From assembly GCF_018736065.1 (NCBI RefSeq), contig NZ_CP076130.1, forward strand, positions 320,001 to 384,000: a stretch of 64,000 nucleotides of DNA, in the 5' to 3' direction. The stretch is from Flammeovirga kamogawensis. Its GTDB lineage: Bacteria; Bacteroidota; Bacteroidia; Cytophagales; Flammeovirgaceae. Position 1 is the stretch's first letter, and every line of letters begins with the position of its first letter. Position numbers and translations under genes: made by a program. The notes beneath the pieces were generated by a model. It was given only the letters and a program-made list of their open reading frames with translations, ran no database searches and was not told the origin of the DNA. Positions 1 to 64,000 of the stretch are shown in pieces.

Positions 1-906
1 ACTGATTTCCCTACTAGTGGTACTTATGGAGTAGCTACCACCACTTTTGATACCAATGGAGATATTAAAGAAAGTAATGAATATTGGCATAATGAACTCA
101 CATTAAAAGAAGTTTATCAGGAAGGTATTCTTACATTAAAAGAAGAATATACAAGTGGTAAATTAGCAAAAAAAGAAGAATATGTTGACGGAAAGGTATC
201 CATGATTCAGGAATTCAACGATCAAGATGTTTTGAAGTTAAGAGAGACCTACTCAGAAGGACAACTTACATTAAAAGAAGAATTTCATGATAATACTCAA
301 CTCTCTTTAAAAGAAGTTTATGTAAACGATAAGATTTCTTTGAAAGAAACTTTTGACGATCAAGGGAACAAGACTTTAAAAGAAGAATATACAAATGGTG
401 ATATAACCATAAAGGAAGAATATCATACAAATGGGCAAGTATCATTAAGGATAAATTATGCTGATGATTTTATTGTGGAAACTAAAGAAGAATTTGATGA
501 TACTGGATTGACAACTTATAAAGAAGCTTACACTTTTAGTAACGATTATATAACAAGTAAAACCCTTTACGAAGGAACTTATACAATAAAAGCCATTTAT
601 TCTACAACAGATTGGAGATTGGAAAAAGTTGAAGCCTACACCGGTAATGCAACAGATGTCTTATTAGGTTATGGAGATCCGACTGATGCTAGTTACTATA
701 CTGTTGGTCAGGAAGTAAGAGTTGCTGTAGATGGTATTATGGAATATTTTGACACAAGTAATACTTTAATTTACACAAGTCAGTATGGGTATTTTAGCAC
801 AGCGAGTAATGGTACCGCTTCAGAGACAAATTATACTCACATGATGAATGCTTTACCAACAAGTGTTGATTGGATGGCAACTGTTCGTGAAGAGTTAGTA
901 CGATAG
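1..906 (+). CDS. Repeat protein, 3' part only (5' end outside window)
   Basis: The frame is open from base 1, so this is the last 301 codons of a longer gene; the first ATG inside (202) lies in mid-repeat and is not the real start. About residues 35-180 of the visible part are tandem units of 11-13 residues of the form LTLKEEYxxGx (variants LKEVY, KKEEY, LKETF, IKEEY). The last ~120 residues are non-repetitive. The periodic strand-turn pattern resembles MORN/YwqK-type beta repeats, but the family is not certain. Charged residues (K, E) dominate the repeats. No T9SS C-terminal domain is visible. The stop lies 13 bases before an IS insertion, and the likely original terminator is now on the far side of that IS. 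Function unknown. Confidence 0.75.
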   Translation, partial: TDFPTSGTYGVATTTFDTNGDIKESNEYWHNELTLKEVYQEGILTLKEEYTSGKLAKKEEYVDGKVSMIQEFNDQDVLKLRETYSEGQLTLKEEFHDNTQLSLKEVYVNDKISLKETFDDQGNKTLKEEYTNGDITIKEEYHTNGQVSLRINYADDFIVETKEEFDDTGLTTYKEAYTFSNDYITSKTLYEGTYTIKAIYSTTDWRLEKVEAYTGNATDVLLGYGDPTDASYYTVGQEVRVAVDGIMEYFDTSNTLIYTSQYGYFSTASNGTASETNYTHMMNALPTSVDWMATVREELVR

Positions 907-916
907 ATCAAAACGT

Positions 917-953
917 TAATGTCTAGTCCGTCCATAGCGTTACAGATTTAGAC
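917..953 (+). repeat. IS left end: target duplication and inverted repeat
   Basis: TAA at 917-919 repeats at 2302-2304 as a 3-base target duplication. The inverted repeat starts at 920 with TGTCTAGTCC and matches the complement of the right end (TGTCTCGTCC) at most positions; GTTACA is shared further in. Confidence 0.75.
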
Positions 954-955
954 TA

Positions 956-1813
956 TTATATATTGATAGCATCGAGTGTAGACTCGGTGCTATTTTTACT
1001 TTTATAAGTTCTCATTTTTATTTCACTTTGTTGATGCATCTCAACAGGTGTCTTCATATAATTACTCCAATGAGGCCTTTCATTATTGTAAATATATACA
1101 GATTCTCTAATAAATTTATTCATTAAATCGAGATCATTAATTTTTATTCCTAAAATAAATTCTTGCTTAAGAATTCCGTTTATTCTTTCTGCTACCGCAT
1201 TTTGATAAGGATCGTAAGATTCCGTCATCGAGCACAATACTTTATTTTCCTGAAGATGTCGTTGATACTCGTGACTACAATATTGTAATCCTCTATCTGA
1301 ATGGTGTATCATTGGTAAATCAACATAGTTTCTATTTTTCAGTGCTTCTTTTAATGCTGCAATAGCTCCATTTGCATTCAAACTATCTGATACATTTAAC
1401 CCCATTATTTTCTTAGAATAGGCATCTGTTACTAAGGATAGATACATTGGGTTACTTCGCTCACCTATGTAAGTTATATCAGAAACTAATACTTGTTCAG
1501 GTCTATTTATTTCCAAATGCTCAATAAGGTTTTTATGCTTTTTAAACCTGTGATGAGAATTTGTAGTGACATGATATTGTTTTTTAGGCTTGATATCGAG
1601 TCGATTAGCCCTCATGATATCAAAAAGCTTATCTCTACCTACATTTAGTAATTGCAATTCAGGAAGAAGTAATTGATATAATTTCCTTGTCCCTATTTTA
1701 GTTTGCTTCAAACGAATTCTTTTCACTAAGTCTACTACTTTAGATGCAATACTATTATTATTTTTTACTTTCCTTTTCGAACGATAATAAATTTGTCGAT
1801 CTAACCCAAGCAA
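956..1813 (-). CDS. IS3-family transposase OrfB (DDE integrase core)
   Basis: This is the catalytic half of the IS3 transposase. An rve integrase core covers roughly residues 100-270, preceded by an HTH_21-like segment (about 25-80). The DDE triad is visible as D112 (VSDITYIG), D173 (HSDRGLQY) and E209 (NAVAERING). The D173-E209 gap is exactly 35 residues, the IS3 spacing. The listed start at 1813 is only the first ATG: the same frame continues upstream, with coding-like sequence (QFKKEEKIGVKPTCELLGLD), past the orfA stop. The native protein is therefore almost certainly an OrfAB fusion made by -1 frameshifting at 1852-1846. It cuts and joins the IS ends. Confidence 0.93.
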   Translation of the reverse strand: MLGLDRQIYYRSKRKVKNNNSIASKVVDLVKRIRLKQTKIGTRKLYQLLLPELQLLNVGRDKLFDIMRANRLDIKPKKQYHVTTNSHHRFKKHKNLIEHLEINRPEQVLVSDITYIGERSNPMYLSLVTDAYSKKIMGLNVSDSLNANGAIAALKEALKNRNYVDLPMIHHSDRGLQYCSHEYQRHLQENKVLCSMTESYDPYQNAVAERINGILKQEFILGIKINDLDLMNKFIRESVYIYNNERPHWSNYMKTPVEMHQQSEIKMRTYKSKNSTESTLDAINI

Positions 1814-1833
1814 TTCACAAGTCGGTTTGACTC

Positions 1834-2262
1834 CTATTTTTTCTTCTTTTTTGAATTGGTCAACTGCTTGGGTAAAGACTTTTTTCTAATAGGAATATTA
1901 AATTCATCCTCAGCAATATCGATCATCATATCAAAGAAAATTGCTTTTTTATCTGTTACGTAGAGTTGTTTTTCTAAAGAAGCTTTTTGTTTCTCTAATA
2001 ATAGAACCTTTTGTTCTAGCTCCAATAATTTTTGTTCTGGTGTCTTTCCCATTTTTAAATCAGATTTATTATCCCAATCTAAATTACCATACTTTCTTAT
2101 CCAAGTACGGACCGTAGCATGACCTTGTATTCCATATTTAAGTCTTGCTGCCGTTATACCTATTTCCCCTCGTTCCACTTCATCTACAACTTGTAATTTA
2201 AAAGAGTAGCTATAATCTTTTTGTGTACGTTTAGTGTACTGATATTTTTGATCTTCATTCAT
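1834..2262 (-). CDS. IS3-family OrfA (helix-turn-helix, leucine zipper)
   Basis: This is the 142-residue DNA-binding half of the transposase. A helix-turn-helix of the HTH_Tnp_1 type lies at about residues 17-60 (KLQVVDEVERGEIG, then TVRTWIRKYG). It is followed by a heptad-rich segment at about 75-105 (LLELEQKVLLLEKQKASLEK) typical of the OrfA leucine zipper used for dimerisation. The C-terminus ends in poly-lysine codons that form the frameshift signal. Alone, OrfA normally binds the inverted repeats and represses transposition; fused to OrfB it is active. The start at 2262 lies 39 bases inside the right IS end, as expected for the family. Confidence 0.9.
   Translation of the reverse strand: MNEDQKYQYTKRTQKDYSYSFKLQVVDEVERGEIGITAARLKYGIQGHATVRTWIRKYGNLDWDNKSDLKMGKTPEQKLLELEQKVLLLEKQKASLEKQLYVTDKKAIFFDMMIDIAEDEFNIPIRKKSLPKQLTNSKKKKK
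1846..1852 (-). other. Programmed -1 frameshift heptamer A AAA AAG
   Basis: In the orfA frame the minus strand reads TC-A AAA AAG, the classic IS3 slippery heptamer in the correct phase, 9 bases before the orfA stop (1836-1834). A shift by -1 enters the orfB frame, which continues without a stop. Confidence 0.8.
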
Positions 2263-2267
2263 AATGT

Positions 2268-2304
2268 TACGTTTTGTGTAACACTAATTCAGGACGAGAC
2301 ATAA
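2268..2304 (-). repeat. IS right end: inverted repeat and target duplication
   Basis: On the minus strand the end reads TGTCTCGTCCTGAATTAG, an imperfect match to the left end at 920. The flanking TAA at 2302-2304 copies 917-919. Confidence 0.75.
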
Positions 2305-2314
2305 AGAACAAATA

Positions 2315-2352
2315 GGCAGCCTCATAAATAGTTATGAAGTTGCCTTTTTTTT
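2315..2352 (+). terminator. Rho-independent terminator, separated from its gene by the IS
   Basis: GGCAGCCTCATAA (2315-2327) pairs with TTATGAAGTTGCC (2332-2344), with a 4-base loop and a run of eight T. The T run is only on the plus strand, so it fits the repeat-protein gene that now ends 1.4 kb away beyond the IS. Confidence 0.8.
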
Positions 2353-2420
2353 ATCAAATTGTTTGAGATTTAAACAGTACTTGGAATTTATTAACTTATA
2401 CATTTATTGAAAATAGTGTC

Positions 2421-3107
2421 TTAATTCTCTTCTGTTGTAGCATAATATTTTTTCTGTATTGCATACGGAGATTCATCACCATTAAAATATGCCTTAATTT
2501 CTGCAATAGGAATTGTATCTTTTAAAGATGTGGCAGCGTGAAAAATATGGTTTCCATGGAAATCATGGCATTGCAAACATGTATTCCATTGTTTTTTGCC
2601 AATAAGCTCTTTATGAGAAACTTCTAAAGGGTCGTTTTTCATTTCAGTATCTTCATGGCAAGATTGACAATAACTTAAGTTTGTTTGAGTTACACGAACA
2701 CCATTATGTTCTTGATGACATGATTCACAATTTGTAACACCAATGTCTTTTCTTGCTTCTGAAAATCGGGGTTCTTCAAAACGATGTAACGGATGTCTAT
2801 CATTGGCTCTTTCATGACAATCTAAGCATTTTGTGTTATCAACATTTTTAGCACCAAAATCAGCTTCACTTCTTCTTAACCCTACAGTAAACATTAGATT
2901 GGCTTGAGCTTGTTGAAAAACATTTCCTTTAGCAGGGGTATGGCAGGTTTCGCATTTTAAGTTCTCATGGCCTGTGTTCATAGGACCTTTAGAATGGAAA
3001 TCAGTATTTCCAGGTAGAAATAATGTTACATATGTAATGGCTGAAATAAAGATACCTGTGCAGAATCCAATCCATTGCCTTTGCCTTTTTCTACTTATTT
3101 TAAACAT
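2421..3107 (-). CDS. Five-haem c-type cytochrome, membrane-anchored
   Basis: A periplasm-facing electron carrier is predicted. Five CxxCH haem c sites are visible: C52-H56, C94-H98, C127-H131, C147-H151 and C177-H181. Many extra histidines (for example HPLHRF, HQEH, HDFHGNHIFH) could give bis-His ligation. One hydrophobic segment at residues 12-32 is an uncleaved anchor or signal. The pattern resembles cytochrome c3 / class III multihaem families; the NrfH/NapC family is less likely because haem spacing and length differ. It is the last gene of a minus-strand cluster with a flavin reductase and a haem-b membrane protein, which suggests it passes electrons to or from that membrane pair. There is a 125-base gap to the gene upstream. 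Its partner and substrate are not shown by the sequence. Confidence 0.85.
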   Translation of the reverse strand: MFKISRKRQRQWIGFCTGIFISAITYVTLFLPGNTDFHSKGPMNTGHENLKCETCHTPAKGNVFQQAQANLMFTVGLRRSEADFGAKNVDNTKCLDCHERANDRHPLHRFEEPRFSEARKDIGVTNCESCHQEHNGVRVTQTNLSYCQSCHEDTEMKNDPLEVSHKELIGKKQWNTCLQCHDFHGNHIFHAATSLKDTIPIAEIKAYFNGDESPYAIQKKYYATTEEN

Positions 3108-3232
3108 TTATAAAGTTGATTTTGTCATCATTGATAGTTAAAAGCAAAAGGAAGCCAGAGAGTGTAATAAAATCATATGTAATGAAAACTGACTTACCTT
3201 TTGCGTAATAACTATTGAATTTTTTGTATTAT

Positions 3233-4291
3233 CTAAGCATATTCTACAACTACATTATTAGATATAGGATTGCATATACAAGGCAGTATAAAACCCTCAT
3301 TTACCTCTTCTTGAGATAATATGTGACCTTCTCTCATAAAAACTTTACCCTTTTTTACTTGTGCTTTACAACTTCCACAAATACCATCCATGCAAACATA
3401 GGGCACTTGTATTCCCTCATCAAGTGCTGCTTCTAAAATATTTGATTTAGCAGGCACAGTCATTTTATGAGAGGTGTTTTTTAAAAGAATTTCTATTTCT
3501 CTATTTTCTAGAAAAGCACCAATTTTTTTAGTTTCTAATGCTGATGGTGGTGGTGCAGAAAAACGTTCAATATGTATTTTTGCTTCTGGAATATTACAAG
3601 CTTTTAAGCCTTCTTCGGCTTCTATCATCATTCCAGATGGCCCACAGATATAATATTCCGTAGCATCTACATCCCATTGAGGAACTTTTTTAAGATAAAT
3701 AGGAACTTGCTCTCGTTCAACTCTTCCTTTGTAGCAACTTTTAAAATCACCAGGCTTCTCAATGATATGAATTAGATTTAACCTTTCAGCAAATTTTTCT
3801 TTATAATAATTTAAAAAACCATTAAAAATAATCGATTCCTTATCTCTATTTCCATAAAATAATGAAACAATACTTTTAGGTTCTGCATAAAGAATTGCTT
3901 TTAGAATTGAAAATAATGGGGTGATTCCACTGCCTGCACCAAATAAGATAATGTGTCTAGCTTTTTCTGGTTTGGGTTCAATAGTAAAATCACCCATTGG
4001 GTAAAGAATTTTAATTTTATCTCCTTTCTTAATAGTATCAAAAAGGAAATTTGAAACTTTACCATCTTTAATCCTCTTTATAGTTACACTAATTGTTTTA
4101 TCAACTTTAGGTGTACTATTTAAAGAATAACAGCGTCTTACAACTTTACCATCAATTGTAACTAAAAGAGTTAAAAACTGACCAGAAGAATATTTTATTT
4201 TTTTAAAAAAAGGTTGTTTAAAATGAATACTAATAGCATCATTTGTTTCTTGAACAACATCAATGACTTTGAGTGTTTTTATTCTTTCCAT
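3233..4291 (-). CDS. FAD/NAD(P)H/2Fe-2S oxidoreductase (PaaE/HCR-like)
   Basis: This cytoplasmic reductase moves electrons from NAD(P)H through FAD to a plant-type ferredoxin centre. The domain order is FAD-binding (about 1-105, RCYSLNS at 53-59), NAD-binding (about 110-245, GSGITP at 120-125 and CGPSG at 216-220), then 2Fe-2S (about 265-352) with C300, C305, C308 and C338. This FAD-NAD-Fe/S order is that of PaaE and hybrid-cluster-protein reductase. Here no oxygenase or hybrid-cluster protein is nearby. The gene starts 12 bases after a two-haem membrane protein, and a globin lies in the same cluster, so it may reduce the globin or feed the membrane haems. That partner assignment is inference. 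Confidence 0.9.
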   Translation of the reverse strand: MERIKTLKVIDVVQETNDAISIHFKQPFFKKIKYSSGQFLTLLVTIDGKVVRRCYSLNSTPKVDKTISVTIKRIKDGKVSNFLFDTIKKGDKIKILYPMGDFTIEPKPEKARHIILFGAGSGITPLFSILKAILYAEPKSIVSLFYGNRDKESIIFNGFLNYYKEKFAERLNLIHIIEKPGDFKSCYKGRVEREQVPIYLKKVPQWDVDATEYYICGPSGMMIEAEEGLKACNIPEAKIHIERFSAPPPSALETKKIGAFLENREIEILLKNTSHKMTVPAKSNILEAALDEGIQVPYVCMDGICGSCKAQVKKGKVFMREGHILSQEEVNEGFILPCICNPISNNVVVEYA

Positions 4292-4303
4292 TGGATTGTA
4301 AAT

Positions 4304-4780
4304 TTACTCGTAATAAAATACCACCCAAATGTGGTAAAAAGTAAGAGTGGTGATCAAAAGAGACAAGGAAACATGTACAATCATCCATCCTTGAAAAAAG
4401 AGTTTTGATGTAGTTTTTATGACATCAAAATTGAACATTCCCATTAAAAAATTACTAAAGAATGTAATGCTTAAAATGAACAAATAAGCAAAACCTAATT
4501 CCATAGAGTGTAAGTAAAATAAAAGAGGTGTTAGTGCACCTAACCAGTTATGTACTTTATAAAAAGCTATTGATTTTGCTTGCCATTTTTCTACACTTCT
4601 AACGATACTTAAAGTCCACTGAAATAAGATAATGAATAGTAATCCTAAACCTGACCATCTTCGATAAAATTGATCTTCTTGTAACTGATAGAGTCCTTCC
4701 CATCTTAACTGCAATGCATCTTGTAAAACAAATAGTATAAAGAGGGTGCTTCCTATATAAAAGTAGATGAGCTTATTCAT
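4304..4780 (-). CDS. Four-helix membrane protein with two HX13H pairs (ferric-reductase-like)
   Basis: This 158-residue protein has about four membrane segments (roughly 4-22, 43-61, 76-112 with one break, and 130-154). Two histidine pairs, H77/H91 and H136/H150, each have exactly 13 residues between them. This HX13H spacing within helices is the bis-haem b signature of ferric reductases, NADPH oxidases and MsrQ-like proteins. It lacks its own FAD/NAD domain; the next gene, 12 bases downstream, supplies one. The pair therefore looks like a split transmembrane electron-transfer unit moving electrons between cytoplasmic NAD(P)H and periplasmic cytochromes. Other four-helix cytochrome b families cannot be excluded. 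Confidence 0.7.
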   Translation of the reverse strand: MNKLIYFYIGSTLFILFVLQDALQLRWEGLYQLQEDQFYRRWSGLGLLFIILFQWTLSIVRSVEKWQAKSIAFYKVHNWLGALTPLLFYLHSMELGFAYLFILSITFFSNFLMGMFNFDVIKTTSKLFFQGWMIVHVSLSLLITTLTFYHIWVVFYYE

Positions 4781-4793
4781 AGTTTATGAATTT

Positions 4794-4859
4794 AAAAAAG
4801 ACTCCCCTCAATGTTTTAAAAATCTTATTAATGCAAATAGTAGGAGAGGGGAGTTTTTA
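4794..4859. terminator. Bidirectional terminator-like hairpin inside the redox cluster
   Basis: ACTCCCCTC (4801-4809) pairs perfectly with GAGGGGAGT (4846-4854), with a ~36-base loop. An A-rich run precedes and a T-rich run follows on each strand. It lies between the Tll0287-like gene and the membrane haem gene, so it may end or attenuate transcription there. Confidence 0.6.
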
Positions 4860-4878
4860 ATAATCGGGTTACAAACAT

Positions 4879-5706
4879 TTATAATTTTAAGATTGCATTT
4901 AAAGTCTCTGTTGAAGTTAGCAAACCTACACTATCTAAAAATATAGTAGGTTGTGGCAACTGATAACCATCTTTTGGCCAACTATTTCCAACTACAGGGA
5001 TGTCATTTTCTTCAAAAGTTTTTGTTTTGTCTATATATTTCTGGAAGGTGTTGGCAGCACCATTTCTATAAGCCATAATCATAGCTTCTAATTCATCAAA
5101 ACTTACAGAATCTTCGGGGTAGGTCCATGTTGTAGCTCCTTGTATATCGCCAAGTTTCCAATCCGACTTTGTGGTTTCTACATGCTGATTATGGCAGCTC
5201 ACACATGCACCAGCACCTGCAACATCAGGAAACATAGCGGTATATAGTTTATTTTCTTCATCAAAGAAAAATTTAGGTAAGCTATCCTCACGCATTTGAG
5301 TAAATAGTTCAGCTTGTTTCCCTTTAAATTTATTTGATTTACGGATAGGGAAATCTGAACCTAGAAATAATCCTAATGGGACATCATTGTTTTTGCGAAT
5401 GTCTGAGGCTATACCTCTTAGAAATAGAGCTGGTAAAGGGCCTGCTTCAATATGATCCTTTTCCCAATCTTCATCAAATTTTAGCCCTTTCTTTTTTCCC
5501 GCACCCACAATAGCTTTTGTATATAATGTTCTAGCAATATCATTTTCTTTTGCAACAACAGTAAAAGCTTCTTCTATAGAATATTTTTTAGAGGATGTTA
5601 CTTGCTGATTTTCTTCTGGTAAGGGTTGACAAGAGATGATAGAGAATACTATAAATAAAGAGGCGAGTAAGTTCTTATAATGAGAAATTGTATTAAACTT
5701 GTTCAT
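4879..5706 (-). CDS. Tll0287-like (DUF3365) haem c lipoprotein
   Basis: The first ~26 residues form a lipoprotein signal (lipobox SIISC, C26), so the mature protein is anchored outside the inner membrane. Residues ~40-200 match the Tll0287-like/DUF3365 fold: an N-terminal helix, a central PAS-like region, then CVSCH (C168-H172) for one haem c and the family motif KLGDIQGATTW just after it. Such domains bind haem c and are found alone or as sensor inputs for redox or gas signals. A C-terminal extension (~205-275) has no recognisable domain. It follows the globin gene by ~133 bases, with a hairpin in the gap. Function as an electron carrier or as a sensor is open. Confidence 0.75.
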   Translation of the reverse strand: MNKFNTISHYKNLLASLFIVFSIISCQPLPEENQQVTSSKKYSIEEAFTVVAKENDIARTLYTKAIVGAGKKKGLKFDEDWEKDHIEAGPLPALFLRGIASDIRKNNDVPLGLFLGSDFPIRKSNKFKGKQAELFTQMREDSLPKFFFDEENKLYTAMFPDVAGAGACVSCHNQHVETTKSDWKLGDIQGATTWTYPEDSVSFDELEAMIMAYRNGAANTFQKYIDKTKTFEENDIPVVGNSWPKDGYQLPQPTIFLDSVGLLTSTETLNAILKL

Positions 5707-5746
5707 AGAAATTTATTTTGTAATGTTAGTGGTTAATCCGTCAACA

Positions 5747-5783
5747 ATTGCCTAGGAGTACAAGAATGTACTTCCAGAGCAAT
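5747..5783 (-). promoter_or_regulatory. Stem-loop in the leader of the Tll0287-like gene
   Basis: ATTGC (5747-5751) pairs with GCAAT (5779-5783), and GTAC (5758-5761) with GTAC (5768-5771), giving a two-part stem. No T run follows on the minus strand, so it is not an ordinary terminator. It could be an RNA processing or stability element. No riboswitch class is recognised. Confidence 0.35.
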
Positions 5784-5839
5784 ATTTGTTTTGTTGTAGC
5801 GATTATTTAACAATCGTATCAAATAAAATAGGATAAATA

Positions 5840-6316
5840 TTATTCTACAACTTCTACAGTAGCAGCAGCTTCTTTCATTGTAGTTGCTAAAACAACATAA
5901 ACTGTAGTCCATGCTTCTTCAACATCTTCGGTCCATTCATCACCTAAGCCTGCTTTTAAAGTGAAAAGTAGTGCTTCACCTACTGTATCATAATGTTTTT
6001 CTTCAACATGGTAGCTTACGTGTCTTTTTCCAAGATCCTGAACAACAGGTACTAGTGTTGTAAGGTTATTGAGACCATTAACTGCCGCAGCAAGCATGGA
6101 CATTAGCTTTTTACCTTGTTCTGAAATATCAGAAGTAAATAAAGGTTTTAATGAAGGGTCTAATTCAAATAATTTATTGTAGAAAATACCTGCAGCTTGT
6201 TCTGCAATTGGGGCAACAAGTGCGAAAGAATTTTGTACTAATTCTATTTGTTTTTGAGATATCGGCCCGTCTTCTTTTTTTGTCTTTTTGCCGAAAAGTG
6301 ATTTTAAAAATCCCAT
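5840..6316 (-). CDS. Single-domain bacterial globin
   Basis: This 158-residue protein is a globin of the haemoglobin/flavohaemoglobin branch without reductase domain. Helices span about residues 20-150 after a basic, disordered start (GKKTKKEDG). The proximal histidine is H99 in LGKRHVSYHVEEKHYDTVG, a standard F-helix region; Q68 (ISEQGKK) sits at the likely distal E7 position. Such proteins bind O2 or NO. There is no signal peptide, so it is cytoplasmic. It starts 8 bases after hemA ends and is surely co-transcribed with it. The reductase two genes downstream is the obvious candidate partner. Roles in NO detoxification or oxygen handling are both possible. Confidence 0.88.
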   Translation of the reverse strand: MGFLKSLFGKKTKKEDGPISQKQIELVQNSFALVAPIAEQAAGIFYNKLFELDPSLKPLFTSDISEQGKKLMSMLAAAVNGLNNLTTLVPVVQDLGKRHVSYHVEEKHYDTVGEALLFTLKAGLGDEWTEDVEEAWTTVYVVLATTMKEAAATVEVVE

Positions 6317-6324
6317 AGTAATAG

Positions 6325-7587
6325 TTATATTTTAGTAGTTAAAACAGGATGCTCCTCAAGTGAGAATAAAGATTTAAGAGCATCATTTAAAGTAGCAACA
6401 TTCCCTTTTTTACAGGCTTCTTTTAGTTGTAAAGTAGGTAATTGTATTATTTTTTGAATCATTTTATTAGAGACTCTATTCACAGCTTCTAATTCTGATG
6501 TTTTAAGCTCTTTTTTTAAAGAAGCTAACGATTCTAACCTTAACTCTTCAAGAGCTTTTTTAAATTGTTTGACAGTGGGAGTAAAGCTAGTTTCTGAAAG
6601 CCAAGAAGTGAATGCGTCAATTTCTTCATTTATTAATTCCTCTACTTTTGGAATAGAGTTTTTACGAACTGAAATTGTGTAATCAATTTGTAAGCCTAGA
6701 TCATCTACATTTAATAGTTTGCTACCTAGCTTTATTATTTTTGCATCCACAGTTCTAGGTGTGCACAAATCGACAATTAATTTTGGAGGGTTTGCTTTAA
6801 AATGTTCACTTTTATAGACAACATTTTCATGATGTGCACAGCTAATTACAATATCAAAATCAGATAAGTTTAATAAATGTGTGGCATAATCTAAAAATTC
6901 AAAACCATATAAATAACTAATTTCCTTAGCTTTTGAGGTTGTTCTGTTTGTAATCCAAACGTTTTTAGTACCCAGTTTATGAAGATATTGACAAATATCA
7001 GATCCCATTTCGCCTGTACCGATAATAAGAATTTTTGTATCTGTTGCTCTTTTACTTTCTTTATGTATAAGATTAGCAGTCGAATATGAGTTCGAGGTGA
7101 TACCTTCTTTAAAATCAGTTTCGTTAATAACTCTTTTATGGAAATGAAAAAATGTGTGCATCAATCTATGTAAATAAGTACCACACATGTTTTCATCTTT
7201 TGCAAGGTGATAGGCTGATTTTAACTGCCCATAAATTTGAAGGTCTCCTAATAATCTTGAGTTTAGCCCAATTCCAGTACAGAATAAATGTTTTATAGCA
7301 TCAGTAGCCTCTTTAGACTCAATATATTTATAGTATTTTTCTGAAGGAACTAAACATTTGAAAGCACATAAAACTTTAAGTATTTCTGTTGTTTTATCTT
7401 TTGTTCCTACATAGTAAACTTCAACTCTGTTACAGGTAGAAAGTACAATACATTCATGTATAGAAAGTACTTCTTTTAGTTTATGTGTAAATTGTTTAAT
7501 TTCTAAATCATTCAATGCAAATTTTTCACGTACAATTACATTAGCCTTTTTATGAGAAATAGAAAATAATTTTAAATCATTTGTCAT
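6325..7587 (-). CDS. hemA: Glutamyl-tRNA reductase
   Basis: It reduces glutamyl-tRNA to glutamate-1-semialdehyde with NADPH, the first step of C5-pathway haem synthesis. The catalytic motif STCNRVEVYY lies at 50-59, with C52 as nucleophile. The NADPH-binding segment IIGTGEMGSD is near residue 190, and a C-terminal dimerisation helix region covers ~300-400. At 420 residues it has normal family length. It is the first gene of the minus-strand redox cluster, only 8 bases from the globin, instead of sitting with other hem genes. This may tie haem supply to synthesis of the globin and the cytochromes downstream. It could be the sole hemA or a second copy; the window cannot tell. Confidence 0.92.
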   Translation of the reverse strand: MTNDLKLFSISHKKANVIVREKFALNDLEIKQFTHKLKEVLSIHECIVLSTCNRVEVYYVGTKDKTTEILKVLCAFKCLVPSEKYYKYIESKEATDAIKHLFCTGIGLNSRLLGDLQIYGQLKSAYHLAKDENMCGTYLHRLMHTFFHFHKRVINETDFKEGITSNSYSTANLIHKESKRATDTKILIIGTGEMGSDICQYLHKLGTKNVWITNRTTSKAKEISYLYGFEFLDYATHLLNLSDFDIVISCAHHENVVYKSEHFKANPPKLIVDLCTPRTVDAKIIKLGSKLLNVDDLGLQIDYTISVRKNSIPKVEELINEEIDAFTSWLSETSFTPTVKQFKKALEELRLESLASLKKELKTSELEAVNRVSNKMIQKIIQLPTLQLKEACKKGNVATLNDALKSLFSLEEHPVLTTKI

Positions 7588-7936
7588 CGTTTTTTAGTCT
7601 TTTATAGTGTTTAAAGCAATTTGCTTTTGAGCTTTTTAGTTTACCTTATGATACAAATGTAGAGGTCTAAAATTTTATAAACTATGTCAGAAACCAAGGA
7701 GTAAACAGTTTAATTATGGTTAAAAAACTGTTTTTTTGCAGTTATTATCTAGTGAAATGCTTTTGATGCTATCTTATAATAAATGATACTACCATTTAAT
7801 ATTTTGCTCTTTTGTATAAAGTATTTAAAAGAATAGGTTGTGTAAGAAGAGTTTATTTGAAAAAAATGTTAATGACAAGATATGTGTTACAGTTGTTAAT
7901 GATTTAATGTTAAATTGAATTCATCTAACACAATAA
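7588..7936. other. Divergent intergenic region between hemA and the 7TM sensor gene
   Basis: The region is AT-rich and holds the hemA promoter candidate. An inverted repeat AAACAGTTT / AAACTGTTT lies at 7703-7733, followed by T residues on the plus strand. No plus-strand gene precedes that hairpin, so its role is unclear. I see no gene here. Confidence 0.6.
7654..7661 (-). promoter_or_regulatory. Candidate Bacteroidota -7 box for hemA
   Basis: The minus strand reads TACATTTG, matching TAnnTTTG, 66 bases before the hemA ATG. No clear -33 TTTG lies at the usual distance, so the call is tentative. Confidence 0.35.
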
Positions 7937-9829
7937 ATGCACATAGAAGGTGCTAAACATTATAAGATGTTGATTCGAACTATACTAATTGCATTACTAT
8001 GTAGTATTGGAGGACAATTCCTTCAGGCTAAACCAATTTCACTAGAGAACAAAGAAGAAGTATTAATATCTGCTCCTGATTTTACTTTAGTCGTAGATTC
8101 TTTAAATTCATTTTCAATAGAGGATGTAGTAGCCAAACAACGGTTATTTAAAGCACTAAATATACCTATGTTTGTCACCTCAGATACGGCTGTTTCGTAT
8201 TGGGTCAAAATGTCTATAGATGCAACTACTTTAAAAGGAAATTCTTGGGTTTTTGAAATACTAGATAGTCATTTAAGTAGTGTAGAAGCATTTCTGTCTG
8301 AAGATAATCATTTTCCATCAAAAATAGTTTCAGCAGGGTATGATCATCAATTTACTGATAGGGAATTTGAACATAAGAATATAACATTTCCATTAAATGT
8401 AAGAGATTCTACTAAAGTTGCTACCGTATATTTACGTTATAAATCTGATTTTAATAATGTCTTGCTCTTTAAATTAAGTAAAACAACATCTTTCTTTTCT
8501 TATGCATTAAAAGAGTATTTATCACTTGGGCTATTTTACGGTACAATATTATGTTTGATTTTAGTAAATGGGTTGCTATTTATTATTTTAAAAGAACGTT
8601 ACCAGCTTTTAATAATCTTCTATTTGTTGTCGGTAATTTCTTTAGGTTTATCAGAGGATAATTTAGCATCACAATATTTATGGGTAGAAAATCCAGTAAA
8701 TAATTATCATTTGATGAAACTTTCTTCTGTATTTTTCACTATTGCAATTACATTTTTATCCATCAATTTTTTAAAAATAAAGCAGCATCATAACCTATTG
8801 TTTTATGTGATATGGGCAATAACAATAGGCAATGTAGTATATTTTCTTACAGTGAAAGGGTACAATTCACCAATGTGGAATCTTTATTTATTTGGAGTTC
8901 CATTCATTTTAATTTTTTATGTATTAATACGTGCAATAAAAGCGAAAAGAATAAAAACATGGTACTTTTTTATAGGATATAGTACTCTATTATTGCAACT
9001 ACTTACACTCGTTTTAAAATCACACGACCTTTATATTTTTAGTGGAGTTCTCACAGTCTATTCATTTAATGTTACTCTCTTAATTGTAGGTCTACTTATT
9101 ACAATGTCTCAATTTGATAAGTTCAAAAAGTTGAAAGACGAGAAAGAAGCGATTCAAATAAGAGAAATCACAACTTTAAAAGAACAAGAAAAAATTATTG
9201 AGCAAAAAGTTATAGAAAGAACACAAGAGGTAGAAGAACAAAAAGAAATTGTTTTTTATAAGAATAAAGAACTAGAAGAAGTAAATGATTTACTGTTGGC
9301 TCATCAAAAACAAATTGCTTTAATGAACCAGCAATTAGAAAAAGAAAACCGTCAATTACATAATGATGTAGAAGAATTAGCAACGGCAAGAGTAATGCTT
9401 AAAGAAGTCTCTTTTGAAGAATTTGAAAATCTATTTCCAGACGATAATAGTTGTTACGAATATTTAGAGAAGAAGAAATGGGAGGCAGGCTATTCATGTA
9501 AAAAATGTAATGGGACAACTTACGCAAAAGGTCAAGGAGTACTTGGTAGAAGATGTAAGAAATGTAATTACAATGAGTCTGTAACTAGCGGTACAATATT
9601 TCATAGGTTACATTTTCCCATAGAAAAAGCATTCAGAATGTTGTTTATTGTTTTTGCTAATAATGGAGATATTTCAACGTATAAATTATCAGAAGATTTA
9701 GATCTGCGTCAGAATACTTGTTGGAAATTCAAGAAGAAAATTGATGATGCAATGCAAGAAAAAGAAAATCTCACGAATGAAAATAATGTTGATGAAGTGA
9801 AAGGGTGGGATGATCTTATTTTAGGATAG
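7937..9829 (+). CDS. 7TM-DISM sensor fused to a transposase-type zinc ribbon and HTH
   Basis: A membrane receptor with an unusual DNA-binding output. Order: signal peptide (from M1, or from M11 at 7967, which gives a more typical signal), an extracellular 7TMR-DISM sugar-binding-like domain (~45-185), seven membrane helices (~194-392), a coiled coil (~395-490), and a C-terminal domain (~492-602). The C-terminal domain has a zinc ribbon with C521, C524, C540 and C543. An aromatic/basic stretch follows (TSGTIFHRLHFP), then a predicted helix-turn-helix (578-600, STYKLSEDLDLRQNTCWKFK). This arrangement matches the N-terminus of IS1595/ISXO2-type transposases (zinc-ribbon family PF12760), but the DDE domain is absent. 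The 7TM-DISM part usually precedes histidine kinase, cyclase or LytTR outputs. I infer a one-component membrane regulator. It may control its neighbours on either side. Confidence 0.8.
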   Translation: MHIEGAKHYKMLIRTILIALLCSIGGQFLQAKPISLENKEEVLISAPDFTLVVDSLNSFSIEDVVAKQRLFKALNIPMFVTSDTAVSYWVKMSIDATTLKGNSWVFEILDSHLSSVEAFLSEDNHFPSKIVSAGYDHQFTDREFEHKNITFPLNVRDSTKVATVYLRYKSDFNNVLLFKLSKTTSFFSYALKEYLSLGLFYGTILCLILVNGLLFIILKERYQLLIIFYLLSVISLGLSEDNLASQYLWVENPVNNYHLMKLSSVFFTIAITFLSINFLKIKQHHNLLFYVIWAITIGNVVYFLTVKGYNSPMWNLYLFGVPFILIFYVLIRAIKAKRIKTWYFFIGYSTLLLQLLTLVLKSHDLYIFSGVLTVYSFNVTLLIVGLLITMSQFDKFKKLKDEKEAIQIREITTLKEQEKIIEQKVIERTQEVEEQKEIVFYKNKELEEVNDLLLAHQKQIALMNQQLEKENRQLHNDVEELATARVMLKEVSFEEFENLFPDDNSCYEYLEKKKWEAGYSCKKCNGTTYAKGQGVLGRRCKKCNYNESVTSGTIFHRLHFPIEKAFRMLFIVFANNGDISTYKLSEDLDLRQNTCWKFKKKIDDAMQEKENLTNENNVDEVKGWDDLILG

Positions 9830-10087
9830 AATACTTTTCATTTTTAATAAGCGTTAAAATCCACTTTTTTTAAATGATTGTTTTAACAGTTTTAAATAGT
9901 GAATAATACTTGTAATTAATTGATATATAGGTTTTAATGATATTTATTTTTAAGTGATTACTGTTTCTTTATGCGATTTTAATAAAGTTGTTTAATTACA
10001 CTTAATGTTGGATTATTGTAGTGTAATCAAATACAAAAATACTATACTATAAACAGAGTATTTGATACATGGCTAATACTTTGCATT

Positions 10088-10990
10088 ATGAATAAAAATA
10101 TAACTGTTGTCGGAAGTTCGAACACAGATATGGTTGTGAAAACTACTCGACTACCACAACCAGGTGAAACTATTTTAGGAGGAACTTTTAATCAATATCA
10201 AGGCGGAAAAGGAGCAAATCAAGCGGTAGCTGCTGCAAAACTAAATGGCAATGTTACTTTTATAGCTAAAGTAGGTAAAGATAGTTTAGGAGTTGAAGCT
10301 ATTAAAAGTTATCAAGAAGTTGGTATTAATACAAATCAGATATTAAAAGCAGAGAACGAGGCAACAGGTGTGGCATTAATAACGGTAGACGATAATGCAG
10401 AAAATAGTATTGTTGTATCATCTGGGGCAAACGCTTTACTATCAGTAGAAGACATCACTCAACAAGAAAAAATATTTACAACATCGGCAATCACTTTAGT
10501 ACAATTAGAAACACCTATTGTAACCGTTCAAAAAGTGGTTGAGTTAGCTAAAAACCACAATAATACTGTTGTTTTAAACCCTGCACCAGCACAACAATTA
10601 TCAGATGCAATATTAAAAAATGTAGATATTATTACACCCAACGAGACAGAGACGCAACTCTTAACAGGAGTAGAAATTAATGATATTACTTCTATGGAGA
10701 AGGCATCTGAAATATTTCATAATAAAGGAATAAATACTGTTGTAATCACACTCGGTAAGCAAGGTGCATATTTATCTAATTCAGAGTATAACGAAATTAT
10801 TCCAGCTCCAATTGTAAAAGCTATTGATACAACAGCAGCAGGTGATGTTTTTAATGGTGCACTTACAGTAGCTTTGGTAGAAGGCGAAAATATAAAACAA
10901 GCAATACAATTTGCAAGTAAGGCTGCATCAATTGCCGTAACTAGAAATGGTGCTCAAAATTCTGCACCTACTTTAGATGAACTTCTTTAA
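10088..10990 (+). CDS. rbsK: Ribokinase (PfkB family)
   Basis: It phosphorylates ribose to ribose 5-phosphate using ATP, in the cytoplasm. The N-terminal substrate loop shows GGKGANQAVAAA near residues 39-50, the ribokinase form of PfkB signature 1. Near the C-terminus DTTAAGDVFNG (247-257) carries the catalytic D253 and the anion hole; the usual GAGD is AAGD here. Length (300) is normal. It heads a three-gene plus-strand set with a sugar transporter 21 bases downstream and a surface ADP-ribosylglycohydrolase-like lipoprotein after that, which supports ribose as substrate. Other pentose or nucleoside PfkB kinases are possible but less likely. Confidence 0.88.
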   Translation: MNKNITVVGSSNTDMVVKTTRLPQPGETILGGTFNQYQGGKGANQAVAAAKLNGNVTFIAKVGKDSLGVEAIKSYQEVGINTNQILKAENEATGVALITVDDNAENSIVVSSGANALLSVEDITQQEKIFTTSAITLVQLETPIVTVQKVVELAKNHNNTVVLNPAPAQQLSDAILKNVDIITPNETETQLLTGVEINDITSMEKASEIFHNKGINTVVITLGKQGAYLSNSEYNEIIPAPIVKAIDTTAAGDVFNGALTVALVEGENIKQAIQFASKAASIAVTRNGAQNSAPTLDELL

Positions 10991-11011
10991 TACGCTAAAT
11001 TAATTACCAAT

Positions 11012-12010
11012 ATGTTTTTAATAGAAAATTATTCTTTAGCAGTAGCCTTTTGTTTTATCACTATGCTCTGTTGGGGTTCTTGGGCTAATACTCAAAAACT
11101 TGCAAGTCAGAAATGGAATTTCCAATTGTTTTACTGGGATTATTCTATTGGAGTGGTTCTTATCTCTTTACTTTTAGCACTTACCATGGGTTCTTATGGT
11201 GAACATGGACGTGGATTTATTCAAGATATAACATCGGCAAATTCAAGTGCAATTATGAGTGCTTTTATTGGTGGTGTCATTTTTAATATAGCAAATATAC
11301 TACTTGTAATAGCTATTGATATTACAGGAATGGCTGTCGCTTTTCCGGTAGGTATTGGGTTAGCATTAGTGATTGGTGTTATAGATAATTACATAAAAGA
11401 CCCTTCAGCAGATCCATTTTTAATATTTACAGGAGTACTACTAATTGTATTGGCAATTTTACTCAATGCAATTGCTTATAAACGTCTGCCAAATCAACAA
11501 TCAGGAAGTAGTAAAGGGATAATTATTGCATTAATTGCTGGAGTATCGATGGGGTTCTTTTATGGTTTTGTTGCAGATGCAATGGCTACAAACTTAATCA
11601 CTCCAGAACTAGGAAAGTTAACTCCTTATTCTGCTGTAGTAGTATTTGCATTAGGAATTATGCTCTCAAATTTCATTTTTAATACCATTAATATGTATAA
11701 ACCTCTATCAGGAGAGGCGGTATCTTATGCAGATTATATACATAAAGGAACAACAAAATTACACCTTATTGGTATTCTTGGTGGGGCAATTTGGGGAGTA
11801 GGAATGGCTTTTAACATTATCGCTTCAGAAGTTGCAAGTCCGGCAGTATCTTATGGATTAGGGCAAGGAGCCACCATGATTGCTGCATTTTGGGGAGTTG
11901 TAATATGGAAAGAGTTTCAAGATGCTCCAAAAGGAACAAATAAATTATTAAACCTTATGTTTTTGCTATTTATAGTAGGACTTGGGTTGGTTGTGTATTC
12001 AAAATTATAA
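11012..12010 (+). CDS. GRP-family (GlcU/RhaT-like) sugar transporter, ten membrane helices
   Basis: This 332-residue inner-membrane protein has about ten hydrophobic helices across its whole length. The N-terminal WGSWANTQKL and the two-fold five-helix pattern fit the drug/metabolite superfamily, glucose/ribose porter branch. Members import sugars with protons. It lies 21 bases after ribokinase and 11 bases before the glycohydrolase lipoprotein, so ribose is the likely cargo. The substrate rests on context, not on a residue motif. Mid-protein, a loop (~155-170, RLPNQQSGSSKG) separates the two halves. Confidence 0.8.
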   Translation: MFLIENYSLAVAFCFITMLCWGSWANTQKLASQKWNFQLFYWDYSIGVVLISLLLALTMGSYGEHGRGFIQDITSANSSAIMSAFIGGVIFNIANILLVIAIDITGMAVAFPVGIGLALVIGVIDNYIKDPSADPFLIFTGVLLIVLAILLNAIAYKRLPNQQSGSSKGIIIALIAGVSMGFFYGFVADAMATNLITPELGKLTPYSAVVVFALGIMLSNFIFNTINMYKPLSGEAVSYADYIHKGTTKLHLIGILGGAIWGVGMAFNIIASEVASPAVSYGLGQGATMIAAFWGVVIWKEFQDAPKGTNKLLNLMFLLFIVGLGLVVYSKL

Positions 12011-12021
12011 GGCATAAATTA

Positions 12022-13968
12022 ATGAACAAATTTTACCAATATATCGGGGTATTACTTCTTAGTTTAACTGTAATAGGTTGTACTGAAAAAGAAGAAAAAG
12101 GGAATTATAAATTACTTTCAGTAGAAGAATATAACGATGCTGTTTATGCATCTTGGATAGGACAAATTGTAGGAAATACTTATGGTTTAGGATATGAGTT
12201 TAAATTTATAGATGAGCCAGGTCCAGATAAATTTCCTTATGGATATGATTTTACGTTAGAAGATCTTAAGAAGCATAATGGAGCTTATTCTGATGATGAT
12301 ACAGATATTGAGTATATGTATTTGACTCAAATGGAAAAGAATGGAATAGAACCAAGCTATAAAAATTTAGCCAACGCGTGGTCTACTCATGTAAAAGAAC
12401 GTGTTTGGTTTGCCAATAGAATGGCCGTAACATTAATTAATGCAGGTCATTTTCCACCTGTATCAGGTTCAATTGGTTATAATACAGAGTGGTTTCAGAT
12501 AGACCCTCAATTGGTAAATGAAATTTGGGCAGTAACTTCTCCAGGCATGATTAATTATGCTGTTGAAAAATCAGAATTTTCTGCTAGGATTACTAATGAT
12601 AGTTTCGGTATTGATCCTACTTTACATTATGCAGCAATGTATAGTGCCGCATTTTTCGAAAAAGATATTCATAAATTAATTGATATTGGAACAGAGTCTC
12701 TTCCAAAAAACAGTCGTTTTAAAGCCATAGTTGAAAATGTAAAAAAATGGCATTCAAAACACCCTAATGATTGGCAGAAAGCAAGAGCACTTGTAAAAGA
12801 ACATTACTATGTTGTTGAAGATTATAACAGACATTCTTGGGCTGTTGTAGATGCAAATTTAAATGGAGCATATGGAATTATGGCTCTTTTATACGGGGAT
12901 GGCGATTTCCAAAAAACATTAGATTATAGCTGTGCATTTGGAATGGATGCAGATAATCAGGCAGCAACAATGTGTGGTTTATTGGGTATAGTGAATGGTT
13001 CTAAAAGCATACCTCATGACTTAATGTTTCCTGTAGAAGGTGCAAATTGGAAGCTCCCTTTTAATGATCAATATAAAATGATAACAAGAGAGGGCTTATC
13101 TGATGAAACACTTACTAACCTTGCAAAAAGAACTGCTATACAAGGAGAGAGAATTATTAAAGCATATGGAGGTGAAGTGATTACAAAAGGAGGGAAGCAA
13201 TATTATAAAATCAATACTGATGCAAAATTTGTAGCTCCTTTCGAATTAAATACTATTCCAAAAATGGCTATAGAAGTAAACCATCCATTTAATTATCCTA
13301 TCTATACTGGTGGTAATAAAGGAGATGTAAAAGTAAAAATTGAGGGTGAATTACCTAAAGGAATCGCATTGACATCAACTGCTTTGGAAGGAACACCTAC
13401 TGAAGTAGGAACGTATGCTTTTGATATAATTGCGGAATATAAAGGTGAAGTAAAAGCAATCAATGTAAAATTTGATGTACATTCTAAAAACTTAGCTTCT
13501 ACAGCAAAAGAAGTGGTTTATAATAAGAACTCAACAAATAAAAATATTGAGTTAATTAGAAATGGAACAACAAAAGAAACATATTATAGTACTAAAAAAG
13601 GAACTGCCAGAGAAGTTGATTTTTACGGTTATAAATGGGATAAACCACAAACAATTTCAGCTTTAATTTATAATAATGGACAATCTGGAGAGTTTTGCGG
13701 TTGGTTTACTTCTTTTGAGGTCGAAGTTCTGAAAAATGGTAAATGGGTTAAACTAGAAGGTGAAGAAGTGTCTCCAAAAATGAATTTAGATAATTCGCAA
13801 TGGTTAAAGCCTTGTTTTATGAATTACGAAATAACTTTTAAGCCTGTAACTACTAAAGGAATCAGAATTGTTGGTCTTGGTGGCGGCATTGAAAAAGATG
13901 CAAATAATGCTCACTTAGGCATACAGTATTATACCTCAATTAGCGAATTGAGTGTATTTGAGAAATAA
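12022..13968 (+). CDS. ADP-ribosylglycohydrolase-like lipoprotein with C-terminal binding domains
   Basis: This exported lipoprotein (lipobox VIGC, C20) has an ADP-ribosylglycohydrolase fold at about residues 35-400. Metal-site segments are SDDDTD (90-95) and GMDADNQAA (307-315), matching the family's N-terminal acidic motif and C-terminal DxD. A putative-Ig/cadherin-like domain follows (~415-490), then a discoidin-like domain (~500-648). The family cleaves N- or O-glycosidic bonds to ribose, in ADP-ribosylated proteins or in nucleosides. Transporter and ribokinase upstream suggest the released ribose is taken up and phosphorylated. Because it is secreted, the substrate should be external. 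The exact substrate is not readable from the sequence. Confidence 0.82.
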   Translation: MNKFYQYIGVLLLSLTVIGCTEKEEKGNYKLLSVEEYNDAVYASWIGQIVGNTYGLGYEFKFIDEPGPDKFPYGYDFTLEDLKKHNGAYSDDDTDIEYMYLTQMEKNGIEPSYKNLANAWSTHVKERVWFANRMAVTLINAGHFPPVSGSIGYNTEWFQIDPQLVNEIWAVTSPGMINYAVEKSEFSARITNDSFGIDPTLHYAAMYSAAFFEKDIHKLIDIGTESLPKNSRFKAIVENVKKWHSKHPNDWQKARALVKEHYYVVEDYNRHSWAVVDANLNGAYGIMALLYGDGDFQKTLDYSCAFGMDADNQAATMCGLLGIVNGSKSIPHDLMFPVEGANWKLPFNDQYKMITREGLSDETLTNLAKRTAIQGERIIKAYGGEVITKGGKQYYKINTDAKFVAPFELNTIPKMAIEVNHPFNYPIYTGGNKGDVKVKIEGELPKGIALTSTALEGTPTEVGTYAFDIIAEYKGEVKAINVKFDVHSKNLASTAKEVVYNKNSTNKNIELIRNGTTKETYYSTKKGTAREVDFYGYKWDKPQTISALIYNNGQSGEFCGWFTSFEVEVLKNGKWVKLEGEEVSPKMNLDNSQWLKPCFMNYEITFKPVTTKGIRIVGLGGGIEKDANNAHLGIQYYTSISELSVFEK

Positions 13969-13992
13969 ATGTTACCCTATTTTATTCCCCCT

Positions 13993-14025
13993 AAGAGACT
14001 CTAGTTAAATGGAGTCTCTTTTTTT
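13993..14025 (+). terminator. Terminator of the ribose operon
   Basis: AGAGACTC (13994-14001) pairs with GAGTCTCT (14012-14019) with a 10-base loop, followed by seven T. It ends the three-gene operon 25 bases after its last stop. Confidence 0.88.
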
Positions 14026-14121
14026 GTGATTGAATGAGAAAAATATCTAAATTAGTTTTTTAAGCACTCTACTTCTGACTATTTTTTGAGTGTTATTTTT
14101 CTTAAACTATTACATCAAATC

Positions 14122-14343
14122 ATGCAATATATACTTAGTAATCTAAACGATTTTCTCCTAATAATTTTATTTCTTTTCCTTGTTTTAGTACTTCATGGAG
14201 TAATAAATTTTAGTAAAATCTCAGAAGAGAAACTAAAAGAATACAAAGCGAAGAAAATGTCTTATGTATTTGTTTGGGGAGGATTAATTGTTTTTACACT
14301 CTCCTTATTTATTAATATTGGAATGCAAAAAGGCATTATTTAA
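14122..14343 (+). CDS. Small two-helix membrane protein, unknown
   Basis: This is a 73-residue protein if the ATG at 14122 is used; the frame extends to a TTG at 14086, which I think less likely. Two hydrophobic helices (about 10-28 and 45-66) flank a charged loop (EEKLKEYKAKK). No family is recognised. It stands between two terminators, so it would be a single-gene unit. No clear promoter box is seen. Confidence 0.5.
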   Translation: MQYILSNLNDFLLIILFLFLVLVLHGVINFSKISEEKLKEYKAKKMSYVFVWGGLIVFTLSLFINIGMQKGII

Positions 14344-14401
14344 ATAATAAAAGGTTGATAAATTTGACAAGCTGAAGAAGAAGAATATTTTGAAATAAAG
14401 A

Positions 14402-14433
14402 AAAAAGCTACCTCCCATAAAGAGGCAGCTTTT
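14402..14433. terminator. Bidirectional terminator
   Basis: AAAAGCTACCTC (14403-14414) pairs with GAGGCAGCTTTT (14422-14433) with one mismatch. A and T runs flank it, so it can serve both the small membrane gene (plus) and the SusD gene (minus). Confidence 0.8.
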
Positions 14434-14475
14434 CAACTTAAGTTCCAATTGTAACTTTCTACTTCTACTTTCTAT

Positions 14476-16002
14476 TTACTTTTGCCACCACATTTGAGTT
14501 TCCAACTTATCACCGCCAATTCTAGAAGCAGCTGTACTTCTATTTGTTGGGTTAAGCTGTTGCTCAGAGGATGGATATGTATATCTTTGAATAATTATAT
14601 TTCTACTTGGACCTTCTGCAGGGGGAGCAAGTGGAGCACCTCCTAAACGAATTGCTTCTCTCCATCCGTTGAATGGAGAGTTGTAATTTGCAATCCATTT
14701 TTGAAGACCAATGATCTCTTTAAATGTTTTACCACTAGATAAGAGTGTTGAATAATCTACATTTGCCTGTGCTAAATAAGCAGTAATATCTACATCTTCT
14801 ACACCCCATTCTTTCATAGAGGCTGTAATTCCTTCGTTATAATACATCTGAGCTTGTGTAGTATTGCCTTGTCTAGCAGCTTGTTCTGATTGAATAAAAA
14901 ACGTTTCAACAATAGAAAATAATTTACCAACCTGCGTAGGATCTTGCTGATAACTAGGTGCTATATGAGAATATTTACTGAAAGAAGTTGACGCACCTCC
15001 ATATAAAATACCTTTATAAATCACCTTTGTAATTACTTCTCCGTCAGCATCTTTTAGTGTATCTCCTTTACTGTCAAACTGAACTTCTTGAAGATTATTA
15101 TCGATATAAAATGGTCTTCTAGGATCTTCTAAATCATTCAAAACATCTACTAAAGTATTCGCCATATTAAACTCAATAGGTCTATTAGATCCCGTAACAT
15201 CCCAATATTCAAATACTGGATTTGCATTAGGAAATGTACTTTTATATGGAAACATAGCTTCGCCTTCTATATCTTTTATATAACCTTTTGAAGCGGCTAA
15301 ATCAAAATATTTTTTAGAATTAGCAGCATCAACATCTGCTATTCTCATGGCCATTCTCATCATTATAGAACCTGCAAAGTCTTTCCATTTGGTCATGTCT
15401 CCTTTATAAATAATATCAGTAGAAGTAAAAGCTTTTCCAGAAAGATCTGAATTGACTACTTCTTCTAAAACACCTAAAGTTTTCATGTAAATAGATTGAG
15501 CATCATCGTATTTAGGGTAAATTACCTGATTACTTCCTAAAGCTTCTTCGTAGGGAACATCTGTAAAAAAATCTGTCAATTGTAGCCAAGCATACGATTC
15601 TAAGACTTTAATAATTGCCATTTTATTGGTGTATTCTTGTTCAGGAATAACCTCTCTTTCCCCTTCAACAATGGCTTTTGCATCCATTAAATCATTAAGA
15701 AGTATATAATAGTAATCCCAGATAGTACCATTAATATCTCTATTATCAATATAATACTGCGATTCTGCAACATATTGCACTTGCATCCAATATTGTGCAA
15801 ATAACCTAGTATTACTCCAGTTTACACTTGGGTTTTGCTCTACATCTACCAACTTTTGTTCAGTGGTAGATATCAAGTAAGCAGCATCAATTGTTAGTGG
15901 TTTCTTCGGATCGGTATTAATTTCTTCATATTCTGATGTACATGAAATAAAGGCATTTAGTATAATCAGAAGAGGAATATATTTTTTCAATTGTAAATAC
16001 AT
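14476..16002 (-). CDS. SusD/RagB-like outer-membrane lipoprotein (SusD-like_2 type)
   Basis: This is a surface glycan- or peptide-binding lipoprotein that lids a SusC channel. The signal ends in a lipobox (AFISC, C21). The mature protein shows TPR-type helices and the N-terminal motif YEEINTDPKKP, typical of the shorter SusD-like_2 / nutrient-binding group. Length 508. It starts 53 bases after the SusC gene and is certainly co-transcribed with it. No glycoside hydrolase, lyase or peptidase follows: the locus ends at a terminator. The ligand therefore cannot be guessed. Confidence 0.9.
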   Translation of the reverse strand: MYLQLKKYIPLLIILNAFISCTSEYEEINTDPKKPLTIDAAYLISTTEQKLVDVEQNPSVNWSNTRLFAQYWMQVQYVAESQYYIDNRDINGTIWDYYYILLNDLMDAKAIVEGEREVIPEQEYTNKMAIIKVLESYAWLQLTDFFTDVPYEEALGSNQVIYPKYDDAQSIYMKTLGVLEEVVNSDLSGKAFTSTDIIYKGDMTKWKDFAGSIMMRMAMRIADVDAANSKKYFDLAASKGYIKDIEGEAMFPYKSTFPNANPVFEYWDVTGSNRPIEFNMANTLVDVLNDLEDPRRPFYIDNNLQEVQFDSKGDTLKDADGEVITKVIYKGILYGGASTSFSKYSHIAPSYQQDPTQVGKLFSIVETFFIQSEQAARQGNTTQAQMYYNEGITASMKEWGVEDVDITAYLAQANVDYSTLLSSGKTFKEIIGLQKWIANYNSPFNGWREAIRLGGAPLAPPAEGPSRNIIIQRYTYPSSEQQLNPTNRSTAASRIGGDKLETQMWWQK

Positions 16003-16055
16003 AATTGATATTATTTTCTAGTCAGTTGACTATGTAATTACTGTTTTATTTTATT

Positions 16056-19000
16056 TTATAACTTCGCTTTTACGCTAAATCCAAATGTTCTTGTTGTTGG
16101 GTTAGACCCAGATTCAAAACCTTGAACATTACCAGATCGGAGTGTAATTTCAGGATCGAAATAAGGGATGTTTTTATGTAGAATTGCTAGGTTTCTACCG
16201 TAAACACCAAGAGTAATCGCATTAAATGGACTATTTGTTATAAGGTTTGATGGGAGAGTATAAGTGATGCTTACATCTCTTAATTTTATCCAAGAGGCAT
16301 CATAAATATATACAGCATCTGGGTTTTGATTATAATTAAATGCAGAACCACTCCCTGAGACATCATTAGGTACAAAAATATCGTTTGGAGACCCATCCTC
16401 CTTTACACCTTCTAACAATAATCCTCCTCCATTAGCAAGAGAATTTCTTGATGGATTACCTTTAGAATTTAATCCTGCAGTTTCTTCATACAAGCCTGTA
16501 GACAATCCGTATCTATAAGATTCTGAGAATATTTCACCACCAATTGACATATCAATAAGCGCACTTAATCGAATCCCTTTATAAGAAACAGAAGTAGAAA
16601 CACCACCTGTCCAATCTGGTTGCATATTACCAATAATTTCATCAGAAGATACCGCACCTTCCGCATCAGAAGCATAAATATAGAAGCCCTCGTCGTCTAC
16701 CATTTTACCACCATTTTCATGGTATTTAAAATTTGTTCCTTTTATTGCGCCATAAGGCTGACCAACTGCAGCTGTTACAGATGCTGTTCCTGTAAGGTTT
16801 CCTAAAACAAGGTTTTCTACGCCATTAGATAATGATGTAACTTCAGAAATATTTTTACCAAAATTAAAACCTAAATTCCATTCTAGTCCATAAGAAGTTC
16901 GGACTGGAGTAGTGTTAAGAGAAATTTCTACACCTTTATTTCTTACATCTCCAGCATTTTGAAATTGTGAAGTATAACCTGTAGCACCCGTTGTTTGCAC
17001 ACCTAAGATTTGATTTCTTGTTGTACGGTCATAGAATGTGAGGTCAAGACCAATTCTTCTCTGAAAGAACATAACTTCAAGGCCAAGTTCTAATTCGTTT
17101 GTTAGCTCAGGTTTTAACTGAGGGTTGTATAGTGTAGATCCTACAGAAGAACTACTTTTACTGTATTTAGGAACATCGCCAAATTTACCTACAGAATTAT
17201 AATAGTTTGTAGTGTTATAAGGTGATGTATCGTTACCAACTTGAGCATAACCAAATCTTACTTTACCAAAAGAGATGACATCGCTATTTTTTAGAGAATT
17301 TAGTTCTGAAAAAATAAATGATGTAGACACTGCAGGGTAGAAAAATGAGTTCTCTGATGGAGGAAGTGTAGAAGACCAATCATTTCTAGCAGATACATCT
17401 AGATATACCATATCTTTCCAACCTAAAGAGGCATTTGCATAAATACTTTGAACTTGTCTACTAGAAACTTCTTCATCAACAACATATTCTGGTGATACAG
17501 AGTTGCTTAACGCATATAAATCTTTTACCACTAAACCTCCTCTTGTTGCATTGTATAACGAATAACTATTTTGCGTTCTCACATTACCACCTACCATAGC
17601 AGTTAATGAAAGATCATTGGCAAAACGTTTATTGATATTTGTTCTTATATCAAAATTAGTTTCTTTTCCATTCTTCTTAAAAATTGAATATTGTGGAGTA
17701 TCTGTTCCTCCTACGGCAATTCTTTCCTCTTGCTCTAAAGAATAAGTATCTATTGCTCCAATACCTGTTACAGACCACCAATCTGTTAATTTGTAATTTA
17801 AATTAAAATTCCCATAAAGACGATCTCTAGAATCATTTTGATAATTTTTAAACCTAACCCAATAAGGGTTATCGAAGAATGCTGGTCTACCGTCTGTAAT
17901 ACTTCTTCTGTTCCAAGTATTTTGATTTCCAGCAGCATCTACATAATTATTTTTCAATCTATCAAAGTCCAAATTAGTCTGAAACCATTGGTTAAAAGAT
18001 TGACCAACATTTCTAGGGTCATAACCTGTACCATTTCTACCAAGGCCTTCTACTGTAATATAAGACCCAGAAAAAGAAACATTAAATCTATCCGAAAGAT
18101 TATGAGAAGCGTTAAAGTTGATATTATTTCGATTTAAATTAGAATTAGGAAGTACTCCTTTAATGTCTTTATAAGTGTAACCTAACCTAAAATTAGAGTT
18201 TTCGGTGCCACCATCTAAGCCTACATTATACGTTTGCGTAACACCTGTTTCATAAAAATGTTCTGGTCCTTTTTCCGATGCTACATATGGTCTGGTTTTT
18301 CCATATTCTGCGGTATTTGTGGGATCAAAACTGTCCCAATGTCTTACTTGTAAATTGGGATCAAACTTAGGACCAAAAGATGCATCGTCAGAAAAGTTGA
18401 CAGTTGGGTTTCCGTTCTCATCTGTTTCTGTAAAACCGCCACCAACACCTCCGTAACCAGCACCATATTCTTTTTGGTATTTTGGCATTGTAGCAGTATT
18501 AATTTTATCAAAAGATACGTTTGCACCAACAGTAACGCCAATTCCCTTCTTTTTCGTCCCTTTTTTAGTTGTAATCATTATTACACCATTTGCACCTCTA
18601 GAACCGTAAAGTGCAGTAGCTGTTGCTCCTTTTAGAACCGAAATTGTTTCAATACTGTTAGGGTCTATGTCTTGAGATAAATCTCCATAATCATAACCAC
18701 CAGCACCAGTACTTTGACCACTTTCATTTTCATTTGAATTAGAAATTGGCACTCCGTCTACAACGTATAACGGTTGGTTACTAGACCCAATTGTAGAGTA
18801 ACCCCTAATTATAATATTAGAAGAACCTCCCATATTTCCTGAATTTCTCACTTGTAATCCTGATACTCTACCTGAGAGAGAATTGGTGATATTTTCACCA
18901 GCGGTCTCAGAAAATTGATCACTTTGTATTTTTTGAACGGAGTAACCAAGAGACTTTTCATCTCTAGTAATACCCAAAGCAGTTACAACAACTTCATCTA

Positions 19001-19301
19001 GTTGTTCAATATCTTCTTCTAAGTTAACGTCTATTTTATTGTTACTGCCTACTTTTATTTCTTTTGATTTGTATCCAATAAGCGAATAGACCAATGTAGC
19101 ATCAGCTTCTTTAATCATTAATTGATAATGGCCGTCAATATCTGTTACACTACCTTGTGAAGTTCCTTTTATTATTACTGCAACGCCGGGTAGGGGTGCA
19201 TTAGTTTCGTCAAGAATTGTTCCTGATATAGCTCTTTCTTGTGCCGTTACAAAATTTTGTAAACCAAAGACAAGCAAGACTAGTACTACTAGTTTTCTCA
19301 T
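16056..19301 (-). CDS. SusC/RagA TonB-dependent outer-membrane receptor
   Basis: A 22-strand TonB-dependent importer of 1081 residues. A signal peptide covers 1-20, then a carboxypeptidase-regulatory-like domain (~22-100), a SusC-type TonB/plug entry (QLDEVVVTALG near 100), plug (~115-250) and barrel to the C-terminus (RTFGFSVKAKL). It imports large solutes, lidded by the SusD encoded 53 bases downstream. The promoter must lie in the 600-base gap upstream. This pair is an orphan in that no degradative gene is attached; the divergent neighbour is a hydrolase-fold lipoprotein, which may or may not be related. Confidence 0.93.
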   Translation of the reverse strand: MRKLVVLVLLVFGLQNFVTAQERAISGTILDETNAPLPGVAVIIKGTSQGSVTDIDGHYQLMIKEADATLVYSLIGYKSKEIKVGSNNKIDVNLEEDIEQLDEVVVTALGITRDEKSLGYSVQKIQSDQFSETAGENITNSLSGRVSGLQVRNSGNMGGSSNIIIRGYSTIGSSNQPLYVVDGVPISNSNENESGQSTGAGGYDYGDLSQDIDPNSIETISVLKGATATALYGSRGANGVIMITTKKGTKKKGIGVTVGANVSFDKINTATMPKYQKEYGAGYGGVGGGFTETDENGNPTVNFSDDASFGPKFDPNLQVRHWDSFDPTNTAEYGKTRPYVASEKGPEHFYETGVTQTYNVGLDGGTENSNFRLGYTYKDIKGVLPNSNLNRNNINFNASHNLSDRFNVSFSGSYITVEGLGRNGTGYDPRNVGQSFNQWFQTNLDFDRLKNNYVDAAGNQNTWNRRSITDGRPAFFDNPYWVRFKNYQNDSRDRLYGNFNLNYKLTDWWSVTGIGAIDTYSLEQEERIAVGGTDTPQYSIFKKNGKETNFDIRTNINKRFANDLSLTAMVGGNVRTQNSYSLYNATRGGLVVKDLYALSNSVSPEYVVDEEVSSRQVQSIYANASLGWKDMVYLDVSARNDWSSTLPPSENSFFYPAVSTSFIFSELNSLKNSDVISFGKVRFGYAQVGNDTSPYNTTNYYNSVGKFGDVPKYSKSSSSVGSTLYNPQLKPELTNELELGLEVMFFQRRIGLDLTFYDRTTRNQILGVQTTGATGYTSQFQNAGDVRNKGVEISLNTTPVRTSYGLEWNLGFNFGKNISEVTSLSNGVENLVLGNLTGTASVTAAVGQPYGAIKGTNFKYHENGGKMVDDEGFYIYASDAEGAVSSDEIIGNMQPDWTGGVSTSVSYKGIRLSALIDMSIGGEIFSESYRYGLSTGLYEETAGLNSKGNPSRNSLANGGGLLLEGVKEDGSPNDIFVPNDVSGSGSAFNYNQNPDAVYIYDASWIKLRDVSITYTLPSNLITNSPFNAITLGVYGRNLAILHKNIPYFDPEITLRSGNVQGFESGSNPTTRTFGFSVKAKL

Positions 19302-19691
19302 GATTTTAATGGATGATATTAGTTTGAAGAGTAGGTTGACAGCATGCTAGTTATGCACGCCCTTTTAAATAATTGATTTAATAAAAAATTTAATTCAGTA
19401 GATGAATATAATGTATTACATATTTATTTAGTATGTGATGATTTGAGATTTAGTTTTAATTGATCAATAAAAATTAATAGCTATTTAATTATTTAACGTA
19501 TTCAAAATTAGTTTTTTATAATTGATAATTGCAAATTTTCTGAGTTTCACGAATTATTGAAAAAAAATTTTAAGATAAGAATAATACAAAAAAAAGAACA
19601 TTAAAAAATGATTCGTGACAGTATAATGCAATTTTTTGAACAACTGATAACAAATCTTAATGGCTGTGTTTTAACATTGTTGAAGTGTTAA

Positions 19692-19703
19692 ATAAACGTT
19701 TAT
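19692..19703. promoter_or_regulatory. Perfect 12-base palindrome with central CG, operator candidate
   Basis: ATAAACGTTTAT is a perfect dyad with the central CG often seen in LacI-family operators. It lies ~390 bases before susC and ~205 before the hydrolase. No LacI-type gene is in the window. Confidence 0.3.
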
Positions 19704-19861
19704 ATATGATTATCTCTTTAAATTATTTAGTTAAACCAATAAAAAATTATTCATATATGGTATATCAAATAGTATTTTTATTGAACAGCTAACAAACAAT
19801 TGTTACAATTACTTTCCCAATAAATAAAGAATAGTATCTTTATATATCAAGTTGCATATAT

Positions 19862-19882
19862 AAGGTACCAAATTAGTACCTT
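19862..19882. promoter_or_regulatory. Inverted repeat just before the hydrolase gene
   Basis: AAGGTAC (19862-19868) and GTACCTT (19876-19882) form a perfect 7-base dyad ending 26 bases before the ATG. It could be an operator or a leader hairpin. Confidence 0.3.
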
Positions 19883-19908
19883 TTAGACCTATTCAAATTT
19901 ATAAATAC

Positions 19909-20961
19909 ATGTACTTCGGAAAATATATCAATCAACTGTTTTTACTATTCTGTTTATTCAACTCTTGTAATTCACCTGCCTCATTCAATCATTTACAAAA
20001 AGAAGAAAATAAATATAACCTTTCTACAATAGACGAGTTAGAAGATACTTCCTATACAGACAAAATTGAAGAATTTTATAATAAAGGAAGGGAAGGTCGT
20101 TTTAATGGAAAAGAACAAGTCGAAATTTATTATAAAACATTCACCCAAGAAAAAAAAGGTAGTCCTGCAATAGTTATTTCTTCTGGTCGAACTGAAGCTG
20201 CAATCAAGTATAAAGAATTAATTTTTGATTTATACACAAATGGTTATTCAGTTTATATTTTAGATCATAGAGGACAAGGTTTATCTGGAAGAATGACCGC
20301 AGATCCAGATATGGGCTATGTAGACAACTTTCAGTACTATGTAGACGATTTGAAATTTTTCTATGACAGCCTTGTTGTACCAAAAAATCACGAACGTAAA
20401 TATTTATTGTGTCATTCGATGGGAGGTGCAATTGGGATGACATATTTAGAACAAAATAATAACGACTTTAATGCTGCTGCCTTTTCATCGCCAATGTTAG
20501 GTTTACCATTCGGTTCTTGTGGAGGAGCAAAATTACTTGAAAAAGATACCATAGCTTATGCACCAGGAGGGGGGAAATACGCTCCTACACCTTTTAAGGA
20601 AAATACTTTAACAGGATCAGCAATAAGATTAGAAAGAATGAATACTGCATTTAAGGAAGTTCCAAAGGCAAGATTAGGAGGAGCAACTTATGAATGGGTA
20701 TTAAAATCTTGTAATCAGTTTGATATTATTAATAGTAATATTGATAAAATTGAAACACCATTTATTCTGTTCTCTGGAGAAAATGAACAGATAGTAAGTA
20801 CTAAAGCACATGAAGAATTTATTTCTAGTGCAAAAGGTTTAGGTAAAGTTTGTGAGGGCCATTTAGTAGAAAATGCTCAACATGAATTATTAATTGAAAA
20901 AGACACAGAACGTACTGAAACGATAAATAAGACACTCGATTATTTTGAGAAATACCGTTAA
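19909..20961 (+). CDS. Alpha/beta-hydrolase lipoprotein, lysophospholipase-like
   Basis: The lipobox FNSC (C20) follows a short signal, so the enzyme is lipid-anchored. The alpha/beta-hydrolase fold resembles monoglyceride lipase / lysophospholipase L2 (PldB): DHRGQGLSGR near 122-131, then the nucleophile elbow CHSMGG with S170, where family members usually have GHSxGG. A C-terminal segment has FSGENEQIVS (acid residue) and NAQHELLIE (catalytic His). Likely substrates are lysophospholipids or monoglycerides at the cell envelope. It is a single-gene unit, ended by a terminator ~75 bases downstream, and is divergent from the SusC/SusD pair. Confidence 0.82.
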   Translation: MYFGKYINQLFLLFCLFNSCNSPASFNHLQKEENKYNLSTIDELEDTSYTDKIEEFYNKGREGRFNGKEQVEIYYKTFTQEKKGSPAIVISSGRTEAAIKYKELIFDLYTNGYSVYILDHRGQGLSGRMTADPDMGYVDNFQYYVDDLKFFYDSLVVPKNHERKYLLCHSMGGAIGMTYLEQNNNDFNAAAFSSPMLGLPFGSCGGAKLLEKDTIAYAPGGGKYAPTPFKENTLTGSAIRLERMNTAFKEVPKARLGGATYEWVLKSCNQFDIINSNIDKIETPFILFSGENEQIVSTKAHEEFISSAKGLGKVCEGHLVENAQHELLIEKDTERTETINKTLDYFEKYR

Positions 20962-21015
20962 ATCATCGTAATCAGAATAAAGAAAATGAAACAAAAAAAA
21001 GTGTGAAATGCATTT

Positions 21016-21053
21016 AAAAAGGTAGGTAATCCAGTATTATCTACCTTTTTTTT
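21016..21053 (+). terminator. Terminator after the hydrolase gene
   Basis: GGTAGGTAAT (21021-21030) pairs with ATTATCTACC (21036-21045, one G-T pair), with A residues before and eight T after. Confidence 0.85.
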
Positions 21054-21095
21054 AAGAAAAAGTCGCTCATTTTAGGAAAATGTAAAATCATTTTC

Positions 21096-21134
21096 CATAT
21101 TTGGTCAACCAATCACCAGTTGATTGGTTGACAA
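21096..21134 (+). promoter_or_regulatory. kdgF promoter/operator: two FadR-type sites as a 12-base inverted repeat
   Basis: CATATTTG (21096-21103, one mismatch to TAnnTTTG) runs into TTGGTCAACCAA (21101-21112), itself a dyad TTGGT-CA-ACCAA. GTCAACCAATCA (21104-21115) repeats in inverted form as TGATTGGTTGAC (21121-21132), which gives a second, weaker site TTGGTTGACAA (21124-21134). The TGGT-N2-ACCA core fits operators of FadR/FCD GntR regulators, and one is encoded at 24723-25439. The 16-base string ATATTTGGTCAACCAA recurs at the susC promoter (25944-25959). A leader of ~250 bases then follows before kdgF. Confidence 0.7.
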
Positions 21135-21368
21135 GTTAAACAGTTGGCAAGCTATAGTACCAATTGTAAATTAAGCTACATGAATGAGATTAACAATCTC
21201 ATACTACAATGAAATAGAATTTAACACATGAAATATTAGAAAGTAGTTAAAAATCAATTAAGTAATAAATTTCACCAGAAGTATACTTGTTGTATACGGA
21301 TGTTGGTTAGGTGTAAATTTATTTCTGATTAAACTACTGGATTAACAAATCGATAAACACTTAAAATA

Positions 21369-21743
21369 ATGGAACAAATTCAATCTAAAGCTTTTTTTGT
21401 CTCGTCTGAGAACGAGTGGGAAGAGTTAGGAAATGGTATTTCTCGACAAATTATTGGATATGACAACCAATTAATGGCTGTTAAAGTTAAGTTTGAGAAA
21501 GGTGCTGTCGGTTCACCGCACGAGCATTTCCATTCTCAAGTTACTTATGTAGTAGAAGGATCTTTTAAAATGAGAATTGGTGATGAAACTAAGATCATCA
21601 ATAAAGGAGACGCTTTCTATTGTGAACCTCATGTAGAACATGAAGCATTATGTTTAGAAGACGGTATGCTGATTGATACGTTTGGTCCTGCTCGAATGGA
21701 CTTTTTAGATGGTTCTAAACCTGCTTATTTAGTAGGTAAATAA
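21369..21743 (+). CDS. kdgF: KdgF-type cupin, unsaturated-uronate lineariser
   Basis: This 124-residue single cupin converts ring-form 4,5-unsaturated uronate, the monomer left by alginate or pectate lyases, to the open-chain keto sugar in the cytoplasm. The metal site is visible: PHEHFHSQVTY gives H51, H53, H55 and Q57, and EPHVEHE gives H88 and H91. The glycine-rich turn GDAFYCEPHVEH is standard for the family. It heads the alginate locus, 100 bases before an SDR that would reduce its product. The upstream leader is unusually long (~250 bases) and contains a small hairpin GAGATT / AATCTC. Confidence 0.88.
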   Translation: MEQIQSKAFFVSSENEWEELGNGISRQIIGYDNQLMAVKVKFEKGAVGSPHEHFHSQVTYVVEGSFKMRIGDETKIINKGDAFYCEPHVEHEALCLEDGMLIDTFGPARMDFLDGSKPAYLVGK

Positions 21744-21843
21744 GAGGTTTTAAATCGATTTCTATAAAAAAATTGATGTTGAGACTACTTTCGAGTGTTT
21801 TAAAAAAAAATACTATTAAACTAAAAATAAACAAAATACAACT

Positions 21844-22608
21844 ATGGTTTTATCGGGTAAGGTAGCAGTAATAACAGGTGGTGTTCGTGATATCGGACGC
21901 TCTATTACATTAGCAATGGCAGATGCAGGTGCTAAATTAGTAGTAAATTATTACGCAGATGAAGAAGGTGCAGCAGAAAATGCAGCAGAAACTGTAAGAT
22001 TAGCAAAAGAGAAAGGTGCAGATATTATTACTGTACCTGGAGATTTAATGAAAGCAAAAGACGTTGAAAACGTTATCGCTCAAAGTGTAGAAGCTTTTGG
22101 CGAAAAAGTAGATGTTCTTGTAAACGTGGCAGGCGGAATTATTGGGAGAAAGAAAATAGAAGAGCAAGACGAGGATTGGTACAATTTACTTATGGACTTA
22201 AACATGAAAACAGTTTGGTCTATGACAAAAGCAGTACGTCCTTACCTAGGTGAAGGCGGATCTATCGTAAACTTTGCATCTCAAGCAGGTCGTGATGGAG
22301 CAGGTGCTGGAGCATCTTTATATGGTGCATCTAAGGCAGCTGTAATGGGCTTTACTAGAGCAATGGCTAAAGAATTAGGAAGTATTGGTGTGCGTTGTAA
22401 TGCGATTTGTCCAGGTATGATTGCTACAAAATTCCACGATGATCATACGCCTGACCAAGCACGTGTAAATGTAGCTGCAGCAACAGCTTTACGTCGTGAA
22501 GGTCGTGCAGAAGAAGTGGCTGATTTAGTAGTATACTTGGCTTCAGAAAAATCATCATTCATGTCTGGTAACAATATAGACATCAATGGTGGATTAGCAT
22601 TCTCTTAA
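21844..22608 (+). CDS. SDR oxidoreductase, probable DEH reductase
   Basis: A classical 254-residue short-chain dehydrogenase. The cofactor motif is TGGVRDIG (11-18), NVAGG is at 94-98, N120 is present, and the catalytic set is S146, Y160 and K164 (YGASK). In alginate-degrading Bacteroidota such an SDR reduces 4-deoxy-L-erythro-5-hexoseulose uronate (DEH) to 2-keto-3-deoxygluconate. The place right after kdgF and before an alginate lyase supports this. NADPH or NADH preference cannot be read with certainty. KduD-type 2-dehydro-3-deoxygluconate dehydrogenase is the main alternative; the polymer context favours DEH reductase. Confidence 0.82.
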   Translation: MVLSGKVAVITGGVRDIGRSITLAMADAGAKLVVNYYADEEGAAENAAETVRLAKEKGADIITVPGDLMKAKDVENVIAQSVEAFGEKVDVLVNVAGGIIGRKKIEEQDEDWYNLLMDLNMKTVWSMTKAVRPYLGEGGSIVNFASQAGRDGAGAGASLYGASKAAVMGFTRAMAKELGSIGVRCNAICPGMIATKFHDDHTPDQARVNVAAATALRREGRAEEVADLVVYLASEKSSFMSGNNIDINGGLAFS

Positions 22609-22771
22609 GTAAAACATCAAGAGATATCGTACTTTTTCTTGCTTTTTTGTTTGAAAGTGTGATGGATAAGTCTATAGTTTCTATTTTGAATAGACAATGT
22701 ATAGTGAGATAAAATTTTTCGATTTCTTTTGATTTTTTACTTAATAGAATAAGTTATTTATTGTATATATT

Positions 22772-22806
22772 GCTTCATCACATTTATGTGGTGAAGCTTT
22801 CTTTTT
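22772..22806 (+). terminator. Terminator or attenuator 21 bases before the alginate lyase start
   Basis: GCTTCATCACAT (22772-22783) pairs with ATGTGGTGAAGC (22786-22797) with one G-T pair and a 2-base loop, followed by TTTCTTTTT. It separates the SDR and lyase genes, yet leaves no room for a separate promoter between hairpin and ATG. Confidence 0.75.
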
Positions 22807-22826
22807 AGGCTTTAAGTAAACGAGAT

Positions 22827-24437
22827 ATGAAAAACTTAACAACAACATTTTTTTTATTTTTTCTTTGTCTTCAGACTTCTTTTGTCTTTGCTCAAAAACC
22901 AGTTATTGTTATTAATAATGGTTTTGAAGACGGATTGAAAAACTGGGAAGTAAAAGGAAAAGTTCAAAAATCTCAGGATGTTTATGCGGGTAAAGGTTCT
23001 GCAAAACTAGCTGAGAAAGGAGCTGAAATTTATCAATATGTTCGTGTAGAACCTAAAAAAGACTATGTATTACGTGTTGCTGTAAAAGGTAACGCGAATG
23101 TATTTGTAACTGTAAAAGGTAAAAAACAAGAAAAGACAATTACCAATAAGAAGTTTGATATTGTTGAAATTACTTTTAACAGTGGAAAAGCAAAAAACAT
23201 TTCAATTGGAGCCGAATACAAAGAGGGTGATTCTCGTTTAGATGATTTTTCTATCTCAGCAGTTGTTGAAGAAGCAACAAATGAAAACGAAAATATGAGT
23301 CCAATTTTAATTGTAAATAATGGCTTTGAAGATAGATTTAAATATTGGGATATTTCTGGAGAAGTATCACCATCTAACGTAACGAAAAGCGGAGAAAAAT
23401 CTGCTAAAATGGATGCTAAAGGAGAAATTAAGCAAACCGTTAAAATATACCCTAATCAAGAATACACATTAACCGCAGCTGTAAAAGGAAAAGGACAACT
23501 TTTTGCAGTTATTAAAGGAGAAGAATTTACTCAGGATTTTAATACAGAAGAATTTGAAGAGGTATCTCTAAGTTTTACATCGAATGCAAAATCAAAAAAT
23601 GTAATTATTGGAGGACGCTATACCGAAAAACAAGTTCGTTTTGATGATTTTAAAATCACTAACCTTAATCAAGTAATTGATCCAAATTACCAATATCCTT
23701 CTGATGTTATTCCTTCTTTAACAGATTGGAAAATTACATTACCAATAAATGCTTTAGGCGAAGATAATAGAAGAGTACTTAAGGTGGACGAAAGAATAAA
23801 AACACCTTTAGAAATTGCAGATCAAGCAATAGTAGGTTTTGAATATAAGCCATATTTTTATGCCAAAAATGGGGAGGTATTTTTTAGAGCTCATTGTGCA
23901 GGTGTAACTACAAAAGGATCAAAATATCCAAGGTCTGAACTACGCCAAAGATCTGGACATGGAAATTTATATTGGTCGGTTAACGATCCACAATATTTAC
24001 AAACTGAACTACGCGTAACACACCTACCACAAATAAAATCTAACGTATGCATTACGCAAATTCATGGTCCAGATGATGAACCATTAAGAGTGCATTATAG
24101 TAAGAAAAAGGGTGTTTATATTGTTTGGAATGAAAATAACAAAGACTATGAAAATGCACTTGATTACAACCTTGGTGAACAACTTAGAATTACCGTTAAT
24201 GTAGACAATGGTTTTATTGCTTGTGAAATTGAGAATCTTGATCAAAAAACAAAGTATAAAAAAATCTGGAAGTCTATGGATAGTACAGGCTATTTTAAAG
24301 TTGGTTGTTATACTCAAGCATCAAAATTTCAAAGCCAAATCAAAAGTAGTGGGGTAGACGAACCTTATAAATCTTATGGAGAAGTGGCCGTAAAATCTAT
24401 AGTTTTAAAAACTACATATACTCCAAAAAATAAGTAA
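22827..24437 (+). CDS. PL7 alginate lyase with two N-terminal binding modules
   Basis: A secreted endo-acting alginate lyase cutting by beta-elimination. Signal peptide 1-22 (FAQ cleavage). Two related ~120-residue modules follow (about 25-145 and 155-275), each opening with the same pattern (V-NNGFED-----W) and ending DDF, like CBM4/9/16 beta-sandwiches. The PL7 domain is at ~290-533, with RSELR (369-373), QIH (411-413) and YFKVGCYTQ (489-497, catalytic Y495 and H413 by family analogy). The QIH form is linked in the literature with guluronate-containing substrate, which is only a hint. No T9SS tail or lipobox, so periplasmic or freely secreted. A hairpin terminator stands just before its start. 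Confidence 0.92.
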   Translation: MKNLTTTFFLFFLCLQTSFVFAQKPVIVINNGFEDGLKNWEVKGKVQKSQDVYAGKGSAKLAEKGAEIYQYVRVEPKKDYVLRVAVKGNANVFVTVKGKKQEKTITNKKFDIVEITFNSGKAKNISIGAEYKEGDSRLDDFSISAVVEEATNENENMSPILIVNNGFEDRFKYWDISGEVSPSNVTKSGEKSAKMDAKGEIKQTVKIYPNQEYTLTAAVKGKGQLFAVIKGEEFTQDFNTEEFEEVSLSFTSNAKSKNVIIGGRYTEKQVRFDDFKITNLNQVIDPNYQYPSDVIPSLTDWKITLPINALGEDNRRVLKVDERIKTPLEIADQAIVGFEYKPYFYAKNGEVFFRAHCAGVTTKGSKYPRSELRQRSGHGNLYWSVNDPQYLQTELRVTHLPQIKSNVCITQIHGPDDEPLRVHYSKKKGVYIVWNENNKDYENALDYNLGEQLRITVNVDNGFIACEIENLDQKTKYKKIWKSMDSTGYFKVGCYTQASKFQSQIKSSGVDEPYKSYGEVAVKSIVLKTTYTPKNK

Positions 24438-24722
24438 GATTATTTTTTTTAGTGCCATATCATGTCTATCAATCCATTAAAACACCTATTTTAAGCCTTT
24501 ATTGAGCATTGCAAATAGGAAGATCTTTAAAAATTATATATTTTAGCCATAATTAGCTACTAACATTTATCAGCGTTATTATCACTAACAGCATTAATTG
24601 ATAAATACTTTAGCTACTATAATATAGTCTAACATATAATTTTTAGAGGTCTTATAAAAAGGTCTTGTTTATTAACTTGTTTGAAATCTGTTACTGGGTT
24701 TCAGCATAAAAAATTGAATAAG

Positions 24723-25439
24723 ATGGATATAGAAATGGAAAAAATACTTGTAGAAAAACCCTCAAGTATAATAATAAGAAAACTGAAGGAAATGATTGAA
24801 TTAGGTGTTTTAAAACCTAATCAAGTATTGCCTCCTGAACGTAAATTGAGTGAGCAATTTGGCGTTGGACGAAGTCATGTCCGTGAAGCATTAAAAAAAA
24901 TGGAATATTTTGGCATTCTAAAAACTCAACCTCAAAGTGGAACCTTTGTTGTGGGTTTAGGAGCCAAGGCAATAGAAGGTTTAATAGCTAATATCTTAGA
25001 AATAGACAATAACGATTTCTTTTCTTTAATAGAAACACGTATTACACTTGAACTAAGAATTGCGGAATTAGCGGCAAAAAGAAGAACAGAATCTGACTTA
25101 GTGCTTGTTAAAAATGCATTAGATGCCTACGAACAAGCGGTGAGCGATAATTCTGAAGATATTTCTGAAAAGGATTTCATGTTTCACCTGTCGCTTTGCA
25201 GATGTGCTAAAAACTCTACATTAAAGAGTTTAATGATGATTATTACGCCAGATATTCTTTCTCAATTTGATAATAAGAGCGTCTGTTCTAATGATGATCG
25301 AAAAAATGCAATTGATGAGCATAATACATTGTATAAAGCAATAGTTGATCAAGATGCAGAAAAAGCGAGAAAAATTATGGAGAATCATTTAAATCCCATA
25401 TTAACATTCGCAAGAGAGAAATATGATTTAGATTATTAA
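24723..25439 (+). CDS. GntR-family regulator, FadR/FCD subfamily
   Basis: A 238-residue repressor or activator for the alginate locus. The start is set at the ATG at 24723; the frame opens earlier with a TTG at 24681. The winged helix is at about 15-75 (LPPERKLSEQFGVGRSHVREALKKME, given here as LPPERKLSEQF then GVGRSHVREAL). The FCD ligand domain covers ~85-230 and has the metal-type residues of the family spread over helices. Family ligands are often sugar acids, so an unsaturated uronate or KDG is a reasonable guess. TTGGT-CA-ACCAA sites before kdgF and susC fit its expected operator. It sits between the two controlled units. Confidence 0.88.
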   Translation: MDIEMEKILVEKPSSIIIRKLKEMIELGVLKPNQVLPPERKLSEQFGVGRSHVREALKKMEYFGILKTQPQSGTFVVGLGAKAIEGLIANILEIDNNDFFSLIETRITLELRIAELAAKRRTESDLVLVKNALDAYEQAVSDNSEDISEKDFMFHLSLCRCAKNSTLKSLMMIITPDILSQFDNKSVCSNDDRKNAIDEHNTLYKAIVDQDAEKARKIMENHLNPILTFAREKYDLDY

Positions 25440-25533
25440 ATCATAGTAATACATTGGCATTGTTTTATCTATAGTAAAGCAATAAAAGCTGTTTTTTTTA
25501 AAGTAATAACTCTAAAAGAATAGTTGATTTATA

Positions 25534-25582
25534 CCCCTTTATCAGAATTGTATAATTCTGATAAAGGGTTTCTACTTTTTTT
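25534..25582 (+). terminator. Terminator after the FCD regulator
   Basis: CCCTTTATCAGAATT (25535-25549) pairs perfectly over 15 bases with AATTCTGATAAAGGG (25554-25568), 4-base loop, then a T-rich tail. It isolates the regulator from susC. The rest of the 25440-26015 gap holds no gene, only AT-rich sequence and the susC promoter. Confidence 0.9.
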
Positions 25583-25920
25583 ACCTAATTCATTTATACT
25601 AGATGCAGTAACTATTGCGTTCTGATTATACTATTATTTAAACTTCTAAATTATTTATATGAATTAAAATTTACTACTTTTTATACTAGGATTACTACTT
25701 GACTTTTTATAATCTGACACTTTATACTTCAATTATTCACCTAATAAAATAAGGAAATTTACTTCCATCAATATTTGTCAAACTAAAATATGTTGAAATC
25801 TTAAAATTGATTCTTGATTGAATAAATCAATTACACCCTTAAAAAGCATTATTATCCATCTAAAACTTAAAATAATGTTAATTTTTCACATATATTTAAT
25901 AAAAAATGACAAGTGTCATA

Positions 25921-25959
25921 TTGCCACTTAAAATAAATAGTGTATATTTGGTCAACCAA
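25921..25959 (+). promoter_or_regulatory. susC promoter with overlapping FadR-type operator
   Basis: TTG (25921-25923), a 19-base spacer, then TATATTTG (25943-25950) match the Bacteroidota -33/-7 promoter. The dyad TTGGTCAACCAA (25948-25959) overlaps the -7 box and the expected start of transcription. It shares 16 identical bases with the kdgF promoter region. Binding here would block RNA polymerase. Confidence 0.8.
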
Positions 25960-26015
25960 CATCCAATCTAAACATATAAAATGAATGAAATGTACTTCTT
26001 TTAAAGAATAAGTAA

Positions 26016-29000
26016 ATGTTAAGATTTATACTGAAATGGCAAAAGCAGCTATTTATTTTTTTAGTAATGATACTTATAAATACTTCAGCCTATGCGCAAG
26101 TTCAAGTATCAGGAATAGTAACTTCTAAGTCTGATGAATTTCCGATACCCGGAGTTACAATTCTAGTAAAAGGCACAACTGTTGGAACGGTAACAAACTT
26201 TGATGGTAAATATACTATTACTTGTGAACCAAATGATATGCTAGTATTTAGGTATATCGGAATGGAAGAACAATACATCGAGGTAAATAACCAAACAACA
26301 ATTAACGTTTTAATGGTTGACAAACTAGAACACCTTGATGAGGTAGTTGTAGTTGGTTACGGTACTCAACGTAAATCTCACGTAACGGGTGCAATCTCAA
26401 AAGTAAAAAATGAAAAATTAGATCAGTTACCTGTATCTCGTGTAGACGAAGCCTTAATTGGTCAGGTTTCTGGGGTAAACATTCAAATGACGAACCCTCA
26501 AGCAGGTTCATCTCCAACAATTCAGGTACGTGGTGTAGGTTCTATCGGAGCTGCCGCATCTCCTGCAGTAGTTGTCGATGGGGTTCTTGTAGATTCAGAT
26601 TATCTAGCCTCGTTAGATATGAATGATGTGGAATCTATAGAGGTATTAAAGGATGCTTCATCTGCAGCAATCTTTGGTTCTAGAGGTGGTAATGGTGTAA
26701 TCATGATTACTACAAAATCTGGAGAGCCGGGGGAAACAAAGTTTAGTTTTAATAGTTATTATGGTCGTAAATGGGCTTTAACTAGAGATAACTTCCGTCC
26801 AACTGTTGCTCAAACAAAAGCAACTGCAGAAGCTTATAGAGCAGAAATTGAACAAAACTTCCCTGATTACGCAGAAGATGAACAATTAAACTACATCTAT
26901 AACAAGGCGAACACAACTATTACAAGGTTGGAGCACATGCAGAGAATCACTCCTGGTGAAGAAACTGATTGGCAAGATATTATCTTTCAAGAAGGAAATA
27001 TTCAATCGTACTCTTTAAGTGCTAACGGTGGTTCTGAGAATACTAATTATCATATCTCTGGTGCCTATCTACAAGATGATGGAGTTTTACTTGCAGATTC
27101 TTATTCTAAAATGAATTTACGCTTTAAATTAAAAACAAAGCTGTCTAAGAAATTAGAATTAGGTGTCAATTTTAACCCAACAAGGGAGCAAAAGCAAGTT
27201 TTTCCAACTTCAGTGCATGAGTCACTTCGTCAATCGTCTTGGTTACCAATTAAGCACGATGACCACACAATTCAATTTGTAGATAGAGGAAACTTTCCAG
27301 ATGTAGCTGTAGGAGATTATGCACAAGAATCTCATTTTAACAACTATCCAGATCCGAACGATCCTACTAAGACATTACCGAATTTGAGTGTAACAAATAA
27401 CTCAAATCCATATGCAAATATTGTAGAGCGTGACCACAAAGAACTTACGCATAGAATTTATGCAAGTGCATATGTGAAATATAAAATCTTAAAAGGGTTA
27501 AACTTCCGTTCGTCGCTTGTTACAAACTACCGTAACAGAGCTCGTAATTACTACGATGGAACAAAAGCAACTAGAAATGGTGCTGCTGATGCTCGATTAA
27601 GAACAAGAACTTATAATGATTTTGCATGGATAAACGATAACTACTTTACATACAATAAAACCTTTAACGGCAGACACGATTTAAATGCAACTTTAGGTAT
27701 GTCTTTTGAACAAAGGAATTATAATTTCACAGAAACAATTGGTACAGGTTTTACAAATGATGCCGTACAAACAATGAATGCAGCTTCGACTATTGCTTAC
27801 GGAGATGAATCTAGAGCGGTAGAAACTTTACATTCTATTTTTGCTCGTGTGAATTATGCTTTTGATGATAAATATCTATTCTCACTTTCAATGCGTACAG
27901 ATGGTAGTTCTAAATTCGGATCTAATTATAAGTACGGTGTTTTCCCTGCTGCATCTTTTGGATGGAGAATTACAGAAGAAAGCTTTATGGATAATGTAAA
28001 TTGGATATCAGTATTAAAGCCAAGAATATCTTATGGTATTACGGGTAATAATTCAGGTATTGGATATTACGAAGCATTAGAAAGAATGTCTCCATCAGGA
28101 GCAGTAGTAGGAGGTAATGTATCTTCTGGTTATGTACCGTCTAATATTGCACAACCTGATTTACGTTGGGAACAGCAAGTTGAGCTTAACCCAGGTATTG
28201 ATTATGGATTTTTTGGAAACAGAGTTTTTGGTTCTGTTGAATGGTACCGTCGTACTTCTTCAAACCTATTGTTAAGCCAACAAATACCTTCAATCACAGG
28301 TTTTGATCAAAGAACAATTAACTTAGGACAGGTACAAAACCAAGGTTTCGAATTTGAAATGAGTGTGAAACCTATCGTATCATCTAAATTTAATTGGACG
28401 TTAACAGCAAACGCATCAACAAATGAAAATAAATTAATTGATTTTGGTGGTGTTGATAGCTTAATAACTATTGTAGATTCAAAAAGACCAGCTAACTGGA
28501 TTGCTGTAGAAGGACAACCTATTTCATCTTTCTATGGTTACCAAATAGATCGTTCTAAAGGTGATAATGGAAAAGTTCCTTTTGAGTACTTAAACGAAGG
28601 TTTCTGGCCAATTGGTGGTAAATCTCAAATGGGTTATGTTAAGGATTTAAATGACGATGGTGTTATTGATGATAAAGATCGTACGATTTTAGGTTCGCCA
28701 TATCCAACTTTTATTTGGTCTGTTACTAACTCATTCCAAGTAGGACCATTTGATATTATGTTCATGTTCCAAGGTTCTATGGGTGGAAAAACGCTTAATA
28801 TAGATCCTCAGTACTACGAGTATCAAACAATGCAAGGACAGCGTCCTAATACGCAATTCTTTGATGATATGAGTTTAGTAAAAGAAAGAATTCTAACAGA
28901 TGACGTTGTTCAGGATGCTTCTTTTATTGCACTTAGAAGTTTAAACATGGGCTTTACATTGCCTGAGCGTTGGATTACTAAAATTGGTTTAAATAAAACA

Positions 29001-29165
29001 CGCCTATATTGTTCTGGTACAAACCTACTTTACATAATGGCTGATGATTATACTTCTTTCAACCCTGAAGGGATAAGAGACGAAGGACCAATTAATTATG
29101 GTTATCAAAGAGGAGCTGCTCCAATTCCTCGCTCATTTATTATAGGTATTAACGCTGAATTTTAA
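26016..29165 (+). CDS. SusC-like TonB-dependent receptor of the alginate locus
   Basis: A 1049-residue outer-membrane importer. Signal peptide ~1-27 (SAYAQ), carboxypeptidase-regulatory-like domain ~29-110, plug from ~115 starting with the SusC signature DEVVVVGYGTQRKSH, then the barrel. Substrate is most likely alginate oligosaccharides, since PL7, KdgF and the SDR lie just upstream and the promoter shares their operator. The SusD gene follows after 14 bases. Family length and domain set are normal. Confidence 0.94.
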   Translation: MLRFILKWQKQLFIFLVMILINTSAYAQVQVSGIVTSKSDEFPIPGVTILVKGTTVGTVTNFDGKYTITCEPNDMLVFRYIGMEEQYIEVNNQTTINVLMVDKLEHLDEVVVVGYGTQRKSHVTGAISKVKNEKLDQLPVSRVDEALIGQVSGVNIQMTNPQAGSSPTIQVRGVGSIGAAASPAVVVDGVLVDSDYLASLDMNDVESIEVLKDASSAAIFGSRGGNGVIMITTKSGEPGETKFSFNSYYGRKWALTRDNFRPTVAQTKATAEAYRAEIEQNFPDYAEDEQLNYIYNKANTTITRLEHMQRITPGEETDWQDIIFQEGNIQSYSLSANGGSENTNYHISGAYLQDDGVLLADSYSKMNLRFKLKTKLSKKLELGVNFNPTREQKQVFPTSVHESLRQSSWLPIKHDDHTIQFVDRGNFPDVAVGDYAQESHFNNYPDPNDPTKTLPNLSVTNNSNPYANIVERDHKELTHRIYASAYVKYKILKGLNFRSSLVTNYRNRARNYYDGTKATRNGAADARLRTRTYNDFAWINDNYFTYNKTFNGRHDLNATLGMSFEQRNYNFTETIGTGFTNDAVQTMNAASTIAYGDESRAVETLHSIFARVNYAFDDKYLFSLSMRTDGSSKFGSNYKYGVFPAASFGWRITEESFMDNVNWISVLKPRISYGITGNNSGIGYYEALERMSPSGAVVGGNVSSGYVPSNIAQPDLRWEQQVELNPGIDYGFFGNRVFGSVEWYRRTSSNLLLSQQIPSITGFDQRTINLGQVQNQGFEFEMSVKPIVSSKFNWTLTANASTNENKLIDFGGVDSLITIVDSKRPANWIAVEGQPISSFYGYQIDRSKGDNGKVPFEYLNEGFWPIGGKSQMGYVKDLNDDGVIDDKDRTILGSPYPTFIWSVTNSFQVGPFDIMFMFQGSMGGKTLNIDPQYYEYQTMQGQRPNTQFFDDMSLVKERILTDDVVQDASFIALRSLNMGFTLPERWITKIGLNKTRLYCSGTNLLYIMADDYTSFNPEGIRDEGPINYGYQRGAAPIPRSFIIGINAEF

Positions 29166-29179
29166 TCATCACTATTGAA

Positions 29180-30544
29180 ATGAAATCAATTATAAAAATA
29201 GTTTTCGCAGTAGTATTATCGAGCTTAGTTGCTTGTAATGACTTTCTGACGGAATATCCGATATCTGAAGTAGGCGTTGACAACTACTTAAAAAATGATG
29301 ACGAAGTTGAAACTGCAGTTATAGGCATCTATTCTGGCCTACAAGATGTTGTTCAACAAGAATATGCAATTTTAGAGATGAGATCTGACAATGCTGGAAC
29401 ACGTAGTGGTGTAGGTGATTGGGCTCAATTCGAATCTTTTACTTTAATTACAACAAACTCTGTTGTTGCTAATTATTGGAATGCATGTTACAGTACTTTA
29501 TACAGAACAAATTTAGTTCTTGCTAGTATTGAAAATGTTGTAGACCCTACTAAAAAGCAACAATTTGAAGCTGAAGCTCGCTTTGTTAGAGCTTATATTC
29601 ACTTTAATTTAGTCCGCCTATTTGGTAGTGTTCCAATTGCAAACAGAAAGGTAGAAGAAGGTGATTTAGAAGGATACAAACAAGTTGAAGCTAGTGAAAT
29701 TTATACATTAGTAGAAGAAGACTTAAGGTTTGCTACAGAGAATTTACTTTCAAGAGATCAAATTACTTTAGGTAGAGCAAATAAAGAAACAGCAGAAACA
29801 ATGTTGGCAAAATACTTCTTAAAATTTAAGAACTATGATGAAGCTAAAACATTATTACAAGCTGTTATCGATAGAGGAAACTTCTCTCTAGCAACAAATT
29901 ATGAAGATATTTTTTATCAAGAATTAGGCAGCGAAATTATTTTCCCTATCTCTTTTATTGATGATAATACTGATAATTCTCAATCTTTCTCTTATTACTT
30001 TTTATACGAGCAAGGTTCACACAATTATGCTACTGAAGATATGATAAATCTCTATGAATCTTCGCCTGGTATAGCTGGAGAAGACTATAGATATACAACA
30101 AACATTGTCGACCAACGTGGTGAAAGACAAGGTTGTGGTAAATTCTTATCAATATCAAGTAATATTAGATTATCTGGTAACGATTACGTTCACACAAGAT
30201 ATACAGATGTGCTTTTACTTTATGTAGAAGCAGTAATTGGAGATAGTTTCCAAACATCAGATGCTGTTGCATTAAGTTACTTTAATGCAATAAGACAACG
30301 TGCTGGGTTAGCAGAAATACAAAATATTACTAGCCCAAGATTAGCAACAGAAAGAAGAAAGGAATTTCTATATGAAAACCAACGTTGGTTTGATTTAGAT
30401 AGAACTGGGAATCTTGAAGCAACAATTACAAACTTTATGAATAACCAAGGATTAAACTTTGACAAACGCCATTTATTACTACCAATTCCACAAAGAGAAA
30501 TTGACACAAGTAAGGGGCAACTAGATCAAAACCCTGGTTACTAG
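29180..30544 (+). CDS. SusD/RagB-like lipoprotein of the alginate locus
   Basis: A 454-residue surface lipoprotein that binds oligosaccharide and caps the SusC channel. Lipobox LVAC (C19) then NDFLTEYP, a common start for RagB/SusD. TPR helices follow, and the C-terminal SusD motif RRKEFLYENQRWFDLDR near residues 390-406 is strong (longer than usual match to the family R-x-E-F--E--R--DL-R). The end, LLPIPQREIDTSKGQLDQNPGY, is the classic family tail (key points LLPIPQREID and QNPGY). Co-transcribed with SusC. Confidence 0.94.
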   Translation: MKSIIKIVFAVVLSSLVACNDFLTEYPISEVGVDNYLKNDDEVETAVIGIYSGLQDVVQQEYAILEMRSDNAGTRSGVGDWAQFESFTLITTNSVVANYWNACYSTLYRTNLVLASIENVVDPTKKQQFEAEARFVRAYIHFNLVRLFGSVPIANRKVEEGDLEGYKQVEASEIYTLVEEDLRFATENLLSRDQITLGRANKETAETMLAKYFLKFKNYDEAKTLLQAVIDRGNFSLATNYEDIFYQELGSEIIFPISFIDDNTDNSQSFSYYFLYEQGSHNYATEDMINLYESSPGIAGEDYRYTTNIVDQRGERQGCGKFLSISSNIRLSGNDYVHTRYTDVLLLYVEAVIGDSFQTSDAVALSYFNAIRQRAGLAEIQNITSPRLATERRKEFLYENQRWFDLDRTGNLEATITNFMNNQGLNFDKRHLLLPIPQREIDTSKGQLDQNPGY

Positions 30545-30592
30545 AAGTGTAATTAAACAACACACTAGAAAGCAATGCGTTTTTAACGCTTA

Positions 30593-30676
30593 GATAGAAT
30601 GGAGTATACAGGAAACTAAACAAATAAATACTTTCCTTTATCGGTTAATTTATAAATAGATTCCCTCCATTCTATC
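30593..30676 (+). repeat. Long-range inverted repeat between susD and the T9SS protein gene
   Basis: GATAGAATGGAG (30593-30604) and CTCCATTCTATC (30665-30676) are perfect complements 60 bases apart. GGAAA and TTTCC pair inside. No T run follows, so it is more likely an mRNA stability or processing structure than a terminator. Confidence 0.45.
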
Positions 30677-30719
30677 TCCTATCAATACTTAAAAACAACA
30701 TATTGTAAAAAATTTACAC

Positions 30720-33700
30720 ATGAGAAATTTTAACAACATTATAAATTTATGCTTACTTTTTCTTTTAGGAACTGTAAGTGTATATGCTCAACAAACAGAT
30801 ACACCTCATACAGCAGGTAACGAAGGTGTTTATGTATTCCAAGCAACAGAGTATTTTTCTAACAATGCTGGTTCAAATTCTTTTGATGGTGAAGTTTGGG
30901 TACAAGGAACTGACGAAGTAGTTGGTGATTACATGTATTTAGAAAACACTTCTTCAGACAACAGAAATGAAACTTCTGCTGAAAGAGGAGATAGTCCATC
31001 ATTAACTTATAAGATTAATATGGAATCTGCTCAAAAAGGTTTTGTTTGGGCATTAATCAATGAAGGTGCAAAAGATGCTGGTCGTATTTATGTAAATATG
31101 AATGACTTAGATTTAGATAAGCGTGCTGCAAATTCTTATGGTAGTGCTGCTAAATCTCGAATTTCTGATGAAATGAAAGGCCAGTGGCAATGGATTCTGC
31201 TTAATAATCAAGCAAATGAAAAAATCGTTCTAAGTGGAGATAATACTATCGAATTTTTTAAAGCAAGACCAGATATCAAAATTGCAAAAATTGCTTTTAC
31301 TCCTATACAAGAGCTTAATATGATTATTAATGCTCCTATGTTAACTGTTACAGAAAATGATGGTACAAACCTTACTATAACAATAGGAGATCCGTCATTA
31401 ACAGGAGAATTATACGACTTTGAAGAAGTTATCTACGATCCAAAAAATTATTTTTATAGAGTTCAAGTAGGTGGGGAGTTAATCAATGATGCTGCTACTG
31501 AAAATACAATTGTAATACCTTTAGCAGATTTAACATCAGATGTTGATGTTGAGGTACAAGTTGGTCATCAATTCAGAAAGAATAGCGAGGAAAATTTAGA
31601 TAACTACTCTTTAACTACTACGTTAACTGTAAATGCTACTTCTCAACCTGAAGAAGATGGTAGTTTAGAACCAACAACAGATCCGCACTTAGCGGATGGA
31701 AATGGTATTTATATGTTCTCTGCTACAGAATTTGCAGAAAATAAAGAAGGTTCAGCATTTGGAGCTCAAGATTTCTCTGGAGAAAAATGGGTAAAAGGTA
31801 CTGATGAAGTAATTGGAGATTACATGTATTTAGAAAATACTACTTCAGACAATAGAAATGAAACTTCGTCTGAAAGAGCTGCTTCTCCTTCTTTAGTTTA
31901 TAAGATAAATATGGAGTCTGCAAAAACAGGTTTTGTATGGGCTTTAATAAATGAAGGTTCAAAAGATGCTGGTCGTATTTATGTTAACATGAATGATCTA
32001 GATTTAGATAAACGTAAAGTAGATTCTTACGGTAGTGCTGCTAGATCTAGAATTTCAGATCATATGAAAGGAGAATGGCAGTGGATTTTGCTTAATAATC
32101 AAGCAAATGATAATGTTGTTATTAAAGGTGACAATACATTAGAGATTTTTAAAGCAAGACCTAATATTAAGATAGCTAAAATTGCATTTACACCTCAGCA
32201 GGATATCAATTTAATAATTGATACAAAAATGCCTAGTGTTACTGATAATGATGGCACAAACTTAACTATCGGTTGGGATGAGCCTACTTTAACGGGTGAT
32301 CTTTACGATAAAAATGATGCAGTTTTTGCAACAAAAACATACTACTATAGAGTAAAATTAGGTGAAGAAGTTATAGGTGATGATATTACTACAAGAACAA
32401 TTCAAATTCCTCTAACAAATTTAACAGAAGCTAAAATTGTTACTGTGGAAGTTGGGCATGAATTTAAGAAAAACAGTTCTGGAACTCACCCAACATATTC
32501 TATTCCAGGAGAAATTTCTGTAGATGCTACTTCTATGCCTTCCGAAGGTGAAGATAACGAAGCACCAACAAAACCTTCAGACCTTGCTTCTTCTAATATT
32601 ACTCAAAATTCAATCACTTTATCTTGGACTACAGCAACAGACAATATTGGTGTTGTAGGTTATAAAATTAAGCAAGACGGAGGAGAGTTGTCAAGTAGAA
32701 TTACAGACGGAACAAGTACTACAATTTCTGGATTACAGCCTGAAACTGAATATTCATTTTCTGTGATTGCTTATGATGCTGCTGGAAATGATTCTGAAAT
32801 GTCAGATGTTCATACAGTTTCTACAATAGCAGTACCGACTAACCCTGACGGTGAATACCAAGATTTTATTCATCAAGCAGACGGTGAAGGAGTGTACCAA
32901 TTCGATGCTGTTGAGTTTGCTTCAAACTTACCTGGTAGTGACGCTTTTGATGGCCAAAAGTGGTTAGTAGGTACAGACGAAGTTGTTGGTAAATACTTGT
33001 ATTTAGAGAATACAGATACAACAACTAATGTCAATAAAGTATCTGCAGACAGAATGAAGTCTCCTTCTTTATCATATAAAATTAGTATGCCTGAAGTACA
33101 AACAGGATTCATCTGGGCTTTAATTAATCAAGGTGAAAAGAATGGTGGTAAAATTTATGGTAGCGTAAACGGTATTGATGTTGATAAAAGAAAGAGTGGT
33201 GAATACGGTGCTGCTTTTGGCTCTAGAATTTCTGGTGATTTAGTTGGTAAATGGCAATGGGTTTTAGTTGGCTATCAGATTAGAAATAAAGATGCTACAA
33301 TGCTAAAAGAAGGCATAAACGAAATTGCATTCTTTATGGGGTATCCAAATATTAAAATTGCAAAAGTGATTTATGCTCCAAGACAGGAAATTTTACCAAT
33401 TATCAATGCTCCTAAAATCAGAATTCAAGCAAACGACGAAACTACTGTAACAGTATCTTGGGAAGAGCCAGTGCTGACAGGAGAGCTTTATAATAAAATT
33501 CCTGAGATTATAAATCCAAAAGATTACACGTTTAGAGTGAAATTAGAAGGTCGAGATGAGGTAGATATAAAAGAAAGACAGTATGTAATTGATAAAAATT
33601 TTTTAAAAGGTGGAAAAACGTTTACCGTGGAGATTGGTCATCAGTTTAGAAAAAGTAGTAATGAAAATGCTTTATTCTTCTCTTTACCAGCTTCAATCCC

Positions 33701-34556
33701 AGTAACAGAAGATAGTCAACCAGATTTTGAAGCACCAACTACTCCTACAGATTTAACTTCTATAGATACACAAGGAACAAATGTTGCTTTAAGTTGGACT
33801 GCTTCTACGGATAACATTGGTGTAGTTGGTTATTATATTTTCCAAGATGGTATTAAGATCCAAGAAGTTCAATCTACTTCTTATAAAGTTTCTGGTTTAA
33901 CTCCATCAACAAATTATACTTTCGAAGTACAAGCGTATGATTTAACTGGTAATTTATCAGAAAAATCTACACCACTAGTACTTACAACTAATGCTGAAGA
34001 CGAAGTAATTGGCGACCGTCCAAATATTGTTTCAGAATTATCAGCATCTCAAATAACAGCAAATTCATTTACAGTAAGTTGGAAACCATCAAACTCTTTA
34101 AATGGAATAAATGCTTATTATATATTCTTAAAAGTATCGGGTTCTGATAATGACTTTAAAATGGTTGCAGAATTGAATGGAGAAACATTCTCTTTTAATC
34201 TTACAAACCTTGAAATTGGAACATCATACGATGTTATGATAAGAGCTGAAGACGGTGAAGGTTTCTTATCAGAAGAATCTAGCGTTTTAACTCAGTTAAC
34301 ATTAGATGCACCACTTTCTGTGGATACAAACTCAACAGTGAAATTAATTCAAAGTGTATATCCTAATCCAAGTATTAATGATATAAATATTGAATTTTCA
34401 ACTGAAGTAACTTATCAAGTTTATGATCTTACAGGGTATACTGTAGTAGAAGGTTCTGCTAGAAACCTTAAGATTAACCTTGTATCAGGTACTTATATTT
34501 TAGTTGCTATTGATAAAAATGGCAATAAAGAAGTCACTAAATTAATGTGCTTCTAA
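30720..34556 (+). CDS. T9SS-secreted multi-module protein, probable alginate-binding
   Basis: A 1278-residue surface or secreted protein with no recognisable catalytic domain. Signal peptide 1-23 (VYAQQ). Three homologous ~175-residue modules (about 28-200, 330-505, 715-890) share DEVVGDYMYLEN, FVWALINEG, DLDLDKR, and W-W-L-N motifs, and resemble CBM35/CBM6-type beta-sandwiches. Each is followed by a FN3-like segment, with further FN3 domains at ~620-705, ~1005-1095 and ~1105-1190. The last ~70 residues are a type-A T9SS sorting domain (VYPNPS, then a GTYILVAIDKNG-type end). Position after susD is where SusE/SusF glycan-binding proteins usually sit. I infer a non-catalytic glycan-capture role. 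Confidence 0.8.
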   Translation: MRNFNNIINLCLLFLLGTVSVYAQQTDTPHTAGNEGVYVFQATEYFSNNAGSNSFDGEVWVQGTDEVVGDYMYLENTSSDNRNETSAERGDSPSLTYKINMESAQKGFVWALINEGAKDAGRIYVNMNDLDLDKRAANSYGSAAKSRISDEMKGQWQWILLNNQANEKIVLSGDNTIEFFKARPDIKIAKIAFTPIQELNMIINAPMLTVTENDGTNLTITIGDPSLTGELYDFEEVIYDPKNYFYRVQVGGELINDAATENTIVIPLADLTSDVDVEVQVGHQFRKNSEENLDNYSLTTTLTVNATSQPEEDGSLEPTTDPHLADGNGIYMFSATEFAENKEGSAFGAQDFSGEKWVKGTDEVIGDYMYLENTTSDNRNETSSERAASPSLVYKINMESAKTGFVWALINEGSKDAGRIYVNMNDLDLDKRKVDSYGSAARSRISDHMKGEWQWILLNNQANDNVVIKGDNTLEIFKARPNIKIAKIAFTPQQDINLIIDTKMPSVTDNDGTNLTIGWDEPTLTGDLYDKNDAVFATKTYYYRVKLGEEVIGDDITTRTIQIPLTNLTEAKIVTVEVGHEFKKNSSGTHPTYSIPGEISVDATSMPSEGEDNEAPTKPSDLASSNITQNSITLSWTTATDNIGVVGYKIKQDGGELSSRITDGTSTTISGLQPETEYSFSVIAYDAAGNDSEMSDVHTVSTIAVPTNPDGEYQDFIHQADGEGVYQFDAVEFASNLPGSDAFDGQKWLVGTDEVVGKYLYLENTDTTTNVNKVSADRMKSPSLSYKISMPEVQTGFIWALINQGEKNGGKIYGSVNGIDVDKRKSGEYGAAFGSRISGDLVGKWQWVLVGYQIRNKDATMLKEGINEIAFFMGYPNIKIAKVIYAPRQEILPIINAPKIRIQANDETTVTVSWEEPVLTGELYNKIPEIINPKDYTFRVKLEGRDEVDIKERQYVIDKNFLKGGKTFTVEIGHQFRKSSNENALFFSLPASIPVTEDSQPDFEAPTTPTDLTSIDTQGTNVALSWTASTDNIGVVGYYIFQDGIKIQEVQSTSYKVSGLTPSTNYTFEVQAYDLTGNLSEKSTPLVLTTNAEDEVIGDRPNIVSELSASQITANSFTVSWKPSNSLNGINAYYIFLKVSGSDNDFKMVAELNGETFSFNLTNLEIGTSYDVMIRAEDGEGFLSEESSVLTQLTLDAPLSVDTNSTVKLIQSVYPNPSINDINIEFSTEVTYQVYDLTGYTVVEGSARNLKINLVSGTYILVAIDKNGNKEVTKLMCF

Positions 34557-34581
34557 GCAATTGAATACTGCAGACTGACAA

Positions 34582-34638
34582 ACAAAAGCGTCACCTTATT
34601 CCAATTACTAATGAACTGGAAAAAGGTGACGCTTTTTT
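34582..34638. terminator. Bidirectional terminator at the end of the alginate locus
   Basis: AAAAGCGTCACCTT (34584-34597) pairs with AAGGTGACGCTTTT (34623-34636). An inner CCAATT / AACTGG helix may extend it. It serves the plus-strand T9SS gene and the minus-strand DUF1254 gene. Confidence 0.85.
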
Positions 34639-34655
34639 AAATAACGCAGATAAAC

Positions 34656-36176
34656 TTATTTTGTCAATTGATTACTGTCAACAACCTCCCAATCTGATAA
34701 TTGAAATGATTTATCGAAAAAAGCTTGTTTTGGAGCATATAACCTGAAATAAATAAACCACCCATCATTACCTACAGTTTTAAGGTAATTAGAAGATTTG
34801 ACTCCTTTGGGTTTCTTATTTCCAATATAAACATCAATAGAACCATCTTTATTTACAGTAAGGTCTGTTCTTCTTGAGTTAATTCCTATATCCTCAATTT
34901 CATTTCCACCGTTATCGTATGGACGTCGAGTATTTTCTGAATACAATGTAACCGACCAAAATTGTTCTACAGGAACATCTGCTGGAATATTTAATTTATA
35001 AGTTTTATCTGCTCTTAATAAATCTCCATTTTCATCTCTTTTAGTAGTCATATACACCTGCCCAAAACCAGGAGTAGGGTTTACCATTCCTTTTGTAGAA
35101 GATACTGCCTCGTAAAACCATACTGCTCTTTCATCTAAGTAAACCATTGTTTCGTTCTTCTGTTCAATTGTAAAATCAAATGATTTATACCAATTTGTGT
35201 TTTCCCAATATGGTGTTGAAAATCTAGGGTTTGTTTGTAAATTTCTAACCATTAATTCACCCATATTGTGAGCTTCTAACAATATTTTTTCTTGCCTAGG
35301 AGTAGGAGCAAAAGGTTTTCCTATTTCAAGTCCAAGTGGTTTTAACATAGCAATCCAAGCTTTATCTTCTTCTCTAACAGGTTCTTCGTTAATAATTTGA
35401 TGAAGTAATGCCCAAAATTCAATTCCTCTTGGAGAAGTACCTGACCATTCTTTGTCTTTTCCTTCAATAAAATTCGCTTCTTTTAAAGGTTCTTCGACTT
35501 TCCCTAATCTTAAATTCTTTTTAAAACTTTCGACTGCATTTTTCTCCTCACTAAGTATTCTGAGGCCAATAAAAAAATTATTCGTTTCCGATTGATATAT
35601 AAAATCAGCTTGTCCTTTATATTTTGAAGGGTTATCGTTTGGTCCTACAATAATATAACTACCGCCTTTCCCTTTATCTGGACCCGTTAATCCTAAATCT
35701 ACAATCGGTCTTTGCCATAAATCTAGAAATGCACCTGCTGTCATCCCTTTAGGGTAATCTACTTTTACAGCTCCATCCTGAAGGTTGGAAAAAGTGAAAA
35801 TATAAGGAGTAGTTAAATTACCTGTTACTACACCTCTTTTTTCATTTAAAGATTGTAACACTACAAAATTTTCTAAACCAGCAGCATCAAAAGCAGCATC
35901 TTCATTAATTCCCCAAGATCTCATAGAAACAATAGGAGTAGCCCAAATATATGCTTGAGATCCACGTTGAAAATCCATTGCGTCAAAGATTTCTTCAGCA
36001 CCTTCGGTGATATAATTATTATCAAGCGACACGTTAGAATATGGTGTTTCTATTAGCTCATTACCTATTAATGATGCGTCTGATAAGGTTAAAACATTTT
36101 GAGCATTGACTATCCTTGTTGAACCCAAAAATGTTAACCCAATTGCAAATTGCTTAATAAGTGTACTTGTTTTCAT
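34656..36176 (-). CDS. DUF1254/DUF1214 exported protein
   Basis: An exported protein of ~506 residues with the paired DUF1254 (about 55-190) and DUF1214 (about 370-490) domains. The start is placed at 36176, where a proper signal peptide begins (MKTSTLIKQFAIGLTFLGST); the frame runs 31 codons further up with no signal-like features. Motifs visible are QRGSQAYIWATPI, VTGNLTTPY and, near the end, FWSVTLYSENTRRP and WFIYFRLYAPK. The family is broad and without settled function. It is divergent from an AraC-type regulator gene, with starts ~165 bases apart, so that regulator may control it. Confidence 0.85.
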   Translation of the reverse strand: MKTSTLIKQFAIGLTFLGSTRIVNAQNVLTLSDASLIGNELIETPYSNVSLDNNYITEGAEEIFDAMDFQRGSQAYIWATPIVSMRSWGINEDAAFDAAGLENFVVLQSLNEKRGVVTGNLTTPYIFTFSNLQDGAVKVDYPKGMTAGAFLDLWQRPIVDLGLTGPDKGKGGSYIIVGPNDNPSKYKGQADFIYQSETNNFFIGLRILSEEKNAVESFKKNLRLGKVEEPLKEANFIEGKDKEWSGTSPRGIEFWALLHQIINEEPVREEDKAWIAMLKPLGLEIGKPFAPTPRQEKILLEAHNMGELMVRNLQTNPRFSTPYWENTNWYKSFDFTIEQKNETMVYLDERAVWFYEAVSSTKGMVNPTPGFGQVYMTTKRDENGDLLRADKTYKLNIPADVPVEQFWSVTLYSENTRRPYDNGGNEIEDIGINSRRTDLTVNKDGSIDVYIGNKKPKGVKSSNYLKTVGNDGWFIYFRLYAPKQAFFDKSFQLSDWEVVDSNQLTK

Positions 36177-36341
36177 TTTATCATGTATTAAATTGAACAT
36201 ACTTATTAAAACGGGGTGGAACGAATAAAATTTACGCTTCGAGTTCTCGCTTTTACGTTTTTGGTTCATTCTTAAAATTCCTGTAAATTCTAGTAGTAAT
36301 TTGAGTTAGGTAAAAATTAAAGAGCTTTGAATAAATACAAA

Positions 36342-37310
36342 ATGATAAATGGGTCTGGGTTAGAAGTAATAGAAAAACTTCAATCCATATTCGGTGGTAC
36401 TTTTAAAAATGATGTGTATGAAACAGATACTACAGAAGTATACCTTAAGTATGAATATTTTTGTCCTTTTGATGGTGTAGAAATCATGATTCACCACGTG
36501 AAATATAAAAAAGATATGTATATGGAGACGTATACGCCTGATACCAATGAGAAAAATATCTATTTTCAATTTGAATATATAGGCAATAACATTCCGAATA
36601 CTTTTACAAATGATACAGACAGAGATAATGCTAAAATGATGTCTATAATGAGTTCAAAAATACCATTATCATTTGTTGCTCAAAAAGGAAATGAAGTAAA
36701 ATGGATGACAGTAAGAGTACCTTATGATTACTATCATAATAAAATGAAACACCTAGAAGAGTACATAGGCAAAGCATTTGATAAAGACAGTAATTGGGTA
36801 CTTTATGATATTGCTCCAATGGCTATTAGTATTAATATCAAGAAGTTATTTGATAGAGATAAGAATCTTTCTACACCTTTACTTACTTCTTTATTTGTGT
36901 GTAGTGCTATAGAAAATGTAGCAATTTTTCTAGATAGAATTATTAAAAGAGACCCACTATCTGGTAGTGCAATAAATATGCACAGTGATGATATTGAAAG
37001 GATTCAAAATATAAAAAATGAATTAACGAACCTTTATCAAAAGACACCTTCCTTAAATGATTTAGCGGATAAATATGGTGTATCAATATCTAAATTGAAA
37101 AGAGATTTTAATGCTGTATTTGGCACCTCTCTTCATAAATTTCATGCAGATTATAAATTAGAAATGGCTTACAATATGCTTATTACAAAGCAGAGTTCTA
37201 TTACAGATGTTAGTAGACATTTTGGGTATTCAACAATCTCTCGTTTTTCTGAATCATTCAAACAAAAATATGGTGTTACTCCAAAACAGATAGCTAGTAA
37301 ATTCCAGTAA
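36342..37310 (+). CDS. AraC-family transcriptional regulator
   Basis: A ~322-residue regulator. I prefer the ATG at 36342; a TTG lies 15 bases upstream in frame. The N-terminal ~220 residues have no recognised ligand fold. The AraC double helix-turn-helix is at the C-terminus (LNDLADKYGVSISKLKRDF and VSRHFGYSTISRFSESFKQ, then YGVTPKQ). It is divergent from the DUF1254/DUF1214 gene, whose promoter shares the gap. Activation of that neighbour is the simplest guess. Confidence 0.85.
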   Translation: MINGSGLEVIEKLQSIFGGTFKNDVYETDTTEVYLKYEYFCPFDGVEIMIHHVKYKKDMYMETYTPDTNEKNIYFQFEYIGNNIPNTFTNDTDRDNAKMMSIMSSKIPLSFVAQKGNEVKWMTVRVPYDYYHNKMKHLEEYIGKAFDKDSNWVLYDIAPMAISINIKKLFDRDKNLSTPLLTSLFVCSAIENVAIFLDRIIKRDPLSGSAINMHSDDIERIQNIKNELTNLYQKTPSLNDLADKYGVSISKLKRDFNAVFGTSLHKFHADYKLEMAYNMLITKQSSITDVSRHFGYSTISRFSESFKQKYGVTPKQIASKFQ

Positions 37311-37643
37311 TGATTATCCTTTTTTTGAATTGATTTTAATCATAAAAAACAGTTCTATATCATGTTATAATTGTGCGAACAACAATTGTTGAGTATTGTA
37401 TTTTTAGTATTACGTTAATTAATACTTATTTTTGATAGCTTAATTTTATTAATACTTCCGTTGTAATATTCTAATGATGAGCAACTTACTGTATATAAAT
37501 ATTCTAATAAGAAGTAATATCGTTAAGGTATCTAGGTAAATTTTTCGTATATTAAAAGTATAAATAACAATTTATAAGTGGATTGACAATCAACTTATTA
37601 TAAGGTGTATATTAACTGAACTTGTATTTTAACTAAATAAATC
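37311..37643. other. Intergenic region upstream of the 31-residue peptide
   Basis: The 333 bases are very AT-rich. I see no gene, no terminator after the AraC gene, and no clear promoter box. Confidence 0.6.
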
Positions 37644-37739
37644 ATGAAAAATAACAGTCAAATTTTGGCCGGTATCATCGCAACTTTAGCCTTTGGTATT
37701 CCAACACTTTACGCTTTAGCAGTTTGTATTGCACAATAA
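37644..37739 (+). CDS. Small hydrophobic peptide, 31 residues
   Basis: A complete short frame from ATG 37644 to TAA 37739. It has a polar start (MKNNSQ) and one hydrophobic helix of about 24 residues containing G, P and one cysteine (C28). A plus-strand terminator follows 37 bases later, and ~330 empty bases precede, so this looks like a real single-gene transcript. One-helix peptides of this size often associate with membrane complexes or act as toxins; nothing in the sequence picks between them. No family is recognised. Confidence 0.45.
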   Translation: MKNNSQILAGIIATLAFGIPTLYALAVCIAQ

Positions 37740-37775
37740 TACAAAACTGTCCTATTATCAAGATGACAGATATTT

Positions 37776-37807
37776 TAGGTTGGATTCAATTATGAATTCA
37801 ACCTTTT
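37776..37807 (+). terminator. Terminator after the 31-residue peptide
   Basis: AGGTTGGATT (37777-37786) pairs with AATTCAACCT (37795-37804, one G-T pair), followed by five T. It overlaps the end region of the minus-strand TetR gene. Confidence 0.65.
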
Positions 37808-38371
37808 TCATTCCACCATTTTCCAAAGTAAATCAAAGGTCTTATCAATAATATCAGTAATTTCTGTAGCTGTTAAATCATGCGATTCTATAAACCTACA
37901 AACACCAAAAAGGTTACTTCCAATTAATGTATAAATCAGGTCAGGAGGGTACTGGCTTAATGAATTCTCTCCAATTGCTTCTTTTATTAAAGAAAAATGT
38001 GGAGTTAGATCCTGAGAAAACTCTTCTTTACTTATCATTTTGTTAAAAGGAGAATAGTAAAACTGTCTAAGATATTTATACTTATTTGGGTGTTCTATTG
38101 CCCAATATATTCCTACTGTAAATTGCTGTTTTACATTTTCCTTAATTGATTTATTCTTGTCTTCAGCATTAATAATTAAGGTGGTAATTTCTGTTCTGAT
38201 AGATTGATATACTCCTAAAACTAAATCATCTTTTGTTTTAAAATTATTAAATAATGTACCATTTGATACACCTGCTAATACTGCAATTTTTCCTGTAGGT
38301 GCACTAAAGCCATTTGATACAAACTGTTCTAATGCAGCATTAATTATAAGGTTTTTCTTATCGTTACTCAT
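37808..38371 (-). CDS. TetR-family transcriptional regulator
   Basis: This 187-residue regulator has a TetR helix-turn-helix at about 8-52 (IINAALEQFVSNGFSAPTGK then VSNGTLFNNFKTKDDL). The C-terminal ligand-binding helices show no recognised subfamily. A dyad-like TGATTGATTAGTCA lies at 38377-38390, just before its start and in the gap to the divergent GNAT gene, a possible own operator. The neighbouring GNAT gene is the natural candidate target. Confidence 0.88.
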   Translation of the reverse strand: MSNDKKNLIINAALEQFVSNGFSAPTGKIAVLAGVSNGTLFNNFKTKDDLVLGVYQSIRTEITTLIINAEDKNKSIKENVKQQFTVGIYWAIEHPNKYKYLRQFYYSPFNKMISKEEFSQDLTPHFSLIKEAIGENSLSQYPPDLIYTLIGSNLFGVCRFIESHDLTATEITDIIDKTFDLLWKMVE

Positions 38372-38470
38372 TATATTGATTGATTAGTCACTCTATAATT
38401 TCGAAAAATTATTTCCCAATACAAATATTTTCTCCATATTTAACAAAGCACTAAAAATTACTATTATAGA

Positions 38471-38908
38471 ATGCGATTTATATACATAACCACAAAAGAT
38501 AAGTTCTATCAAGCAGCAGTAGATTTAAGAATTGCTACTTTCTTTAAAGAATTTGATAAACCTGAAATTCTAATTAATGATGTTTATGAGAATGATAGTT
38601 TCCATATTGTGTGCTTAGATAAACATGATGTAGTTATTGGTACTGGTAGGCTTAATATTGAAGAAGACAAGGGAATTATTTCTCAAATGGCTGTTTCAAA
38701 AGAGTATCAAAATCATGGTATAGGAAGAAAAATTATTGAAATGATGATTGAGAAATGCCAAAAAAGTAATACTCAAACAATTGTACTTAACGCTAGGGAG
38801 GATGCTATAGAGTTTTATCAAAAATTTGGGTTTCATAAATTTGGTGAACCTTTTGCCTCAAAAAAAACAGGAGTACTACACAGAGTAATGAAAAAGGTGG
38901 TTTATTAA
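38471..38908 (+). CDS. GNAT-family N-acetyltransferase
   Basis: A 145-residue single GNAT domain. The acetyl-CoA binding segment is ISQMAVSKEYQNHGIGRKI (about 76-94), with the Q/R-x-x-G-x-G/A turn as QNHGIG. The C-terminal YQKFGFHKFGEPF motif is typical of the ElaA/general GNAT group. Substrate unknown. It is divergent from a TetR regulator. Confidence 0.88.
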   Translation: MRFIYITTKDKFYQAAVDLRIATFFKEFDKPEILINDVYENDSFHIVCLDKHDVVIGTGRLNIEEDKGIISQMAVSKEYQNHGIGRKIIEMMIEKCQKSNTQTIVLNAREDAIEFYQKFGFHKFGEPFASKKTGVLHRVMKKVVY

Positions 38909-39057
38909 ATATACTAGTGATTACCATTTTTCTCATTAGAGATACAATTATAAATTTTATCAATAGTATTATAGAAAAAATCAATTTTACAAATAGTGAA
39001 ATCTATAGTAAGTTTGTATCACAATAAATCGAAAGAGCAATTAAACTTAATATAGAT

Positions 39058-39621
39058 ATGTCACAAATAGGAAAACAAGTAGTAGATTTTAAAGTACAAT
39101 CATTTGCAAACAATGCATTCGAAACTGTTTCTAAAGCAGACGTTTTAGGAAAATGGTCTATCTTCTTCTTTTACCCAGCTGACTTCACTTTTGTTTGTCC
39201 AACAGAATTAGAAGACTTAGCTAACCTTTACGAAGATTTTAAAGCAACTGGAACAGAAATTTATTCGGTTTCTACAGATACTCACTTTGTTCATAAAGCG
39301 TGGCATGACACTTCTGAAACAATCAAAAAAATCAATTACCCAATGTTAGCAGACCCAACAGGTGTGTTATCAAGAGGTTTTGATGTAATGATTGAAGAAG
39401 ACGGTATGGCTGAAAGAGGTACATTTATTGTAAATCCTGAAGGTGAAATCGTATCTTACGAAGTTGTAGCTGGTAACGTTGGTAGAAATGCTGAAGAGTT
39501 ACTAAGAAAATTAAAAGCTTTACAATTTGTTGCTGCTAACCCTGCAGAGGTATGCCCAGCAAAATGGAAAGAAGGAAACGAAACATTGAAGCCTAGCATT
39601 GATTTAGTAGGCTTAATCTAG
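39058..39621 (+). CDS. ahpC: Alkyl hydroperoxide reductase subunit C (typical 2-Cys peroxiredoxin)
   Basis: It reduces H2O2 and organic peroxides. The peroxidatic cysteine is C47 (FTFVCPTE) and the resolving cysteine C166 (AEVCPAKW). Length 187 is exact for AhpC. The AhpF reductase partner is not adjacent: the gene is followed by its own terminator, so it is a single-gene unit. OxyR-type control is usual in the phylum, but no site is evident here. Confidence 0.95.
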   Translation: MSQIGKQVVDFKVQSFANNAFETVSKADVLGKWSIFFFYPADFTFVCPTELEDLANLYEDFKATGTEIYSVSTDTHFVHKAWHDTSETIKKINYPMLADPTGVLSRGFDVMIEEDGMAERGTFIVNPEGEIVSYEVVAGNVGRNAEELLRKLKALQFVAANPAEVCPAKWKEGNETLKPSIDLVGLI

Positions 39622-39645
39622 AAATAAATACTCATCCATACTTTC

Positions 39646-39687
39646 AGAGAGGTGAATCTATATAATGTAGGTTTACCTCTTTTTTTG
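39646..39687 (+). terminator. Terminator after ahpC
   Basis: AGAGGTGAA (39648-39656) pairs with TTTACCTCT (39672-39680), with one mismatch, followed by a run of T. Confidence 0.8.
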
Positions 39688-39786
39688 TTTCTATTTACAT
39701 GAAGAATATGACTTTTAGTAGAGGGATTAACTAGCTATTAGTAAAGGTGTTATATTAATTTATCACCCTAATAAATGGCTTAACCT

Positions 39787-42117
39787 ATGAAAAATATTCT
39801 TATTCTTTTCTTTCTATTTTTCACTCTAAAAATAGCTGCTTCGGATAGTGTAAAAGTAGACAGAACAGTTCTACCAATAAAAGATCCCTACAGAAAACAC
39901 ATTACAGTACAGAATGCAAGAAATGTAAAAGCGCCAAAACAATTTAAAGTAACTGCTCCAAAAGGGGCTCCGAATGTTGTGATAATTATGTTAGACGATG
40001 CTGGCTTTGGAACAGCAAGTCCTTTTGGAGGAATAGCCGATACACCACATATGGATAACTTTGCAAAAGAAGCTCTTTTATATAATCAATTCCATACTAC
40101 TTCTCTTTGCTCGCCAACAAGACAAGCGTTAAAAACCGGAAGAAATCATCACACATGTAATCAAGCAGCTATAACAGAAATGGCGACTTCTTTTCCTGGC
40201 TACACAGGTCAATTGCCAACTGCAGTCAATTCTATTGCAACAATCTTAAATTATAACGGGTATAGTACTGGTGCATTTGGTAAGTGGCACGAAACAGCTG
40301 TCTGGGAAACATCCATTTCTGGACCTTTTGATAGGTGGCCAAACCGTCAAGGATTCGATGAATTTTATGGCTTTATTGGTGGAGAAACCAATCAATGGAG
40401 ACCAAGTGTTTTTCATAACTTAAATAGGGTAGAAACTCCAAATAATCCTGAATATCACTTTATGAAAGACATGACGGATAGAGCTGTTTCTTGGGTGAAT
40501 TTTCAACAGGCTATGACACCTGATAAACCATATTTTATGTATTTTACACCAGGGGCAGTTCATGCTCCTCATCATGTTCCAGAAAGTTATATTGTCAAAC
40601 AAAAAGGTAAGTTTGATGAAGGTTGGGATGTTATCAGAGATAAAATTTTTGAAAAACAAAAGCAATTAGGCATCATTCCACAAGATGCTGTTTTACCTCC
40701 AAAACCAAAAGATATTAAAGATTGGAACAGTTTATCTGACCAAGAAAAAAAGCTTTTTGCCCGTCAAGCAGAAGTATTTGCTGCATTTTTAGAAATGACT
40801 GATTATGAGATTGGTAGACTATTGAGTAAACTTCCTAACCCAGATAATACTCTAATTTTTTATATTACTGGCGACAATGGAACAAGTGCCGAAGGTGGAA
40901 TGGATGGCTTATTTAATGAATACACTTATTTTAACGGAGCCAATAAATTTAATACAGTAGACTTTATGATGAAATACTATGATAAGTGGGGTAGCCCAGA
41001 AACTTATCCTCATATGGCTGCTGGGTGGGCTGTTGCTTTTGACGCTCCATTTAAATGGACTAAGCAAATTGCTTCTGATTATGGTGGAACAAGAAATGGA
41101 CTTATGGTAAAATGGCCTAAAGGTATAAAAACTAAAAAAGAAGTTCGACCACAATGGCATCATATTATTGATATTGCCCCAACAATTTTAGAAGCCTGTA
41201 ATTTACCTGAGCCGCAGTTAGTACATGGTATCCCTCAAATTCCTATGGCAGGAGTAAGCATGTTATATAGTTTCGATAATAAAGATATAGCAAGCAGAAG
41301 AACACTACAATATTTTGAAATGATGGGAAATAGAGGGTTATATTATGATGGATGGTTTGCCGGAACTGTACATTCCATTGCTTGGAAACAAGTTCCTGAA
41401 GCACCCATAGAGGAAGATAAATGGTTTCTATATCATGTAGAAGAAGACTTTACAATGGCTAATGATGTTGCTGATAAGTACCCAGAAAGGTTGAAAATAA
41501 TGCAAGATTTATTTAAAAATGAAGCTGTTAAATACAATGTATATCCATTAGATGATAGAAAAATTGAACGCTTAAATTCTAAATTAGCAGGCAGACCTGA
41601 CTTAATGGAAGGTAGAAAAGAATTAACACTCTTAGGAGGTATGACTGGATTATATGGTAATAATTTCTTGAATATTAAAAACACTTCTTGGGAAATTGAA
41701 GCTGAAATAGAGGGAAAAGCTAAGGTAACACAAGGCGTAATCTTACAACAAGCTGGTAGATTTGGTGGGTGGTCTTTTTATGCTCACAAAGGTAAATTAG
41801 CTTACACCTATAACTTTTTAGGTATTCAGGAATTTACTACAATTTCAAAAAGTTCTCTTCCTAAAGGTAAAGCTACTGTAAAAATGGAATTTAATTATGA
41901 TGGAAAGGGGAGAGGTAAAGGTGGACTTGCAACGATTTATGTAAATAATAAAAAAGTAGGAAGTGTTAAAGTGCCGTATACCCAAGCCATCGCATTTTCT
42001 GGTGACGAAACGGTGAATGTAGGGCTTGATTTAGAAACTATGGTAAGTCAAAATTATACACCAGAAAGCAGTAAGTTTAATGGTGAAATTTTATATGTAA
42101 CTACGAAATTAAAATAA
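39787..42117 (+). CDS. Exported arylsulfatase (S1 family)
   Basis: A 776-residue enzyme with a signal peptide (1-18). The sulfatase motif LCSPTRQALKTGRN carries C108, the residue matured to formylglycine; D70 and D71 in MLDDAGFG bind the metal. TGDNGTSAEGG (near 370) gives the second metal pair. The C-terminal ~130 residues form an extra beta-rich domain (WEIEAEIEGKAKVTQGV onward). This fits the large S1_4-like arylsulfatase group known from Pseudomonas AtsA. Substrate is probably a sulfated ester or polysaccharide. No maturase (anSME) or polysaccharide gene is adjacent. Confidence 0.9.
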   Translation: MKNILILFFLFFTLKIAASDSVKVDRTVLPIKDPYRKHITVQNARNVKAPKQFKVTAPKGAPNVVIIMLDDAGFGTASPFGGIADTPHMDNFAKEALLYNQFHTTSLCSPTRQALKTGRNHHTCNQAAITEMATSFPGYTGQLPTAVNSIATILNYNGYSTGAFGKWHETAVWETSISGPFDRWPNRQGFDEFYGFIGGETNQWRPSVFHNLNRVETPNNPEYHFMKDMTDRAVSWVNFQQAMTPDKPYFMYFTPGAVHAPHHVPESYIVKQKGKFDEGWDVIRDKIFEKQKQLGIIPQDAVLPPKPKDIKDWNSLSDQEKKLFARQAEVFAAFLEMTDYEIGRLLSKLPNPDNTLIFYITGDNGTSAEGGMDGLFNEYTYFNGANKFNTVDFMMKYYDKWGSPETYPHMAAGWAVAFDAPFKWTKQIASDYGGTRNGLMVKWPKGIKTKKEVRPQWHHIIDIAPTILEACNLPEPQLVHGIPQIPMAGVSMLYSFDNKDIASRRTLQYFEMMGNRGLYYDGWFAGTVHSIAWKQVPEAPIEEDKWFLYHVEEDFTMANDVADKYPERLKIMQDLFKNEAVKYNVYPLDDRKIERLNSKLAGRPDLMEGRKELTLLGGMTGLYGNNFLNIKNTSWEIEAEIEGKAKVTQGVILQQAGRFGGWSFYAHKGKLAYTYNFLGIQEFTTISKSSLPKGKATVKMEFNYDGKGRGKGGLATIYVNNKKVGSVKVPYTQAIAFSGDETVNVGLDLETMVSQNYTPESSKFNGEILYVTTKLK

Positions 42118-42140
42118 TATATATTCATACAGTTCAATTA

Positions 42141-42181
42141 AACACGTATCTTCAATTGTTGAGGATATGTGTTTTTTTTTT
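42141..42181 (+). terminator. Terminator after the sulfatase
   Basis: AACACGTATCTTCAA (42141-42155) folds back on TTGAGGATATGTGTT (42159-42173) with two mismatches, followed by a long T run. Confidence 0.8.
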
Positions 42182-42313
42182 AAAAATCTCGTTATTAATA
42201 AGATAATATTTCTTGTTTAGCAAAAGCTAATTTTATTATATTTGCTTCCTCACAATCAGACTATTGTGTACTTTTTAATATATAACTCTTCTCAAAAAGC
42301 TACTAAAACTACA

Positions 42314-43327
42314 ATGCAATCTTACGAATCCAACTTAGAATACATGGTTCTACTACTTCTTGCTGTATATGCAGGAATGTTTATTATATCTAATTGGCAA
42401 AAGAGTAAACATAAGAACCAAGAACAGGAAACTGTTTCAAGATTTATTAAAGGATTTCAATATTTTGAATTAACAATGTGTTTCTGTTTTATCATTGTTG
42501 TATTCTTATTTGTTGCTTATGTTCCGTTATCTTTTTCCCCTTTTTTAAGTTTAGAACAACTAATTTATTATACAAAAGCACTTGCAATTTTTGTCATTAC
42601 TTGTTTTGGAATAATCTCGTCACTTTTCAATTTTAAATACCATGATGAAGAGGGTATTGAAAAATTAAGTTCTTTTGGAGTTTTATGCATTGCTACTGTT
42701 GTTATTATTACGGTAATAAACATCAATATTGATTATCAACAAAAACAATTAGAAGGACTAAAAGCAAAGGAACTCTCTAGTTTACAAAATACTATGCTTA
42801 AAAAATCTCTTGCTTCATCAGAAAATCTATTTGATAGTCTAAGAGTTATGCTTAAATATAATGTAGATAATTTAGGGAAAAATGATGCAATATTAAGGTA
42901 TGAAAAAGATCAAGTTATTCGATTAAATCAGTTAGATAATAAACACAAGAATGCTTTTAATAAATTAATTGAAGTGCAGGATTCTATAATCAATAAGACC
43001 TTATATGCATCTCAAAAATCAGCATCCATTCTTCAAAAAATAGATAATACTGATAGCTTAATCTTCAACCTAAATAAAATGACTACAGGGATTGATATGC
43101 AAATTGATGATGTTAAGAGAAGTATTGAAACCGACTTGGGTGATAAAGTAGATGCTAATACTTTATTTTTGAAAAATGAAATGAGAGTGCTTAAAGAAAT
43201 TATGACAGTTAGAAATATTCAATTACAAGAACAATATAAAAGAGACTTACTCTATAAATTTTCACCTTATCAACCATCTGATTCACTTACAATTAAAGAA
43301 GTCATTAAGATTTTAGAATTGAATTAA
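42314..43327 (+). CDS. Membrane protein with C-terminal coiled coil, unknown
   Basis: A 337-residue protein from the ATG at 42314 (the frame opens at a TTG at 42242, less likely). About four membrane helices fill residues 8-155, then a long cytoplasmic coiled coil (~160-310) rich in K, L, D and N. No catalytic motif or family recognised. It immediately precedes three tandem copies of a non-coding repeat, the first beginning directly after its stop codon, which may be its 3' untranslated region or an sRNA made from it. Confidence 0.75.
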   Translation: MQSYESNLEYMVLLLLAVYAGMFIISNWQKSKHKNQEQETVSRFIKGFQYFELTMCFCFIIVVFLFVAYVPLSFSPFLSLEQLIYYTKALAIFVITCFGIISSLFNFKYHDEEGIEKLSSFGVLCIATVVIITVININIDYQQKQLEGLKAKELSSLQNTMLKKSLASSENLFDSLRVMLKYNVDNLGKNDAILRYEKDQVIRLNQLDNKHKNAFNKLIEVQDSIINKTLYASQKSASILQKIDNTDSLIFNLNKMTTGIDMQIDDVKRSIETDLGDKVDANTLFLKNEMRVLKEIMTVRNIQLQEQYKRDLLYKFSPYQPSDSLTIKEVIKILELN

Positions 43328-43470
43328 AAAATAGAATTTGATACTATTCAATCATAATCTATCAATTACTCCACTATAATTTATCGTTTATATAGATGTA
43401 GATAGAATAATAGTAGTATAGATAGTAGTTATATAGAAAAGAGCTTTCCAATGGAGTGCTCTTTTTTTAT
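43328..43470 (+). ncRNA. Tandem non-coding unit, copy 1 (putative small RNA)
   Basis: It starts with AAAAATAGAATTTGATACTA, followed by a variable stretch, then the 37-base core 43397-43433 (starts TGTAGATAGAATAATAG, ends AGTAGTTATA), then a terminator (43437-43469): AGAGC-TTTCC-AAT-GGAGT-GCTCT with a T run. The unit begins right after the stop of the coiled-coil protein gene. No ORF is present. Confidence 0.5.
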
Positions 43471-43544
43471 GTCAAAATTTTAGATAATTCACTGATTTGT
43501 AAAGATTAACGCATTCAATGTCATATAGATATAGGTCAGTATAT

Positions 43545-43690
43545 AAAATAGAATTTGATACTATTCAATCATAATCTATCAACTACTCCATTACAATTTA
43601 TCGTTTATAAAGGTGTAGATAGAATAATAGTAGTATAGATAGTAGTTATACAGAAAAGAGCTTTCCAATGGAGTGCTCTTTTTTTTTTTA
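43545..43690 (+). ncRNA. Tandem non-coding unit, copy 2 (putative small RNA)
   Basis: It is about 93% identical to copy 1 by eye over its whole length, including the AATTTGATACTATTCAATCA start. The core (43614-43650) is identical to copy 1 and the terminator (43654-43689) has the same stem with a ten-base T run. No ORF is present. Confidence 0.5.
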
Positions 43691-43852
43691 CGCTAAAATT
43701 AAGGTAAACTACTGTTTATCAAAGCTATAATAACACAATTGATAACATCATATTATTTAACAAAATATTAACGGCAGATTGTGAAACATTAATTTATGTA
43801 ACATCGTTACTATTATCAATGAAAACATTAAGTCAATAGAGATTGGAAGTAA

Positions 43853-43995
43853 AAAAAATAAAATCTGATACTTTTCAATCAAATATTGCAAATATGCCCA
43901 CAATAATAACCCGTTTAACTAAGTGTAGATAGAATAATAGTAGTATAGATAGTAGTTATAGAAAAGAGCTTTCCAATGGAGTGCTCTTTTTTTTA
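43853..43995 (+). ncRNA. Tandem non-coding unit, copy 3 (putative small RNA)
   Basis: The front box (TCTGATACTTTTCAATCA) is recognisable and the middle has diverged, but the 37-base core (43924-43960) and terminator stem (43962-43994) are identical to copies 1 and 2. Strong keeping of core and terminator next to a drifting middle points to selection on an RNA. No ORF is present. Confidence 0.5.
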
Positions 43996-44043
43996 TGCCT
44001 TAAGATTAAAGATCTGCAATCTATTTTTTATATAAAAGTAAAA

Positions 44044-44070
44044 ACCCGCTTCCAAAATATGAAAGCGGGT
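44044..44070 (-). terminator. Terminator, minus strand (downstream of AraC gene)
   Basis: ACCCGCTT (44044-44051) pairs with AAGCGGGT (44063-44070). On the minus strand TTTTTACTTTT follows, so it can end the AraC transcript ~275 bases past its stop. It also bounds the sRNA repeats. Confidence 0.65.
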
Positions 44071-44344
44071 AAAACACTAATTGATGCTAATAAATCATCT
44101 AAAATTTGGGTAAAGAATCTATTTCTTATTCATTTTTAAAAGGTTATAGTTAATTAACGGGTTTCTACTTTTATGTTTTACCTTATTAATTTCAATGTGT
44201 TCCTAATAAAAGCCATACTTTAATTTTGTACATATAATTAATCTTATGTTAAATAGAAATCATATAAAACTACCCTAGTTTATACTTCTATAATAGTAAC
44301 TGTAAATCAGTTGCTAAGAATGGTATATATTAGACCTACTTATC

Positions 44345-45220
44345 TTATCTATATTCTTTAGGTGTTATCCCTGTGTGTTTCTTGAAAAATTTGGTAAAGT
44401 TAGTAAACTCATCAAACCCCATTTTAAAAGCAACCTCTTTGAGTGGAAGAGAAGAAATTAACAGCGTTCTTTTTATTTCAAGCAAGACATATTCATCTAT
44501 AAATGATTTTGCTGTATTTGAAGTGAAATTTTTTACAATATAATTCAAATGCTTTGAAGAAATAGATAGCATTTCAGCATAGTCTTTCACATTTCGAGTC
44601 TTTGAATAGTCTTTATTGACAAGTTCTCTAAAGTCAGAAAATAAAAGATATTGTTTTTTATTTTCTTTAATTAAGTTGAAAGCATGTACATCACGTTCCA
44701 GACGTAGTAAGAAAAGCTCTAAAATTTTGGCAATAATATCTAATTTTAAATAAGAATTTTCTTCTTTAAACTCTTTGGTGATTTGTGTAATAAAAAGGTC
44801 ATTAAATGATACATCTTTAACTACAGGAAAAGATAAGTGATAATTGTAAAAATGAGAAATGGCATAAATGGATGAGGTTGAAAAATACTTTAACAGAAAA
44901 TCCTCTGTAAAAACTATACAATAACCATCATAATGCAGCTTCTCTGTAAAAGCATGAATTTGTCCTTTTGCAATTTTTAAAACACTTCCTTTTTTAAGTT
45001 TATATTCATTGAGGTCTACCTGATGAGTCCCATACCCTTCGGTAATTACAAACAGATTAAAAAACTGAATCCGATGTAACTTCTTGGGGTTATGTCCGAT
45101 AGTGTTTTTTAATCTTTCAAACAGTGTAGAAAAAGGGATAATTTCAAATCCATTCTCAAACGTATCTGTTTTAAATGATATGTTGGGTATTTTTTCCAAA
45201 AGCAATTCTTTAAAACTCAA
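44345..45220 (-). CDS. AraC-family regulator with cupin-like sensor domain
   Basis: A 291-residue regulator. The N-terminal half (about 25-160) has the cupin-like sugar-sensing fold (LFVITEGYGTHQVDLNEY, then KKGSVLKIAKGQIHAF). The C-terminal ~100 residues hold the AraC double helix-turn-helix (VKDYAEMLSISSKHLNYIVK and LKEVAFKMGFDEFTNFTKFF, then HTGITPKEYR). It lies between the sRNA repeats and the surface-protein operon. It could regulate either, but nothing proves a target. Confidence 0.88.
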   Translation of the reverse strand: MSFKELLLEKIPNISFKTDTFENGFEIIPFSTLFERLKNTIGHNPKKLHRIQFFNLFVITEGYGTHQVDLNEYKLKKGSVLKIAKGQIHAFTEKLHYDGYCIVFTEDFLLKYFSTSSIYAISHFYNYHLSFPVVKDVSFNDLFITQITKEFKEENSYLKLDIIAKILELFLLRLERDVHAFNLIKENKKQYLLFSDFRELVNKDYSKTRNVKDYAEMLSISSKHLNYIVKNFTSNTAKSFIDEYVLLEIKRTLLISSLPLKEVAFKMGFDEFTNFTKFFKKHTGITPKEYR

Positions 45221-45783
45221 TATTAAAAAAAATATTGAAACTCACTTACTTTTTGGATACACTGCATTAAAAAAATAATTGTTTCTACTAAAAATAGTTT
45301 AAAATAAAAAAGGAAAGCTCAATAAGCTCTCCTTTTACTTTTCATTATTCTAAGTACTTTTAAAGTACTTACTTTACCTAATACTAACTATTTACTTACG
45401 TTCTACGATCAAACTTTACTTTTATTACTTAATATCCTGTCTACATTTATGCAAAAGACACTACCCAATTGCATAAATTATAAGTCAATCAATCTTTATT
45501 ATTTTATAGTATTACTTTCTGTATTCGTTACTTTTTTTCTAACTTTTACTACTAGAAAATAATGGGCTATTAAATATGTCAATTGAATGAGCTTCTTCAT
45601 AATTATTGTTTTTGTTACTTACGCAATAAAGACAGCTACTCTTAAATAGTAGACACTCCTATTTAAATCTATTTAGAATTAAATTTTAGCATATCTAATT
45701 TTGATAATATTTATATGAAATGTTTAATTGCAAATTGCAACTAAAAATAGGTAAGCATGAACTTAAAATTTGATTATAAACTA
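45221..45783. other. Intergenic region between the AraC gene and the surface-protein operon
   Basis: Besides the hairpin at 45306-45336 these 563 bases hold AT-rich sequence with no supported gene. The AraC promoter is expected in 45221-45300, but I find no clear box. Confidence 0.6.
45306..45336. terminator. Bidirectional terminator
   Basis: AAAAGGAAAGCT (45308-45319) pairs with AGCTCTCCTTTT (45325-45336) with one mismatch. T-rich tails exist on both strands; on the minus strand it would end the surface operon ~450 bases past its last gene. Confidence 0.65.
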
Positions 45784-48700
45784 TTATCTTAATTGTACTT
45801 TTCTACTAACTTTTTTTGTCCCTGAAGTAAGAACAATAATATAACTTCCTTCTGATAAAGAGTGTGTTATTGTAGATAAGCCATTAATACTAGCTGTTTT
45901 TAAACGTTTCCCTTCAAAATTATATATGTCTATTTTATCAAAAAAATTATCAATAAGGTGAATTTTCCCCGCTTCAACACCAATTTTTAATTTATTTCTA
46001 TCATTTGTCAATTGTAATGGTGTATCAGATTCTAAGCGTACAGAAAACCTATCATTATAAGTACCTCTACTTAAAGAGAATGTAGCACTATCTGTAGATA
46101 AATTGTATCGTTGATTATTCTTATTATCATATAAGTAAAGTTGTAAGCTATCTAAATGTGCAGTACTGTCTAAAGCAAAAGTGATGTTCTGATCTGTACT
46201 CGTTTGTACACCTAACATTATTTCTTTATAACTAATAGCAGCAGCATCTAAACCTTGTATAACATAATCCTCAGTATCATTCGTGATTTTAGAATAGAAA
46301 GAAAAACCTTGATTCCCTTTTAATTTCTTGATGTCATACCCTCTATCATACCTGTCTTCAGCATCATCTAAAAATGCAATAAGCAGTTGGTTATATTCAT
46401 TACGTTCTGTTGTAGCACTTAAATAAAATTTGGCTATATCTGTAGTCGATCTTTGAGGTGTTTCTCCCTGCATTTCTGGAGTAAACACTACTTCTCCATC
46501 AGAGTTTGCACCTACAAAAAAACCTTCAGCAACATTTACTGTTCCTGTACGGTTATAATATTTTACACCTCCATGTACATAACCAAGTTCTGGATGCCAT
46601 GTTGCATAATCTCCATTTACAAAATTAATTGAAGCCAATGAATCTTGCTCCCAAAAATAAAGTGCATTAGTTGTTATATTAGTTCCTCTCGGACCATTTT
46701 CAATCAAAAATTGTTCTCCATCTATAGGTGAAATGTAAGGGTTTCCGATTAGATTAAAATCTATGGTAGGTTCATTTTCTACAGTTGTGTATAAAACTCC
46801 TGTATTAGGAATACCTCTAATACCTTTTGATGTAAAACTATGTGATGAGTACCCCTTGCCTACTTCCATTAAATTAGAAAAAGGAATCCATCGTATATCG
46901 TCTAAATTATAACTAGAAGTAATAGAAACTCTCGGTTCAAAATAAGTTCTATTACTACCCCAATTAAAAACTAACGATGTAAATGGCGTAGACCAATGCT
47001 GATAATTTTTTGAAAGTCCATTGCCATGTATTTGATAATCTACATATCCCGTTCCTGTTGCTTTATGACTCCCTTTTAAACAAATAAACTGATCTGAATT
47101 TAATGTAATTGTACCATTTATAATCAAATGTTCTTGGATAGATAAAGCTCCGGTTGGAGTAAAAGTTAAAGCACTACCAGAGCTCAAATGTAGATTTTTT
47201 GCAGAAAATGTAGAGTCAATAACTAGATTTAGTTGCTTTCCAATTACTGCATTTTTTTGGTTTGTAGGTGATCCATTAGACCATGAATTACCATTAAATA
47301 AGGTATATATGTCTGATACCTGCCAGCTCGAAGTTGACATATTGACCAGTGTACCAATTTTACGGTTATTGGTATGATCAAAAAGATTTGTACCTGAGCC
47401 ATTATTAAAATTATAATAACTTACAAGGTTACGTTCTGAACCACTGCTCTCAGAAAACATATTACTTATAATATCTAATTCTGATCGTTCAACAGACCAG
47501 AATTTCAGTTCATCAATTTTGCCATTAAAGAAATGTATCTTAGTTGTTGAACTCGATTCACAACCAATAAACATAGGCAAAGCACCAATTCGAATAGTAC
47601 CACCGGTTTTCCCTCTATCATGTGTATCAACATTTTCTCCATCAACATACAATTTGAGTTTTAAACCGTTCCATGTAAGTGCAATATGATGCCACCCATC
47701 AAAAATTGTTGGCAGTCTATAAGTTACTTTTCTGTATTTTTTATCTACATCATCAAAAATTTCACCTTCTATTTCTGTTCCATTTAATAGAATTGCAACA
47801 CCACTATATTCAGTAGAACTTAAAATTTTCTGTACACTCGAACGCCTCCAATTATTCGCGTTCACCCATGTTTCTATAGTAAATGCAGACCTGTTTGGAA
47901 AGAAGTCAGTATCATAACCAGGCATTTCAACATAGTCATCCATACCGTCAAAATACAATGCATTTCCAGGTTCATCATTCTCAAATTGAATCACTATATC
48001 ATTAGTAGTGGCATTAACGACATGACCATTTATCTCTCCTGAGAACGCATCATTACTAAATGACAAAGATAAATTTGATATTTTATCAGAGATATTATGA
48101 TAACGAGCAGTGCCATCTAAAGTAAATGTTATAGTTGAATCATTTATTAGAAAAACTTCTTCAGACAACCCTTCTGGTATATGACTAAATGTAATTTTAT
48201 TGGCAGTTATAACATCACTTGTAAAAGTATCTTTTGATAAACTAATGGTAAGAGTATTACTAATTCGACCATTATTGAATGCATTTTCTGTAAATGTTTT
48301 ACCACTAAAAGTAATGATTGGGTTATGAAAATCTATCTGAACATTTGACAACGTATATCCGTCTACTTCAGAAGCATTCCCTCCACCAAATGCCGCATCT
48401 AAAAATGCAACTTCAATTGTATTGATACTATTACTTTCTGCATGTTCTGTTGCTGCCCCTATTAAAGTTAATTCTACAGTCGATGCATTTTTTAATACAG
48501 CTAACCCTGTAATTCCATCTGGTAAATTTGAGATTGACAGCTTATTTGTTGCGATAAAATTTTCATTGATCTGTCCGGTAAATTGATCTCCAAGTAAAGA
48601 AATTGTCATTTTACCACCAATAGTCCCATTGTTTGACTCAATAAATCGATTGCTGCTATAACTCAGGCTTGGATTTTGGAAAACAAAACCAATGTCCGAC

Positions 48701-49497
48701 CTGGAATAATTAATTACTCGGTCTGCCTGACCATCTGTAAATGCTGTATTTTGAAATTGGAATGTTACATCATTTCTATTATCTGATGCTCTATGTGCTG
48801 TAGCATTTCCATTGTAAGAAATTAATAATTCTGTATCTGATTGCTTTATTGCTTGTACACCTAATCCACTTGGTAAATTTCCAACAGTTAGTTTTTCTTC
48901 TTGAATGAAATTTTCTCCATCTACCCCCGTAAAAGTACTTCCTGTTAAGCTAATCGTAAATGTTTCAGTAATTGCTCCATTATTATCACTTGCTTCTGAA
49001 AACAGAGAATCTGAATACGATAGCACTCCAGTGGGACACACAAAAGATTCTCCAAAGATAATATCCAGATCAATTCCTGCATGATTTACACTTCCATCAG
49101 AAACAAATTCTAATGTATACGTAACGCCAATCTCTCCCGTAAATAATGATGTATTTGTGGCTTGAATACCACAAAAGGTATTTTGTATTGTTCCTCCAGT
49201 ACCTACGCCTTTAAATATAGTAAGCCTATCGTAGCTACATCCTGGTCCTGTTTCAATATCATAAGTACCACTAATAATTGTTTGTTTTCCTGTCTGACCA
49301 ATAAGCACTATTGTTCCTGCATCATTCCCTTGGTAATTTCCATCACTACCTCCAGAATCATATATTTTTACATTACAATCTTGATTTACTGTTTGTGAGT
49401 TTGCGACATCAAAAACAACTTGAGATTGTTGCGCAAAACAAGGAATACTTAGTAAGCCAAAAAAGAAAATTATATAGTGTTTATTTATCTTGATCAT
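45784..49497 (-). CDS. T9SS surface protein with CUB-like, repeat and LamG domains
   Basis: A 1237-residue secreted protein, last gene of a four-gene minus-strand operon. Signal peptide 1-22. A CUB-like domain follows (~25-150, with YDSGG and SYDRLTIF and paired cysteines). Three or so homologous ~110-residue modules (about 160-505) each read 'NLPxGL...ELxxxGxAxxH...F.NxAF'. A LamG/concanavalin fold is at ~515-680 (LYFDGMDDYVEMPG, GWHHIALTWNG). Then a right-handed-helix-like and beta-rich region of the kind seen in gliding or adhesion proteins, and a T9SS C-terminal domain (~1165-1237). It should be a surface adhesin or a matrix component. The 110-residue module also occurs once in the 2975-residue protein. 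Confidence 0.82.
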   Translation of the reverse strand: MIKINKHYIIFFFGLLSIPCFAQQSQVVFDVANSQTVNQDCNVKIYDSGGSDGNYQGNDAGTIVLIGQTGKQTIISGTYDIETGPGCSYDRLTIFKGVGTGGTIQNTFCGIQATNTSLFTGEIGVTYTLEFVSDGSVNHAGIDLDIIFGESFVCPTGVLSYSDSLFSEASDNNGAITETFTISLTGSTFTGVDGENFIQEEKLTVGNLPSGLGVQAIKQSDTELLISYNGNATAHRASDNRNDVTFQFQNTAFTDGQADRVINYSRSDIGFVFQNPSLSYSSNRFIESNNGTIGGKMTISLLGDQFTGQINENFIATNKLSISNLPDGITGLAVLKNASTVELTLIGAATEHAESNSINTIEVAFLDAAFGGGNASEVDGYTLSNVQIDFHNPIITFSGKTFTENAFNNGRISNTLTISLSKDTFTSDVITANKITFSHIPEGLSEEVFLINDSTITFTLDGTARYHNISDKISNLSLSFSNDAFSGEINGHVVNATTNDIVIQFENDEPGNALYFDGMDDYVEMPGYDTDFFPNRSAFTIETWVNANNWRRSSVQKILSSTEYSGVAILLNGTEIEGEIFDDVDKKYRKVTYRLPTIFDGWHHIALTWNGLKLKLYVDGENVDTHDRGKTGGTIRIGALPMFIGCESSSTTKIHFFNGKIDELKFWSVERSELDIISNMFSESSGSERNLVSYYNFNNGSGTNLFDHTNNRKIGTLVNMSTSSWQVSDIYTLFNGNSWSNGSPTNQKNAVIGKQLNLVIDSTFSAKNLHLSSGSALTFTPTGALSIQEHLIINGTITLNSDQFICLKGSHKATGTGYVDYQIHGNGLSKNYQHWSTPFTSLVFNWGSNRTYFEPRVSITSSYNLDDIRWIPFSNLMEVGKGYSSHSFTSKGIRGIPNTGVLYTTVENEPTIDFNLIGNPYISPIDGEQFLIENGPRGTNITTNALYFWEQDSLASINFVNGDYATWHPELGYVHGGVKYYNRTGTVNVAEGFFVGANSDGEVVFTPEMQGETPQRSTTDIAKFYLSATTERNEYNQLLIAFLDDAEDRYDRGYDIKKLKGNQGFSFYSKITNDTEDYVIQGLDAAAISYKEIMLGVQTSTDQNITFALDSTAHLDSLQLYLYDNKNNQRYNLSTDSATFSLSRGTYNDRFSVRLESDTPLQLTNDRNKLKIGVEAGKIHLIDNFFDKIDIYNFEGKRLKTASINGLSTITHSLSEGSYIIVLTSGTKKVSRKVQLR

Positions 49498-49637
49498 TAA
49501 TACGAGTAAAGAAAATCAACTTTTGCTTTAAAACTATTTAGCCTATACTTAAAACACTATTTATGGATTACATAGCGCAGAATCCATAAATAGTATCTTC
49601 CTTTCTTTATTCAATACATTAAAAAGTGCATTACTGC

Positions 49638-51818
49638 TTATTCTTTTATTATTTTCTTCCGTAGGACAGTGTTATCAGTAAGTATCTCTACAAAATAAAC
49701 CCCACTTCTTAAATTGTCTGTAAAAGTGATTGTTTTGTCATTTAATGTAAAGTTACCATTGATATCTCTACCGTTGATATCTCTTATTTTTATTTCATCT
49801 ATAACAAAATCAGTTTGCACATTTAATTGATTTTGAATAGGGTTTGGATACATTACTATTGTTTTTTCTAAAGAAGAAGAGGTACTTGTAATAGTAGCAG
49901 AAACTATCTTTAAATTATAGTTTGTTATTGTTGCTTCATCTTCTGAAATAACTGTAACTGTTATCGGACTACTAAAATCATAGGGAGCACCTGATGTTGC
50001 AGCAACTTCTCCGTTTACAAGGAATTTTGCTCCATTACTAATACTAAAAGATGGTGTAAATACAGCTATTGCAGAATTATTTTCATCTACTGTTACTAAA
50101 ATACTATCACTCCTAATTGCAACATTGGTATTTGCAACTCCATCTAACATTACGTCTGTAACTACTGCCCCTTGATTTAATCTTGGATATGCAATACTGT
50201 ATGCATATGGGCTTGTACCCAACTGACCATTATCAATAAATTCTGTAGTGTAATCAATGTTATACACATTATCATCTTCAGCTGAATAAACTTTAAAGTT
50301 TACATCATCTGTTAGATCATTGGTATATAACGTAAAATCTGAAATGTATCTATCTTGATCTGAAGAATAGACTAGATTTCCAACTCCTCTTATTTCATCA
50401 TTCACAAAGGCAGCTACTTTATCAGTAATGTTATCTAAGATTTCGCCATTAATTGTTACAAATGATGAAATGTTCATTTCATATTGAAAATCAGACGCAT
50501 CTACATTTTCTGGAACAACAGTTACTTGTATAGTGTGAGAAGCTGACCCATCTTGTGATATTACTATAAATTCTTGGCTATTAGAAAAATCATATGCAGT
50601 TCCTGCTGTTGCAGCACTAGAACCATTGTAGGTTAATGATGCTCCATTACTAAGTTCAAAAACAGGTGTAACAGAAGTGAAATCAGTAAGATGAAACCCA
50701 ACTTCAAGAATTACTGCATCCGTTGTATATGTAGCATTTTTAACGGTAATTCCATTAATCGATAAGCGTTCAATATCTGCATCTGATGAAGACGCGGACG
50801 TTGAAAAAATATAAGGACTTGCAGTAGTACCTACAACTTTATTTCTTTCAAAAGACACACTTTTAGGTATAACAGTAACCGTCTGATTACTTGCTGTATA
50901 CATTCTAAATTCTATTGCTTCGTTAATAGTATTTGAAAATACATTTAAATCAACAAAATAATCATTTGCTGTGCTATTGTGGGTTAATTTTGCTTTTCCT
51001 CTACATTCATTTCCTACAAAAGCAGCAATATAATCTACTTCATTTTTTCTAAAACCTGTTGTAAACAACTTCCCTTTAAAAGACATCATATTTGAGAAGT
51101 CTGTAGGGGTAACAGCATCGTTATCTATATCAATATATATTGTTCTAGAAGTAGATTGATCTGCAGATAATATTTTAAATGCTGTGCGCTGAGAAAGATC
51201 ATAATCATTCCCAGAAACTCCTCTAAATCTACCATTACTATCAACAATGTGAGCTCCAGTAGCAACATCGAAAACAGGAATTACATCTGTAAGGTCCACA
51301 TTATAAAATGGGGTATGTACAAAAACAGTATCCGCAACTGTAGTAATATTATCTACATTAAGGTTAGAGAAGGTTACCCCATTAAATGTAGCATCATTAC
51401 TAAGTGCAGGACTTGCAATACTATAAGCTGATGAGGGTAAGCCTACACTACCATTAATTACGAAAGGGAGTGTTTCTTGAATTGTGGTTTCAGTATCTGA
51501 AGAATGATGATATACTTTAAAAGTAACATTCTCATTAATTGTATTTGAGTAAAGTGTGATATAAGCTAAGTACCTATTCACATCACTTTCATAGACTAAT
51601 TGTGCAACTCCTCTGCATTCGTTATTTACGAATGCTCCAACAATATCATTTGTATTTGTAAAATCTGTACCATTAACATTCACAAAAGCAGTGACGTTCA
51701 TAGTGTATTGATAGTCGTTTGGGTTAACAGTCCATGTGGGTACGGCAGCAAAGAGTAAATTACTCCCTAGCAAAAATGCTAGGGAGAATATACTCAGAAT
51801 AGTTTTATTAAATTTCAT
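49638..51818 (-). CDS. T9SS surface protein with three 'AFVNNECRG' modules
   Basis: A 726-residue secreted protein. Signal peptide 1-24. Three ~105-residue modules (about 30-130, 225-330, 445-550) share the motif VGAFVNNECRGVAQLVY, then YLAYITLYSN and a TFKVY strand; the linkers are Ig-like segments with VIPVFDV-type strands. The C-terminal ~75 residues form a T9SS sorting domain (MYPNPIQNQLN ... GVYFVEI). The same module occurs in the 2975-residue protein encoded 2 bases upstream, which suggests the two act together. No enzyme motif. Confidence 0.8.
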   Translation of the reverse strand: MKFNKTILSIFSLAFLLGSNLLFAAVPTWTVNPNDYQYTMNVTAFVNVNGTDFTNTNDIVGAFVNNECRGVAQLVYESDVNRYLAYITLYSNTINENVTFKVYHHSSDTETTIQETLPFVINGSVGLPSSAYSIASPALSNDATFNGVTFSNLNVDNITTVADTVFVHTPFYNVDLTDVIPVFDVATGAHIVDSNGRFRGVSGNDYDLSQRTAFKILSADQSTSRTIYIDIDNDAVTPTDFSNMMSFKGKLFTTGFRKNEVDYIAAFVGNECRGKAKLTHNSTANDYFVDLNVFSNTINEAIEFRMYTASNQTVTVIPKSVSFERNKVVGTTASPYIFSTSASSSDADIERLSINGITVKNATYTTDAVILEVGFHLTDFTSVTPVFELSNGASLTYNGSSAATAGTAYDFSNSQEFIVISQDGSASHTIQVTVVPENVDASDFQYEMNISSFVTINGEILDNITDKVAAFVNDEIRGVGNLVYSSDQDRYISDFTLYTNDLTDDVNFKVYSAEDDNVYNIDYTTEFIDNGQLGTSPYAYSIAYPRLNQGAVVTDVMLDGVANTNVAIRSDSILVTVDENNSAIAVFTPSFSISNGAKFLVNGEVAATSGAPYDFSSPITVTVISEDEATITNYNLKIVSATITSTSSSLEKTIVMYPNPIQNQLNVQTDFVIDEIKIRDINGRDINGNFTLNDKTITFTDNLRSGVYFVEILTDNTVLRKKIIKE

Positions 51819-51820
51819 AG

Positions 51821-54800
51821 TTATCTCTTAATCAATCTTTTGGTAAAGATACCTTGATTTGTGATCACTTCGACAACATACATTCCAGTTTTGTAATTAT
51901 CTCCAATAACTACTTTATTTACTCCAATGTTGCCTTGTGCTTCTTGTGATTCTGTTATACGTCCGTCAACAGTATACACATTCACTTGGTAGTCTGTACC
52001 TAGTACTAATTCAAATTCTAAATTAAAATTAGTGCTTGATGGGTTCGGGTAAACTCTAAATTGTGACGAAGCAACCGGTTGCAGGTTAGCAGAAATAACA
52101 TCTCCTAACTGAATTGGTGTTTGGTAATCTCCATAAATCTCATCTGCGGTAAATTCAAACTCGTCTCCAACGTTTTCGAATGAATTTCCATTATGGATAG
52201 AGTAATTTAATTTCTCTCCATCATTTGCAAATACTGAGATAAATGCAAGGTTTCTACCATCAATTTCAACAACGTTACCTATACCTCTTACATCATGGTG
52301 TTCATTGTTATATACATACACTTTAGAATATCCATCTGGAACTTCTACAACTGTACTCATATTAAATTCATACGCATTATGTACAAAGTCGGCTGCTATT
52401 GTAGGTGTTGCTTGTGATGAACGAGCATTAGATATTACTTTAGGATATGAGAAATCTTGAGCAGTACTGTTAGATAATAACATGTATCCTTCTCCAGTTT
52501 TCATAAAGTTTAAAGTACCTACCCATCCACTAAATTCATCGTAAACAGCAAATGTGTTATGTCCTTTAATAACATCTCCATTACTTGCATCGTAATAAGC
52601 TAATGCATCATTAACGGTTAAGTTATTATGCACAGGATATGGTAACCAGTTCCAACCAGTTTGTAATGATAATGAGAATGAATCTACATTTACCATTTCA
52701 CCACTAATTACTAAATCATTAGCTTGGCTCATTTTCATTTTATACATCTTGACAGTAGACATTCCACTATTTGATGTAATTGATCCAGACCAACCCACTG
52801 ACGCATCGTAAATATCGAATGCAGCTTGTTCTACAATTCTATCTCCTGTAGTAAGGTTTAACTGCTTTGTAAGTGTATCAAGATTATCTAGATTATTATC
52901 GTCTACCGATAAAGAAATCCATGTCCAACCCGAGTTTAAAGCAAAACTTTGCTCCATTGTGTTGGTATTAGAGAATAATGCTGGATTCGCTTTATTACCC
53001 GTAATCTTATCTTGTATAAATACTAGGTTAGCATTTCCATCAATCTCTGCATCTAGAATACGACCTGTTGTTGCATCCCAAATTTTAAAAGTGACTTCCT
53101 CACCTGAGCTCACATTAGAATAGACATTTAAATACAGGAAGTAATCGTCCCAATTTTTATCATATACTAAGTGTGCTTCACCTCTTGCCTCATTATTTAC
53201 AAATGCACCAATTTTAGTGTGTTCATCTTCAGCAAAAATAGCGTTCACTTTTATCTTACCTACAACGTTCATGTTGTACTCGTAATCACTTGCAGTTACT
53301 GCCCAATTTGGAGCATTTTCTAATACTCTTAAATCGAACTTAATCTTCTCATCGTAATCATAATCTGTATCTAAATACAAATCTGTGCTGTATTCGCCAA
53401 CAGATAAACTAGGATTAACCGATGCTGTAATTACTTTTTTGCTATCTGGTGCTAATGTTCCTGTAGTTTCTGTGATGTCTAACCATGTTGGAACATTTTC
53501 TATTGTAAATGGTTGATCAGTACCACCCATATTTTCTATAGTAATATCAAATGATTTTGATATACCTACATAATTTTGGATTGATAAGAAATCTAAACCA
53601 TTATTTACACTCCATATAACTTGATTTTTACGTACATAAGCGGTCCAAGTAATTGGCGATGCCTGACGGTTTCCTTTTTCATCAAACAAACGACTTACCG
53701 TAATATCTAATACTTGTCCTTCTAAAGCAGACCAATTACTGATAACTGGCGTGATAATCATTTCATCCTCATTAATGATATAGTTTACAGCAAACATCTC
53801 TAAATGACGTTTTGGTTTAATTGCTGGAGAATCTTTATCAAAATTAGGAGTACCTGCGTTCATTAAACTTGTAGATGTAGCCACTATTTCATTGTTAGAC
53901 ATATGATAATATGTTGGTGCTACACCATCTACAGGATCTGGCTCATTCATTTGTAAATACAACATTAAACCAGTTGTAGAGAAGTTCACTTCGTAGAATC
54001 TATCTCTGTCTAATTGTTCTTTAGCTCTTGATAAATTCCATAATCTTAACTCATCTATTTGACCTGTAAAATGTCTGTCTACTTCATAAACGCCATTGTT
54101 TCTAAAACCTCTTGCACCTACAAATATTCTACTACCTGTAAATCCACTGATATCATTAGAAATATTTGATGATACTAGATCTGCATCTACATATGTTTTC
54201 AATGCACCTAAACGGTTCAGTACTAAACCTACATGATGCCATTGTCCATCAACAATATCACCTGTAAGTTCATAGGATACACCTTCATTTTTAAGGTATA
54301 ATTTACCATTAGTATGTACATCTACCGACCATTTATTTGCCGATCCATTTGCTTCTATAACATCGGTACCATCACCTTTACCATTAGAGAAGATCGTTGC
54401 TTCTTGAGATTGATCCATTTTTACCCAGAATGATAAAGATAAATCCATCTCGTCGCTTATCTGAACAAAGCCAACATTATCAAGTGTAAGATAATCGTTA
54501 TTTGCAAAGTTATATGCAGTACCTTTTGGTCTAATATCCCATTCAGCATTCATATATCCATGCTTATTTCGTGCTTTGTCATTTACCACATTATCACGTC
54601 CTTCATTCATTGGCCAATACCCTTGCAACCCTCTTTCAGAGCCTAATAAAGTAGAGTACATTTTAGCGTATGCTTCAGAAATTGATAATGCTTTAGACCA
54701 TAAACGAACATCAAGAATGTTACCTTTAAAATCGCTTCCACCAAAAACTAGATTGTTGATGTTCTGTACGGCAAAAGCACCTGTATTTGTAACACCTAAC

Positions 54801-57800
54801 TCTGTATCATCTTGGTAAATACGCATTGTTCCTGTTCCATCTCCATCATATACAAAAACATAATGGTGGAATAATCCATCTGTAGCAATAGACCCCGAAA
54901 CCGATTGCGGGCCACTTCCCTGAATAGTCCATGTTAAGGTGTTACCAACTAAGGTTGCATCCATTCCATTTTCTTGAGCAAAGATTACAGCACTTGATTC
55001 TGTAGTTAAATTTCTCATCCAGAACTCTAAAGTAAATGCCTCCGTACTAATAGACGGTTTTTCTAACGTTACTTTATTCGATGCTCCTTGGAAGAACACA
55101 GATGTTCCATGACTGATCTCTTGATCGTTGGTTTGACCAACAATTTCTATATTACTGATTGCAGAGTTATACAAAACGTTTTCACTGAATTGCATTCTTA
55201 AATCCTCTCCTGCACTCAATATTCCATCTGCTGGAGAAGGAGTACCGAACGCTACAGGAATATTTAAATCTACTTTACCAGATACAACATTTGATACATA
55301 TTCGGTACCATTACTACAATAAGAAATAGCACGTATATCGTAATCACCATCACTTAAACCATCCGCTCCAATATCCCACGAGAAGGTAATATTATCAGCA
55401 TCCATTAAGGTGATTTTTTGCTCGTCTGCATCTACTGCAGTATTATATGCTGTTTCATCATTGTAATAAGTATGTAATCTAGACCAAGTTGGTGACGTAG
55501 ATTTTCTATATTCTAAACGTACTTTTTCGAATGAATTGTAGTTACGAGAATAATCACCTAAAACAATTGGCATTGAGTTCGTACTACCATCATCATTAAA
55601 AGCAGTAGAAGCATTCATTACCCATTTATCTAAAGGTTTTTGTACTTCAATTTTAGTACAAGATGGTACGTAATGTAATGATACGTCAATTGTATGTTGT
55701 AAATCAGAACCTTCACAAATAGATTCTAAAACAATTGTAAGGTCTTCATAATCGTAAACATCAGGCTTCGACTTTTCAAAATATACTGTATATTTTACGG
55801 GTTGATCGTGTGGTACTTCTAAAGCTACACCACCTGCAGGAATGTTTGATATAATGTTATATGGATTGGTTGTATTATCAATATATAACATGAAACTCAC
55901 ATTCTCATTTAGGTCTGCATTAGTTGCATTTTCTAAAGTCAACTCAATAATTCCTTGTCCGTCTTCTGGAATATTAGAAAGGTTTACTACATCTGCAGAA
56001 ATTTGTGGCTTTTCAATTTGCTGTGTTGCAATAGAAAGCTCAGATCCACCTGCACCAATAACGCCTTCTTCCCAGTTTTGGTGATCATAGAAATTAGAGA
56101 TTGTTGCTCCCTCCCATGGACAAGATGTTCTTCCTGCCACAGTTCTAAAGATTGGCCCGTTACCATCAAAAGCATTCACTACATCAATACTCATATAGTT
56201 ATCAGTATCATTGTCTGAAATTGTATACGAGAACGTTGTAGATGTTGCTTGTTCTAAATCTGTAGCTCCTGCAGAACTGAAACCAGCACTTGCAGACATT
56301 CCTAATTCAAAACCAGTATCATTCGCTTCTATACCTAAAGTGTATGCAAAAGAAGTTTCTACATCTACACCCCAAGCTACAGAATTAGCATTTGCAGTAA
56401 AAGTACTAATTGATCTATCAAGACCTCCTACACCATAATCAATAGAGATGTTATCACTAAACTGGCTGTTTACAAAATTTGCAAACTGAGCACCACCTTG
56501 TAAAACTCTATCAGATGATAAAATACTAGCTTTTAATGCTTCTTGATCGTTAAATGCTAAATACTTTGTTTTCTCGTTATTCTGAATAATCTCTTGCCAT
56601 AATTTTATTTGCTGCTCATAATCTCTCTTTTTAAGAACACCAGGTGCTTCTGGATCAATTGTTCCGTTTTCAAGACCAACAACAAAGCTTTCATATTCTG
56701 GAATTAAGGTATTCAAAATATGTTTTTGAGAATAAATAAAGAACGTTTCCGAAGGTTCCTCATTAAAATAAATAGCTTTCTGCTTATTCAAGAATACAGT
56801 TGTTGTATTTCCATCTTCATCATACTTTACAAACTCTACATTATCAATACCTTTTACTAAAGTATCTGTAGCCATTAATTTGTTATATGATCCATATTGC
56901 AAGTTCGTAGACTGACCGATGTATAAATCACCATCAGCACCAACTAAATCTTCACTAGTAGAAATTGTTTGGCTAAACGAATACGTTTTTGTTACTGCGT
57001 CTGTATTTTCTGCCGAAGTACTTACGCTTAAACCTGCTTCAATATCGTTTGTGATTTCCGTTTTTATTACCGGACCTGCTAGACCACCACCTGCTTCGAT
57101 TGTAGTACCTAAACTAAGTTTAGAATTAAATTCTGTACCAACAGAACCACCTAAAGTTAGAGATTCTGTAATACTAATTTCTGTACCTTCTTCGATAGAT
57201 GCAGAACTACCTGAACCTGGAGGATCTCTAAGAATAATATCTGGAACATCTGGTGCAGCCGTTACAAACATTTGAGAACCATCTGGCTGACCACCCAAAA
57301 CAATTCCTTCTTCTAAAATACCATTTGCAACATAATCAATTCCTTTAATTCTTAAGCGCATTGCCATAGAACGTCTAAAAGGTGCTGTTACTTGAGGTAA
57401 ACCAGCAGTAAATTGATACACTGTTTTATTGCTTTGCTTCGGGTCTTTTGTAAAACTATCTGTACCTTCTAATGCAAGATTATTGTTTACAATATATTGA
57501 CCATCAGTAACTGGAACTTCAAAAGATTCACCTGTTTCAATATTTTCATATTCCTCATAAGCAATCAAATCAATTGTATATTCCGCAAACTGATCATAAA
57601 CTGGTACTTTATCTTCTGTATCTGTTGCAGGAGCAACCAAGTAGGCATACGTCTGGTTTTCTGCTCTTAATTTAGGGACAGCTCTATAGATAAAGTTTTG
57701 TATAAAGTTATAGGGTTCAGATTGTAAACCTTCTGTTTCTGTTCCATATTCTGATGTTTTCTCTCTCGTATATCCTGAATAACTTATCTCCTCATTTCCA

Positions 57801-60748
57801 TTTAAAATAAGAATACTTGGGTTACTAGGAATTACAATACCTGTTGTCTGATTAATACTATAATCTAAAGGCAACAATTCAGCTCTATACTCACCGGTTT
57901 CTGCATTTGTAAAATAAGTAGTTGATAAATATCCTGTTGATGGATCTGCTCCATAAGGAAGATAATCAAAAGTTATACGTGCTGTACCAAGGTTGTTTAC
58001 AGAAGATACTTCATCTTTGTAAGCCTCATCAGTACCTGCGTTGTATTCATATTCTACTTTTCCATCAAAGCCAAATCCAATTGGTTTTTCGGCTTCAATT
58101 TGTCCACCAACTATTCTACCAACAACAGTTACTCTTGTAGTATCTATAAATGATTTTGGTGTTTCAATGTGTTCAAAGAATTCATGGTATCCTTCTACAG
58201 GAAATCTACCACCATGCACTAAACCGTGTCCTTCTTTTCTTATTTCAATAAAGTGATTACCAATTGGTACATTAATTTCAAAGAAACCATCTTTACCTGT
58301 AACTACGGGTAATTTGTTTTCATCAAGAACCATAGTACCGTCTACAAATATATTTGCCCCATCAAGATATACTTTAGGGTATTCGTAAAGTTCTCCTAAT
58401 TCATTTTCGAAATAGTGACCTTTATTGTATCTAATCTTAGTCCCATCTACAGTAACTAAATATTGATTGTAACCATCTTCTTCTATTTGAGTTACATTTT
58501 CTACTTTAGCAAGAGGTTCAAAGTTTCCTCTAACATCGTAATAAGCAATTCCTCTAAAAATAAAAGATGATATATCTGTAAAGTCTAACTGGTTAACTAC
58601 TTCGGCACCTTTACCAAGGTAAACTACTTGCTGACCCGGGTCAAACTCGTGTACACCAAACAAAGGAGTAATTGCATAAGAACCACCATCTCCAGAATAA
58701 GGAATTGAGGCAATTACATAGTTACCATATGCATCTGTAACACCAAAAATACCCAACTGAGAAGTTGTAGGTGCATCAGCTGTCCATGTTGCATTATTTA
58801 AGAATGAATGTCTTTCATGAAAAGAAAATCCTTCTTTCGATAAATCATAGGCATACGCTCCAGTACCTTCGTCTATTCTTAAGTAAACCTCTAAGCCTTT
58901 TTCGATACCGCTTAAATATCTACGATAGTTCTTTTTAACTTCTTGATCTGTTAATGGAATACTCCAAAATCTAACATCATCAATATTACCGTTAAAACCT
59001 TCACCAACTCTAAAGTTGACATCAGAACCTTCGAATTTAGTAAATACTTTATCTGGAGTATCGTTACTTACAACTATACCCACCATATCTCTCTTTTCTG
59101 GAGAAATATTAAGTATGTAATCGTTATTTAAAAGACGACCATTAAAATACAATTGAGGAGTTTTATTATCTGGTAAAACTAAAGAGATATGATTAAATTG
59201 ATTCATCACATTATCAAATGTCTCTAAAACATCTTCTCCAGAGCCATCTGCTGCACCTGTAGGCAGGTAATTACTTAGGTTATATCCAATCTCATCTGAT
59301 AAAAGAGGAGATCTTAATACCATTTCAAAGCTATCACCATCTTTTGTATAGATTAACTCATAGAATGTAGTGTTATCATACACTCTAAATAATGTACCTT
59401 CACCATTTTTACTTAATCTAAACCACGATTGAATTGTGTAATCATCAGAGATATTTTCAACATCAACTTTAGATTCTACATAACCATCTTCGTCTACAAC
59501 AACACTATGTGCTGAAAGAACAATGTCTCCACCCTGAGGTTCTGCACGTACAATTACATTCTCTACAGGGTTACCTCCTTCAAAAGCAATGTTACCTGAA
59601 ACTGTAGCAGTAGGGTTTCTAAAACCTACTCCTGTTATGTAATTTGTATATCTAATATCTAATTCTGCTATTCCTTCTGCAACCACTTTATACTCATAAA
59701 GCACACCGCCTTCTACATGCGGATCATCGTAGAAGTAAGTATCACCACTTACGGTTGCTAATAATTTATAGTTTTCGATATCATCTTCATTATTAATATC
59801 AAAAGGTCTGCTATAAATTTTAAAACTTGTAATTACATCTCTATTGCTATATATATCCCATGAAATGGCTGTTTTATCACTAAAATAACCTTTTGAGACA
59901 TCAAAAGAGCTTTTCGTAAATGTTGGAGTTGTATAAAAAACATCATAAGGGAACGACATGTTTAATCTTCCTTCTCTTATCGTTTCTCCATCTGTTAAGC
60001 TAGTGTCATCTTCTCTGTAGATATCGTAATCTTTTTCAATATTATAAGGCAATATAGGCGCCCCAATATGAAAATTGATGTACTCTCCATTATCATGGAT
60101 TTCTTTCTTCTCACCTGCAAAAATACCTTCTACAATTGGAACTCTTGGTTGTGAAGGTCCTTCCCCTTCATCTCTTTCTGGAAAATTACCAGAAGAAAAA
60201 CCATCAATGTAATCTACTTTTATTCCAGATTTATTAGAATAGGCTATTTGATTAACGGTTGCATCAATAAAAGCACCATTCAGAAAAGATACGCCAATGT
60301 TACTTACATCGTCTGTACTCACGTGATTAGCGGCAATACCGTTTAACTTTAAATGAACCTCTGTGTTTGATTCAATAATAGCATAAGCAGTTAACCCCTC
60401 AGGTATATTAGCAAAAACAACTACACCTTTGCCAACTAACTCTGTTCCTTTTTTACCATTAAAAATAACATTGTTAGCTGTTACAATAATAGCATTTTCT
60501 ATCGATCCATTATTAGAATGGCTCTCGTTAAACTTTAAATTAGACCAACTTAAACTTTTTGAAAATAATGTATTTTTATAATCTTTATCTCGAAAATCAT
60601 CGACTAATTCTACCTTACTAGAGGTAGTGCTCATTAACAGTGTGGTGGTAGGGTTATCATTGTCATCGTTCGTACTACGATGAATCGTATCTGATATACC
60701 TACTAGTCCTGTCAATGAAAACATTAGCAGTAATAGTAATTTTTTCAT
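51821..60748 (-). CDS. Giant T9SS surface protein (2975 residues) with LamG domains
   Basis: A very large secreted protein. Signal peptide 1-20. One ~75-residue module like those of the 1237-residue protein (about 85-160). Carboxypeptidase-regulatory-like segments and a first LamG (~435-630), further CarbopepD-reg-like repeats to ~900. A long middle (~1180-1640) has a low-complexity G/S/T/E-rich segment (near EEGTEISITESLTLGGSVG) that looks like a beta-barrel or fibre rather than an enzyme. LamG2 (~1890-2030), LamG3 (~2085-2230), a BACON-like domain (~2390-2480), one 'AFVNNEARG' module (~2490-2600), then two ~90-residue W/G-rich repeats, and a T9SS domain (~2895-2975). It probably spans or coats the cell surface as an adhesin. 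Length alone makes it a rare protein. Confidence 0.8.
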   Translation of the reverse strand: MKKLLLLLMFSLTGLVGISDTIHRSTNDDNDNPTTTLLMSTTSSKVELVDDFRDKDYKNTLFSKSLSWSNLKFNESHSNNGSIENAIIVTANNVIFNGKKGTELVGKGVVVFANIPEGLTAYAIIESNTEVHLKLNGIAANHVSTDDVSNIGVSFLNGAFIDATVNQIAYSNKSGIKVDYIDGFSSGNFPERDEGEGPSQPRVPIVEGIFAGEKKEIHDNGEYINFHIGAPILPYNIEKDYDIYREDDTSLTDGETIREGRLNMSFPYDVFYTTPTFTKSSFDVSKGYFSDKTAISWDIYSNRDVITSFKIYSRPFDINNEDDIENYKLLATVSGDTYFYDDPHVEGGVLYEYKVVAEGIAELDIRYTNYITGVGFRNPTATVSGNIAFEGGNPVENVIVRAEPQGGDIVLSAHSVVVDEDGYVESKVDVENISDDYTIQSWFRLSKNGEGTLFRVYDNTTFYELIYTKDGDSFEMVLRSPLLSDEIGYNLSNYLPTGAADGSGEDVLETFDNVMNQFNHISLVLPDNKTPQLYFNGRLLNNDYILNISPEKRDMVGIVVSNDTPDKVFTKFEGSDVNFRVGEGFNGNIDDVRFWSIPLTDQEVKKNYRRYLSGIEKGLEVYLRIDEGTGAYAYDLSKEGFSFHERHSFLNNATWTADAPTTSQLGIFGVTDAYGNYVIASIPYSGDGGSYAITPLFGVHEFDPGQQVVYLGKGAEVVNQLDFTDISSFIFRGIAYYDVRGNFEPLAKVENVTQIEEDGYNQYLVTVDGTKIRYNKGHYFENELGELYEYPKVYLDGANIFVDGTMVLDENKLPVVTGKDGFFEINVPIGNHFIEIRKEGHGLVHGGRFPVEGYHEFFEHIETPKSFIDTTRVTVVGRIVGGQIEAEKPIGFGFDGKVEYEYNAGTDEAYKDEVSSVNNLGTARITFDYLPYGADPSTGYLSTTYFTNAETGEYRAELLPLDYSINQTTGIVIPSNPSILILNGNEEISYSGYTREKTSEYGTETEGLQSEPYNFIQNFIYRAVPKLRAENQTYAYLVAPATDTEDKVPVYDQFAEYTIDLIAYEEYENIETGESFEVPVTDGQYIVNNNLALEGTDSFTKDPKQSNKTVYQFTAGLPQVTAPFRRSMAMRLRIKGIDYVANGILEEGIVLGGQPDGSQMFVTAAPDVPDIILRDPPGSGSSASIEEGTEISITESLTLGGSVGTEFNSKLSLGTTIEAGGGLAGPVIKTEITNDIEAGLSVSTSAENTDAVTKTYSFSQTISTSEDLVGADGDLYIGQSTNLQYGSYNKLMATDTLVKGIDNVEFVKYDEDGNTTTVFLNKQKAIYFNEEPSETFFIYSQKHILNTLIPEYESFVVGLENGTIDPEAPGVLKKRDYEQQIKLWQEIIQNNEKTKYLAFNDQEALKASILSSDRVLQGGAQFANFVNSQFSDNISIDYGVGGLDRSISTFTANANSVAWGVDVETSFAYTLGIEANDTGFELGMSASAGFSSAGATDLEQATSTTFSYTISDNDTDNYMSIDVVNAFDGNGPIFRTVAGRTSCPWEGATISNFYDHQNWEEGVIGAGGSELSIATQQIEKPQISADVVNLSNIPEDGQGIIELTLENATNADLNENVSFMLYIDNTTNPYNIISNIPAGGVALEVPHDQPVKYTVYFEKSKPDVYDYEDLTIVLESICEGSDLQHTIDVSLHYVPSCTKIEVQKPLDKWVMNASTAFNDDGSTNSMPIVLGDYSRNYNSFEKVRLEYRKSTSPTWSRLHTYYNDETAYNTAVDADEQKITLMDADNITFSWDIGADGLSDGDYDIRAISYCSNGTEYVSNVVSGKVDLNIPVAFGTPSPADGILSAGEDLRMQFSENVLYNSAISNIEIVGQTNDQEISHGTSVFFQGASNKVTLEKPSISTEAFTLEFWMRNLTTESSAVIFAQENGMDATLVGNTLTWTIQGSGPQSVSGSIATDGLFHHYVFVYDGDGTGTMRIYQDDTELGVTNTGAFAVQNINNLVFGGSDFKGNILDVRLWSKALSISEAYAKMYSTLLGSERGLQGYWPMNEGRDNVVNDKARNKHGYMNAEWDIRPKGTAYNFANNDYLTLDNVGFVQISDEMDLSLSFWVKMDQSQEATIFSNGKGDGTDVIEANGSANKWSVDVHTNGKLYLKNEGVSYELTGDIVDGQWHHVGLVLNRLGALKTYVDADLVSSNISNDISGFTGSRIFVGARGFRNNGVYEVDRHFTGQIDELRLWNLSRAKEQLDRDRFYEVNFSTTGLMLYLQMNEPDPVDGVAPTYYHMSNNEIVATSTSLMNAGTPNFDKDSPAIKPKRHLEMFAVNYIINEDEMIITPVISNWSALEGQVLDITVSRLFDEKGNRQASPITWTAYVRKNQVIWSVNNGLDFLSIQNYVGISKSFDITIENMGGTDQPFTIENVPTWLDITETTGTLAPDSKKVITASVNPSLSVGEYSTDLYLDTDYDYDEKIKFDLRVLENAPNWAVTASDYEYNMNVVGKIKVNAIFAEDEHTKIGAFVNNEARGEAHLVYDKNWDDYFLYLNVYSNVSSGEEVTFKIWDATTGRILDAEIDGNANLVFIQDKITGNKANPALFSNTNTMEQSFALNSGWTWISLSVDDNNLDNLDTLTKQLNLTTGDRIVEQAAFDIYDASVGWSGSITSNSGMSTVKMYKMKMSQANDLVISGEMVNVDSFSLSLQTGWNWLPYPVHNNLTVNDALAYYDASNGDVIKGHNTFAVYDEFSGWVGTLNFMKTGEGYMLLSNSTAQDFSYPKVISNARSSQATPTIAADFVHNAYEFNMSTVVEVPDGYSKVYVYNNEHHDVRGIGNVVEIDGRNLAFISVFANDGEKLNYSIHNGNSFENVGDEFEFTADEIYGDYQTPIQLGDVISANLQPVASSQFRVYPNPSSTNFNLEFELVLGTDYQVNVYTVDGRITESQEAQGNIGVNKVVIGDNYKTGMYVVEVITNQGIFTKRLIKR

Positions 60749-60838
60749 TGAATTTGGGTCAGTTCTATAGAAGCTATCACTTTGTGAGCCTTTATAGAGT
60801 TAGTAATAAATTAGGTTTACTTAAAATTGTAATTTCTA

Positions 60839-61732
60839 TTACAGCTTGATTATGTATGTTACACCATAACTGGCAGGTCTGTTTTCTGAACCACTGTTAG
60901 CCGTAGGATTACCCGAATTACCAGACATATTATGATTATGATCAGGAATGTTATTAGTATGTGTTTTAGTACCATAACCATATCCACCTGTATCATACCA
61001 AGTTTTATTATCACCATCTCCATGCGGGTAAGTAATATATTTCTCTCCATGGGCACCTGCATCACTTAATACATATGTACCTACTGAATGGTTGTGATTT
61101 CGAACTTGATCTTTCTCGTAATTATTTAAATTCGGACCTGTTAAAAATTCATCACTACTATTTTTATACGCTCCACTTGTACCTGTACCTCTTAAAAAAA
61201 TACCTCTTAAATCTGGAGCATTATTTACACCTAAAACATCTTTCAATACTGTATTACTCGGTACTGAACTACCGTCACATATCATCCAACCTGCTGGAGC
61301 CGAAGCACCTACATAAGGCATAATAGATCCTGCTGGAGCTCCATTTGATGCTTGATAAGCATAAGGAACATAATTGAACGGTTGATCTGAAATGATATTT
61401 GTTTGTCCATCATTGGTAACTGAAACAACTAATTTTAAGTTACCATGTCCGTAAGGAACATTAGCGATATTTCCTGATTTGTTGTTTCCTTGTCCGATTA
61501 CATGTGAAAATACTCCATAAGTATCTGTTTGAATTGCTTTTGTCTCACTGTAATAAGTACTTGATCCATTACTGCTTTGCACTGAAAATGAAAAACTTAA
61601 AAGTTTATCGCTTAGTGCTGCGTGTCCTGCGTTTCGTGCCACCCCTTGGATTACAAAACCTTGTGCGATAACTAAGTGACTCGCTAAAACAAGGATAATA
61701 GTGGTGAAGAATCTAGATAAATTAAGTAGCAT
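60839..61732 (-). CDS. Secreted phage tail-collar-domain protein
   Basis: A 297-residue protein with a signal peptide (1-23, VIAQG). Residues ~25-130 are a beta-rich domain of unknown family. A tail-collar domain (PF07484 type) begins near 135 (GSIMPYVGASAPAGWMICDG) and runs through PDLRGIFLRG, with the histidine-rich DHNHNMSG and the classic end ENRPASYGVTYIIKL. No other phage gene is near, so this is a host-secreted protein using a tail-fibre fold, first gene of the surface operon. It may form a trimeric tip or collar for the giant protein encoded 90 bases downstream. Confidence 0.85.
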   Translation of the reverse strand: MLLNLSRFFTTIILVLASHLVIAQGFVIQGVARNAGHAALSDKLLSFSFSVQSSNGSSTYYSETKAIQTDTYGVFSHVIGQGNNKSGNIANVPYGHGNLKLVVSVTNDGQTNIISDQPFNYVPYAYQASNGAPAGSIMPYVGASAPAGWMICDGSSVPSNTVLKDVLGVNNAPDLRGIFLRGTGTSGAYKNSSDEFLTGPNLNNYEKDQVRNHNHSVGTYVLSDAGAHGEKYITYPHGDGDNKTWYDTGGYGYGTKTHTNNIPDHNHNMSGNSGNPTANSGSENRPASYGVTYIIKL

Positions 61733-62091
61733 AAAATAAAATTTAGTGTTAATAATTGGGTGTAGTAATAATTGTCATAACTATAAGAATACATTACGAA
61801 CAACAGTTAATGAAGAAAATTAATTCAATAAATATTTATTTTTTTCGGTTGTAGTGAAACTATTCTCGTTTTCTTGAAATAATTATATATTAAAATACGA
61901 TTCACCCAATTAAAGAGGGTTCTATCAACTTTAAATTTAATTAGTGTGAAGTCAGTGAACTATAATATGAGTTTTTTTGTCTCAAATTATGTAGACCTCT
62001 ATTTAAGTATATCTTAAGTCCTTTTCTCTATTATTAAAGTACGATTGACATACTATTACTCAAAAATTTGCCCAGAATAAATTTAGCACAA
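61733..62091. other. Divergent intergenic region: tail-collar operon and LruC gene
   Basis: The 359 bases are AT-rich and must hold the promoters for both directions. I see no exact TAnnTTTG box. CAAAAATTTG at 62061-62070, 22 bases before the LruC ATG, is the nearest candidate. Confidence 0.5.
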
Positions 62092-64000
62092 ATGAGAAAT
62101 TTTTTACTCAACAAAATTAGTCTCGCAATATTTCTTATCATAGTATCTTTAGGGTGTTCGAGTTCCTCTGATGACACGCCTGCTCCCACTCCTAACAACA
62201 ATAATGGAGATACAACTGTTGTTGCAGACAATACCACAGAATTTGAAAAAATAGTTATTCCAGATGGTTTCAATTATGAAATGACATCAGAAATAACATT
62301 TACTGCATCTAGAAAAAATACAACAGGTAAGATCGTTTATTCTTTCTATACAATAGATTACAACAACACGCACAACTTTATTGGTAAAGCATTATCTAAT
62401 AGTGATGGTGTTTTAGAATACAAGGTGAATATTGCAGGTTATATAGAAAAAATATATGTAACTATGAGGTATAGAGGTACATTATATTCTAAAACAATTG
62501 CAAAAAGTTCTACAAATATCCAAGTTGTTTTTGATGAAAACTCTAATCAAGTGGAAAGCTCTAACGCTAGAACTAAATCATGTAGTGATGTGATTTATGC
62601 AGTCAATAATTCTGGACAAGCATTTACAATAAATATCGGAAGTAACACTGTAAACAATGTAACAGCTTTGGCTGAAGGAGGTAGTAAAGCAAGTGCTGTT
62701 AATGCTGCAAGCGACAAGTTATATTATGAACATAACGGGTCTATTTATACCATGAACATGAGTAATGTGAACGGTAACGGTACTTTAGTAGACAATTCTG
62801 GATCACCATTATCGCCACCAAATTTAAATAGTAACCAATATACAGGGCTAGAATATGTGGCTGATCAGAATATCTTGATTGCTTACAAAAATAAAGAATT
62901 ATACATACTAAGTCCATCAAATTATAGTATAGTAAGAAAACCAACAATGAGTGGTTTTAATGGTAGCGATACAGGAGTTGATGGTGATATTGCAGTTGAT
63001 ATTGCAGGTAATTATTATCTGGCTACAAATTACGGCTTGTATTCAATTAACTTTGCTAGCGATTATTCTACTGCTGCACTTACACTCATTACAAATAGTA
63101 GTTTTCCATATACTATTACAGGTATAGGGTTTGATAGCGATAACACTTTATATGCATCAACCGACGATATTCCTTCTAAATTAATTACAATTAATCCGCA
63201 AAATGGTGTTCACAATGTTGTGTTCACACTACCTGGAAATATTGATGACTTTTCAATGTCTAGATGTGATGTAGTTTCTTTAGATAGCGATGGCGATGGT
63301 GTTGCAGATATAGACGATACCTATCCGAATGATATAAATAAAGCGTTTAACAACTTTTCTCCAGCAGAAAATGTGAATTCTTATTTAGCTTATGAGGATT
63401 TATACCCAAACAAAGGGGACTTTGATTTTAATGATATTATTGTTGAATATAACGCCAATCTAATCACTAACGGGAACAATGAGATTACTTTTATAAACTT
63501 TAAATTTAAAGTTAAATCTGTAGGTGCAGCAAACCCTTCTGGATTTGCTATAGAATTACCTGTTGAATCTGCGAAAATTAAGTCTGTTACAGGCATGTCA
63601 ATTACTGCACCTGGTACAATAAATTTAGAAGGAAATGGTGTAGAATCTGGCATCCCTGCAAATAAAACTGTATTTGCTGTTTTTGATAACTCTTTCAATA
63701 TTTTGAGTCAATCTGGTAACGTAAAAGCAAGTAGCTTAATTAATATAACAGTAGAGTTCCAAACTCCTGTTGCCTATACTAGTTTAAATCAAGTACCTTA
63801 TAATCCATTCATATTTACACAAGGTGATAGAGCCAATGAGGTACATTTACCAGGAAAATCTTATACTGTTAAATTTAATACCGATTTATTGACGGCTGGG
63901 CAAGATGGTGGTAATTATAAAACAGCTCAAGGGCATCCATGGGCATTACACATTCCTGTAGAATTTGCTCCACCAAAAGAAGAAGTAGATATTACAACAG
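62092..64000 (+). CDS. LruC-domain lipoprotein, 3' end outside window
   Basis: The frame runs from ATG 62092 to the right edge without a stop, 636 codons seen. A lipobox SLGC (C22) then SSSSDDTP gives a surface lipoprotein. Residues ~40-130 are beta-rich; a six-bladed-like segment follows (~180-390, SIYTMNMSNV, GLEYVADQN, IAVDIAGNYY). A calcium-type repeat DSDGDGVADIDD (401-412) precedes a LruC/DUF4842 domain (~425-620) with DLYPNKGDFDFNDIIVEY. LruC domains occur on surface lipoproteins of Bacteroidota and Leptospira. Function unknown. It is divergent from the tail-collar/giant-protein operon. Confidence 0.85.
   Translation, partial: MRNFLLNKISLAIFLIIVSLGCSSSSDDTPAPTPNNNNGDTTVVADNTTEFEKIVIPDGFNYEMTSEITFTASRKNTTGKIVYSFYTIDYNNTHNFIGKALSNSDGVLEYKVNIAGYIEKIYVTMRYRGTLYSKTIAKSSTNIQVVFDENSNQVESSNARTKSCSDVIYAVNNSGQAFTINIGSNTVNNVTALAEGGSKASAVNAASDKLYYEHNGSIYTMNMSNVNGNGTLVDNSGSPLSPPNLNSNQYTGLEYVADQNILIAYKNKELYILSPSNYSIVRKPTMSGFNGSDTGVDGDIAVDIAGNYYLATNYGLYSINFASDYSTAALTLITNSSFPYTITGIGFDSDNTLYASTDDIPSKLITINPQNGVHNVVFTLPGNIDDFSMSRCDVVSLDSDGDGVADIDDTYPNDINKAFNNFSPAENVNSYLAYEDLYPNKGDFDFNDIIVEYNANLITNGNNEITFINFKFKVKSVGAANPSGFAIELPVESAKIKSVTGMSITAPGTINLEGNGVESGIPANKTVFAVFDNSFNILSQSGNVKASSLINITVEFQTPVAYTSLNQVPYNPFIFTQGDRANEVHLPGKSYTVKFNTDLLTAGQDGGNYKTAQGHPWALHIPVEFAPPKEEVDITT

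Follow-up and report, generated by a model that had tools for sequence, protein, structure and literature searches.

We consider it quite probable that the protein encoded at positions 7937 to 9829 of the window, a 64,000-nucleotide stretch of Flammeovirga kamogawensis DNA (NZ_CP076130.1, positions 320,001 to 384,000), is a one-component, membrane-tethered transcription regulator of the adjacent sugar operon, which it would control via paired DNA repeats with a module captured from an IS1595 transposase. Computation established the domain make-up of this receptor, its position in the tree, its retention under purifying selection, the lack of a DDE nuclease, its SusC/SusD or sugar-gene neighbours and the conservation of the paired repeats. 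The gene and its parts are as follows.

7937..9829, + strand: receptor gene, 630 amino acids (sensor, 7TM domain, coiled coil, zinc ribbon and helix-turn-helix), from the ORF, Pfam, NCBIfam and alignment
8078..8476, + strand: 7TMR-DISMED2 sensor, residues 48-180 (PF07696, E 2e-17)
8513..9106, + strand: 7TMR-DISM_7TM membrane domain, residues 193-390 (PF07695, E 3e-19)
9107..9406, + strand: cytoplasmic coiled coil, about residues 391-490 (alignment and full-length structure model)
9437..9571, + strand: IS1595-type zinc ribbon, residues 501-545, with C521, C524, C540 and C543 (Pfam, alignment and module model)
9620..9775, + strand: helix-turn-helix region, about residues 562-613 (NF033547 at 559-620 and module model)

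The ORF, which begins with ATG, has the coordinates and the four cysteines given in the original prediction, and Pfam and NCBIfam confirm the C-terminal IS1595-type zinc ribbon and helix-turn-helix (HTH), devoid of a DDE domain, behind a 7TM-DISM sensor and a coiled coil. The extracellular DISMED2 domain scored 63.8 bits against a Pfam cut-off of 22, and the 7TM domain 70.3 bits against 29. In the whole protein Zn_ribbon_IS1595 lies exactly at its gathering score of 25.4 (E 1.3e-5), rising to 28.8 bits (E 1.2e-6) when the C-terminal piece is searched alone. Residues 559-620 match positions 3-68 of the 215 in NF033547, the NCBIfam model of IS1595 transposases, with an E of 7e-7, a partial match whose 29.3 bits fall under the model cut-off of 75. 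The protein terminates about 17 residues past the HTH, and Pfam searches of it at E 1 revealed neither the DDE/ISXO2 domain PF12762 nor histidine kinase, receiver or AraC domains. Across the full-length alignment (26 rows, the window protein included) C521, C524, C540 and C543 are invariant, as are HTH positions including L588, R591 and T594, while E422, V425, R428 and T429 are unchanged in the coil, which we take to be similar to a signalling helix.

The predicted structure of the C-terminal module (pLDDT 91, pTM 0.82) displays helices at module residues 70-82, 89-96 and 100-124. In the full-length model (pLDDT 80.6, pTM 0.59) a single helix spans residues 376-488 and is weakest at 459-486, where pLDDT drops below 50 at 459-481 and 483-486. 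A fold search of the PDB with the module returned 245 matches at E values up to 10, short HTH and zinc-ribbon fragments among them, and none at E 0.001; a PDB sequence search gave two weak matches in the coil region (E 0.6).

The 6.97 Mb genome from which the window derives encodes three full-length members of the family, the window receptor and two paralogues, L002 (49% identity) and L003 (44%), whose alignments reach query residues 629 and 628, respectively. A fourth protein, L004, comprises 236 residues with one apparent membrane helix, a coil and the module. Two further 7TM proteins, L005 and L006, match the receptor only to residues 497 and 503 and lack the ribbon, showing that 7TM receptors with other outputs exist beside the family. 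These two are the only exceptions among the 35 fetched whole-protein matches, the top-scoring ones, of which 33 keep both CxxC pairs. Relatives thus continue through the zinc ribbon, and the chance fusion that the original prediction had held out as its refutation is not supported. That the fusion is beyond chance follows from the two full-length paralogues in the same genome and from the apparent purifying selection on coil and module. Against an orthologue in genome G034, 85% identical to the window receptor, the coil gave a dN of 0.012 and a dS of 0.56 (97 of 100 residues identical) and the module a dN of 0.046 and a dS of 0.99; dN/dS was ∼0.02 for the coil, 0.05 for the module, 0.08 for the 7TM domain and 0.20 for the sensor. 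Judged from these substitution rates, coil and module are under purifying selection.

The distribution of matches indicates that the receptor belongs to a widespread family. A whole-protein search, in which matches to the 7TM part alone also counted, was positive in 222 of 291 genomes from the order, while the module alone matched in 126 of those 291 genomes and in 58 of 395 genomes of the phylum, transposases being included. In a scan of titled genomes, which selects on half of the ribbon, 205 of 235 stretches encoded relatives; the 80 kept all carry Bacteroidota names and include Flammeovirga, Flexithrix, Persicobacter, Fulvivirga, Roseivirga, Marivirga, Siphonobacter, Sporocytophaga, Pedobacter and Mucilaginibacter. 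Receptor-like ORFs, defined by a module match with at least 250 residues ahead of it, numbered 132 (106 distinct). Being picked by the module, this set speaks to tail length and cysteine integrity rather than to how often the module is retained: both CxxC pairs are present in all 106 distinct ORFs, and the tail past the module is at most 17 residues in all 132.

The module is not confined to 7TM receptors. It is C-terminal in three proteins with Reg_prop propellers and Y_Y_Y domains, L200 (1068 aa), L201 (1001 aa) and L202 (1046 aa, with a ribbon under the Pfam cut-off), and it occurs in the 307-residue L210, which apparently has two membrane helices; coils and membrane helices in these four proteins were judged by eye. 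Such swapping of sensors ahead of one module is typical of signal-transduction output modules.

The similarity to transposase zinc ribbons on which the original prediction depended is readily detected. The window module is 42% identical over 146 residues to L205 and 41% over 144 residues to L204, both IS1595 transposases of the same order that contain the DDE domain and are each associated with a perfect 16-bp inverted repeat; with L162, which is cut by a contig end, identities span 41-45% over 128-146 residues. This homology to IS1595 transposase N-termini supports the proposal that the domain was captured from a transposon. A quick tree (128 columns, no bootstrap, one long row, L004) comprised 52 receptor representatives together with 28 other modules; in it a branch with 98% SH-aLRT support places transposases on the other side from the receptors, with the one-TM protein L004 and the solo module L054 on the receptor side. 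The topology fits a single capture of the module from an IS1595 transposase, which is allowed rather than proven by these sequences. L054, from genome G445, is a 137-residue protein consisting of the module alone that clusters with the receptors. The window's genome contains no IS1595 DDE domain above cut-off (best 14.4 bits against 27), and PF12760 matches it six times at E 1, in the three receptors, L004, a 140-residue solo protein and a 544-residue frame that lacks a DDE domain. The 140-residue stand-alone protein (L010, G000:C1:349981) has a zinc ribbon and an apparent HTH and presumably resembles the N-terminus of IS1 InsA-type proteins. Genome G447 encodes ten diverged IS1595-like proteins (L152-L161; module scores of 148-159 bits), all of which lack two aspartates, taken by us to be catalytic, that L204 and L205 retain; the ten are apparently an expanded family of transposase relatives that are no longer active.

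Downstream of the receptor gene lies a presumed target operon.

10088..10990, + strand: pfkB-family (ribokinase-like) sugar kinase, first gene of the presumed target operon (PF00294, E 7e-72)
11012..12010, + strand: permease of the ureide permease and sugar transport families (PF07168, E 2e-20; PF06800, E 4e-7)
12022..13968, + strand: ADP-ribosylglycohydrolase-family protein, perhaps a lipoprotein (by eye) (PF03747, E 3e-27)

Neighbours were called mechanically in 87 receptor loci, a set that includes near relatives and many Pedobacter loci. Of the 85 genes at +1, 70 share the receptor's strand, and a TonB (SusC-type) Plug domain is present at this position in 41 (14 of 44 and 27 of 41 in the two sets). 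SusD_RagB matches occur in 37 of 82 genes at +2. Upstream, at most one of 78 genes at -1 has a Plug domain, which was outside the 25 families listed, the last of these having one member each; four of the 82 genes were left out of this count. Similarity clusters place SusC-like proteins at +1 in 40 loci and at +2 in seven, all on the receptor's strand, with two more farther downstream on the same strand (+3 and +4) and three upstream on the other strand. Those at +1 belong to the window's genus, to MAGs that bear no genus name and to ten titled genera (Flexithrix, Pedobacter, Siphonobacter, Fulvivirga, Parachryseolinea, Albibacterium, Chryseosolibacter, Roseivirga, Agaribacillus and Shiella). 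Within the window's genome L002 lies upstream of SusC and SusD, with GH3 and GH16 genes farther along, L003 faces a GH81 glucanase gene (a divergent target) and L004 faces a GH18/GH19 chitinase gene. The Plug protein is at +1 in fewer than half of the loci, which weighs against the regulator reading, and in genomes G077, G104, G131 and G204 the gene at +1 of the L002 orthologue encodes a patatin, not SusC. The adjacent downstream operon is the likely target of the receptor; neither this nor the breadth of the family was part of the original prediction.

The DNA between the receptor gene and the sugar-kinase operon contains TTTTTAARTGAT at 9867 and again at 9947, 80 bp apart, the pair beginning 36 bp past the receptor stop codon.

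9865..9879, + strand: candidate operator site 1, TTTTTTTAAATGATT (motif pair)
9945..9959, + strand: candidate operator site 2, TATTTTTAAGTGATT (80 bp past site 1, same orientation)

Random-seed motif discovery had yielded low-complexity motifs only, and the motif was seeded instead from aligned intergenic sequences. Alignment of receptor-susC intergenic DNA revealed that the motif, which is conserved, is present as two direct copies in three groups, namely the window's genus, Pedobacter and Fulvivirga/Roseivirga; the window locus, whose target operon is not susC, carries the same pair, as does the DNA flanking the G034 orthologue, again with a spacing of 80 bp. When any spacing of 62-92 bp was allowed, the exact pair occurred ten times over nine genomes of the genus, within five of the nine, at 80 bp in eight cases and 67 bp in two, whereas the reversed pattern was absent from the same genomes. 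Seven of the ten pairs are directly 3' of a receptor gene. The other three comprise one ahead of a GH81 gene in G155, where no receptor is encoded within the 3 kb fetched, and two orthologous pairs ahead of a LanC-like gene. The latter (L226 and L229, from two species) have the exact sites 67 bp apart, at 1501 and 1568, and likewise no receptor within 3 kb. The L003-GH81 gap contains an exact site preceded at 80 bp by a second copy with two mismatches, and a further two-mismatch site. All three full-length receptors of the window's genome therefore adjoin a pair, which in one case is degenerate; beside L004 no pair was seen. The exact pair is absent from the whole of G077, G104, G131 and G204, in which receptors are present, and a search of these four for a looser second site found none. 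A search of 12 genomes for a Pedobacter-type exact pattern found none; receptors are encoded in at least four of the 12 (L034, L037, L044 and L046). Single sites are frequent: loose matches number 10 in the window compared with 5.1 expected, a count that 3 of 100 shuffles reach.

Over 107 non-redundant downstream regions pair spacings cluster at 64-67 and 76-81 bp, with a motif seed drawn from all groups. A cross-test was repeated with seeds from the training group only, at a PWM threshold of 10 bits, the two groups not being independent because some Cytophagales receptors group among the Pedobacter ones in the tree. In 25 Sphingobacteriaceae-type regions the PWM from 73 others gave 15 forward and 2 reverse matches, compared with a shuffled mean of 2.3 (maximum 6 in 200 shuffles); the reciprocal test on the 73 gave 15 forward and 1 reverse, with a shuffled mean of 0.9 (maximum 4). 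The forward matches are spread over 11 of the 25 and 13 of the 73 regions, respectively. Upstream regions yielded 8 matches in 5 of 23 Sphingobacteriaceae-type regions and none in 60 others, and coding regions 2 (of 25) and 0 (of 73). PWM-free pairs at 64-67 or 76-81 bp, spacing windows picked after inspection of the data, occurred in 22 of 92 downstream regions, compared with 4 of 92 upstream ones and 4 of 107 coding ones; at the 61 other spacings the three sets gave similar counts (20, 17 and 22). Among 30 non-redundant loci with a same-strand +1 gene of at least 900 residues, the all-trained PWM detects a pair with a spacing of 62-82 bp in 22, an in-sample figure. An origin of the operator in IS ends is not supported: 70 bp of each L204 and L205 end scored no more than 6.5 bits with the operator PWM, under the shuffled 95% levels of 7.7-8.0. 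In several Pedobacter receptor-susC gaps (L098, L108, L116-L118, L120, L122, L123 and L125) a conserved imperfect palindrome, by eye ∼TAACTAnCTAnTTnAYAGnTAGTTA, separates the second repeat from the start of susC.

These observations suggest that the receptor probably controls the adjacent sugar-use genes through the pair of repeated DNA sites. The periplasmic DISMED2 domain may detect a sugar-like ligand; the DISMED2 domain of NicD is reported to bind carbohydrates directly (PMC8544897, in excerpt). The 7TM domain and coiled coil would relay the signal and hold a putative dimer, and the zinc ribbon and HTH, rid of the ancestral DDE nuclease, are predicted to bind DNA at the two direct-repeat sites 80 bp apart just 3' of the receptor gene. 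Binding would most likely activate, rather than repress, the operon for the sugar kinase, the permease and the ADP-ribosylglycohydrolase-like protein. The one-protein route from membrane to DNA that the original prediction proposed is one that we also infer, with independent support from the conserved repeat pair and the co-localisation with sugar operons.

Zinc ribbons can also mediate protein contacts, and the ribbon-HTH might instead be a protein-docking or zinc-responsive module that signals independently of DNA, the repeats being bound by another regulator. The dissimilarity between the repeats and the IS ends, the expected target of the ancestral module, is consistent with such a role. 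It is nevertheless unlikely given the invariant HTH positions (L588, R591 and T594) in the 26 rows and the presence of the repeats beside three paralogous receptors with unrelated targets, where no other common neighbour was seen. That the receptor acts as a repressor or autoregulator is quite improbable. Although the pair begins so close to the receptor's own stop codon, and the eight PWM matches in 5 of 23 regions lie upstream of Sphingobacteriaceae-type receptors, at the divergent L003/GH81 locus the pair is oriented as the target, the G155 pair precedes GH81 where no receptor is encoded within the fetched 3 kb, and the nearest analogue, SusR, is described as an activator (PMC3878776, in excerpt). 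It is very improbable that the module, albeit clearly homologous to transposase N-termini, retains transposon-end affinity and serves to sense or repress IS1595 elements rather than to regulate sugar genes, as the window's genome has no above-cut-off IS1595 DDE domain and the IS ends score below shuffled levels with the operator PWM.

The preferred reading, a membrane-tethered activator of the adjacent sugar operon, invites comparison with known regulators. According to the available text of PMC3878776, SusR-like proteins of Bacteroides are regulators located in the membrane and frequently encoded next to susC/D; their predicted operators consist of direct repeats spaced 67 or 77 bp centre to centre, and their DNA-binding domain resembles no other known one. 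The SusR mechanism is called undefined in an excerpt of PMC6874557. The receptor shares with SusR-like proteins a membrane location, a periplasmic sensor, a cytoplasmic DNA-binding domain (predicted here) and adjacency to susC/susD. It also shares long-spaced direct repeats, the predicted sites being 80 and 67 bp apart in the receptor's genus, 64-67 and 76-78 bp elsewhere, and 67 or 77 bp for SusR-like proteins. Four proteins encoded next to sus-type loci, which we take to be SusR-like from position and make-up, B. thetaiotaomicron SusR itself not being among them, and whose genomes are presumably Bacteroidales (same class), contain DUF6377, with weak TPR matches in three of the four, and lack a zinc ribbon; neither a DUF6377 region nor a TPR-like sensor was found in the window receptor. 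With hhalign the module showed no homology to these proteins (probability 0.3%), and only the coil aligned, weakly (19%). Three of the four gene gaps have their best repeats (11 of 12 bp) at spacings of 77, 66 and 77 bp, and the fourth (10 of 12 bp) at 90 and 68 bp, values obtained with no shuffled control. The missing ribbon and lack of profile homology in the four proteins speak against placing the receptor in the SusR family; it would work like SusR but is not counted as a member. Two membrane-tethered regulators with no detectable homology thus seem to share one operator geometry.

Other systems share single elements with the receptor. IS1595/ISXO2 transposases have the same zinc ribbon and HTH (the receptor ribbon being at the gathering score and its HTH match below cut-off); unlike them, the receptor lacks DDE and has the module at its C-terminus, behind a membrane sensor and coil. 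Proteins with the ChiS-family DNA-binding domain include a 7TMR-DISM combination, yet that domain is described as a cryptic HTH of proteobacterial genomes, zinc being unmentioned in the main text, and this description sets it apart. Like HTCS, family members adjoin susC/D, and L200-L202 carry the Reg_prop/Y_Y_Y sensors that HTCS also use; the window protein differs in that kinase, receiver and AraC domains are all missing from it. For HTCS the mean distance between repeats is given as 21 bp (PMC3878776, in excerpt). Neither 7TM nor zinc ribbon appears in the main text of PMC3878776 or in the excerpted PMC12125979. Among the open-licence PMC papers listed, as represented by titles and the starts of abstracts, a transposase-derived output domain on 7TM-DISM receptors, its susC/D link and the (predicted) operator pair are undescribed, and in that scope they are new here.

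On balance it seems likely that the family, which extends across Cytophagales and Sphingobacteriales, adds another class to the regulators of polysaccharide-utilization and sugar operons, beside SusR, HTCS and ECF sigma systems. It would derive from one ancient capture of an IS1595 DNA-binding domain, joined first to a coiled coil and later combined with several sensors (7TM-DISM, beta-propeller, one or two membrane helices), with an operator geometry convergent with that of SusR. One-protein glycan sensing across the inner membrane is already known in Bacteroidota from SusR; if the convergence is real, it suggests that membrane-tethered activators physically require a pair of DNA sites separated by six to eight helical turns. 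In this family nature has repeated the arrangement many times, with a DNA-binding domain that can be recognised and with predicted operator pairs limited to a few discrete spacings; how a membrane-bound protein finds and activates its operator is therefore directly testable. The family would also be a clear example, in bacteria, of a transposase DNA-binding domain, by prediction still binding DNA, turned into a signal-transduction output, and many susC/D loci of Cytophagales, Pedobacter and related genera could then be matched with a regulator.

Elsewhere in the window are two SusC/SusD pairs, at 14476-19301 (- strand) and 26016-30544 (+ strand), with an alginate lyase gene (22827-24437, + strand) upstream of the second. 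Positions 51821-60748 (- strand) encode a 2975-residue protein in which LamG-type lectin domains are combined with a Por secretion tail.
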